From: an uncultured Saprospiraceae bacterium
GTDB taxonomy: Bacteria > Bacteroidota > Bacteroidia > Chitinophagales > Saprospiraceae
Assembly (NCBI GenBank): GCA_937929885.1
Contig: CALFUQ010000262.1
Location: forward strand, 1-40,100
Length of the DNA: 40,100 bases
Reading direction: 5' to 3'
Shown: piece by piece, positions 1-40,100 of the stretch
Position numbering within the stretch: the first letter of the stretch is position 1
Layout: each line of letters opens with the position of its first letter
Notes under the pieces: model-generated
Told to the model about the DNA's origin: nothing
Database searches by the model: none
What the model saw: the letters and a program-made list of their open reading frames with translations, nothing else
Made by a program: the position numbers and the translations under genes

Positions 1-306
1 ATAAGCACCTTCATGTTTTTCTATATCATCATACTTGCCACGTACTACATTTATCGCAGTACCAAACCTCCTGATATTAACGAATCCAAAATATATAGTG
101 AAAAAAGCTGCTGATAGTACTAATAAGATTAGCACGAATGGAACACCATCAGATACCTCAAAAAATATTAATTGAGAGAAAAAATCCGAAATGGGTTGGA
201 ATGCTTGATTAATCCGTTCATCGAGTCCCACTGATTCTTGACTGAATCCAGAATTAAAGAAAAATAAGCCTATGAATACTAGTAGTAGTCGTTGTAGTTT
301 GTTCAT
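1..306 (-). CDS. Sodium:alanine symporter family protein (AGCS), N-terminal part only
   Basis: Partial gene: the ATG lies at 304-306 and the frame stays open to the window edge, giving 102 residues. The first about 22 residues form a signal-like hydrophobic stretch ending in GFSQ, followed by a transmembrane segment around residues 42-65 and then VNIRRFGTAINVVRGKYD. The arginine-rich RRFGTAI...GKYD stretch is what precedes the first conserved core of alanine/glycine:cation symporters, which use the sodium gradient to import alanine or glycine across the inner membrane. The cleavable-looking N-terminal extension is common in Bacteroidota members. It lies 55 bp downstream of arsS on the same strand, with no terminator visible between them. 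The family call rests on a short N-terminal stretch, and the rest of the gene is outside the window. Confidence 0.72.
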   Translation of the reverse strand, partial: MNKLQRLLLVFIGLFFFNSGFSQESVGLDERINQAFQPISDFFSQLIFFEVSDGVPFVLILLVLSAAFFTIYFGFVNIRRFGTAINVVRGKYDDIEKHEGAY

Positions 307-361
307 ACTGTTGAAGTTATAACTAGCAAGTAAGGTATCGAAAAATATGAGAATATGGGAA

Positions 362-1429
362 TTAATTCATGATTTCACCCCCACATGAGCTACCAGCACC
401 GGCCGTACATCCATAGCAATGCTGGTTAAGGACGATGTCTCTTTGATAGAGCTCGTCCAAATCAAAGTTGTCTATATGTTGCGAGCTACTAGCCACTTTA
501 AGATCAAGCATCTGATTAAAATCGCAATCATAGATAAAACCATCCCAACTGATAGATAAAGTGTTACGGCACATAAGACCATCTATGGTGCCAGGATTAT
601 ATGCATCTACGAGTTGAGTCATGTAGTCTTCATAGTTACCACTTTCTATTAAGTAGTCTAGAAATCTGCTGACAGGTAAATTTGTTATTGCAAAGAGGTT
701 ATTAAATTCAATATTGAATTTTCTTTTAAGTTGTCTTTTAAATTCTGCTTCGAGTGTGCTTTGCTCTCCTGGCAGAAAAGCTCCAGATGGATTATAGATA
801 AGGTCTAAAATTAATCCTGTCCCTTCCTTACCGTATCCAACATTATTAAGTTTTTTAAGTGCTTCGATAGAATCTTCAAATACCCCGTCGCCGCGTTGAC
901 TATCTGTTCTAGATTTACTGAAGTAGGGTAGCGAAGATAAAACATGTACATCATTAGCAGCAAAGAACTCTGGCAACTCATAATACTTTGGGTTAGCCAT
1001 GATAACAGTTAGGTTACAGCGATTCATGACCTTAACTCCGATCTTATGACACGACTCTACGAACCATTTAAAGTGAGCATTTAATTCTGGTGCACCTCCA
1101 GTAATATCAACAGTTGGAATTTTGTGGTCCTCTATTATCTTAAGACACTTCTCGAGCGTGGCGCGATCCATGTTTTCTTCTTTCCTGTCTGGTCCTGCAT
1201 CTACATGGCAGTGAGCGCAAGTCTGATTACAGAGTTTGCCGATGTTAATCTGGAAAACCTCAACCTTAGAAGGCGTCAGGGTTTTATACCCTGCAGCTTT
1301 TACTTTATCTACAAATTTTGGAAATTCCTTTAGCTGATCCTTCCCAGATAATACTTCTAACTGGATAAGGGTATCTGCTAATTTATTTCCGCTTCTCTTA
1401 AGAGATGTACTTTTTTGTTTTACGCCCAT
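362..1429 (-). CDS. arsS: Arsenosugar biosynthesis radical SAM protein ArsS-like
   Basis: Cytoplasmic radical SAM enzyme of 355 residues. The CxxxCxxC cluster motif that binds the 4Fe-4S cluster reads CNQTCAHCHVDAGPDR near residue 67. It is followed by DITGGAPELN, equivalent to the SAM-binding GGE region. The C-terminal third (DUF3641-type) carries further cysteines: CRNTLSISWDGFIYDCDFNQM and the terminal HCYGCTAGAGSSCGG, expected to hold auxiliary Fe-S or substrate ligands. The family (ArsS, radical SAM/Cys-rich) adds a 5'-deoxyadenosyl group to dimethylarsenite on the way to arsenosugars; some relatives are selenoproteins, and this one is all cysteine. Its ATG follows the stop of the AhpD-like partner after 6 bp, so the two are almost certainly cotranscribed. 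No arsM methyltransferase is present in the window. Family assignment is strong; the substrate is inferred from the family. Confidence 0.86.
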   Translation of the reverse strand: MGVKQKSTSLKRSGNKLADTLIQLEVLSGKDQLKEFPKFVDKVKAAGYKTLTPSKVEVFQINIGKLCNQTCAHCHVDAGPDRKEENMDRATLEKCLKIIEDHKIPTVDITGGAPELNAHFKWFVESCHKIGVKVMNRCNLTVIMANPKYYELPEFFAANDVHVLSSLPYFSKSRTDSQRGDGVFEDSIEALKKLNNVGYGKEGTGLILDLIYNPSGAFLPGEQSTLEAEFKRQLKRKFNIEFNNLFAITNLPVSRFLDYLIESGNYEDYMTQLVDAYNPGTIDGLMCRNTLSISWDGFIYDCDFNQMLDLKVASSSQHIDNFDLDELYQRDIVLNQHCYGCTAGAGSSCGGEIMN

Positions 1430-1435
1430 TCGGAT

Positions 1436-1771
1436 TTACATTGAAACTTTCTTCACGTGATTCATCATTTGTACGCTGTTGACTAAAGTCGCACCACTTT
1501 TGATTGCAGCAGCTACATGTACCGCCTCCATCATTTGTTCTTCATCTGCACCTTTCTGAAGGCACGTAGAAGAGTATGCATCGATGCAGTAAGGACATTG
1601 TACAGTATGAGCAACTGCAAGTGCGATAAGTGCTTTCTCCCTTTCTGTCAGTGCACCTTCTTTAAACACAGTACCGTAGTAATCAAAAAATTTCTCGCCC
1701 ATCTCTTTTTGAAACTCAGTGATATCTCCAAATTTCTTTAAGTCGGATGGTTTAAAATATGTTTCGCTCAT
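1436..1771 (-). CDS. Arsenosugar biosynthesis-associated AhpD-like (carboxymuconolactone decarboxylase family) protein
   Basis: A 111-residue protein of the carboxymuconolactone decarboxylase/AhpD fold. The redox motif CPYCIDAYSSTC lies near residues 59-70, preceded by the conserved LTEREKALIALAVAHTVQ helix and followed by EQMMEAVHVAAAIKSGATLV. AhpD-like proteins use the CxxC pair in peroxidase or thiol-exchange reactions. This subfamily occurs beside the ArsS-type radical SAM gene, and some members carry selenocysteine in the CPYC position; here both are Cys. It is the first gene of the two-gene unit with arsS (6-bp gap). A -7 box TAAATTTG on the minus strand lies 17 bp upstream of the ATG. 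The precise role in arsenosugar formation is not known from sequence. Confidence 0.85.
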   Translation of the reverse strand: MSETYFKPSDLKKFGDITEFQKEMGEKFFDYYGTVFKEGALTEREKALIALAVAHTVQCPYCIDAYSSTCLQKGADEEQMMEAVHVAAAIKSGATLVNSVQMMNHVKKVSM

Positions 1772-1788
1772 GCTGCATTAATTTTGCT

Positions 1789-1796
1789 CAAATTTA
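1789..1796 (-). promoter_or_regulatory. Candidate Bacteroidota -7 box upstream of the arsenosugar gene pair
   Basis: On the minus strand this reads TAAATTTG, an exact match to the Bacteroidota -7 consensus TAnnTTTG, 17 bp before the ATG of the AhpD-like gene. I do not see a convincing TTTG -33 element at the usual distance, so this is a candidate only. Confidence 0.4.
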
Positions 1797-1937
1797 AAAG
1801 CTTTTAAGTATTTGTAACTGTATCTATAAGGACAATTAGAACTGCTAAAAAGTTTTATATATTTAAAAAATCATAATATGTAGTTTCTTAATTATTAGTG
1901 CTATTTTTAGATAAATTTACACCCAATTTAAAGCCAG

Positions 1938-2465
1938 TTGTCTCTAAACTCTCACATAGGTCTTTTATTCATCTTTCTGATTTTTATTGCTTGTGGTAAT
2001 AAAGACTCAGCTTCTAAAGTAACGTCAGAAGATGGGACTTTCGAAGTTAAAATCAATATTTCAGCAGGTGATGAATATTATGAAATAATCAATCAAGATA
2101 CTTTTTCATTCACACCATACCCTTATAATTTGGGTAGTGTTAAAAGTAATGGTGATAATCAATTGTCGGTCCTCGTACTTTCGAATCGATTATCAAGAAA
2201 TTCTAGAATTAAAATTCTACCTATAGGAATATTAAACTATAAGGAGTTTGACAAGGACAAGAAGTTAATAATCGGCGTTCCAAGGGATGAAAAAAGTAGG
2301 GTTATTAGTGCAACAGATCTTATAGATTTAGTTACTAAATATCCTTCCGTTAAAAACATAATACAAGAATGGACCTTAGGAAAGTGTGGGATAGGATGCT
2401 CTAAGTTTGTATCATGGGAAGATGGCAATGCTGCAGGATTATGGATACAACGAAACTTATCTTAG
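1938..2465 (+). CDS. Inorganic pyrophosphatase-like lipoprotein with a degenerate active site
   Basis: A 175-residue lipoprotein: the signal peptide ends in the lipobox LIFIA-C with the acylated Cys at 19. The only possible start is TTG, because an in-frame TAA sits 6 bp upstream. The mature part follows the order of family I soluble pyrophosphatase: INISAG...YYEI (family IEIPAG..KYE), PYPYNLG (PxNYGFIP), NGDNQLSVLVL (DGDPLDVLVL), PIGIL...DKDKKLIIGVP (PIGVL..D.A..D.K..AVP) and a C-terminal SWEDGNAAGLWI (GWGDADAA). In the metal-binding DGDPLD motif two of the three aspartates are replaced (residues 71-77 are NGDNQLS), and a CGIGC pair is inserted near the C-terminus. Lipoprotein pyrophosphatases with intact motifs occur in other Bacteroidota. 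This one is probably exported and catalytically weak or inactive. Homology is inferred from motif order, not from a search. Confidence 0.6.
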   Translation: MSLNSHIGLLFIFLIFIACGNKDSASKVTSEDGTFEVKINISAGDEYYEIINQDTFSFTPYPYNLGSVKSNGDNQLSVLVLSNRLSRNSRIKILPIGILNYKEFDKDKKLIIGVPRDEKSRVISATDLIDLVTKYPSVKNIIQEWTLGKCGIGCSKFVSWEDGNAAGLWIQRNLS

Positions 2466-2512
2466 TTTAATTCGTTCGATAAAGGTTAGCAATTTACATA
2501 CAAAGTATCGCT

Positions 2513-3736
2513 TTGATTGATTCCAAAAGGCAGGCTATAGAAACACATAAAATAAATTCTACTGCTTACTCATTTTCGTTACACAAAAGCATCCTTGGCA
2601 TAAAGGAGGAGTGGACTTCTATTGTTCCTGATAAACTGTTTTATAGCCCAAAGTACCTAAGCTTTACTGAGCAGAATACGCCCAAAGGAATGCAGATGAG
2701 GTACGGTTTATTTCATCTTGATGGAAAGCCCGTAGGTACTTTGATTATGCAAGTAAAACATATTTCGCTGGGAGAGAGTCTGACCGTAGAGGCGAAAGAT
2801 AAATCATCAATCAGATCTAAGTTATTCAAAGGCATCAAGACTGGAATTGCTAATACGATAAGTTTTGACACTCTTGTTGTTGGCAACTTGCTGCTGACGG
2901 GACAGTATAGCTTTTATTTTAAAGATGAGTCGTTAGAGTTTTATAAGCAGTTTGAGCTAGTAGAAAACAGTTTGGACTTAGTTAAAGAATTGCTATCGCA
3001 GGATGGGATTAAGATAGGATCAGTATTAATGAAAGATTTCTATGAGACTAATGCCATTTCCAAATCTCCGATTGCTGCTGATTGTTCATTCCAAGAATGT
3101 AAAGTACAACCAGACATGGTGATGGCAATAAGAGAGGAGTGGAGCAACTTTGATGCTTATATGTCTTCACTAAAGTCTAAAGCAAGAACCAGAGTCAAGC
3201 GAGCATTAAAAAAGGCGGAAGCCATAGAAAGAAGAGTGCTGAGTATAGAAGAACTAGAGCAACACCAAGATAGAATACATGCACTTTATTTAGAAACGGC
3301 TCTTAAAGCTAGTTTCAATTTATTTATACTGCCACAAGATTATTTCTTGCAAATGAAGAAGGGTCTAGGTGAGCAGTTTGAACTAGTAGGCTATTTTCTT
3401 GATGAAAAATTAATAGGATACTATACAGTGATCTTTGATAATGATCACGTAGATGCTCACTTCCTTGGATACGATAAAGAAAAGAACGCAGCTCATCAGT
3501 CATATCTAAATATGCTATTAGATATTCTAAAACAAGGAATCAATTTTAAGGCAAAGTACATCCACTTCTCTAGAACAGCGCTGGAGATCAAAAGCTCAAT
3601 TGGTGCAGAACCTGAGGATATGGTCTTTTACCTAAGGAGTCAGCGACAATGGCAAAATAAATATCTCCTGCCTAAGATCTTAGAGATGATGATTCCTGTA
3701 GAAGAGTGGACTCCTAGATCACCGTTTAAATCATAG
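2513..3736 (+). CDS. GNAT / BioF2-like acyltransferase
   Basis: A 407-residue soluble protein without signal peptide or membrane segments. The C-terminal half (about 205-390) resembles the BioF2-like/FemAB-type double-GNAT acyltransferases: a basic KARTRVKRALKKA helix, then YLETALKASFNLFILPQDYF, then the beta-strand pairs ELVGYFLDEKLIGYYTVIF and AHFLGYDKEKNAAHQSYLNMLLD, the typical acyl-CoA-binding half. The N-terminal half (GLFHLDGKPVGTLIMQV) would be the degenerate GNAT repeat. The substrate cannot be told from sequence. Start is TTG at 2513; there is no upstream in-frame alternative after the stop at 2480 and the first internal ATG would remove about 60 residues. It lies 47 bp after the pyrophosphatase-like lipoprotein gene and 55 bp before the CrtO-like gene, all on the plus strand. 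Confidence 0.6.
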   Translation: MIDSKRQAIETHKINSTAYSFSLHKSILGIKEEWTSIVPDKLFYSPKYLSFTEQNTPKGMQMRYGLFHLDGKPVGTLIMQVKHISLGESLTVEAKDKSSIRSKLFKGIKTGIANTISFDTLVVGNLLLTGQYSFYFKDESLEFYKQFELVENSLDLVKELLSQDGIKIGSVLMKDFYETNAISKSPIAADCSFQECKVQPDMVMAIREEWSNFDAYMSSLKSKARTRVKRALKKAEAIERRVLSIEELEQHQDRIHALYLETALKASFNLFILPQDYFLQMKKGLGEQFELVGYFLDEKLIGYYTVIFDNDHVDAHFLGYDKEKNAAHQSYLNMLLDILKQGINFKAKYIHFSRTALEIKSSIGAEPEDMVFYLRSQRQWQNKYLLPKILEMMIPVEEWTPRSPFKS

Positions 3737-3791
3737 CAGTGCCTTAGCATAGACTCCTACATAAATATTAGCAGTCATAATTAATGCAGAT

Positions 3792-4259
3792 ATGCTAGAA
3801 ACCTTTAATCCTGTTTTTTTGATATTTCTCTCTTACGGAATTGGGGCAATTGGAACTAGCATATTGAAATCAACGGGGAAGTTAGCTTGGTATTCAAATC
3901 ATAATTATATCAGTAATAAGCTTACTAAAACTTTAGGAGTATTAGTATTTGGGTGGCTGATTCGCAAATCATTCATGGGTAAGTTTAATCAGAAATTAAA
4001 GTTTAAAGGCAAGCTGGACGAAGCACGATTAGAACAATTAAAAGCGGAAATGACTTTGGCCGAAAATAGCCATCTAATTGGCTTCATTGTGTTGCAGATG
4101 TATGTGGTGTTTCTTTCTTTTTGGGGAATAGAATTATGGCAACTGATCCTGTATACCATATTCAATATTATATTCAATTTGTACCTTGTTTTTCTACAAC
4201 AATACAATAAAAGAAGAATCGATAAATTACTCTCGTTAAGTCAAAGTATTGGAAGTTAG
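3792..4259 (+). CDS. CrtO-like small membrane acyltransferase (glycosyl-4,4'-diaponeurosporenoate acyltransferase family)
   Basis: A 155-residue membrane protein with hydrophobic segments at about 5-25, 45-60, 93-112 and 115-135. The features pointing to the CrtO acyltransferase family are the small size, the central MTLAENSHLIGF motif (family pattern M..AE..H..GF, holding the conserved Glu and His) and the terminal NIIFNLYLVFLQQYNKRRI (family N..Y.V.LQRYNR.R). CrtO of staphylococci puts the fatty acyl chain on the carotenoid glycoside staphyloxanthin; in Bacteroidota the family also occurs outside carotenoid clusters, and no carotenoid genes are seen here. The gene ends 8 bp before the end of the convergent anti-sigma candidate. 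The acyl acceptor is unknown. Confidence 0.55.
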   Translation: MLETFNPVFLIFLSYGIGAIGTSILKSTGKLAWYSNHNYISNKLTKTLGVLVFGWLIRKSFMGKFNQKLKFKGKLDEARLEQLKAEMTLAENSHLIGFIVLQMYVVFLSFWGIELWQLILYTIFNIIFNLYLVFLQQYNKRRIDKLLSLSQSIGS

Positions 4260-4267
4260 AAAACCTA

Positions 4268-4600
4268 TTAGCAAGAATACTTGTCACGCTTAATGGTGCA
4301 GTTTAGTAGATTGTCGTACCAAGTTTTTAAGACGGTTTCAGTGTCAGTAGACTGCCCTGTTTTATTCTGAGCATCTATAGAAAAGTCAGTAACTCTATAA
4401 TTTGGTCTGCTCTGGGTATTAGAATCTTGATGAAGAAACACTGCTGCTAATACTAAAACAGCACATGCAGCAATCCACTTGTAGTGATTAGACTTTGATC
4501 GGTATTTATTGACATCAAGTTTATCCTCTACTCTTTGCCAGAGTCGATCATTAAGTTCTACTCTTTTCTCAGTTTCTATGTTATCGAATATATTATTCAT
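4268..4600 (-). CDS. Single-pass membrane protein, putative anti-sigma factor
   Basis: A 110-residue protein with an N-terminal cytoplasmic part of about 42 residues (charged, ELNDRLWQRVEDKLD), one transmembrane segment at about 43-60 (WIAACAVLVLAAVFL) and a short outer part ending in two cysteines (NCTIKRDKYSC). It starts 33 bp after the stop of the ECF sigma gene on the same strand. Small one-pass proteins directly downstream of an ECF sigma factor are usually the cognate anti-sigma factor in Bacteroidota. No zinc-binding HxxxCxxC anti-sigma motif is present. The role is inferred from position and topology only. Confidence 0.55.
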   Translation of the reverse strand: MNNIFDNIETEKRVELNDRLWQRVEDKLDVNKYRSKSNHYKWIAACAVLVLAAVFLHQDSNTQSRPNYRVTDFSIDAQNKTGQSTDTETVLKTWYDNLLNCTIKRDKYSC

Positions 4601-4633
4601 TACAGATTAATTCCTTTTGCACTATGATTCATG

Positions 4634-5197
4634 CTAAGCGCTAAATCTTTGTTTTTTTTTGATAATACTTTTCATCCTTTGCTTTGCGAGGATGAGTTGT
4701 GATTTAGAAGTGTTGATACTTATATCAAGTTGCTCTGCTATCTCCCTGTGCTTAAATCCTTCTATCACGTAGAGATTAAAAACAGTACGATAACCAGGAG
4801 GCAATTGATCAAGGCAAGCAATCAAATCTTCATACTGCAATTTATCAGTAATCGTAACCTCGTCCGCTGCTACAAAATGTGCATTCTCAATGGACAAGTG
4901 AAAATTATGTCGCTTTCTTAAAAACATCAAGCACTCATTGACCAATAATTTTTTCATCCATCCTTCAAAGCTACCTTTGCCGCTGTACTTATGAAGCTTG
5001 GATAATATTTTGTAAAAACTATGAACTAATACATCCTCAGCATCCTCTCGACTCTTGAGGTACCTCATGCAGATACTCATGAACAATGGGGCATACTGGT
5101 CATATAACCGCTTTTGTGATTTGCGGTCTCCCTGTTTACAAGCTTGTATGATTTGATTTAGATCCAAGTAAGCTAGTTTGTTATAAGATGCTACCAA
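4634..5197 (-). CDS. RNA polymerase sigma factor, ECF (sigma-70 family)
   Basis: A 187-residue ECF-type sigma factor. Region 2 (about 25-95) shows LYDQYAPLFMSICMRYLKSREDAEDVL, the core-binding and -10 recognition helix, continuing to KGSFEGWMKKLLVNECLMFLRK. Region 4 (about 125-180) shows LPPGYRTVFNLYVIEGFKHREIAEQLDIS followed by the recognition helix TSKSQLILAKQRMK. No region 1 or 3 is present. No ATG is available: the frame opens with TTG at 5197, and a second TTG at 5167 (beginning LDLNQIIQACKQGD) would match the usual start of the family better. The following gene is the likely anti-sigma protein. The sigma gene is divergent from lysA across a 207-bp region that includes a perfect palindrome. 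Confidence 0.88.
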   Translation of the reverse strand: MVASYNKLAYLDLNQIIQACKQGDRKSQKRLYDQYAPLFMSICMRYLKSREDAEDVLVHSFYKILSKLHKYSGKGSFEGWMKKLLVNECLMFLRKRHNFHLSIENAHFVAADEVTITDKLQYEDLIACLDQLPPGYRTVFNLYVIEGFKHREIAEQLDISINTSKSQLILAKQRMKSIIKKKQRFSA

Positions 5198-5340
5198 TTA
5201 AGTTTATGGCGTACATCTTTTAATTTATTTTAAACCAAATAAATCTATCCCGCCGAAGCCTTCAAAGCTTCTTACTAAAAGATACAATAATTATAAGCTT
5301 ATTGATTAAGTTGGAAAGTTCTAAATAGCTGCGATTAATA

Positions 5341-5365
5341 TATAGTTTAAAGGCTTTAAACTATA
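5341..5365. promoter_or_regulatory. Perfect palindrome, candidate operator of the lysA operon
   Basis: Arms TATAGTTTAAAG (5341-5352) and CTTTAAACTATA (5354-5365) are exact reverse complements around one central G. The right end lies 8 bp upstream of the -7 box TATTTTTG, so the palindrome covers the expected -33 region of the lysA promoter. It could be an operator for a dimeric repressor. It is not followed by a T-run and no gene ends immediately upstream, so a terminator is unlikely. Confidence 0.5.
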
Positions 5366-5373
5366 GAAAACTC

Positions 5374-5381
5374 TATTTTTG
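5374..5381 (+). promoter_or_regulatory. Candidate -7 box of the lysA-valS operon
   Basis: TATTTTTG matches the Bacteroidota -7 consensus TAnnTTTG exactly, 23 bp before the GTG start of lysA. The region where a -33 element would sit is inside the palindrome at 5341-5365. Confidence 0.5.
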
Positions 5382-5404
5382 CATTCTGAAAAATAAATTT
5401 TAAG

Positions 5405-6736
5405 GTGAGGATAGAGAATAATCAATACGTGATGCAGGGAGATATCTCTGTGACAGAATTATGCGACAAGTATGGTTGTCCGCTTTATGTATATGACTAT
5501 GAGGTCATCAAGGGGCAGTATGATAAGTTGGTCAAGGCATTTAAGGTACCAAGTCTTAAGATAAATTATGCTTGCAAAGCACTTAGTAATATCAATGTAC
5601 TGAGGCTTATGAAAAAGATGGGAGCTGGTCTTGATACGGTATCTATCCAAGAACTTAAGATGGGTTTGTTAGCAGGATTTGCACCTCAAGATATTATCTA
5701 TACTCCTAACTGTGTAGGAATCGAGGAGATCGCAGAGGCAGTGCAACTTGGTGTAAAAGTGAATATTGATAACATCTCTATTCTAGAGCAGTTTGGTGAT
5801 CGTTTCCCTGACTATCCAGTTTGCATTAGGGTGAACCCTCACATAATGGCAGGGGGTAATAGCAAAATATCTGTGGGACACATCGATTCTAAGTTTGGAA
5901 TCTCATTTCATCAGATGCCGCATGTAATGAGAGTGATAGAGACAACTAATCTTAATGTCGAAGGACTACATATGCATACTGGATCAGACATACTTGATTC
6001 TGAAGTGTTCTTAAGAGGAGCAGAGATATTATTCAATATTGCAAGAGATCTACCAGACCTTAATTACATAGATTTCGGAAGTGGATTTAAAGTCTCTTAT
6101 AAAAATGATGGAATAGAAACTGACATCGAAGACCTGGGAGTGAGTATTACAGCAAGATTTAATGAATTCTGTAAAGAGTATGGGAAGGAACTCACGTTAA
6201 TGTTTGAACCTGGGAAATATTTGGTCAGCGAGTCTGGATGTTTTTTCGCTAAGGTGAATGTGATTAAGCAAACGACCTCTACAGTTTTTGCAGGACTAGA
6301 TACAGGCCTTAATCATCTCATAAGACCGATGCTTTATGATTCTTACCATAGGATCACCAACGTATCTAAGACCGAAGGTAGACAGAGGATATATACCATC
6401 GTTGGATACATTTGTGAGACCGATACTTTTGGGTCAAATAGAAAGTTGACGGAGATACAAGAGGGTGATATACTCTGTTTGCATAATGCAGGAGCATATT
6501 GCTTCTCGATGGCATCTAACTACAACTCCAGATACAGGCCTGCAGAAGTGCTACTTTATGAAGGCAAAGATTACCTAATCAGAGAGCGAGAAGATTTTGA
6601 TGATCTGCTAAAAAATCAAGTCGAAGTAGAAGTCCTTAAAGACAAGTACCTCGGAGAATCTCAACTATCAACACTCGACAGCCTTAAACAAGATGCAGAA
6701 AAAATTGACAAAAATATTTCTAAAGAAGGATTCTAG
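5405..6736 (+). CDS. lysA: Diaminopimelate decarboxylase
   Basis: A 443-residue PLP enzyme of fold type III that converts meso-2,6-diaminopimelate to L-lysine and CO2, the last step of lysine synthesis. The PLP-binding lysine is K58 in INYACKALSN. The phosphate-binding and active-site motifs follow in order: HMHTGSDI (about 195), FGSGFKV, FEPGKYLV (about 275), and the C-terminal dimer-interface motif CETDTFG, equivalent to CESxD/CExxD, then GAYCFSMASNYNSRYRP. Start is GTG at 5405. The 3' end overlaps the next gene by 44 bp, so lysA, the histidine phosphatase and valS form one operon. Length is slightly above the usual 400-430 because of the charged tail. Confidence 0.9.
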   Translation: MRIENNQYVMQGDISVTELCDKYGCPLYVYDYEVIKGQYDKLVKAFKVPSLKINYACKALSNINVLRLMKKMGAGLDTVSIQELKMGLLAGFAPQDIIYTPNCVGIEEIAEAVQLGVKVNIDNISILEQFGDRFPDYPVCIRVNPHIMAGGNSKISVGHIDSKFGISFHQMPHVMRVIETTNLNVEGLHMHTGSDILDSEVFLRGAEILFNIARDLPDLNYIDFGSGFKVSYKNDGIETDIEDLGVSITARFNEFCKEYGKELTLMFEPGKYLVSESGCFFAKVNVIKQTTSTVFAGLDTGLNHLIRPMLYDSYHRITNVSKTEGRQRIYTIVGYICETDTFGSNRKLTEIQEGDILCLHNAGAYCFSMASNYNSRYRPAEVLLYEGKDYLIREREDFDDLLKNQVEVEVLKDKYLGESQLSTLDSLKQDAEKIDKNISKEGF

Positions 6737-7355
6737 GAATTTCGTTCCTATGACTGTTTTATGTGTCGGTTTGGTATTTTTGATATCAGCTTGTAAGGTT
6801 GACAAAGAAGTAGTATTAAGCTCTAATGTTTCCTTTGTCGATCATAAATCGATAATGCTTGATAATAGACATGGAATCGATATTGCACCCCATGACCGTA
6901 TATATTATCTAGTAAGACATGCTGAGAAAGATACCTCAGGTACTAATCCTGACTTAACACCTGCTGGATATGAAAGAGCACATGAACTTGCAAGGATATT
7001 CAGATCAGCAAGAATAGACGAAGTGTATAGTACAATCTATATGAGAACTCTGATGACAGGTGATAGTATCTCTAGGTCAAAAGGGATATCAATGAAACCT
7101 TATGAGCCTAAAGAACTTAAACAATTTGCAGAGCGAGTTAAAAACATAGAGGATCAGAAAAGATTTTTAATTATAGGACATTCTAATACAACGCCTGCCT
7201 TAGCAAATCATATTCATGGAGAGACGGTGTTAGAAGATTTTGATGAAAAAGACTACGATAATCTGATTGTAATCGTCCAAGGAAAAGATAAAGAATCACA
7301 ACTTCATCAACTTAAATTTAATCCACAACATAACACAACAACAGAAGATGAGTGA
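6693..7355 (+). CDS. Histidine phosphatase family lipoprotein
   Basis: A 220-residue protein with a lipoprotein signal (LVFLISA-C, Cys about 34) and a histidine phosphatase (phosphoglycerate mutase-like) domain. The catalytic RHG-type motif reads LVRHAEK near residue 75, followed by LTPAGYERAHELA, EVYSTIYMRTLMT (second arginine) and the C-terminal catalytic His in IIGHSNTTP. Such enzymes use a phosphohistidine intermediate. With the lipobox, it should sit on the outer face of a membrane, probably in the periplasm. The ATG at 6693 overlaps lysA by 44 bp; the alternative ATG at 6750 would remove the lysine-rich n-region of the signal, so the upstream start is preferred. It overlaps valS by 8 bp. 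The substrate is unknown. Confidence 0.82.
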   Translation: MQKKLTKIFLKKDSRNFVPMTVLCVGLVFLISACKVDKEVVLSSNVSFVDHKSIMLDNRHGIDIAPHDRIYYLVRHAEKDTSGTNPDLTPAGYERAHELARIFRSARIDEVYSTIYMRTLMTGDSISRSKGISMKPYEPKELKQFAERVKNIEDQKRFLIIGHSNTTPALANHIHGETVLEDFDEKDYDNLIVIVQGKDKESQLHQLKFNPQHNTTTEDE

Positions 7356-9987
7356 AATTGCAAGTAGATATGATGCATCGCAAGTAGAGGATAAATGGTA
7401 TCAGCACTGGATGGAAAAGAACTATTTTCATTCTGAGCCAGATGATCGTGAAGCATACTCAATCGTAATCCCACCACCTAATGTAACTGGGATGTTGCAT
7501 ATGGGTCATATGCTTAACAATACGATTCAAGATGTATTGATTAGGAAGGCTCGGTTAGACGGTAAAAATGCTTGTTGGGTTCCTGGTACTGATCATGCGT
7601 CTATAGCAACGGAGGCTAAAGTGGTAAGGCTATTAAGGGAAGAAGGAATAAAAAAATCAGATTTAACAAGAGAAGAGTTTCTTAAGCACGCCTGGGAATG
7701 GAAAGAGAAGTATGGTGGAATCATTTTGCAACAACTTAAGAAGTTAGGAGCATCTTGTGACTGGGAGAGAACTGCATTCACTATGGATGAGACTAGGTCT
7801 GATGCGGTGATAAAAGTGTTTGTAGATCTATTTAATAAAGGAAAACTTTATCGTGGTCTTAGAATGGTCAATTGGGATCCTGAAGCAAAGACTGTGCTCT
7901 CTAACGAAGAAGTACTTTATAAGGAAGAACATGGCAGGTTACATTTTCTTAAGTATAAAGTTGTAGGTGAAGATGAGCACGTAACTATTGCTACTACACG
8001 ACCTGAAACGATTTTGGGAGATACTGCAGTGGCAGTAAATCCTAAAGATGAACGATATCAACACTTAAAAGGCAAGAAGGTAATTGTACCTCTGATAAAT
8101 CGAGAAGTACCAATCATCTTTGATAGCTATGTAGAGATGGAATTTGGAACTGGCGCACTTAAGGTCACCCCAGCTCACGATATCAATGATTATGAAATAG
8201 GAAAACGCCATGAACTTGAAGTAATAGACATCTTTAATGACGATGCGACTATCAGCGAAGCTGGGCAGTTATATATCGGCGAAGGAAGATTTAAAGTACG
8301 TACTGAGATTGTAAAAGAACTAGAAGAGAAAGGTTTTGTGCAAGAGATTAAAGACTACCCTCATAGTATCGGGCGATCAGAACGAACAAATGCAGTGGTA
8401 GAGCCCAAGCTCTCATTACAGTGGTATGTGGATATGAAGCAGATCACAAAGCCTGCTTTGGATGCTGTCATCACAGATGATGTAAAATTTTATCCTGAAA
8501 AATATAAGAACACCTATAAGCACTGGATGGAGAATATCCGCGACTGGTGTATCTCGAGACAGCTATGGTGGGGCCATAGGATTCCTGCCTGGTATATTGG
8601 AGAAGAGGTGTTTGTAGCCATAACGGCAGAGGAAGCACTTGATCAAGCAAAAGAAAAAACTGGAAATTCATCGCTCACAATATCTGACCTTAGACAAGAC
8701 GAGGATGTGCTAGATACATGGTTTTCTTCATGGTTATGGCCTATTACCTGCTTTGATGGGTTTAATGATCCTGAGCAACTTAAATACTACTATCCTACAG
8801 CAGCGCTAGTGACAGGTTGGGATATTATTTTCTTATGGGTAGCAAGAATGGTGATGTCAGGATTCGAATGGCAAGAGGAGAAGCCATTTAGAGATGTGTA
8901 TTTCACTGGGATGGTAAGAGATCAGAAGCGTAGGAAGATGAGTAAGTCTCTAGGTAATTCTCCTGATGCGCTTAAGCTTATCGAAGACTTTGGAGCTGAT
9001 GGTGTTAGGTATGGGATGTTATCTTGCTCACCTAAGGGAGGTGATTTGTTATTTGAAGAAAAGCACTGTGAGAATGGAAGAAACTTCTCCAATAAAATCT
9101 GGAATGCACTGCGACTTATTAAATCGTTCGAGATTGATGTAGCGAAGACTCAGCCAGATGATCATAAACTAGCCATAAGCTGGATCAATAATAAGCTAAA
9201 TCAAATCATAGCGACAACAGATAAGGATTACAAGGACTACAGATTATCAGAAGTAGTTAAGCAACTATATAGTTTTATATGGACAGATTTCTGCTCGTGG
9301 TATTTAGAGATGATAAAACCAGTTAAAGGAGAATCATTAAATCAAACGACATATACACAGACTATCGAAGTGTTTGAGAAGATGACATTAATGCTACATC
9401 CTTTCATGCCATTTATTACAGAGGAGATTTGGCATCAGCTGAAGGAGAGGGGAGAAGGAGAAGATTGTATTGTAAGTGAATATCCGAAAGCAGAAGCGCA
9501 CGATAAAGATCTTGTAGCTAATGTAGAGAAGCTAAAAGATGTAGTAGCCAAGATTAGAGATATCAGGAATAGTAATGGCATTAAAATGCAAGAAAGATTA
9601 GAGGTAAAGGTGGAGTCAGGGGAGAGTGCTCAAGCGCTTTATAAACTTGCTGGTGCTAAAGAAATTGTTGAAAAAATGGCGAACCTAAATAGCTTAGAGT
9701 TTGTAGCATCTGAGCAAGAGATAGAAGGAGGTAATATCTCCTTCCTCTCTGGTAACGAAAAGTACTTCGCACTAGTAGAGATAACAGTAGATGTAGAAGC
9801 AGAGAAAGAACGTATTACAAAAGAACTAGAATACGCTAAGGGCTTTGCAGCATCAATAGAAAAGAAATTGAGTAATGAGCGCTTTGTAAGTGGCGCTCCA
9901 GAAGCTGTAGTCAATAAAGAGAAAGCTAAGTTAGCAGATGGTCTAGAAAGAATTAGAATATTGGAGGAGAGTTTAGCGAGCCTTTAA
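7348..9987 (+). CDS. valS: Valyl-tRNA synthetase
   Basis: An 879-residue class Ia aminoacyl-tRNA synthetase that charges tRNA-Val. The HIGH motif reads HMGH at residues 51-54 after PPPNVTG, and KMSKS is at 530-534 (RRKMSKSLGN). The editing domain (about 200-330) shows TIATTRPETILGDTAVAVNP and GTGALKVTPAHD. The anticodon-binding domain follows (MLHPFMPFITEEIWHQL), and the C-terminal coiled-coil arm typical of ValS is at about 815-879. Length and order match the bacterial family. The ATG overlaps the stop of the phosphatase gene by 8 bp, so translation is probably coupled. A strong hairpin terminator follows at 10002-10030. Confidence 0.97.
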   Translation: MSEIASRYDASQVEDKWYQHWMEKNYFHSEPDDREAYSIVIPPPNVTGMLHMGHMLNNTIQDVLIRKARLDGKNACWVPGTDHASIATEAKVVRLLREEGIKKSDLTREEFLKHAWEWKEKYGGIILQQLKKLGASCDWERTAFTMDETRSDAVIKVFVDLFNKGKLYRGLRMVNWDPEAKTVLSNEEVLYKEEHGRLHFLKYKVVGEDEHVTIATTRPETILGDTAVAVNPKDERYQHLKGKKVIVPLINREVPIIFDSYVEMEFGTGALKVTPAHDINDYEIGKRHELEVIDIFNDDATISEAGQLYIGEGRFKVRTEIVKELEEKGFVQEIKDYPHSIGRSERTNAVVEPKLSLQWYVDMKQITKPALDAVITDDVKFYPEKYKNTYKHWMENIRDWCISRQLWWGHRIPAWYIGEEVFVAITAEEALDQAKEKTGNSSLTISDLRQDEDVLDTWFSSWLWPITCFDGFNDPEQLKYYYPTAALVTGWDIIFLWVARMVMSGFEWQEEKPFRDVYFTGMVRDQKRRKMSKSLGNSPDALKLIEDFGADGVRYGMLSCSPKGGDLLFEEKHCENGRNFSNKIWNALRLIKSFEIDVAKTQPDDHKLAISWINNKLNQIIATTDKDYKDYRLSEVVKQLYSFIWTDFCSWYLEMIKPVKGESLNQTTYTQTIEVFEKMTLMLHPFMPFITEEIWHQLKERGEGEDCIVSEYPKAEAHDKDLVANVEKLKDVVAKIRDIRNSNGIKMQERLEVKVESGESAQALYKLAGAKEIVEKMANLNSLEFVASEQEIEGGNISFLSGNEKYFALVEITVDVEAEKERITKELEYAKGFAASIEKKLSNERFVSGAPEAVVNKEKAKLADGLERIRILEESLASL

Positions 9988-9992
9988 AAAGC

Positions 9993-10030
9993 AAAAAAAA
10001 ACCTGCTGATCAAGAATCGCAGGCTTTTTT
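9993..10030. terminator. Bidirectional intrinsic terminator between valS and the PA-domain gene
   Basis: Stem CCTGC (10002-10006) / GCAGG (10019-10023) is flanked by an A-run on the left (9993-10001) and a T-run on the right (10025-10030). It can therefore end valS transcripts on the plus strand and transcripts of the convergent gene on the minus strand. Confidence 0.8.
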
Positions 10031-10053
10031 ATTTATTGCTAAATGATATTTTC

Positions 10054-12351
10054 TTAATTCGTGATTACCACTTTATGCGTAGTACTTCCTTTATCAGTAT
10101 ATGCTTTTAGGATATATGTTCCAGAAGTTAGATTTGTAACATTTAATTCTAAACTTCTCTTTGATACATTGCTAAGTTCTTTTACCTGTAAAATTCTACC
10201 ATCAAGAGCTGCCATAACAATCGTTGCGTCAGTTGTTTCTTCAAAGTCTAACTCTACCTTTAAGTAATCATTTGCTGGATTTGGATAAACTAAAAATGAT
10301 CCTTCAGCTAGTGGTATATCGTCTACATCTGATTCGAGTTCTACTTCCATTCTGATTACTGGTGCAGGATCTCCAGCAAATCCAGAGAACCATTGGCTTT
10401 GATCAACGCTTACCACTAAGTCTGATATAAATCCAACATCATCAATGATATTAGCTACTCGAGGGTCACTATTGTATGCTAAGAATAATTCTTCATTAGG
10501 TACAGTTGCACTTCCTGCCTGAGTACCATCAAATCTTAATATCACCATATAACTTTCTCCTGGTTCTAAAGGCACACCTTGACCAGAAGAAGAGAAAGGT
10601 ACCGTTATCAATTCTCCATTTTCTTCTGTAGTGAATACATGGGTGTTTTGCGTAATGATGTCAAACGATGGATGACCTAGCAAATCAGTTTCTTGAAAAT
10701 CAAAGTTTGCAAAGTCAATACCTTCATTCAGTTTTACTAGGAATACATCTACAAAATTATCAGTCAATGTACCAGAGTTAGAGCTAATAGAAGTAACTGC
10801 ATTAGTAGCTACATACTCATCTACGCTACCACTCATTCTATATACAGCTGCAGCTGCCCATTCTCCTCCTGGTCTTGACCCACCATAGAATCCATTATCT
10901 AATGGTCCTGGTTCTTTACTAAATGTATTTTCCGTTACTTCAAATATTTTAGATGTTGAATTATCGGATTGATTTGTTTCTGCTGCATCTAATACAGAGA
11001 GATCATACTGGATTGTATACTTGCCTACTGGAAGAGTGTTTGGAACAAATAAATTATCAGAAGCAACTTGAACTACTTCACCAATTGCAACACTCGCTTG
11101 TGTCCCTGAATCAGAAAATACTTCTTCTCCCGAATCATTGTTTGTTATACTTACATCTAATTTAACATTGTTTAAAATGCTACCTCCAGAATTCCTCACA
11201 GTAGCAAAAAAGAAAAATGTATCGGCATCTGCATGCGTTTGCGGGAATCCATAAGAGATTGGTGTGTAAAACGCATCTGACATGGAAACGTTGTTACCAG
11301 TTAGTTTTACTATCTCTACATCATCTATTCCCCAGAAAAAGAAATCACCATCGATTGTAAATTTTATTCTTACATCTGATTCATTCCCAACTCCAGATAG
11401 TGGTAACCTTATAAGTTCTGTATTAATAACGTCACTATCTTGAGTGTTATCAGTATCTACTTCAAGAGGATCTGACCAGGTGGTACCTCCATCTATACTT
11501 GTAGAAACAAATGTTGAGCCATTAAGCTTAAGATTGTATTGGGCAAATTTTACTGCAACAGCTTCTGCTCCAGATAAATCTATAGAAGGCGAAATCAATT
11601 CGCTCATATACTGATTGTAAGGTGGAGGCGGCGGGTTATCTAAATCAAAACCATCTGCCACTTGATAATCTGAAAGCGCCATAATTGCTGAACCACAAGC
11701 TGACTTAGAAGTTATATTACCATTTTCTATCCAAGTCCATACATGGCTAGCATCTGACAACCCTTCTGTTTCCCAATCACCTAAACCATTTTCGAAGTTA
11801 CCCTCACCATTAGCTCCCCAAATCACTTCATCGTCATCATTGGGATCAGTGATGCCAACTCTTGATGCTACTACTTCTATATTGTTTCCTATTTCTGTTT
11901 TTAAAATCGAGCAGTCTGCCTGACTTATCAGCATGGACGGAATAGTTATATCATCATTTTCGCCGCTCATTGTTAATAATGCTGGCTCAGCTTCATTGTT
12001 ACATATAATTACTGCAATAGCACCAGCATCTTGAGCTGCCAGTGTTTTATCTGTGAACGCACAATTACCTCTGTCCATTATGGCTATTTTACCAGATACA
12101 TTGCTTATAGCAGATAGGTCTCCATTGGCATTACAGCCTGTAGCAGTACCGAAGTCATCTTCTCCTAAAGCAAGTGTACCAGATATTGATTCGAACTCGC
12201 ATGAAGCAAATTCAGCTAACTGCATATCATATTCTCCTTGCACACTTGATGGAGAGCTAACAGTGAGCTTTGCATTTTGTGCATTTAAAACTCCAACTGC
12301 AAAAAATGAGAGGATTAAAAGGAATGAATTTTTATTGTAAAAATACTTCAT
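10054..12351 (-). CDS. Secreted PA-domain protein with type IX secretion C-terminal sorting domain
   Basis: With the ATG at 12351 the protein has 765 residues and begins MKYFYNKNSFLLILSFFAVGVLNAQ, a typical signal peptide. An ATG 11 codons upstream (12384) is possible, but its longer n-region is less typical. After the signal comes a protease-associated (PA) domain (about 35-155: GKIAIMDRGNCAFTDKTLAAQDAGAIAVIICNN, read in parts). Next is a jelly-roll module of the choice-of-anchor J/MAM-like type (about 180-350: WETEGL...SPSIDLS...WGIDDVEIV), then beta-sandwich modules. The C-terminal T9SS type A sorting domain runs from VYPNPANDYLKVE to TSGTYILKAYTDKG...KVVITN. No protease or other catalytic domain is visible. 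It has its own promoter box (12404-12411) and shares the bidirectional terminator with valS. Confidence 0.82.
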   Translation of the reverse strand: MKYFYNKNSFLLILSFFAVGVLNAQNAKLTVSSPSSVQGEYDMQLAEFASCEFESISGTLALGEDDFGTATGCNANGDLSAISNVSGKIAIMDRGNCAFTDKTLAAQDAGAIAVIICNNEAEPALLTMSGENDDITIPSMLISQADCSILKTEIGNNIEVVASRVGITDPNDDDEVIWGANGEGNFENGLGDWETEGLSDASHVWTWIENGNITSKSACGSAIMALSDYQVADGFDLDNPPPPPYNQYMSELISPSIDLSGAEAVAVKFAQYNLKLNGSTFVSTSIDGGTTWSDPLEVDTDNTQDSDVINTELIRLPLSGVGNESDVRIKFTIDGDFFFWGIDDVEIVKLTGNNVSMSDAFYTPISYGFPQTHADADTFFFFATVRNSGGSILNNVKLDVSITNNDSGEEVFSDSGTQASVAIGEVVQVASDNLFVPNTLPVGKYTIQYDLSVLDAAETNQSDNSTSKIFEVTENTFSKEPGPLDNGFYGGSRPGGEWAAAAVYRMSGSVDEYVATNAVTSISSNSGTLTDNFVDVFLVKLNEGIDFANFDFQETDLLGHPSFDIITQNTHVFTTEENGELITVPFSSSGQGVPLEPGESYMVILRFDGTQAGSATVPNEELFLAYNSDPRVANIIDDVGFISDLVVSVDQSQWFSGFAGDPAPVIRMEVELESDVDDIPLAEGSFLVYPNPANDYLKVELDFEETTDATIVMAALDGRILQVKELSNVSKRSLELNVTNLTSGTYILKAYTDKGSTTHKVVITN

Positions 12352-12403
12352 ATGTAAAATTTGTCTATTTGAGAATTCTCGCATCTTAAAAGTAGGAAAT
12401 AAT

Positions 12404-12411
12404 CAAAAATA
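12404..12411 (-). promoter_or_regulatory. Candidate -7 box of the PA-domain gene
   Basis: On the minus strand this reads TATTTTTG, an exact TAnnTTTG match between the end of the hldA-like gene (12424) and the start of the PA-domain gene. It is 52 bp from the preferred ATG at 12351 and 19 bp from the alternative ATG at 12384. Confidence 0.4.
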
Positions 12412-12423
12412 ACGCCCAACTAT

Positions 12424-13401
12424 TTAAGCGATATCGTATTTCTCCTTGTCTTGGTGATGACTCGTATATAATTCATCGAGTTTTTCGTAAACTATAGGGA
12501 TAACGCCTCTTGATTGACAAACGTTTGCTGCTGCTAGATTAGCCAGAATGCCCATTTGTTTCATATTGCATTTGCTGATATGTGAAAGACAAAGTACAGC
12601 TATTACAGTGTCTCCAGCACCACAAACATCTACTATGCTCTTTGATAATGCAGGAAAACTATACTCAGTACTCTGATCTTTGAAATGAATTCCTTTCTCA
12701 GATAGTGTGATTGCAATAATATCAGAGCCTAATCTTGTCATTATTATTTCTGCAGCTTCGTCGATTTCTGTATCTGGTAAGGCCCAATTAATCTCTCGAA
12801 GGTTCGGTTTAAAAATACTCACACCTTGGTATTCAAAGAAGTTTTCCTTTTTAGGATCTACGTAAACTGGAAGTTGATTTGTACTTGCAATAGTCAAAAT
12901 CCTTTTAATAGAAGATTTACTAAGTACTCCTTTGTTATAATCTTGTAATATAACTCCATCAATAGTTTTACTTGCAATTAGTTGTTCTAAGTAAGTTATT
13001 AGGTTGTCTTCTAATTCTATCGGTATAGGATTCACATCTTCTTGATCAAATCTAATAATCTGATCATCATCATATAATCTGGTTTTTGCAGTTGTCTTTC
13101 GTTCTTGATCTATAAAAATTCCTTCATTCGCAATGCTATATTTTTCACACATTAAACTAATTCTCTTACCTGCCACATCATCTCCAACTACTGCTATGAG
13201 GTGTGGTGTAGATTCTAAAGCTTTGATGTTCATAGCTACATTTCCTGCACCACCTAGATTATCACTTTGATTGTTAACTTTTAAAATTTTAGCAAGAGGA
13301 TCTTCTTTAGAAGTATCCTCTAAATTCCCGTAGTAGAATTGATCTAACATTACATCTCCTATGATGATAATATTTTTATTTTTTAAAATAGGGAGCGTCA
13401 T
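12424..13401 (-). CDS. hldA: D-glycero-beta-D-manno-heptose-7-phosphate kinase (PfkB family, RfaE1/HldA-like)
   Basis: A 325-residue PfkB/ribokinase-family sugar kinase. N-terminal IIGDVMLDQFYYGNLEDTS and NLGGAGNVAMNI (residues about 11-60) are the RfaE-type substrate-binding motifs. VDPKKENFFEYQGVSIFKPN is at about 180-200, and the catalytic anion hole and base are in VDVCGAGDTV near residue 262, just before the conserved C-terminal ANLAAANVCQSRGV. RfaE1 kinases phosphorylate heptose-7-phosphate in ADP-heptose synthesis for the LPS inner core. Only the kinase half is present: the nucleotidyltransferase domain of bifunctional HldE is absent and must be encoded elsewhere. The ATG overlaps the stop of the Kdo transferase gene by 4 bp (ATGA). 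Confidence 0.86.
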   Translation of the reverse strand: MTLPILKNKNIIIIGDVMLDQFYYGNLEDTSKEDPLAKILKVNNQSDNLGGAGNVAMNIKALESTPHLIAVVGDDVAGKRISLMCEKYSIANEGIFIDQERKTTAKTRLYDDDQIIRFDQEDVNPIPIELEDNLITYLEQLIASKTIDGVILQDYNKGVLSKSSIKRILTIASTNQLPVYVDPKKENFFEYQGVSIFKPNLREINWALPDTEIDEAAEIIMTRLGSDIIAITLSEKGIHFKDQSTEYSFPALSKSIVDVCGAGDTVIAVLCLSHISKCNMKQMGILANLAAANVCQSRGVIPIVYEKLDELYTSHHQDKEKYDIA

Positions 13402-14588
13402 GCAGTTAAGAAATTAGATTTGAGATGGTCATATATTTTATCGGTTGCACCATCATTTGTGCTTATGAAATGTTTACAAGCTGCTTCTGCTTTTGTATAT
13501 ACATCTTCATTCTCAAAATAATTGAGTACATCTAGAATTTGATTCGGCTGATCAATTGATTTTGCAGCATTTACATTAACTAATGCCTGAGCTTCAGGAA
13601 ACTTATTATGCTGCGGGCCAAAGATCATAGGTTTGTTTTCGATACATGACTCTAATATATTATGGACACCCTTATTAAATCCACCGCCTATATAACTCAC
13701 CCATGCAAATTGATACAAGGATGGAAGTAATCCAAATTTGTCAACATATATTATATCAGCTACTTCTTCATCAGCTTGACTATATTTCAATAGCTTTCCA
13801 TTCGAGAGGTTTTTAAAATAATGATAGACTTGATCTGTATGCTCATGAGGAACTAATATTATCGTTACAACGCCAAGATATTTTTCTAAAAGTATTTTAA
13901 CTACATCATGATCTCCTGGTTCTATGCTTGCAATTAAGATTACCTTTTTCTTTTCCGAATTGAAATTTATTTTTATCGGTTTTGGTGTCATACCTTTCAC
14001 ATGATCAACTTTGGTATCTCCTAGATTCGAGTGTTGAGTAAAACCACGGGATGATAGTAGTTTACCTGTAGAGTCGTTGATTGTATAGATGTATTGACTG
14101 CGTTTTATTTTCTCCAAGAACCAATTGCCATACCACTTAAATAAATATTGCTCTTCAGACAAAAAGCAATTTAAGAAAACAAGAGGCACATTATTTTCAT
14201 TTAAAACTCTCATATGATTGTACCAGTACTCAGATCTAACAAAAATGGCAAGCGCTGGATTTAACTGTTTGATAAATCGCTGTGCATTTTGGTAGGTGTC
14301 AATCGGTATGTAGAAAAACGGGTGAGGTGTTTTAACGTGTTGATAACCTGATGGAGAAAAGAAACTAAGAACAATATTATAACCATCATTTTCTAAACGT
14401 GAAATCAAAGGTTTAGCCTGATTATACTCACCTAAGGAAGCACAGTGAATCCAGATAGATTTGTTAATTAACTGAGGAATATCTTTGGACTGGCCTTCGA
14501 TCCATTTTTTCGTTTTTGGATTAATTGCACTTGATAACCACATCACTAAGTAAAATACCCTCACACCAATGTCATAAAGCACCTGCAT
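13398..14588 (-). CDS. waaA: 3-deoxy-D-manno-octulosonic acid (Kdo) transferase
   Basis: A glycosyltransferase of 396 residues from the ATG at 14588 (a TTG two codons upstream is less likely). The N-terminus holds the membrane-anchoring helix (VFYLVMWLSSAINPKTKKWIEG), and the catalytic glutamate is in WIHCASLGEYNQAKPLI near residue 50. SPSGYQHVK and IYTIND...VDHVKG follow the WaaA/KdtA pattern, and the second Rossmann domain shows ILIASIEPGDHDVV and YIGGGFNKGVHNILE (donor binding). The enzyme transfers Kdo from CMP-Kdo to lipid A precursor at the inner membrane. A small difference is FVRSEYWYN where most members have a KxExW pattern. It is cotranscribed with the heptose kinase through a 4-bp overlap, which fits LPS inner-core assembly. 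Confidence 0.88.
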   Translation of the reverse strand: MQVLYDIGVRVFYLVMWLSSAINPKTKKWIEGQSKDIPQLINKSIWIHCASLGEYNQAKPLISRLENDGYNIVLSFFSPSGYQHVKTPHPFFYIPIDTYQNAQRFIKQLNPALAIFVRSEYWYNHMRVLNENNVPLVFLNCFLSEEQYLFKWYGNWFLEKIKRSQYIYTINDSTGKLLSSRGFTQHSNLGDTKVDHVKGMTPKPIKINFNSEKKKVILIASIEPGDHDVVKILLEKYLGVVTIILVPHEHTDQVYHYFKNLSNGKLLKYSQADEEVADIIYVDKFGLLPSLYQFAWVSYIGGGFNKGVHNILESCIENKPMIFGPQHNKFPEAQALVNVNAAKSIDQPNQILDVLNYFENEDVYTKAEAACKHFISTNDGATDKIYDHLKSNFLTA

Positions 14589-14599
14589 CTTCAATACTA

Positions 14600-14635
14600 A
14601 TTAAAAATAAACACAAGATTAAAAATAAACACCAG
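14600..14635. repeat. Two-copy 18-bp tandem repeat upstream of waaA
   Basis: The unit ATTAAAAATAAACACAAG (14600-14617) is followed directly by ATTAAAAATAAACACCAG (14618-14635), with one difference. It begins 11 bp upstream of the waaA ATG and so lies in its promoter/leader region. Confidence 0.85.
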
Positions 14636-14901
14636 GCAAAGTTGGTAATACTTGGTGAATCAAAGAGCAATATTTAAATACGTAGTCACTGGAGCATCAA
14701 TAAGTTATATATCTAGATATTAGAATATTAAATAGTCTTCATAAAGAGTGTAGTTAGACTGCCATAAAATGTGTCTTATTGTTGTCTAACAAGGATTAGT
14801 TAGGTAGTTAAAATATGATTTAAAACACGCTAAACGTTAGGTTTTATATTAAAAAGGCCTAAAAATGTGTTATTTACATATTATAAATTTCTTTAATATA
14901 T

Positions 14902-14909
14902 TATCTTTG
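14902..14909 (+). promoter_or_regulatory. -7 box of rfbB, placed for a leaderless transcript
   Basis: TATCTTTG is an exact TAnnTTTG match ending only 4 bp before the GTG of rfbB. Transcription normally begins a few bases downstream of this box, so the mRNA would start at or very near the start codon. Confidence 0.55.
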
Positions 14910-14913
14910 CTCA

Positions 14914-15966
14914 GTGACTAAGAGTATTTTAATAACGGGAGGAGCTGGATTCATAGGTTCCCATTGTGTCAGGCACTTTGTTAAGAAGTATCCTGATTAT
15001 CCTATTATTAATTTTGATGCTTTGACTTACGCTGGTAATATCGAAAGTTTATCAGATGTTGATAATCTTCCTAATTACGAATTTGTAAAAGGAGATATCA
15101 GAGATGCTGAATTAGTCTCTTCATTATTTGATAAGCATAATATCGATAGCGTCATTCATTTTGCTGCAGAATCTCATGTAGATCGCTCAATTACAAATCC
15201 AATTGACTTTGTAGAAACTAATGTGTTAGGGACTTGTACTTTGCTAAATGTAGCTAAGACTAAGTGGGGAGATAATTTAGATAATAAAATGTTTTATCAT
15301 ATCTCCACCGATGAGGTTTATGGCTCTCTTGGAACGACAGGTTATTTTGTCGAGGATACACCGTATGATCCTAGATCTCCATACTCAGCATCTAAGGCTT
15401 CATCAGATCATTTTGTGAGAGCTTATCACCATACTTATGGTTTGCCGATTTTAATTTCTAATTGCTCTAACAATTATGGCCCATATCAGTTTCCTGAGAA
15501 GCTGATACCCTTGATGATTAATAACATTATAAAAGAAGAACCATTACCCGTTTATGGTGATGGACTTAATATCAGAGACTGGTTGATGGTAACAGATCAT
15601 GTAGAGGCAATCGATGTGGTTTATCACCAAGGTAAGCAAGGAGAAACTTATAACATAGGAGGTAACAATGAGAGAACAAATCTAGACCTCGTCCATGCAC
15701 TATGTGATTTAGTAGATAAGAAACTTGGGAGGGAAGAAGGACATTCTCGATCGTTAGTAACGTTTGTAAAAGATCGTCCTGGACATGATAGAAGATACGC
15801 GATAGATGCAGAAAAAATAAAAAATGATCTGGGCTGGGAGCCTAGATATACCGTAGAGCAAGGATTAGAGGAAACAATCGCTTGGTATTTAGAAAATACG
15901 GAGTGGCTGGCTCACATCACTTCTGGAGAGTACCAGAAGTATTATGACAAACAATACAAATCATGA
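14914..15966 (+). CDS. rfbB: dTDP-glucose 4,6-dehydratase
   Basis: A 350-residue extended short-chain dehydrogenase (NDP-sugar epimerase/dehydratase). NAD binding is by ITGGAGFIGSH at residues 7-17. The catalytic site shows HISTDEVYGSLG (Thr-Asp-Glu triad) and YSASKASSDHFVRAY (YxxxK). NNYGPYQFPEKLIPLMINN and YGDGLNIRDWLMVTDH are signature stretches of RmlB. The enzyme converts dTDP-glucose to dTDP-4-keto-6-deoxyglucose, feeding deoxysugars into surface polysaccharide. The GTG start is fixed by the family, which begins within a few residues of the GGAGFIGS motif. The stop overlaps the ATG of the polysaccharide export gene by 4 bp, so the two are coupled. Confidence 0.95.
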   Translation: MTKSILITGGAGFIGSHCVRHFVKKYPDYPIINFDALTYAGNIESLSDVDNLPNYEFVKGDIRDAELVSSLFDKHNIDSVIHFAAESHVDRSITNPIDFVETNVLGTCTLLNVAKTKWGDNLDNKMFYHISTDEVYGSLGTTGYFVEDTPYDPRSPYSASKASSDHFVRAYHHTYGLPILISNCSNNYGPYQFPEKLIPLMINNIIKEEPLPVYGDGLNIRDWLMVTDHVEAIDVVYHQGKQGETYNIGGNNERTNLDLVHALCDLVDKKLGREEGHSRSLVTFVKDRPGHDRRYAIDAEKIKNDLGWEPRYTVEQGLEETIAWYLENTEWLAHITSGEYQKYYDKQYKS

Positions 15967-18722
15967 GACTAAGAGTATATATAAAAATTTTACTTCTTCA
16001 TTTGTTCTTCATTGGGTTACTGACACCAGTGGTACAAGCACAAATTCCTGCTGTATTACCTACTGAAGCAGAGGCAAGAGCAGAGGCAGAAAAAAGAGGT
16101 TTGGACGAGCAAGTGGTTAGAGCTGCATTGCAAGCAGAAGGAATCGATGCAGACAATTACCAAAACTGGACGCCTGAGCAAATATTAAAAGCAGAGCAAA
16201 TAATTAAAAGATTAGAAGAAGAGAATGCTGCAATGAAGGAAGCTGAGAAGCCAGTTGTAGAAGAGGGTGTACTAGATACTTTACCAGAAGATATTATTGA
16301 TAACCTTCCCAAAGATCTTACAGAGGTAAAACTAGATTCTTTAATAGAGCTTGATCAGGATTCTATCTTGCTAGATAGTATCCGTGAAAAGATGATATAT
16401 GGTCATGATATATTTAAGATGGGGGATGTTAGAGTTTTTAGACAAAGTTCAGAGGTGAATGCTCCTGGTAGCTATATATTAGCAAGTGGAGACGAGATTA
16501 CGATTTCTATTTTCGGTAATTCACAATTAGAAGAAAAGCATGAGGTACGCGCAGATGGTTATATAAGAGCTCTTAATGGAAGGGAAAGGCTACTAATGCG
16601 AGGTATTAGCTTGGATCAAGCTAAGCAAAAGATAATGAGAAAATACTCGGAATCCTATAGATTTAAACCTAGTGAATTCGAAGTTACTTTGAACCAGAGT
16701 CGGACGGTAAGTGTAAATATTTTAGGAGAGGTAGAAAGCTCTGGTACAGTGACTATGTCTGCTTTAAACAGTGCATTCAATGCGCTCGTAAGTATAAAAG
16801 GTCCTACTGAAATCGGATCGGTCAGAAAAATAAAACTAATTAAAAACAAAGGTGGCGATGTCAAGGAACTTGATGTCTATAAGTACCTGACAAATCCGAG
16901 CTTTAAAGATGATTTTTTCTTGGAGGATAATGATGTAATTCATGTACCAGTACAAGGGAATATAATTACCATACTAGGAGAAGTTAAGAGACCAATGAGA
17001 TATGAATTGTTAGACAATGAAGGTCTCAAAGCATTATTAAAATACTCAGGGGGTCTTACTGATAAGGCATATAAGAAAACTTTTAGAGTCAAGAGGTATG
17101 AAGATGATGTTAAGAAAGTATCTGATATCCCTTACCTAGATCTTTTAAGGTCTAATAGCGACTTCGAGCTTTTTGATGGCGATGAGATAATGGTAGATAT
17201 AGTCCAGGAAGATCCACGAAACTTCGTGTCAGTAGTAGGTGAGGTAATTAACGAAGGAGAGTTTGAAAAAGTCGGAGGAATGAAACTTTATGACCTTCTT
17301 TTATTGGCTAGACTTAAGCCAGAGTCAAGGACTGACAGAGCATACCTAATTAGATCAAATCCTGATGGTACAAAATCCTACGAGATTGTAAATCTAGATG
17401 CGATACTTGGGGACAAACAATCTGCTGAGAATATCTTACTTGACGATAAGGATGAATTAATAATTTGGTCTAAGGATAGATTTGCCGATGCCATGTTTGT
17501 AACCATTGAAGGCGCAATTAGAGAAGAAGGGCAGATCCCATTTGACAGATCTCAGAACTTGAGAGTTTCTGACCTTTTAATATTCGGTGGTGGTCTAAGA
17601 AGAGATGCCGATAACATAGCAATCTTACATAGGTCTGATCCTCTCATACCAAATGAGATGCAGTATATAACAATTAGGATTGATGAGATATTGAATAATG
17701 AAAATAGCGATCAGAATGTAACATTAGATCCGTTCGATAAGCTATACATAGTTTCTAAAAATGTATTCGAAGAAGAGACTTTTATCAGAGTAGGAGGGGC
17801 AGTGAATAAGCCAGGGAAATTTGTCTATGGTCAGGGCATGGCAATTGAAGATGCCTTGACATTAGCTAATGGATTTCAATTGGCAGCAGCTACAAATAAT
17901 ATAGAAGTATCTAGAATTATTATCAAAGACAATGAACCTACAACAACAATCATTGCAAACTTAAGTGTAGATAGGAATTTCAATGTAGTAGATGGGGATG
18001 ATTCTAATTTTATGCTCCAGCCATTTGATAACTTGTTTGTGAGGTACGTACCTGAGTTTGAACTACAACAAAATGTAAGTGTCACAGGAGAGATAGTTTA
18101 TCCTGGTCCGTACAGTATCATTGACGATAATGAATCAATTACAAGTATCTTAAAAAGAGCAGGAGGATTAACTAAAGAAGCTTTTACGGCTGGTGCGACT
18201 TTATACAGAAGTCAAGATAGCCTAGGATATATCGTAATGAGATTAGATGAAGTGCTAAAAGACCCTAATAGTATTTATAACTATATCCTTAAAGATGGGG
18301 ATGAAATTAGAATACCTAAGCAAAAGGATTTTGTTACTATCAAAGGTGCAACTAGAGCGAAGGAAGTATTAGCTGATAAGATAATAGGTCGGGATAGTAC
18401 AGTTCGAGTTGCATATCACCCTGGTAAAAATGCGAGTTGGTATATAGATTATTACGCAGGTGGTATTTCTGATCAAGGTAAGAGAAATCGAATTTTCGTA
18501 GAACATCCTAATGGGGAGATCAAACAGACAGAACGATTTTTGTTCTGGCATAAATATCCTGAAGTCCGTAAAGGTTCAGTTATAAAAGTTGGAGTAGACC
18601 CTCCAAAAAACTTAGATGAGACTCAAAAAGAAGAAGTGAATTGGACAAAGATATTAGGGGATTCGGTCGCCCAGGTCACGTCTATATTGACACTGATTTT
18701 GCTGGTACAGCGGCTAGATTAA
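15963..18722 (+). CDS. Polysaccharide export outer-membrane protein with multiple SLBB domains (Wza-like)
   Basis: A 919-residue exported protein. The signal peptide covers about 1-27 (ending VQAQ), followed by an Ala/Glu-rich helical region (PTEAEARAEAEKRGLDEQVV) at about 33-105. The poly_export domain lies at about 165-250 (GSYILASGDEITISIFGN...VRADGYI). It is followed by at least six SLBB repeats, recognisable by their openings: VNILGEVESSG, ITILGEVKRPM, VSVVGEVINEGE, VTIEGAIREEG, IRVGGAVNKPG and VSVTGEIVYPG, plus a possible seventh (VTIKGATRAKE). The C-terminus ends in a hydrophobic helix (VTSILTLILLVQRLD). Wza-type proteins form the outer-membrane exit channel for capsule or exopolysaccharide. 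Being coupled to rfbB, it probably exports a deoxysugar-containing polymer; its Wzc-type partner is not in the window. Confidence 0.9.
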   Translation: MRLRVYIKILLLHLFFIGLLTPVVQAQIPAVLPTEAEARAEAEKRGLDEQVVRAALQAEGIDADNYQNWTPEQILKAEQIIKRLEEENAAMKEAEKPVVEEGVLDTLPEDIIDNLPKDLTEVKLDSLIELDQDSILLDSIREKMIYGHDIFKMGDVRVFRQSSEVNAPGSYILASGDEITISIFGNSQLEEKHEVRADGYIRALNGRERLLMRGISLDQAKQKIMRKYSESYRFKPSEFEVTLNQSRTVSVNILGEVESSGTVTMSALNSAFNALVSIKGPTEIGSVRKIKLIKNKGGDVKELDVYKYLTNPSFKDDFFLEDNDVIHVPVQGNIITILGEVKRPMRYELLDNEGLKALLKYSGGLTDKAYKKTFRVKRYEDDVKKVSDIPYLDLLRSNSDFELFDGDEIMVDIVQEDPRNFVSVVGEVINEGEFEKVGGMKLYDLLLLARLKPESRTDRAYLIRSNPDGTKSYEIVNLDAILGDKQSAENILLDDKDELIIWSKDRFADAMFVTIEGAIREEGQIPFDRSQNLRVSDLLIFGGGLRRDADNIAILHRSDPLIPNEMQYITIRIDEILNNENSDQNVTLDPFDKLYIVSKNVFEEETFIRVGGAVNKPGKFVYGQGMAIEDALTLANGFQLAAATNNIEVSRIIIKDNEPTTTIIANLSVDRNFNVVDGDDSNFMLQPFDNLFVRYVPEFELQQNVSVTGEIVYPGPYSIIDDNESITSILKRAGGLTKEAFTAGATLYRSQDSLGYIVMRLDEVLKDPNSIYNYILKDGDEIRIPKQKDFVTIKGATRAKEVLADKIIGRDSTVRVAYHPGKNASWYIDYYAGGISDQGKRNRIFVEHPNGEIKQTERFLFWHKYPEVRKGSVIKVGVDPPKNLDETQKEEVNWTKILGDSVAQVTSILTLILLVQRLD

Positions 18723-18739
18723 CAATTTCGTCGACAAGT

Positions 18740-18820
18740 CGAAGTGTCAATAGTCTATTGTCGATAGAATTATCTAGAGCAAATGCTCTATTGATCATTG
18801 ACTGACCACTATTGACTAAA
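18740..18820. other. Nested inverted repeats between convergent genes, possible terminator
   Basis: Between the SLBB gene and pgk, GTCAATAG (18746-18753) pairs with CTATTGAC (18809-18816). Inside are AGAGC-AAAT-GCTCT (about 18776-18789) and a short CAATAG/CTATTG pair. No T-run follows on either strand, so factor-independent termination is uncertain. Confidence 0.3.
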
Positions 18821-20026
18821 CTACCCAGTAATTGCTTTAATCCCAGGAAGCTTTTTGCCTTCTAAGTACTCAAGCATAGCACCACCGCCTGTAGAAACGA
18901 AGCTTACTTTATCTGACAGCCCTGCCTTATTAACAGCAGCAACAGAATCACCTCCCCCGATTAAAGAGAAACTTCCATTAGAAGTAGCCTCTGCAACTAC
19001 TTTAGCTGTAGACATCGTGCCATTAGAAAAATTGGACATCTCAAAAACTCCTAGCGGGCCATTCCAAAGTATAGTCTTAGAATCCATAAGCACTTCACTA
19101 AATTTTTGTATTGCTTTAGGCCCTATATCAAGTCCCATCCAACCATCAGGTATTTCGTTGCTATTTACAGTTTGAGTTTTTGCATCATTATTAAAGTCAT
19201 CAGCAATTACAGAATCTTCTGGTAGGTAAATGTCAACATTGTTATTTGCAGCTTTCTCTAGTAACTCTTTAGCAAGATCAAGGTGACTATCCTCACATAG
19301 TGAGTTTCCAATCTGACCTCCTTTAGCTTTTACAAAAGTATAAGCCATACCTCCCCCGATAATAATATTCTGAGTAAGCTCCATTAGCCTTTCCAGTAGC
19401 TGAATCTTATCAGATACTTTCGCTCCGCCTACAATTGCAGTCAGAGGCCTCGCTGGGCTATTGAGAACCTTATCAGCATTCTTAATCTCTGCATTCATCA
19501 AGTATCCAAAAGACTTTTCATCATGCTTAAAGTGAGCTGCAACCGCAGAAGTAGAAGCATGTGCTCTATGTGCAGTTCCAAAAGCATCGTTGATATATAG
19601 ATCACCAAGATTAGATAGCCCTGCAGCAAAGATTTCGTCTCCTTTTGATTCTCCTTTATGAAATCTTGTATTCTCTAGAACTAATACCTGGCCTGGATTT
19701 AAAAGATATGATTTACTCAATGCCTCACTACCTACAGTATCTGGTGAGAAAAAAACTTCTGTCCCAAGTAATGACTTAAGGTGACTTACAACATGTCTAA
19801 GGGTAAATTTCTCCACATTAATAGATCCATCTTTATTAAGCTTTTTTTGAGGCCTACCTAGATGTGACATAAGTATAACTGCACCTCCTTGATCTAGTAC
19901 ATGTTTGATGGTTGGCAACGCCTTTTGGATTCGAGTATCATCAGTGATGTTATAATCTTTATCTAAAGGGACGTTAAAATCCACGCGCATCAATACTCGC
20001 TTAAGTCTAAAGTCTAAATCTTTCAT
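18821..20026 (-). CDS. pgk: Phosphoglycerate kinase
   Basis: A 401-residue glycolytic kinase that transfers the phosphate of 1,3-bisphosphoglycerate to ADP. N-domain substrate-binding motifs are RVDFNVPLD (about 14-22) and SHLGRP (about 54-59), with [12 protein letters not shown] near 150. The hinge and C-domain nucleotide motifs follow: [12 protein letters not shown] (about 197), [19 protein letters not shown] (about 318) and [13 protein letters not shown]...[19 protein letters not shown] at the end. Length matches the bacterial family (about 395-400). The ATG at 20026 lies 82 bp downstream of the gapA stop, with an intrinsic terminator in between, so expression depends on read-through or on a promoter I cannot identify. 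Confidence 0.96.
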
Positions 20027-20052
20027 GTTGGAGATATTTAAATAGAATTCAT

Positions 20053-20086
20053 AAAAAAAACACCAACCGAAAAATCGATTGGTGTT
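20053..20086 (-). terminator. Intrinsic terminator or attenuator after gapA
   Basis: Stem AACACCAA (20059-20066) / TTGGTGTT (20079-20086) is followed on the minus strand by a run of eight T (20053-20060 as A on the plus strand). It lies between the gapA stop (20109) and the pgk start (20026). Confidence 0.75.
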
Positions 20087-20108
20087 ACTAAATTACTTTT
20101 TATTGCAA

Positions 20109-21101
20109 TTATACTTTACTTACTAAGTCTGCAAGTCTCGCAGAGTATCCTGCTTCGTTATCATACCACGCTACAATCTTCACCATCTTACCCATAACGT
20201 TTGTCATTTTAGAATCAAATATGCACGAGTGCTTGTTTCCTACGATATCAGATGACACTAAAGGATCTGTAGAGTATTCTATAATTCCTTTCATATCGCC
20301 TTTCTTGGCTGCTGCTTTAAATGCTGCATTGATTGATTCAATCGTTGCACTTTTCTTCACGATAGCATTTACTTCTATCATTGATCCAGTTATGACAGGC
20401 ACTCTCACTGCGATTGCAAATAACTTCCCTTTCACTTTAGGATATACTTTACCTACTGCAGTTGCTGCGCCAGTAGTTGTCGGTATGATGTTATAAGCAG
20501 CGGCTCTAGCTCTTCTAAGGTCAGCATGTGGAGCATCTTGTATTCTTTGATCAGATGTATAGGCGTGAGTAGTTGTTAAAGAGCCTTGTACAAATCCGAA
20601 GTTTTGATCTAATACTTTCATAGCTGGTGCTAGACAGTTAGTAGTGCAACTAGCATTTGAGAATATTTTCTTCTTTTTAGTAGCGTCTTTGCTATTAACT
20701 CCTAATACTACTGTAGTGATATCATCACTCTTTGCAGGTGCAGATAAAACTACTTTTTTAGCTCCAGCCTTGAGGTGCAATCCTGCACCTTCTGTTGTTC
20801 TAAAGATTCCAGTACATTCTAACACTACGTCTATCTTCATTTCTTTCCAAGGCAGCTTAGAAGGATCTCTCTCTGACGAAGCAGCTATTCTATTTCCATC
20901 TACAATTATATTCTTTGCAGTTGAACTTATTCTATGATTAAATTTTCCATGAGCACTATCATATTTTAATAAGTGCGCTAGGGTAGCGTTATCTGTTAGA
21001 TCATTTATTGCTACGACATCTATTCCTCTTTTTCCAAATAGATTTCTAAATGTAAGTCTTCCGATTCTTCCGAATCCATTGATTGCTACTCTTGTAGGCA
21101 T
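20109..21101 (-). CDS. gapA: Glyceraldehyde-3-phosphate dehydrogenase, type I
   Basis: A 330-residue enzyme that oxidises glyceraldehyde-3-phosphate to 1,3-bisphosphoglycerate with NAD. The N-terminal Rossmann motif is INGFGRIGRLTFRN (residues 8-21). The catalytic Cys is in SNASCTTNCLAP near 150, its partner His in TTTHAYTSDQ near 178. RRARAAAYNIIPTTTGAA and the terminal VAWYDNEAGYSARLADLV are further family signatures. Length is typical. It precedes pgk on the same strand, the next enzyme of glycolysis. A -7 box TAGCTTTG lies 36 bp upstream of the ATG. Codon use is like that of the neighbours. Confidence 0.96.
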   Translation of the reverse strand: MPTRVAINGFGRIGRLTFRNLFGKRGIDVVAINDLTDNATLAHLLKYDSAHGKFNHRISSTAKNIIVDGNRIAASSERDPSKLPWKEMKIDVVLECTGIFRTTEGAGLHLKAGAKKVVLSAPAKSDDITTVVLGVNSKDATKKKKIFSNASCTTNCLAPAMKVLDQNFGFVQGSLTTTHAYTSDQRIQDAPHADLRRARAAAYNIIPTTTGAATAVGKVYPKVKGKLFAIAVRVPVITGSMIEVNAIVKKSATIESINAAFKAAAKKGDMKGIIEYSTDPLVSSDIVGNKHSCIFDSKMTNVMGKMVKIVAWYDNEAGYSARLADLVSKV

Positions 21102-21136
21102 GTTTTTAATTTTAGTTTAAACGTATAATTTGACTG

Positions 21137-21144
21137 CAAAGCTA
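21137..21144 (-). promoter_or_regulatory. Candidate -7 box of gapA
   Basis: On the minus strand this reads TAGCTTTG, an exact TAnnTTTG match 36 bp upstream of the gapA ATG. Confidence 0.45.
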
Positions 21145-21247
21145 AATATTGTTTGCAATCTTTGCATAATAGTCAAGGCATTCAGAATATAATTCTTTTT
21201 TAACGTCTCAAAAAGAATATTGAACTTATTGCGAAAGCAGAACCTAC

Positions 21248-22837
21248 CTATTGTTTTACGAATTTTTGAGAAATACTTTGACTCTTCCCTTCTATCGTTA
21301 TCAGATACATTCCTGGCAATAGATTAGTACTGTCAAAGTGAACGATATGATTACCTGTATTATAAAATTCTTGCTTCTTAATAGACTTCACTTTTGCACC
21401 ACTTAGGTCTGTTATATTTATTGATAATGCCTCTCCATAACTTACATCAAATCCTACATTTACTAATCCTGTTGCAGGGTTAGGAGCAATTAGTTTTATA
21501 CTATTTGAAGATTCATTTATTTCTTCTGTAGGAGTTGTTGAGTCGACAAAGAATACATCTTCATCTCCTTCATTGTACGGAATGTATGCTATTGGCAGAT
21601 AGTACATTTCGTCTGTTGTATTTTCTCCCCACGAAACAGTTACTGGTGGATCACTAGGATTGTTTGGATTCTCTGAGGTGTTGTCATAGGTTGCGATTGC
21701 ATGTACTTTAGAACCTTTCTCTGCTACTATTAATCTATCAAAGAAATATCCACCTTGCCAGTTAAAATCCCATTCAGGTATTTTAATCAGATTGATACTA
21801 TCGCCACTTGGTGTTTCTAGATATACTTTCCAATCCTGTCCTAGTAGATGCATATGTGGAGAAATACCCATGATGCTTATATCTTCAGGTACTTCCCATA
21901 TTCCATGAAACTGCTCAACTCTATTGGCATCTATAATAAATAGATCATTTACAACACTTGGTAGTGGTACCATAATATGTGACACTACGCTTCTTTCAAT
22001 TTCTTCTTCTTCATCAGCAAAGAAAATATTTACTGTAGTTAAATCAGTCTCATCGGTCGGCCAAGGTGCATAATGCATTTGGATTACCAGATCAGAACCA
22101 GCTCCTAATGTCTGACCCAGACCTTCTGGATAGAATATTGGTTTTTGCCCTGGGACATAACCAGGATATTGTTTCTGCGTAAGTATACTTTCTAAATCAT
22201 CGCCCGCAAATCCTCCGAAACCATCAAAGCCATACTTTGAGGTTTTCGCATCATTTCTCGCCGCTTGTCCTGTTAAATCTTCAAAAAACAAAGCGTGATG
22301 TACTATCTGCGGATTACCCGGTCTAAGTTCTATTGCTTTTAATGTTTTGTCTTCTGTTAATCCTGTAGGAAGTACGAAATATCTGTACTCATCTTTATTA
22401 TTGCCTTTGTGTAAATACGATTCACTAAACTTCAAAACTAAATCTGGTTCTCCTAAGACAGACCCATCTGGAAAATCTGGAAATGGTGTAGGGTCCTCAG
22501 ATCCTTCTGGGCTGCCTGCATCTACCCAGTCAGCGATCATATCTATCTCATCATCTGTCAAAAAATTCTCCCCAAGAAAATGTCTATAATCAGGATCAGG
22601 TTGCCATGGCGGCATATACTTTATCCCAGTAGCATATTTAATCGAACTAGAAAAGTTTTTAACCTCTTCATAATTTGTAAATGACATAGGTCCTATCTCT
22701 CCTGGCCTGTGGCAGGTAGAGCATTTTTGATAGATAACAGGGGCAATGTCTTTGTTATACGTTTGACCAATGATAATATCAGGTATTATAAAGCATACCG
22801 CAAAAACGAAAATTACTAAGAGGGTTTTATTTTTCAT
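21248..22837 (-). CDS. Secreted c-type cytochrome / copper type II monooxygenase-like protein with T9SS sorting domain
   Basis: A 529-residue exported protein with a signal peptide to about residue 24 (IIIGQ). A single haem c motif CSTCH is at 39-43 in the pattern DIAPVIYQKCSTCHRPGEIGP. The middle (about 150-430) resembles the peptidylglycine alpha-hydroxylating monooxygenase-type copper fold, with HHALFFEDLTGQ, VIQMHYAP and ISPHMHLLGQDWKV giving the histidine and HxH ligands expected for two copper sites. The C-terminus is a T9SS type A sorting domain (LIAPNPATGLVNVGF...GMYLITIEGKSQS). The ATG directly abuts the TAG of the redoxin gene. In some other bacteria I recall the redoxin and this cytochrome/monooxygenase unit as one polypeptide. 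The reaction is unknown. Confidence 0.78.
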   Translation of the reverse strand: MKNKTLLVIFVFAVCFIIPDIIIGQTYNKDIAPVIYQKCSTCHRPGEIGPMSFTNYEEVKNFSSSIKYATGIKYMPPWQPDPDYRHFLGENFLTDDEIDMIADWVDAGSPEGSEDPTPFPDFPDGSVLGEPDLVLKFSESYLHKGNNKDEYRYFVLPTGLTEDKTLKAIELRPGNPQIVHHALFFEDLTGQAARNDAKTSKYGFDGFGGFAGDDLESILTQKQYPGYVPGQKPIFYPEGLGQTLGAGSDLVIQMHYAPWPTDETDLTTVNIFFADEEEEIERSVVSHIMVPLPSVVNDLFIIDANRVEQFHGIWEVPEDISIMGISPHMHLLGQDWKVYLETPSGDSINLIKIPEWDFNWQGGYFFDRLIVAEKGSKVHAIATYDNTSENPNNPSDPPVTVSWGENTTDEMYYLPIAYIPYNEGDEDVFFVDSTTPTEEINESSNSIKLIAPNPATGLVNVGFDVSYGEALSINITDLSGAKVKSIKKQEFYNTGNHIVHFDSTNLLPGMYLITIEGKSQSISQKFVKQ

Positions 22838-23368
22838 CTACAAATTATCATTGTAATTAATGAAGCAACCTACAGGTTGCGTGCGTGTTATTAAAATATC
22901 TTTTTGAGCAACTATATTGCTAAGCGTAGATTCTAAATCAAAATTTTTAATTACTCTTCTCCTTTGTCCTATAGAAACATACCTATCATCTATTCTACCA
23001 CTGTACACCACCTTGTCAAGGTTATGATCATAGACAAAAACCTCAGGGAGGATTTTAGCATCAAACTTGTGAGACAATTTTTTAAAATAATCTGTCTTTA
23101 GTTCAAACTTAATATTGAATTCTGATTTGAAGTTTTCTATGTTTTCTTTCTTAGAAGAGAAATTTGGAAAAACGCCTACGAATTCTATTTCGTCAGAGTG
23201 ATAGTTATCGTAAAGTGTATTTAATTCTGACGCATATTCTCTGCAAATTTTACACTCATCTAGCAAGAAAATATATACAGTAGTTTTTGGAGGTATTATA
23301 GTTTGTGGGTCAATATTATTTGTAGAGAAAAAAGATAAGAGGGTAGTTAATAGTAAAGCCAGATACAT
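22838..23368 (-). CDS. Exported redoxin (thioredoxin-fold protein)
   Basis: With the ATG at 23368 this is a 176-residue protein starting MYLALLLTTLLSFFS, a good signal sequence. A TTG 12 codons upstream (23404) would bury it in a longer leader. The thioredoxin-fold domain begins TVYIFLLDECKIC with a CxxC pair at 39 and 42, followed by the AhpC/TSA-like KKLSHKFDAKILPEVFVYD (cis-Pro loop) and VVYSGRIDDRYV. It ends with TRTQPVGCFI, a conserved tail of redoxins that precede a haem/copper domain. It abuts the next gene with no intervening bases. Likely periplasmic thiol redox function, possibly as partner or copper/haem delivery factor for the downstream protein (inference). Confidence 0.75.
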   Translation of the reverse strand: MYLALLLTTLLSFFSTNNIDPQTIIPPKTTVYIFLLDECKICREYASELNTLYDNYHSDEIEFVGVFPNFSSKKENIENFKSEFNIKFELKTDYFKKLSHKFDAKILPEVFVYDHNLDKVVYSGRIDDRYVSIGQRRRVIKNFDLESTLSNIVAQKDILITRTQPVGCFINYNDNL

Positions 23369-23643
23369 TACTTCAAAGTTACTGATAAGTAAAATCAATG
23401 TCAATTATCTCTCATGTTGTTATTGTCCATTTGGCGGCTCATAAGGCAGTAGTAAACTTATAACACATTACAATTTTTAATAATATGAAATCATAAAAAT
23501 TAACTCATTGAGGATGGAGTTAAGGAGACTATTCTCATTATTTATCACTATTAAACTTATGATTAACTTTGAATAAATTAATCAAGAGCCCATTTCATTT
23601 TCAATAGTATTGGTGCGCATAATTAGATAATTTCAAAAAGAGC

Positions 23644-24621
23644 ATGAGTATTGTGAGCGAACCAATAAGAATAGAATTGCCAACCCAGTTTGAAATGGGT
23701 ACTGTAAATGCATACCTGTTTAAGTCTCCAGTACCAACACTTATAGACTGTGGCGAAAAAACTGAAGATTGCTGGAGTGCATTAGTAGCAGGGTTAGAAA
23801 ATAACGGGCTTAAAATAACTGACTTAAAACGAGTAATTATCACTCATGCTCATGTAGATCACATGGGTATGGCTGCAAGGGTAGCAAAAGAATCTGGAGC
23901 TAAAGTGTGGGTTTCGGAGATGGTAAAACCATGGGCAATTGACCTTGCTGGTATGCAAGCAATAAGATGGGATACGATTACAGGATTATTAACTGAGATT
24001 ACAAATCAGAAAGACTCTCCATTACATCAAGGCTTTGCAAAGTTTTTTAACAACTATAAAGAGTATTGGGAAGTAATACCCCCAGAAAGTGTAACTACTT
24101 TTCAAGTAGGGGATTCACTTACGTTGGGCGATGGAAAGTGGGAAATTATGTATGCGCCAGGGCATTGTGTAAATCAAACATGTTTTTATAATCATGACAC
24201 TAAAGAACTAATAGCAGCAGACATGCTACTTAGAATTGCCTCTACACCAGTTATAGATGCAGATCTCAAGGATCCATCTAAGCGAGCAGGTGGATTAGAA
24301 GTGATGATCAAGACAATGAAAAAATACATGGCCTTAGAATTGTCTACAGTTTATCCAGGTCATTATGACCCGATCCAAAATGGGAATGAGTTACTACAAC
24401 ATCAATTAGATCGGATAAACGCGCGAATAGATCAAACTCATGATCTAATCAAAGGAGGCCCAATAGGATTTTTTGAAGTCTTGCAATCTATGTATAAAGG
24501 GAGAGTTAGTGGACCTGCTATTCCGATGATGATTGGGTATTTAGATGTCTTACAGACAAATAAAATGATAGTCAGCAGCCAAACTCCTGACGGCATTGTA
24601 TATTCTATTAATGCTAACTAA
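23644..24621 (+). CDS. MBL-fold metallohydrolase
   Basis: A 325-residue cytoplasmic metallo-beta-lactamase-fold hydrolase. The dinuclear metal motif is IITHAHVDHMG near residue 64-72, with the third His in YAPGHCVNQT (about 172), the bridging Asp in LIAADMLL (about 195) and the last His in TVYPGHYDPI (about 238). The N-terminus NAYLFKSPVPTLIDCG is the usual first strand pair. The C-terminal helical region (240-325) resembles the extension seen in glyoxalase II-like and LACTB2-like hydrolases. No signal peptide. The substrate cannot be told. The gene stands alone; a weak hairpin follows at 24694-24716. Confidence 0.85.
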   Translation: MSIVSEPIRIELPTQFEMGTVNAYLFKSPVPTLIDCGEKTEDCWSALVAGLENNGLKITDLKRVIITHAHVDHMGMAARVAKESGAKVWVSEMVKPWAIDLAGMQAIRWDTITGLLTEITNQKDSPLHQGFAKFFNNYKEYWEVIPPESVTTFQVGDSLTLGDGKWEIMYAPGHCVNQTCFYNHDTKELIAADMLLRIASTPVIDADLKDPSKRAGGLEVMIKTMKKYMALELSTVYPGHYDPIQNGNELLQHQLDRINARIDQTHDLIKGGPIGFFEVLQSMYKGRVSGPAIPMMIGYLDVLQTNKMIVSSQTPDGIVYSINAN

Positions 24622-24693
24622 TTGACAATCAAGACGTTTTAACCTGTATCTAATTTTAACATTTATATTTTACTGCGGGATAGGGGTAATGAT

Positions 24694-24716
24694 CAGTTAG
24701 GAGTGTCTCCTTTCTG
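24694..24716 (+). terminator. Weak hairpin downstream of the MBL hydrolase gene
   Basis: Stem CAG..AGGAG (24694-24703), loop TGT, CTCCT..CTG (24707-24716) with a 2-nt internal TT/TT mismatch. It is followed by no clear T-run, so it is only a possible terminator. Confidence 0.3.
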
Positions 24717-24774
24717 AGTTACGATATTCGATTTGTCGTCTATTGTACTTTTTTACACCAAACGAATTTTTACA

Positions 24775-25677
24775 ATGAAGTCATTAAACACCTTGCTTCC
24801 GCTACGGAAGTGGAGATCGTCCTTTATCAGGATTTTCGGTCTATCGCTTATATTTTTGACAACCTTCCCTTCTTTTTCTCAATGTGATATCAATATTTTT
24901 CAACGAGGTACTTCTGCTACTGGATCTGTAAGTCTTATGCCATGGCTATCATATACGAGTGGATGTGAGATTAGCAATGACTGTGGTCAGTTATCTGAAC
25001 TTGTAGTCTGGGATATGGAAGATGTAGATCCATGTAAAAATGGTATATCCAAACCCAACATATCTGAGTGTAAAGTTGATGTAGGCACATCCGCAGTTAT
25101 TTCGAAGAGTAAATTCTCTTATGGGAGTGATGATTCTGATTTTGCCTTAGCAATAGGGAAGGGCCAGGTGTCTAGATTTAAAACTGAGTTTAAGCCTATT
25201 CATGGGCAAAGTGGTGAAATTATTAATCTTATCTACAGCGTGAAAAGTTTGGGTAAAGATGATCTCATCTGCAAAGAAAATGTTAAGCTAAATGAAAGTT
25301 TAGACGTAGAATATTCTATTGCCATTTTATCCAGAGGTAAACAAATCTACATGGGACTCAAAAAAGTATCATCACTCTGGGAGGAAGAGATCATTGACTT
25401 AGATTATATATGTGATGGGGAGAATTTGTATTCAAATGAAGAGTCACTAGAACTGGAGATTATCATAACTAATTTTACCACTTTCGGTAATACGGTCCTA
25501 GGCCTAGATAATTTAATTCTCGAGGGTAAGGAATGTATGTTCAACGATAACTTAGCTTACGAGTGGAGTAATGGTGCAACTACAGAAAAAATATCATCAA
25601 TAGAAAAAGGTAATTACTGTGTGACTGTTACTGATTGTAATGGATGTCAGGCAGTTGATTGTATTAGTGTTAATTAG
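24775..25677 (+). CDS. Secreted protein of unknown function ending in one SprB-like repeat
   Basis: From the ATG at 24775 the protein has 300 residues; a TTG 14 codons upstream is less likely. The signal peptide has a long basic n-region (LRKWRSSFIRIFG) and a hydrophobic core to about residue 36 (FPSFSQ). The mature part is cysteine-rich (GCEISNDCG, DPCKNG, SECKVD, DLICKE, YICDG, KECMF). The body looks like a beta-sandwich: DFALAIGKGQVSRFKTEF and NTVLGLDNLILEG. The last about 40 residues (YEWSNGATTEKISSIEKGNYCVTVTD and CNGCQAVDCISV) match an SprB-type repeat, usually found in tandem in gliding adhesins. No T9SS sorting domain follows. It ends 8 bp inside the convergent ACT-domain gene. Confidence 0.55.
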   Translation: MKSLNTLLPLRKWRSSFIRIFGLSLIFLTTFPSFSQCDINIFQRGTSATGSVSLMPWLSYTSGCEISNDCGQLSELVVWDMEDVDPCKNGISKPNISECKVDVGTSAVISKSKFSYGSDDSDFALAIGKGQVSRFKTEFKPIHGQSGEIINLIYSVKSLGKDDLICKENVKLNESLDVEYSIAILSRGKQIYMGLKKVSSLWEEEIIDLDYICDGENLYSNEESLELEIIITNFTTFGNTVLGLDNLILEGKECMFNDNLAYEWSNGATTEKISSIEKGNYCVTVTDCNGCQAVDCISVN

Positions 25678-26074
25678 GTACATTCGTTAACGAGATATAT
25701 TCGTCTTCCTGAAGTGCTTCTATGCTGGCTGTTGCATTATCCTTATTAATGAGAATGTAGTCTGTATCGAAAGTAGAAATGACGAAGATGGGTATGTCTC
25801 TACCTTTTAGAATTTCAGCTATTTTACTGATCACTCCTACCATATTAAAATCCAAAGGACCTAATACCTTAAAGCATTTGTAAGACTTACTTACTTGATC
25901 AGATTGGAGTTGTATAGTCTCACTGCAGACTATCGAGAGTTCATCCTCAGTCTTGCTGATATGAAAAACTTCTTCGTTATCAAGTAATTGCAGTGGGATA
26001 CTAGCTGCAGGTTTTAAGCGATGAATCGCAAACTCTTGAGACATTATAGATATGCTGATTTTAATTTGACTCAT
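25670..26074 (-). CDS. ACT-domain protein (CASTOR-type)
   Basis: A 134-residue cytoplasmic protein of the CASTOR/ACT-like group: EFAIHRLKPAASIP at the start, FHISKTEDELSIVC near residue 40-53, and the ACT core FKVLGPLDFNMVGVISKIAEIL followed by IPIFVISTFDTDYILI, which is the group's signature. ACT domains bind amino acids, so an amino-acid sensing or regulatory role is likely, though no partner is nearby. ATG at 26074 is used; an ATG at 26044 (MSQEFAIHRL) would fit the family's short N-terminus equally well. The 3' end overlaps the convergent secreted-protein gene by 8 bp. Confidence 0.78.
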   Translation of the reverse strand: MSQIKISISIMSQEFAIHRLKPAASIPLQLLDNEEVFHISKTEDELSIVCSETIQLQSDQVSKSYKCFKVLGPLDFNMVGVISKIAEILKGRDIPIFVISTFDTDYILINKDNATASIEALQEDEYISLTNVPN

Positions 26075-26163
26075 AACTAGTTTTATGATGCGTAAAATAA
26101 ATTTAAAAACTGAAGCATTAGTAATCTTAAAATTATATTTTCGGAGATCTAAACGACTATAAA

Positions 26164-26619
26164 ATGCACAGATTATATTTTATCATTATACCAATATTAT
26201 TAATGCTTGTTGCATGCGGTGGAGATACTCCTGACAAAAAGCCAGTAAAAAAGGTAAAGAAAGCTACAAAGGAAGTAGCTGCTGCGAAATCAAGCCTTAA
26301 TGGTAAAAAGCTATATATGACTCATTGCTCAGTTTGCCATATGCCAAACGGACTAGGTATGAAAGGTGCATTCCCTCCTTTAGCAAATACAGAATGGACA
26401 AATGGCCCTGCTGAGGTTATGATAGATATAGTTCTCAATGGTTTTAATGAAGAGATAGAAATAAATGGTGATAAATATGTTACACCGATGGCGGCACTAC
26501 CGCATATTAAAGACGATGAATTAGCTGCTATCCTGACCTATGTTAGATCTAGTTTTGGTAATGAATCATCAGCAGTCACAGCAGAAGAAGTAGCAGTAGT
26601 GAGATCAAGAGGAAAATAA
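26164..26619 (+). CDS. Cytochrome c lipoprotein
   Basis: A 151-residue lipoprotein with lipobox LMLVA-C (Cys18), then a lysine-rich linker (KKPVKKVKKATKE, residues 25-37). The class I cytochrome c domain follows: haem motif CSVCH at 55-59, GLGMKGAFPPLA after it, and the axial methionine in YVTPMAALP near 117. The C-terminal helix DDELAAILTYVRSSFGN is typical. Anchored to a membrane, it would carry electrons in the periplasm or at the outer membrane. It stands 74 bp before the MDR oxidoreductase gene on the same strand; the partner oxidase or dehydrogenase is not identified. Confidence 0.88.
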   Translation: MHRLYFIIIPILLMLVACGGDTPDKKPVKKVKKATKEVAAAKSSLNGKKLYMTHCSVCHMPNGLGMKGAFPPLANTEWTNGPAEVMIDIVLNGFNEEIEINGDKYVTPMAALPHIKDDELAAILTYVRSSFGNESSAVTAEEVAVVRSRGK

Positions 26620-26692
26620 AAGCTATCAAAATAGAATAGTAAAGTTGATGAAGGTCAAATCTTAGTACTTAATAAATTATTACTTTCAGTTT

Positions 26693-27694
26693 ATGAAAGT
26701 AATCACAGTTAAAAGTCCAGGTGGGCTTGACAATCTAACAATAGTAGAAAAGTCTCATCCTACTCCCAAAGCCAATGAAGTACTGGTCAAGTGGCATGCA
26801 ACCTCTCTTAATTATCATGATTATTTAGTAGCAGTGGGTGGTATACCCGTGCAGGATGGGAGGATACCTATGTCTGATGGTGCAGGAGAAGTTGTCGAGG
26901 TAGGTGGAGATGTGATGGATTGGAAAGCTGGAGATAAAGTGATGTCTATGTTTTTCCCTGGTTGGGTAGAAGGAGAGCCAGCGCTTAGAAAAATTGCTGG
27001 TGTATCTGGAGAAACAATAGATGGATATATAGCGGAGATGTCATGTGTGAGTGCTGAGAGTATCACTAAAATTCCGAGTGGCTATACCTATGCAGAAGCA
27101 GCTACGCTACCTTGTGCTGGTCTCACAGCATGGAATGGACTTATGAACACTGGTAATCTACAAGCGGGTCAATCAGTTCTGATAGAAGGTACTGGAGGGA
27201 TGTCAATTTTGGGGTTACAACTTGCAAAAGCAGCTGGTGCTAAAGTATACGCAACAACCTCGTCAAATGATAAAGCAGAGCGTCTTAAAGAAATGGGATG
27301 CGAGGCTGTAGTTAACTACAAAGAAGACGAGAGATGGGGGAGGACGTTGTTCAAAATGACTGGAGGTATCGATCATGTACTTGATGTAGGAGGTGGCTCT
27401 ACAATGAAGCAATCAATCGAGGCAGCAAGGATCGGCGGATACATCACGGCTATAGGTATCTTAAGTGGTGGGAGAAAAGGAGAAATAACTTTTCCCAAGC
27501 TATTCTTCAAGTTCATAACTATGAAAGGAATCGCTGTAGGTAGTCGCAAGATGCAAGAGGCTATGGTGAATTCGATTAATATAAGTGGTATTAAACCTAT
27601 TATTGATAAAAGGTTTGCCTTTGATCAGTTAGCTGATGCATTTAGATATCAAGAGAGCGGCAAGCACTTTGGTAAGATCGTGTTAGAGTGGTAA
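26693..27694 (+). CDS. Zinc-free medium-chain alcohol dehydrogenase / quinone oxidoreductase family protein
   Basis: A 333-residue MDR-family NAD(P)-dependent oxidoreductase. The N-terminal GroES-like domain shows VLVKWHATSLNYHDYLVAVG, where zinc enzymes have Cys-Gly, and SDGAGEVVEVG near 60-70. The Rossmann domain has VLIEGTGGMSILGLQLAKAAGAKVYATTSS near 160-190 and LDVGGGSTMKQSIEAARIGGYITAIG. The usual catalytic and structural zinc cysteines are missing, so it is the quinone-oxidoreductase-like branch. The substrate cannot be predicted. It is convergent with the amidase gene, 33 bp apart. Confidence 0.85.
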   Translation: MKVITVKSPGGLDNLTIVEKSHPTPKANEVLVKWHATSLNYHDYLVAVGGIPVQDGRIPMSDGAGEVVEVGGDVMDWKAGDKVMSMFFPGWVEGEPALRKIAGVSGETIDGYIAEMSCVSAESITKIPSGYTYAEAATLPCAGLTAWNGLMNTGNLQAGQSVLIEGTGGMSILGLQLAKAAGAKVYATTSSNDKAERLKEMGCEAVVNYKEDERWGRTLFKMTGGIDHVLDVGGGSTMKQSIEAARIGGYITAIGILSGGRKGEITFPKLFFKFITMKGIAVGSRKMQEAMVNSINISGIKPIIDKRFAFDQLADAFRYQESGKHFGKIVLEW

Positions 27695-27727
27695 CAACGT
27701 TTTTATTATTCAACTGAAGAATTATTA

Positions 27728-29272
27728 TTACCCTTCTTTTGGAGAATAATCCAAGTTCCAGCGAGTGGTCTGTTCGTAAGCATACGCAATTTGTAATACA
27801 GCAAAATCTTTATGTCTTGGCCCTATAATTTGCAAACCCTGTGGTAACCCGTTATCTCCAAATCCAGCAGGCACATTCACTACAGGGCAGCCAGACAAGG
27901 TGCCAGGTATTACGACTTCCATCCAGCGATGATAAGTGTCCATAGTCTTACCAGTGATAGATTTAGGCCAGTGAACAGTAGCATCAAACGGAAATACCTG
28001 AGCCGTAGGTAATACCAAATAATCATATTGCTCAAAAGCATCATTCACAGTCTTATACCATTCTGCTCTTTTCATGGATGCGTTATAAACATCATTAGCT
28101 GATTGATCCTTTCCTCCTTCAATTTCCCATACTGCTTCTGGCTTCAGTAAAGAACGTGTTGCAGGATTATTATATAGTGGTAGTAATCGTCCTCTTACTA
28201 ACCAGTGACGAAATGTAAGCCAAGTTTGCCATAGACTCTCCATGGAATAACCTAAGTCAAGCGCCTCTACCTCGCAACCAATCTTGCGAAATCCATCTAG
28301 CGCTTTTTCGCACAATGGCATTACACCCTCTTGCATTGATAGGTAACCATTGAAATCACCCAACCAACCAATTCGAGAACCTTTAAAATCTGATTTTAGG
28401 GAATTTAAAAATTCATTATGATCGCTACTGTAAGAAGATGGAAAGCGAGCATCATATCCTGCCTGAGTCGAAAGTAACATGGCTGTATCTTGTACATTCC
28501 TAGCCATAGGCCCAGTACAAGGTAGCTCCTCTACATAAGATTGAGATTGTGGTACTCGACCTGGTGTTGGCCTAAATCCAATTACATTATTAAAAGCTGC
28601 TGGGTTGCGCAGAGAACCCATTAGATCACTACCATCAGCTACGGGCAAAAGTTTCAACGCAAGAGCTGCTGCTGCTCCTCCACTACTTCCACCCGCAGTG
28701 CTAAGACCATCATAGGCATTTAGTGTAGCACCGAATACAGGGTTATATGATTGAGATCCGAGTCCCCATTCTGGTACATTGGTCTTACCAATAAAAATTG
28801 ATCCCGCCTTTCTCATTCGTTCTATATGAATAGAGTCTTGGGTAACCATATTATTTTTAAAAATCGGAGAACCGTAAGTTGTGATCATTCCATTAGCATC
28901 AGCTAAGTCTTTGGGAGCTTGTGGGAAACCATGCATCCATCCTCGATAATTGCCTTTGGTTAAATCAGCATCTGCTTCCTTTGCTTCAGCAATCAATTGA
29001 TCATGATCTCTTAATGAAACAATGGCATTATATCTAGGGTTAAGTTGATAAATGCGGGCGAGATATGCCTCCATGACTTCAGCGCATGATATCTCTTTTA
29101 TTCGAATTGCCTCAGATAGTGATTTAGCATCTAAGTCAACAATTTCTGAAGTTGCAAATTCCTTTTTCATTGATAGGGCTTTTATGTTATCTTTTGATAA
29201 AGCTAAGAGGGCTGCACCTGATAATTTTTTTCCGAACTGTCGACGTGTTAATTCGTTCTTATTTAAATTCAT
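27728..29272 (-). CDS. Amidase-signature family hydrolase with Tat signal
   Basis: A 514-residue amidase. The N-terminus ELTRRQFGKKLSGAALLALS is a twin-arginine (Tat) export signal, so it is folded before export to the periplasm. The Ser-cisSer-Lys triad is visible: Lys in PQAPKDLADANG (about 118), the cis-Ser and nucleophile region in STAGGSSGGAAAALA (about 192) with DLMGSLRNPAAFNNVIGFRPT. Amidase-signature enzymes hydrolyse amide bonds of diverse small substrates; this form resembles glutamyl-tRNA amidotransferase A-like amidases with no GatB/C partner nearby. Length fits the family. It is divergent from the LuxR regulator across 310 bp. Confidence 0.88.
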   Translation of the reverse strand: MNLNKNELTRRQFGKKLSGAALLALSKDNIKALSMKKEFATSEIVDLDAKSLSEAIRIKEISCAEVMEAYLARIYQLNPRYNAIVSLRDHDQLIAEAKEADADLTKGNYRGWMHGFPQAPKDLADANGMITTYGSPIFKNNMVTQDSIHIERMRKAGSIFIGKTNVPEWGLGSQSYNPVFGATLNAYDGLSTAGGSSGGAAAALALKLLPVADGSDLMGSLRNPAAFNNVIGFRPTPGRVPQSQSYVEELPCTGPMARNVQDTAMLLSTQAGYDARFPSSYSSDHNEFLNSLKSDFKGSRIGWLGDFNGYLSMQEGVMPLCEKALDGFRKIGCEVEALDLGYSMESLWQTWLTFRHWLVRGRLLPLYNNPATRSLLKPEAVWEIEGGKDQSANDVYNASMKRAEWYKTVNDAFEQYDYLVLPTAQVFPFDATVHWPKSITGKTMDTYHRWMEVVIPGTLSGCPVVNVPAGFGDNGLPQGLQIIGPRHKDFAVLQIAYAYEQTTRWNLDYSPKEG

Positions 29273-29582
29273 GATTCAAGGCTGGTCATATTTGTATTCT
29301 ATAATACCATTTATGTTTGAGAATGTTGCTTTAGACTTTACAAAACTCAAATTCATCCAGCGATTATTACTTGCTTCTTTATTTCTGCCTGATTCTGCTA
29401 GCTTTTAAAAGTCATACGAACACAACATCCGTGTTATATAAAAAATGAAACCATGGAAGCAGTAGAAATCTGGACATCATTCAATTTGATTCTTTTCTAC
29501 TACCTCTTAAAAAATTGTTTTGTACTTGGAAACTGTGTTTTTGTCTTGTAAGATTATCGCACCATTTTTGTTTCTTTACAAT
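29273..29582. other. Intergenic region between the amidase and LuxR-type genes
   Basis: These 310 bp separate divergent genes. I find no exact TAnnTTTG box correctly placed on either strand, no hairpin with a T-run and no ORF with family features. The frames open here carry no recognisable motif. Confidence 0.4.
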
Positions 29583-30026
29583 ATGAAGAAAACCATTGTC
29601 TTATATGGTTTAGCAATAGCGTTAATCTTACTTGTAATTCAAGTGTTTCAGTATCAGTTATTTGTCAAGTATATTTCTTTCGAGGTATTCATTGGGATAT
29701 TAGCGATGATATTCACAGTAATCGGGGTTTGGTTTGGGATAAGGTGGACGAGTCCTAAAAAAACGACAATTGCAAAATCTTCAACCAAAGTTTTAGTTTT
29801 TGGAGACCAATTGGGTTCATATGGATTAAGCAAAAGGGAAACCGAAATACTTGAACAGATCAACTTAGGTAAGACCAATCAAGAGATAGCGGACGAGTTG
29901 TTCATATCTCTTAGTACGGTAAAAAGTCATGTCTCAAATTTGTTTTCGAAGTTGGATGTCAAGAATAGGGTGCAAGCCATCCAAAAAGCAAAAGAACTAA
30001 CAAATACGGCTAGTACTAAAGTATGA
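29583..30026 (+). CDS. Membrane-anchored LuxR-type transcriptional regulator
   Basis: From the ATG at 29583 the protein has 147 residues. Two transmembrane segments lie at about 5-23 (TIVLYGLAIALILLVIQVF) and 34-56 (FIGILAMIFTVIGVWFGI). The C-terminal LuxR/GerE helix-turn-helix spans about 83-138: LSKRETEILEQINLGKTNQE, IADELFISLSTVKSHVSNLFSKLDVKNRVQA. There is no receiver domain, so the signal is probably sensed at the membrane. A longer frame from 29520 has no supporting feature. DUF4199 protein follows after 70 bp; this pairing recurs in Bacteroidota. Confidence 0.85.
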   Translation: MKKTIVLYGLAIALILLVIQVFQYQLFVKYISFEVFIGILAMIFTVIGVWFGIRWTSPKKTTIAKSSTKVLVFGDQLGSYGLSKRETEILEQINLGKTNQEIADELFISLSTVKSHVSNLFSKLDVKNRVQAIQKAKELTNTASTKV

Positions 30027-30096
30027 ATTGCAATAATTGGCACTTTAGGATGAGCAGATATTGAGATCTTGAGCATTACATTTGAAATAAAAAAAG

Positions 30097-30621
30097 ATGA
30101 AAAAGATTATTCTAATTTTCGGTCTGATATCAGGTGTCATTTGTGGTTCTATGTTTTTTATATTTCATCCGTCAGACGGTCAGATGGATTTCGAAAATGG
30201 AATGCTCAAAGGTTATATCACTATGAGCATAGCACTATCATCAATATTTTTTGCTGTCAAACAATATAGAGACAAATACAATGGTGGAAGTATAAAGTTT
30301 CTCAAGGCACTCTTGATGGGCTTGGCGATCACTTTAGTTGCGGGTATTGTGTATGTTATACTATGGGAAATTTATTATCAGAATTATGCTTCAGATTTTG
30401 CAGATCAGTATCTGGCTTATATCAAAGCACAGTGGGTTTCGCAAGGGATGGCTGCAGATGAAATAGCAAAACAAACAATAGCTATGGAACAAACTTTCGA
30501 ATCCTATACTAAGAACGCTATGGTTAGATTTGCGTTGACTCTTTTAGAGATTTTACCCGTTGGCTTACTTATCTCGATAATCTCTGCTGTCTATTGGGCT
30601 ATAATAAAGAAGAAGGCATGA
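30097..30621 (+). CDS. DUF4199 domain-containing membrane protein
   Basis: A 174-residue inner-membrane protein with four predicted transmembrane segments (about 3-24, 38-55, 68-92 and 143-168). The layout matches DUF4199: GLISGVICGSMFFIF, KGYITMSIALSSIFFAVKQYRDKYNGGSIKFLKALLMGL, then a soluble loop QNYASDFADQYLAYIKAQWVSQGMAADEIAK and a last helix. The function of DUF4199 is unknown. It is 70 bp downstream of the LuxR-type gene and probably cotranscribed, which suggests it modulates or serves the regulator (inference). Confidence 0.8.
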   Translation: MKKIILIFGLISGVICGSMFFIFHPSDGQMDFENGMLKGYITMSIALSSIFFAVKQYRDKYNGGSIKFLKALLMGLAITLVAGIVYVILWEIYYQNYASDFADQYLAYIKAQWVSQGMAADEIAKQTIAMEQTFESYTKNAMVRFALTLLEILPVGLLISIISAVYWAIIKKKA

Positions 30622-30740
30622 TTCCTAAATGTTGAACCTTTCAAAATTATAAATGCTTATTAGAAAAGGTTGGCTTAACCGTAACTAACCTATAAACTGC
30701 ACGAAAATACAATCTTCTTGCAGGGATAATCTAGCTACAT

Positions 30741-31868
30741 TTACATTTTAGCAATCCACTCCTTAATCAATTCAACCCCTTCATGATGCACTAGCTTTCG
30801 TCCTACCTCTGGCATCATTTCACCTGGGCTAGTCGCTTGCATTCTGTAAAGCATAATGGAGTTTTCTGGCTCTCCCTTCACGATATCATAAGGTCTACCT
30901 CCTGTACCTTTGCCTGCTGCGATGGGATGTTTGTTAATCCCTAGATGAAATTCATCAGTTTCTAGTTCTGTTAGGTGGAGTGCAGAGGTATTTCCTGGGC
31001 CTCCTTCTCGATGGCAGTGTGCACAATTCATATCCAAGTAGGCTAATGCTCTGCCGTGTAGGCTTCCGGTAGATGGATCATTCCAAACTGGTGATTTTCT
31101 AATGCTTGCTATATCAGGTAATCCTTTCAGTAGGCCCAAACCAGAATAGTGTGTGAGTTGATTCTTAGTACCACTTTCAAAAGCAAAATCTCTATTAAGT
31201 TGTCTTGCCTTTGGGCCTATAGGGGTTAGTATATTATTATTTACATGACAACTTTTACAGAGTACTTGAGAAGGAACACTGTAAGCTAGTTCCATTTGCT
31301 TGCCTTCCTTATTTACCCATGATATATCTTTAGTTGCTCCTTCGACAGTAAGGATGGCTTCTGTTTGCTCATCATTCCATACATAAGAGGGTAGTGTTTT
31401 CCAACCATCATCTTCTCTTAGTAGTAATCGAGTTTCCATGATGCGCCTTCCAGCATCCAAGTTCGTTTCATCATTATGATAGTAGAAGTTCTTAATGATG
31501 TAAGTCCCCACAGGAAAAGTTAAAACATCTTCCTCTCGATAAGTAATCGTTTCTCCTTCTGGTAATTTAAAGAACCTCATCTTATGAGAGTAGTCAGAAA
31601 ACAATGGAGTATTTAATTCATAAGGAATTACATCTGCTGAGGGTATCAGATCCTTTAGCGCACCAGCAAAGAACCCATACTCTGATAATTTTTCTAATCC
31701 AATATCTACGGTCTTACCTGCCGATTGTTGCTGCATCATTTTTCTTGCAGCTTCCATATCAGTAGTTACAGCTGTGACATCAACATCTTTTTTAGCTGGT
31801 GCACAACTTGACATACCCTTTAAAAAAGCAAACAAGAGAATTAAATATACGATAGACCTTATATTCAT
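30741..31868 (-). CDS. SO2930-family diheme c-type cytochrome lipoprotein
   Basis: A 375-residue lipoprotein (lipobox GMSS-C, Cys21). Two haem c motifs are present, CKSCH near 204-208 and CAHCH near 282-286. The N-terminal half has the beta-rich domain of the family: LSEYGFFAG (about 62), IPYELNTPLFSDYSHKMRF and GTYIIKNFYYHND (about 125-140). The end is GEPENSIMLYRMQATSPGEMMPEVGR...VELIKEWI. The family (TIGR03806, SO2930) occurs next to a parallel beta-helix protein (TIGR03805) in many Gram-negatives, and the pair has no known function. Here the beta-helix gene is directly upstream with a 6-bp gap. Confidence 0.86.
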   Translation of the reverse strand: MNIRSIVYLILLFAFLKGMSSCAPAKKDVDVTAVTTDMEAARKMMQQQSAGKTVDIGLEKLSEYGFFAGALKDLIPSADVIPYELNTPLFSDYSHKMRFFKLPEGETITYREEDVLTFPVGTYIIKNFYYHNDETNLDAGRRIMETRLLLREDDGWKTLPSYVWNDEQTEAILTVEGATKDISWVNKEGKQMELAYSVPSQVLCKSCHVNNNILTPIGPKARQLNRDFAFESGTKNQLTHYSGLGLLKGLPDIASIRKSPVWNDPSTGSLHGRALAYLDMNCAHCHREGGPGNTSALHLTELETDEFHLGINKHPIAAGKGTGGRPYDIVKGEPENSIMLYRMQATSPGEMMPEVGRKLVHHEGVELIKEWIAKM

Positions 31869-31874
31869 GTTGAT

Positions 31875-33212
31875 CTAGTTAGTAGAAAGAGAAAGTCCTT
31901 CTGCTTGTTTACACTGATTAGTAGACTTTGTTAGTTCAATATTTTTTGAGTCGTTGAGAATATCCAAGTTAGCTATCAAAAAATCGCTATCACTATTTAC
32001 GCAGATCGTATTACCGTCTGGGTTCGGTACTCCATCATACCATAGATGAGCATTTTTGCCCATTGTTGCTGCGGTGAATAAAGCACCATCTTTGCTTTGA
32101 AGCTTTTTCCTCAAACTTCCAAAGGACCATTCGTTATTCCTAATAGAAATATCTACGTTGTAAGGATTGTATTCTTTGTCCTTTGCATATGCTTCATTGA
32201 TATGATCTTCTCTTAGGCTTGCCTCTTCATCTGACCCAACTTCCATTCTTGCAAGTTCAGTTTCAGCAATAGGAACAAATTCTTTGTCTTTGGTCATATG
32301 GTAAGATGCTATGAAGCTAAACATAGCTACTGGGAATGGGTTGCCAGTGATCTGATTATCATAAATGTCAATATTCTTTCCAGCCCAAACTGTTATCCCA
32401 GTTCCAGGTACGGTAGATGCAGCAACATTACCAGCTGGAGCAAAATTATATAGTACATTGTTGTAAATCTTATTATCATGAATACGGACATTATCCATAT
32501 AGCGAGTAAGTCCAGGTATGTCCAAAGTCGTTATGCCTGATGTATTATTATAACATTCATTTCCATAGATATCAACATTGGCAGAATTCTCCACATTGAT
32601 ACCGCAAACATTTTCATGAGCGATATTGTTTCTGATCACAATATTTTCTGATTGACCTATATATAATCCAGAGTCAGAGCCTCTCATTGCTTCACAGTTT
32701 TCTATTAATACATTTTTACAGATCACAGGATATATTCCATAAGCTCCTAGTGATTCATTGGGCACATCTGTCCACTCAGTTTTGATGTGTCTGAATGTAA
32801 GTGTATCAATATATATTGCCTTTACATTATCACCAATGGCATCTTGAATCGTAAACCCTTCCAAGGTGATATTATGACCATTGGCAACTCTGATACCTTC
32901 TGCCCCCTCTGTCTGACCTCTGAAAGAGAGTACGGTTTTATCTAATCCTGCTCCTTTGATAGTAATATTGTTTTTACCGTCCAAGATGAGCGCTTTAGTA
33001 AACTTGAAATGCCCTGCAGGTAATTCTATCGTTTCACCATCTTTGGCTAACTGAAATAGTTTCTGAAAATCTGATTCTAGATCAACATATTCTGCTAGAG
33101 ATTTTTGTGGCCTGTCCTCATAAACTTGATAGTCTGCAACAAACCACCAGATCAGTCCAGCAATTAAAAATATAGCCAACGCAAAACCTATATATTTTAG
33201 AATCTTCATCAT
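31875..33212 (-). CDS. Parallel beta-helix domain protein (partner of the SO2930 cytochrome)
   Basis: A 445-residue exported protein with an N-terminal hydrophobic anchor or signal (YIGFALAIFLIAGLIWWFVA, residues 7-26). The beta-helix runs from about 55 to 330. It shows repeated N-rich turns typical of right-handed parallel beta-helices: NNITIKGAGLDKTVL, NITLEGFTIQDAIGDNV, NVLIENCEAMRGSDSGLYIG, NIVIRNNIAHENVCGINVE, NVDIYGNECYNNTSGI, NVRIHDNKIYNN, NIDIYDNQITGN. The fold resembles carbohydrate-acting enzymes, but no catalytic set is evident. It starts the two-gene unit with the diheme cytochrome and is divergent from a TetR gene, with two palindromic sites in the 143-bp gap. Confidence 0.86.
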   Translation of the reverse strand: MMKILKYIGFALAIFLIAGLIWWFVADYQVYEDRPQKSLAEYVDLESDFQKLFQLAKDGETIELPAGHFKFTKALILDGKNNITIKGAGLDKTVLSFRGQTEGAEGIRVANGHNITLEGFTIQDAIGDNVKAIYIDTLTFRHIKTEWTDVPNESLGAYGIYPVICKNVLIENCEAMRGSDSGLYIGQSENIVIRNNIAHENVCGINVENSANVDIYGNECYNNTSGITTLDIPGLTRYMDNVRIHDNKIYNNVLYNFAPAGNVAASTVPGTGITVWAGKNIDIYDNQITGNPFPVAMFSFIASYHMTKDKEFVPIAETELARMEVGSDEEASLREDHINEAYAKDKEYNPYNVDISIRNNEWSFGSLRKKLQSKDGALFTAATMGKNAHLWYDGVPNPDGNTICVNSDSDFLIANLDILNDSKNIELTKSTNQCKQAEGLSLSTN

Positions 33213-33239
33213 GTCTGATTTTTTTGATTATCCTAAAAT

Positions 33240-33290
33240 ATGAATAATTGCTCATTATTCAATTATTAAAATGAGTAAAAGCTCATTTTA
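33240..33290. promoter_or_regulatory. Two operator-like palindromic sites between beta-helix and tetR genes
   Basis: The sites ATGAATAATTGCTCAT (33240-33255) and ATGAGTAAAAGCTCAT (33271-33286) share 13 of 16 bases, 31 bp apart, about three helical turns. The second is the core of a perfect 9-bp-arm inverted repeat, TAAAATGAG / CTCATTTTA (33267-33275 and 33282-33290). The first overlaps a perfect 8-bp-arm repeat, TGAATAAT / ATTATTCA (33241-33248 and 33254-33261). Position between divergent genes suggests binding by the adjacent TetR regulator. Confidence 0.6.
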
Positions 33291-33355
33291 CTTAAAAAAA
33301 TCATACTTTGATAGTAAGTTTATTATGTCTACGTGAAAAAATTACATATTATTTT

Positions 33356-33988
33356 ATGGTGAAGGGAAAAAATGTATTGCAGCCAAAGCAGAAAAGAAGC
33401 ATAGCTACTAAACAGAAGATCAAGAAAGTAGCAATGAAATTATTTTCAAAATCAGGATATTATTCAGTGACCTCAAATATGATCGCTGCAGAAGCAAATG
33501 TGCCTATCGGAAGTTTTTATAATTACTTTAAAAACAAGAAAACCTTGATGCTAGAGTTAACCAAGGACTTTAATGCAGGATATCATGATGATACTTTTCA
33601 AAAATATCTTGATATTATAGATTCGACAGAAAGAAGTGAAAATCTATTGAGTGGAGTTGAGAAATCAGTAGAGTTATTTTTATCATCTAAATATTTATCT
33701 AACCCTATTTATAAAATTATTCACTCTTTACAATTTACAGAACCAGATATCCTTGAACTTTCAGAAGAAGTTAGAAAGGTGGAACTTGAATTGATTGACC
33801 AATTTCTTAAGCAGGTGAATACTTTTCATCCGATAAAGAATATTAGGTTAAAAGCCAAACTCATACATAGTTCCGTTGAAAATGTAGGGTTATATATTCA
33901 CCATTTAGGCACTTCATTCAATCAGAAACAATTGATAAAGGAAACTGCAAAGATGTTATATGGATACCTCATATTAGATAATAATTGA
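33356..33988 (+). CDS. TetR/AcrR family transcriptional regulator
   Basis: From the ATG at 33356 the protein has 210 residues; a TTG 16 codons upstream adds only an unsupported hydrophobic start. The N-terminal TetR_N helix-turn-helix is clear: TKQKIKKVAMKLFSKSGYYS, VTSNMIAAEANVPIGSFYNYFKNKKTLMLEL (about 18-68). The C-terminal ligand-binding domain is all-helical without known motifs. It is divergently transcribed from the beta-helix / diheme cytochrome pair. Tandem palindromes in the shared gap make it the likely repressor of that unit and of itself (inference). The inducing ligand is unknown. Confidence 0.88.
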   Translation: MVKGKNVLQPKQKRSIATKQKIKKVAMKLFSKSGYYSVTSNMIAAEANVPIGSFYNYFKNKKTLMLELTKDFNAGYHDDTFQKYLDIIDSTERSENLLSGVEKSVELFLSSKYLSNPIYKIIHSLQFTEPDILELSEEVRKVELELIDQFLKQVNTFHPIKNIRLKAKLIHSSVENVGLYIHHLGTSFNQKQLIKETAKMLYGYLILDNN

Positions 33989-34350
33989 GAAAACTGATTG
34001 CATAATTTCCATCCATTCCATATGGAAGGATACTAAAAAGCTACTAAATCTAGCTGGAAAATCAGATATGCAGTAGGGAGTGTAGAACAATCTAGTTCGT
34101 TATTCTTAAAAAGACTTTTAGGGCAGAAGACTTTCGAAAAAATATTAATGAGCTCTTTTAAGATTAAGTAGAAGTTAGTATTCCCCATTGGGTCATAACC
34201 TATTGAAAGTTTGATCAACTATATATTGCTAGGGAAAAAGCGTGGGCTTAATAGTCTGCACCAGATTATAAACTGCTTCGAAATAAGCAAAAAAAAGGCT
34301 GCTCAAATGAGCAGCCTTTAAAGTTGATTTAACGGGTTAGGTTAAATTAT
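33989..34350. other. Gap between convergent tetR and TonB-receptor genes
   Basis: These 362 bp hold a small palindromic element at about 34010-34030 (TTCC-ATAT-GGAA with extra pairing ATCC/GGAT) just after the tetR gene and the strong terminator of the receptor gene at 34289-34319. A 61-codon minus-strand frame (34033-34218) has no family features and is not called. Confidence 0.5.
34289..34319 (-). terminator. Strong intrinsic terminator of the TonB-OmpA fusion gene
   Basis: Stem AAAGGCTGCTC (34294-34304), loop AAAT, GAGCAGCCTTT (34309-34319) is an 11-bp perfect stem. On the minus strand it runs into a T-run (A-run at 34289-34296), 31 bp after the stop of the receptor gene. Confidence 0.88.
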
Positions 34351-37300
34351 TTAATATTTTCCTGTTAATTCTACTCTTCTATTTTGTTGTCTTCCTTCTC
34401 TTGTAGAGTTATCAGCTACTGGTCTGTATTCTCCTTGACCAGAAGATGTCAGTCTAGTTGCGCTAATTCCTTTTGACTCCAAGTACGTTTTAACAGCCAT
34501 TGCTCTATTGATAGATAGATCAAGATTTCTGTTTTCATCACCTACATTATCAGTATGTCCTGTGATTGTAACCTTAAGTCCTGGATCAGCCTGCATGATA
34601 CTCACTACCTCATCAAGTATTGCATAAGAATCACTTCTTAATACTGCTTGACCAGTTTCATACTGGATACCTCTTAATGCTCTAGTAAATACTGATGTTG
34701 TTGCAGCAGAAACTGTTTTCACTTTCGGGCAACCGTTAGAATCAATATCACCACCTCTCTTAGGACACTTATCATCTTTATCCGCAATACCATCATTATC
34801 GCCATCAGGGCAACCATTTACTTTACCAGCAGTATCAGGGCAAGCATCTCTGTCATTAGGTACTCCATCTCCATCACTATCAGATGGACAACCATCAGCA
34901 CCATCACCAGCAGTAGTAGGACACTTATCATCTCCATCAGCTACACCATCGCCGTCACCATCGGGACAACCAGATACCTTACCAGCTGCATTAGGACACT
35001 TATCATCTCTATCTGCTACACCATCACCATCTGCATCTGGGCAACCACTTAGTGTTCCCGCAGCATTAGGACATCTATCATCTTTGTCTGCTACACCGTC
35101 ACCATCACCATCAGGACAACCCATGAGCGTACCGGCTACATTAGGACAATTATCATCATTGTCTATTACACCATCACCATCGCTGTCTGGGCATCCACCA
35201 TTCATTGCATCACCTGCTGCCATTGGGCAATTGTCATCACTATCTTTTATACCATCACCATCGCTATCAGGACAGCCATTAAACGCTTTAAGTCCTGCAA
35301 TGTTAGGACACATATCCTTAGAATCTTTAACACCATCTCCATCTGCATCTGCAGGTCCGTCTGCGCCAAATGTATAAGTCAATTTACCGATTACCCTTCT
35401 ACCTAGTTTAGGCATGTTAGGATAGTATCTGTATTCTGAATCAAATAAGTTCTGAGCTGTAACGTCTAGTGCTAATCCATTGTCAAATCTATATCCAACC
35501 CCCGCATCTACAAGATTACGCTCTTCTGTATCTCCAGAAAATTGACCTAAGAATACCTCATAGGTAGGATCATGCTGGAATGCCGCATTACCTCTCCATC
35601 CAAATTCTGGAGCATAAGTAAATCCTGCTCGTACCTTATTAAGAGGCGCACTATTAGAAGTTCTTTCTGTAGCTCCATCACTTCCTGAAATTACAGGATT
35701 AAAAACATTGTCTGATAGGTATGAATAATTAGTAAATAGAGATAAATCTTGATTTACATAGTACTCAAGCCCTGCATCTATACCAGTATAACTAAAATCT
35801 TCAAATGTTCTATAACCTGCTGATAAGTGAGTTACTCCATTCTGAGGCACCCCATCTGCAGGAACCGTAGCTAGGATATTACCAGCACTTAAAGGTCCTA
35901 TCGCACCTGCAAATCCATCTCCACCTGCAGTATATGCACCTGCAATGGCTGCAAGTAAGGCATCCGCCGTCGGTCCTGCAGCGGGACTAGCTGCACCACC
36001 GAAAAGATTAAACATAAAGTCTCTAAGGCCAGGTGATGCTACTTGTCCAGCTAGCCCAGCTCCTAAGCCTTCTATACCAGCAAGTGAATATCCTGGACTA
36101 ATCGCTGTGAATAATGTCGCACCAGTTGTTTTCTTGTTATAGATATCAATCATCACACCCAACTTATCTGCAATCAAACCTTTATAACCTATTTCCCAAG
36201 TATCTTCTGTTCTAAGCTGAGCTGCAGGTGCATCTTGTATACCTAATGGTTGGCCATTAAATAAATTTGTACCTACGAATGTACCTGTAGTTCCGCCTGG
36301 AGTATTTGCAGGATCGTTAATGTATCCTTGGATCGCTCCAGCTATCTGAGTTGCTTGACCTTGTGCAGTTGCAGCTGCTGTAGCAGGATCAAGGCCAGCA
36401 GCCAATAATTGTTGTTCAATTCCTGGTGCTAAGCTTCCTATCAATCCTGGTACTAATTGAGCTTGGACTGCTCCATTTACCGCACCGAAAGTATAAGCAT
36501 TAGGCATTCCTGGTGTACCTATAGGCAAAGATGGCAGACCCAATAAACCATTAAATACAATCTGCGTATTATTAAACGTCTGTGCTCTTTTATTTCCAGT
36601 CAACCAAATATCTCCACCTGGGAAACCAGCTACTGGGAAATCAATATTAATCTGTAGTTGTGAAGGTGATGCAACTGCTCGGTTAAAACCACCTCTAAAA
36701 GTATGTCTAGGTGATGGCTTGAATACAGCAACTGCTCTTGGCTGAAATGCAGTCTCATCTATAAAACTGAATTGATCAACTCTACCTGCTAAGACGATAT
36801 CTAACTTTGGCCCTAACGCAAATTTACCTTGTAGGTAAGCTCCGACGATTCCAAAATCATCGTCGTCTTCTTCTCGTCCATAAACACTATTACCAGTATC
36901 TGCACTCGAGTTTCTGTAATCTACACCAGCAGTAAAGTTAGAATTCAACAAACTAGGTAAATCAAAATTATATTGAACTTGTGCTTCAGTTTGTGTTCTG
37001 CTAATCCCAGTAGTATTTCCAGTTTGATATAACCAAGTCGGAGCATCATCCGTTCCCCCATTATTAGTTAAAACAAACGCTTGAGCGAAAAGCCCTCCTT
37101 TTTGCATTCTTAACTGTCCATAGAATTCTCTTGCCTGACTTAATCCTTCGCCTTGAGAATTATAAAATACTGAACTTGCTGCGTTTGTTCCACCCGTTGC
37201 TATTATGGATAAGTCATCCTGTGGTCTAAATTCAAGAGTAGCATTAATTAGATTATTAGTCCAAAAGTCTTGCATAACATTACCATCACCATCGGGATCT

Positions 37301-38286
37301 AGGTCTGCCTCGCCGAGTAATTGAGTACCTGCTGCTGATCCATCAACTATTCCTCCCACAATTGCAGGGTTTGAAACGGTCTTACTAAATCTTGCAATCT
37401 GTATTGCGTCAGCTGTATCATTAGGGTCTAATGTGAATTCTCCCCCTTTCTTGTATGAAGCATTAATCTTAAATCCGAACTTATCGGATACTTTTGTTGC
37501 ATGTCTTATAGTTCCACCGAAAGTAGATAATTCTCCACCCATCAGTTCTACCGTAGTTCCTGGATTATCAATAGCTGATTTAGTGATGAAGTGAACAACT
37601 CCTGATGTTACCCCTGGCCCATAAAGTGCAGAACCTGGTCCTCTTACCACCTCTATTCTTTGCATGTCAATGTTACTTAATGGAGAGTTAATAGCATCAA
37701 ATGTTCCTAATCCAGGACCTGATAAAGATCGATAATCAATAATAGGGAATGAAGCTGATCCAAAAAGACCACCATCACCTCTCAATTGAATATTAATCCT
37801 TTCTGCAGATTGCTGCTGGATAGTTACACCTGGCATACTTAATAGTTGCCTAGCAGGGTTTGTCGCTGCTGGTGTTGCTGCCATTTTTCGAGCACTTATC
37901 ACCGATATCGATGCAGGTGCTTCTTGTACTTTCTCCCTTCTTCTAGATGCAGATATTACTACATCATCAGTAAGTAGAAGTCCTTCCATCAGGTTAATGT
38001 TACCTACATTACTAGAGGTCGCCGACATAGTTTTTGTAGCGTATCCTGTATAACTAATCTCCAAATCCACAGGAAGTGATCTAGATGTATTGATCTCAAA
38101 CGTACCGTCAAAATCAGTTATAGTTCCTTCAGAAGTTCCTGCTACCAATACATTGGCACCAATGAGAGCTTCTCCTGTAGCATCATCTGTAATGACACCA
38201 CGAATAGTAGTCTGAGCAGATAGCCCAAAACAAACAATTGTTAATAGTAGTACAAGACTACTTTTAATAGTTTTTCCAATAATCAT
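34351..38286 (-). CDS. TonB-dependent receptor fused to TSP type-3 repeats and an OmpA peptidoglycan-binding domain
   Basis: From the ATG at 38286 the protein has 1311 residues; the frame is open 13 codons further up, but MIIGKTIKSSLVLLLTIVCFGLSAQ is a textbook signal. Order: CarboxypepD_reg-like domain (about 26-105, GVITDDATGEALIGANVLV); plug (about 110-240, with APASISVISARKM, LLSMPGVTIQQ, EVVRGPGSALYGPG); a 22-strand-type barrel to about 970, ending in the terminal beta-signal GKLTYTF. Eight TSP3 repeats follow (DxDGDGVxDxxDxCPxxAG, about 978-1180), then an OmpA-like domain (about 1195-1311, ITGHTDNVGDENRNLDLS and INRAMAVKTYLESKGI). The barrel end faces the periplasm, so the tail can reach peptidoglycan. 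Substrate unknown; two Ala/Gly-rich loops interrupt the barrel. Monocistronic with its own terminator. Confidence 0.9.
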   Translation of the reverse strand: MIIGKTIKSSLVLLLTIVCFGLSAQTTIRGVITDDATGEALIGANVLVAGTSEGTITDFDGTFEINTSRSLPVDLEISYTGYATKTMSATSSNVGNINLMEGLLLTDDVVISASRRREKVQEAPASISVISARKMAATPAATNPARQLLSMPGVTIQQQSAERINIQLRGDGGLFGSASFPIIDYRSLSGPGLGTFDAINSPLSNIDMQRIEVVRGPGSALYGPGVTSGVVHFITKSAIDNPGTTVELMGGELSTFGGTIRHATKVSDKFGFKINASYKKGGEFTLDPNDTADAIQIARFSKTVSNPAIVGGIVDGSAAGTQLLGEADLDPDGDGNVMQDFWTNNLINATLEFRPQDDLSIIATGGTNAASSVFYNSQGEGLSQAREFYGQLRMQKGGLFAQAFVLTNNGGTDDAPTWLYQTGNTTGISRTQTEAQVQYNFDLPSLLNSNFTAGVDYRNSSADTGNSVYGREEDDDDFGIVGAYLQGKFALGPKLDIVLAGRVDQFSFIDETAFQPRAVAVFKPSPRHTFRGGFNRAVASPSQLQINIDFPVAGFPGGDIWLTGNKRAQTFNNTQIVFNGLLGLPSLPIGTPGMPNAYTFGAVNGAVQAQLVPGLIGSLAPGIEQQLLAAGLDPATAAATAQGQATQIAGAIQGYINDPANTPGGTTGTFVGTNLFNGQPLGIQDAPAAQLRTEDTWEIGYKGLIADKLGVMIDIYNKKTTGATLFTAISPGYSLAGIEGLGAGLAGQVASPGLRDFMFNLFGGAASPAAGPTADALLAAIAGAYTAGGDGFAGAIGPLSAGNILATVPADGVPQNGVTHLSAGYRTFEDFSYTGIDAGLEYYVNQDLSLFTNYSYLSDNVFNPVISGSDGATERTSNSAPLNKVRAGFTYAPEFGWRGNAAFQHDPTYEVFLGQFSGDTEERNLVDAGVGYRFDNGLALDVTAQNLFDSEYRYYPNMPKLGRRVIGKLTYTFGADGPADADGDGVKDSKDMCPNIAGLKAFNGCPDSDGDGIKDSDDNCPMAAGDAMNGGCPDSDGDGVIDNDDNCPNVAGTLMGCPDGDGDGVADKDDRCPNAAGTLSGCPDADGDGVADRDDKCPNAAGKVSGCPDGDGDGVADGDDKCPTTAGDGADGCPSDSDGDGVPNDRDACPDTAGKVNGCPDGDNDGIADKDDKCPKRGGDIDSNGCPKVKTVSAATTSVFTRALRGIQYETGQAVLRSDSYAILDEVVSIMQADPGLKVTITGHTDNVGDENRNLDLSINRAMAVKTYLESKGISATRLTSSGQGEYRPVADNSTREGRQQNRRVELTGKY
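34735..35355 (-). repeat. Eight tandem thrombospondin type-3 repeats (coding)
   Basis: Within the receptor gene, eight units of about 22-26 residues follow the pattern DxDGDGVxDxxDxCPxxAGxxxGCP. Each has one calcium-binding Asp cluster and a Cys pair. The DNA shows a recurrent unit containing the reverse complement of GATGGTGATGG. The repeats form a rigid calcium-dependent linker between barrel and OmpA domain. Confidence 0.9.
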
Positions 38287-38565
38287 TTTAGTAAATTTTG
38301 ATTGATTCCAAAGGCAAAATATCATTTTATTTGGGCAAACTGTACTTTATCAATAACAAAAACTTAACTCCAAGTAAAAATTAGAATTTATCCATTGTTT
38401 GTGTTTACAATCATATCCTATCTATAAGAAATGAATAGCGGAATAGATAAGCTTTAAATCAAAGTATTCTGCTCATATGCAAAATAGGATTCTGTTTTAA
38501 CCCTATAATTTCTGTTAAACAGAAGATTATTTTAACATAATGATTGTTAATAGCTATACTGATAA

Positions 38566-39549
38566 TTACAGTTTTGTCTCAGAAGGATAGGCTAAATTAA
38601 TATGAGATCTTACCGTGTCCAGCGTTTCTATCAAGTCAACAGAAAACTGCAATGGTAAAAGTTCACTTTCCGTCTTATTATTATTTAGACATTTATTTAC
38701 TTCCATGATTTCATAAGCATAACCTCTATAGTCGTCTTCAAACTTAAATTCTTCTATTCTTCCCATTTTATTATTCAAAGACATAGATTTAGATTCGTGC
38801 CATCTGCTATTTATTTCTACATACGCTTTGTCACCATATATTTTTGCAACTGTCTTAGTGTCTGTTAGAATGGTACAATTGAGGCTGGCCAAAGCTCCTG
38901 ATTGCCATTTTAAATTTACTACTGTTGATTCATCCACACCAGTGGAACCTATAACTGCATTTGCACTAATCTCATCTGGTTTGCCCAATAGACTGTGACA
39001 GAGAAATATAGGGTAGATACCAATATCCAGTAAAGCACCTCCACCTAAGTGTGGGTTATACAGTCGACCGCATAGATCGACATCTGCCTTAAAACCAAAA
39101 TCTGCCTCAATCATCTTAATCTTACCTAACTGTCCTTCGTTTACGAGTTCTCTGATCTTATGCATAAATGGGAAAAACTGTGTCCATATGGCTTCCATTA
39201 AAAACCTTTCATTTTTTTTCGCAGCGTTAACCATTTCTTTTACTTCGTGGATATTCATAGCAAATGGTTTTTCACATAAGACATGTTTCCCATTTTGTAA
39301 ACAAAGGATAGTGTTGTCTTTATGAAAAGGGTGAGGAGTGGCGATATAAACTACATCAATCTGATCATTTTGCGCAAGTTCTTCATAAGAGCCAAATGCT
39401 TTTTGCGCATTATTAACTTTTGCAAAAGTGATTGCTTTATCAATTGATCTTGAAGCAACTCCATATAATGCACAGCCTTCAATTTTATTTAGATCCTCTG
39501 CAAATTTTCCAGCTATTTTGCCGCAGCCTATTATTCCCCATCTAACCAT
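38566..39549 (-). CDS. Gfo/Idh/MocA family oxidoreductase
   Basis: A 327-residue NAD(P)-dependent sugar-type oxidoreductase. The N-terminal Rossmann motif is WGIIGCGKIAGKFAEDL (4-20), followed by DVVYIATPHPFH (about 70-82) and the catalytic-site signature HVLCEKPFAMN (about 95-105). The C-terminal alpha/beta domain shows GGGALLDIGIYPIFL, with the conserved Asp-x-Gly-x-Y/H feature, and IEADFGFKADVD. It resembles dihydrodiol/D-xylose dehydrogenase-type members. No sugar-metabolism neighbours are present, so the substrate is unknown. No signal peptide. Length is typical for the family. Confidence 0.9.
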   Translation of the reverse strand: MVRWGIIGCGKIAGKFAEDLNKIEGCALYGVASRSIDKAITFAKVNNAQKAFGSYEELAQNDQIDVVYIATPHPFHKDNTILCLQNGKHVLCEKPFAMNIHEVKEMVNAAKKNERFLMEAIWTQFFPFMHKIRELVNEGQLGKIKMIEADFGFKADVDLCGRLYNPHLGGGALLDIGIYPIFLCHSLLGKPDEISANAVIGSTGVDESTVVNLKWQSGALASLNCTILTDTKTVAKIYGDKAYVEINSRWHESKSMSLNNKMGRIEEFKFEDDYRGYAYEIMEVNKCLNNNKTESELLPLQFSVDLIETLDTVRSHINLAYPSETKL

Positions 39550-39741
39550 TAGGATTTAATTTTTGATTTACAAAGTAATTTACAAAAGGTATGTAAGGTT
39601 GGTAATGCAGAGAGTTACTATTTTGATACTAATGTCTAGACTTATTATGATTATATGATTCACTTTGATAATACCACAAGAACCCGTTTGGTTTCTAGAT
39701 AGAACTAATCTAGAAACTTTTATATTTCTAAATTTGTAAGA

Positions 39742-39815
39742 CGGGATGTGGCGCAGTCCGGTAGCGCACACGGCTGGGGGTCGTGTGGTCGCAGGTTCGA
39801 ATCCTGTCTTCCCGA
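39742..39815 (+). tRNA. tRNA-Pro (anticodon GGG)
   Basis: Cloverleaf read by eye: acceptor CGGGATG / CTTCCCG with discriminator A, D-stem GCGC / GCGC, anticodon stem CACGG / TCGTG around loop CTGGGGG (anticodon GGG at 34-36), and T-arm GCAGG-TTCGAAT-CCTGT. The C1-G72 pair is a proline identity feature. One T-T mismatch lies at the sixth acceptor pair. No CCA is encoded. Confidence 0.93.
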
Positions 39816-39836
39816 CTACTTTTTTATTCCTCCTCC

Positions 39837-40100
39837 TCAATCCTTAAAAGTCGCCTCCCGCTTCATCATACTCGCCTGAAACGCTTCCATTAAATCTTCA
39901 GAGATCAACATTCCTGTATTGTAATTGGCCATATTATCTAAACTATCTCTCACACTATGATCCCTTTTGTACAACAGCATCTCTTTCGTCCCTCTAATAC
40001 ATAATGGAGATTTTGAGGCAATCATACTTGCTATTTTTCGCACTTCTTGCATCATCTCTTCCTTATCCGACCAATGATTATTCACCAAGCCGATGGCTTT
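39837..40100 (-). CDS. Enoyl-CoA hydratase/isomerase family protein, C-terminal part only
   Basis: Partial gene: the frame is open at the window edge and stops with TGA at 39837-39839, leaving 87 residues. The visible part begins KAIGLVNNHWSDKEEMM, the end of the crotonase core (family pattern A...GLVN.V...E). It continues with IASKSPLCIRGTKEMLLYKRDHSVRDSLDNMANYNTGML (read in parts) and the C-terminal helix SEDLMEAFQASMMKREATFKD. This tail is typical of enoyl-CoA hydratases and of delta(3,5)-delta(2,4)-dienoyl-CoA isomerase-like members. The catalytic glutamates are outside the window, so hydratase and isomerase cannot be told apart. Confidence 0.82.
   Translation of the reverse strand, partial: KAIGLVNNHWSDKEEMMQEVRKIASMIASKSPLCIRGTKEMLLYKRDHSVRDSLDNMANYNTGMLISEDLMEAFQASMMKREATFKD

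Follow-up and report, generated by a model that had tools for sequence, protein, structure and literature searches.

Cytochromes of the P460/c′-β superfamily oxidize NH2OH or bind gases (PMC11928373), the activities from which P460-type heme chemistry is so far known. In M. capsulatus P460 (McP460), Arg50 forms the distal cap and Lys78 is the heme-cross-linking lysine (PMC11928373). That review places the known P460/c′-β sequences in proteobacteria, in a passage that does not name the SO2930/TIGR03806 family (PMC11928373). Pairs formed by this family of diheme cytochromes and the β-helix family TIGR03805 are widespread yet without assigned function: a TIGR03806 match at E ≤ 1e-60 is present in 41 of 399 sampled Pseudomonadota genomes (about a tenth), and 19 of 41 sampled Bacteroidota relatives (about half) hold a protein over the family cut-off. 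Published mentions present SO_2930 and SO_2931 as predicted outer-membrane cytochromes, the passages of the few papers concerned giving no function, and literature searches with TIGR03806, TIGR03805 and the protein names found nothing functional. Two further groups invite comparison, the right-handed β-helix enzymes AlgE4/AlgG and PL6/RbmB and the quinohemoprotein sugar dehydrogenases.

The window, a stretch of 40,100 nucleotides from an uncultured Saprospiraceae bacterium (contig CALFUQ010000262.1), carries a TIGR03805/TIGR03806 pair with a divergent regulator. Its features are as follows.

30741–31868, minus strand: CYT, 375 aa, SO2930-family diheme c-type cytochrome (TIGR03806), predicted lipoprotein (Cys22)
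CYT residues C204–H208: heme 1, in a P460/c′-β-like β domain, N-terminal half
CYT residues C282–H286 and M352: heme 2, in a class I cytochrome c-like domain, C-terminal half
31875–33212, minus strand: BH, 445 aa, TIGR03805 right-handed parallel β-helix protein with an N-terminal membrane helix (residues 2–26)
33241–33254, no strand assigned: putative operator 1, TGAATAATTGCTCA, conserved in L039, L050 and L051
33272–33285, no strand assigned: putative operator 2, TGAGTAAAAGCTCA, 31 bp from operator 1, conserved in L039, L050 and L051
33356–33988, plus strand: TetR-family regulator (PF00440), divergent from the BH/CYT pair

BH lies upstream of CYT, with a gap of 6 bp. CYT scores 374.9 bits against TIGR03806 (NCBIfam cut-off 313.3) and BH, adjoining the TIGR03806 gene, 282.9 bits against TIGR03805 (cut-off 141.5), so the two family assignments of the initial annotation hold. 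CYT resembles its family in carrying both heme motifs and in its TIGR03805 partner, and departs from it in a clade-specific manner, the window clade differing at residues 202, 203, 296 and 331. The regulator matches the TetR_N helix-turn-helix (PF00440) with E 2.4e-12 and 46.9 bits, above the cut-off of 24; a TTG at 33308, upstream of 33356, is an alternative TetR start.

Pairing of the two proteins is close to obligate. In the Pseudomonadota, BH adjoins CYT or shares one polypeptide with it at 45 of 45 loci examined, except for two at which CYT is fused to GSDH, and it does so at about 80 of 102 Bacteroidota loci. Six loci encode both as a single-ORF BH–CYT fusion of 880–1,019 aa, described here for the first time. 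The fusions and the near-obligate pairing argue that BH and CYT act together. These adjacency counts, together with the function-free mentions in the literature, bear out the earlier description of a recurrent side-by-side pair with no assigned function.

We read the pair, tentatively and as something short of probable, as a two-component periplasmic/extracytoplasmic oxidoreductase that acts on a glycan-like substrate and is under local repression by TetR. BH, built like uronate epimerases/lyases, would bind the substrate along its conserved polar face, which includes K131, Y158, D180 and E208, in a physical complex with CYT. Heme 1 of CYT (P460-like, with an invariant Lys at the cross-link position and an Arg cap) would carry out or directly assist the redox chemistry, and heme 2 (class I heme c) would pass electrons to the respiratory chain. 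The divergent TetR would bind two operators about 30 bp apart and shut down its own gene as well as the pair; a small ligand would release it and end repression. If true, P460-type heme chemistry would also be at work in an extracytoplasmic redox system, and in bacteria of a very different kind. The candidate heme-1 residues, a partner fold, natural fusions and a local operator open the function to direct tests.

CYT has two CXXCH motifs (C204 and C282), present in 71 of 71 aligned relatives, behind a lipobox-like ...MSSC22; its AlphaFold2 model has a pLDDT of 93.9. The C-terminal half matches PF00034 and retains an invariant Met352. Among 350,542 PDB chains searched with Foldseek, the top three for the heme-1 domain are all P460/c′-β proteins, at E-values of 0.19–0.35 that are not significant alone. 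In profile alignments with P460, hhalign gives the domain 40 bits, and 38 with the heme motif left out; controls reach at most 24.8 in 90 shuffles and 14–18 for unrelated families. The Pfam profile PF16694 matches weakly in 27 of 71 CYT members (best E 6e-4), in some cases through a segment that lacks the heme motif; its gathering score of 27 bits is not reached, the best of the individually viewed members giving 20.6 bits (L200), and for the window CYT the profile is not among the matches at E ≤ 10.

Likeness to P460/c′-β extends to the predicted architecture and to single residues. The predicted β-rich domain of CYT ends in CXXCH and keeps the conserved P-x-G and Trp. Three alignment methods place R98 on McP460 Arg50 and K126 on McP460 Lys78, so that an Arg sits at the cap and a Lys at the cross-link position; the R50–K78 spacing of 28 in P460 recurs as R98–K126 in 133 of 153 CYT domains. 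All 153 domains, GSDH-fused ones included, share seven invariant residues (K96, R98, K126, E145, T146, R147 and W164), and K126 may cross-link to heme 1 as Lys78 does. Unlike P460/c′-β proteins, CYT has a longer insert before CXXCH and an added class I heme c domain. The two also differ at the distal carboxylate of the NH2OH-oxidizing P460, where all three alignments place R147. E145 lies close to this position.

The Arg at the carboxylate position indicates that CYT is not a standard hydroxylamine oxidase and, with a Pfam score below the gathering threshold, we do not class it among the cytochromes P460. Our wording is therefore that CYT functions in the manner of the P460 fold or derives from it. 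This P460-like reading of heme 1 in the SO2930 family is new and is proposed here; among the papers searched, none names P460 together with a β-helix. Heme 1 appears to sit in a catalytic P460-like pocket, so that the pair may act as an enzyme instead of merely carrying electrons. The earlier label of an anchored electron carrier needs revision: the P460-like heme-1 domain with its invariant Lys, Arg and Glu makes CYT probably more than that. The sub-threshold Pfam match, R147 and the Foldseek E-values all count against our oxidoreductase reading.

A P460-like pocket with a Lys at the cross-link position and an Arg cap could instead handle small N/O species (hydroxylamine, NO or peroxide) in the manner of the P460/c′-β superfamily, known for NH2OH oxidation or gas binding (PMC11928373), with BH structural and TetR sensing a related stress. 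We consider this improbable: Arg147 occupies the catalytic carboxylate position, there are no nitrogen-cycle genes beside the pairs scanned, and the enzyme-like β-helix is left unexplained.

The BH model (AlphaFold2, pLDDT 89.9) is a right-handed β-helix, and its N-terminal helix (residues 2–26), which sets it apart from the TIGR03805 family, is read here as a membrane anchor. The top Foldseek matches are the mannuronan epimerases AlgE4 (E 1.3e-9) and AlgE6, the Vibrio polysaccharide lyase RbmB, PL6 lyases and the C5-epimerase AlgG. In an hhalign alignment with AlgE4 (E 1.2e-4), K131 falls on K117 and Y158 on Y149, whereas H154 and D152 are replaced by V163 and Y161; these four AlgE4 residues have catalytic roles. 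The AlgE motif YGFDPH, with the catalytic His, reads YGIYPV in the window BH. BH further differs from AlgE4/AlgG and PL6/RbmB in its C-terminal part and in having a cytochrome partner. This epimerase/lyase-like model lacking the catalytic His, like the P460/c′-β-like domain of its partner, is new here. The fold neighbours and the AlgE4 alignment support the description of BH, in the initial annotation, as a β-helix of the carbohydrate-active type.

Nine polar BH residues (Q100, D128, Y158, Y161, D180, Y184, Q187, E208 and N209) are unchanged throughout the 59 sequences aligned. Of 58 columns near-invariant among the other 55 sequences, 11 are altered in the window clade and one in the median row; at position 206, Glu in 55 of 55 others, the clade has Asn. 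These departures, also newly described, make the window BH a remodelled member of an enzyme-like family. The absence of the catalytic His and Asp of AlgE (V163 and Y161 in BH) and the Asn at position 206 weigh against our preferred reading.

BH might alternatively be the enzyme, as a polysaccharide lyase/epimerase relative, and CYT a separate electron carrier, anchored in the membrane and linked to BH by nothing more than a common operon. The fold neighbours, a conserved Lys/Tyr/Asp/Glu face and polysaccharide genes in some operons fit such a division of labour, but near-obligate pairing and fusion with CYT do not, nor does the absence of the AlgE catalytic His; we regard it as quite improbable. 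BH also matches PF05048 (NosD) at E 2.6e-10, as expected were the pair a NosD-like metal-delivery or maturation system. This we think very improbable, given that the match is to a generic β-helix repeat and that no nos genes lie beside the pairs scanned. NosD membership itself is rejected, BH scoring 28.9 bits against TIGR04247 with a cut-off of 300.

A wider proposal, which we hold as doubtful, is that the SO2930 family constitutes an unrecognized P460-superfamily branch, in which a Lys-cross-linked catalytic heme would be combined with a class I cytochrome c and with an obligate glycan-binding partner of β-helix fold, giving a new class of heme-based oxidoreductase. Within it, the Saprospiraceae clade with TetR control would be a sub-type with a remodelled BH active face.

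Four loci (L047, L048, L218 and L219) encode distant CYT-like modules, not members of the family, joined to GSDH (PQQ sugar dehydrogenase) domains and in some cases also to carbohydrate-binding modules; these fusions, another new observation, recall the quinohemoprotein sugar dehydrogenases, from which the window pair differs in having BH in place of GSDH. A GSDH gene directly follows CYT in L064 and L066; in L050, which belongs to the window clade, one is found on the far side of TetR. There are six GSDH matches elsewhere in the window's genome. CYT could on this evidence be a mere electron-transfer partner of separate GSDH-type quinoprotein sugar dehydrogenases, with BH as a scaffold or docking protein. 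We rate this as rather unlikely. Beside nearly all pairs there is no GSDH, and the BH–CYT fusions occur without it; the invariant K96, R98, K126, E145, T146 and R147 near heme 1 look active-site-like and exceed the needs of electron transfer. Among the window proteins scanned around the pair, PF07995 (GSDH) has no match and there is no PQQ dehydrogenase, which also counts against the oxidoreductase reading that we prefer.

Other neighbours hint at glycans. TonB receptors are enriched near pairs (30 of 552 nearby genes versus 9 of 817 farther away), a sulfatase directly follows CYT in nine loci, and some pair operons hold GH88, GH92, Gfo/Idh/MocA or xylose-isomerase-like genes. Neighbours vary widely, however, and many are unrelated to sugars, a further point against our reading; among the loci scanned, no single conserved enzyme neighbour was found, with sulfatase, GSDH, Gfo/Idh, P450, amidase and others each present in subsets only. 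The glycan link is thus a tendency, not a rule. Oxidative processing of an extracytoplasmic substrate, as first suggested for this locus, gains indirect support.

In the CYT tree, the window, L039, L050 and L051 form a single clade with a support of 99. A TetR gene occupies the same position in 4 of 4 members, the other three regulators being 48–61% identical to that of the window. Between BH and TetR, the window has two palindromes of the form TGARTAAnnRYTCA, 31 bp apart; each of the four clade intergenic regions contains two copies of the palindrome [TC]GARYAwnnnYTCA, 29–31 bp apart. Two such sites appear in 0 of 4,000 dinucleotide shuffles of each region. The divergent TetR and palindromic sites noted at the outset are confirmed by these predicted operators, conserved in four genomes and absent as a pair from the shuffles. 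By analogy with TetR biology, the regulator would repress the pair and sense a ligand.

Genome-wide, the operator pattern has 7 matches in 4.1 Mb against 10 for a control pattern, so a lone match is insignificant by itself; operators 1 and 2 are the only two matches paired on one contig. Exact operator sites number only five elsewhere in the genome, three of them inside genes. With counts no higher than the control, a wide TetR regulon is not indicated and, judged from the distribution of sites, TetR looks to act locally.

Conservation of TetR beside the pair, on which the idea of its control depended, is complete within the window clade but does not extend to the wider family, in which most pairs are without it. 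A divergent TetR also adjoins BH in seven alphaproteobacterial loci, which share a palindrome, TGAA-N5-TTCA, in the intervening region; it has 6 occurrences in 93 kb (five of the seven loci), five of them at the BH–TetR spot. A different operator in the same place indicates that TetR control has recurred. On a quick tree the TetR trait changes at least five times and the Saprospiraceae clade nests among Bacteroidota, leaving joint descent of the pair and TetR across phyla unsupported. A search of viral contigs with TetR found no relatives.

The TonB receptor gene beside TetR (34351–38325) was considered as part of the unit and rejected, as it ends at a terminator-like site and its position next to the pair is not conserved in L039 or L050. 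A second BH/CYT pair lies elsewhere in this genome, on contig 288 (L024); it is without TetR, and its BH gene is overlapped by 26 bp by a TonB-dependent receptor gene.

The parallel β-helix protein (BH, TIGR03805) and the diheme cytochrome (CYT, TIGR03806) form a single polypeptide in six loci (L182, L183, L184, L215, L216 and L217). In L182 and L183 the fusion is followed by an additional stand-alone CYT gene, an order to which we infer that Shewanella SO_2931–SO_2930 corresponds. PQQ sugar dehydrogenase (GSDH) domains are fused to TIGR03806-like cytochrome modules in L047, L048, L218 and L219, where the modules score under the family cut-off; some of these fusions also carry NPCBM, F5/8-type C or ThuA domains.

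A sulfatase gene immediately follows CYT in nine loci (L073, L075, L085, L086, L088, L092, L097, L101 and L107); the gene after that is often for a TonB receptor, with sugar oxidoreductase or isomerase genes ahead of BH. The genome that holds the window carries a second BH–CYT pair, and the window itself encodes a large TonB-dependent receptor fusion.

Contig 288, 1712–6872: second BH–CYT pair (L024)
Window 34351–38325, minus strand: 1324-aa fusion protein (CarboxypepD_reg, TonB-dependent receptor, thrombospondin-3 repeats, OmpA domain)

The L024 pair lacks a TetR gene, and a TonB receptor gene overlaps its BH by 26 bp. In the window, a terminator-like site (34319–34294) lies between the TetR gene and the receptor fusion gene. 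Divergent TetR genes adjoin the pair in alphaproteobacterial L109, L175, L176, L181, L186, L192 and L193, which share a TGAA-N5-TTCA palindrome, a putative operator geometry different from the Saprospiraceae one.

Two further gene groups lie in the window.

26164–27694, plus strand: small cytochrome c lipoprotein adjoining a zinc-type alcohol dehydrogenase-like gene
29583–30621, plus strand: small membrane protein with LuxR-type helix-turn-helix, then DUF4199 membrane protein

The lipoprotein is a possible electron acceptor for CYT; the helix-turn-helix and DUF4199 proteins are likely a regulatory pair.
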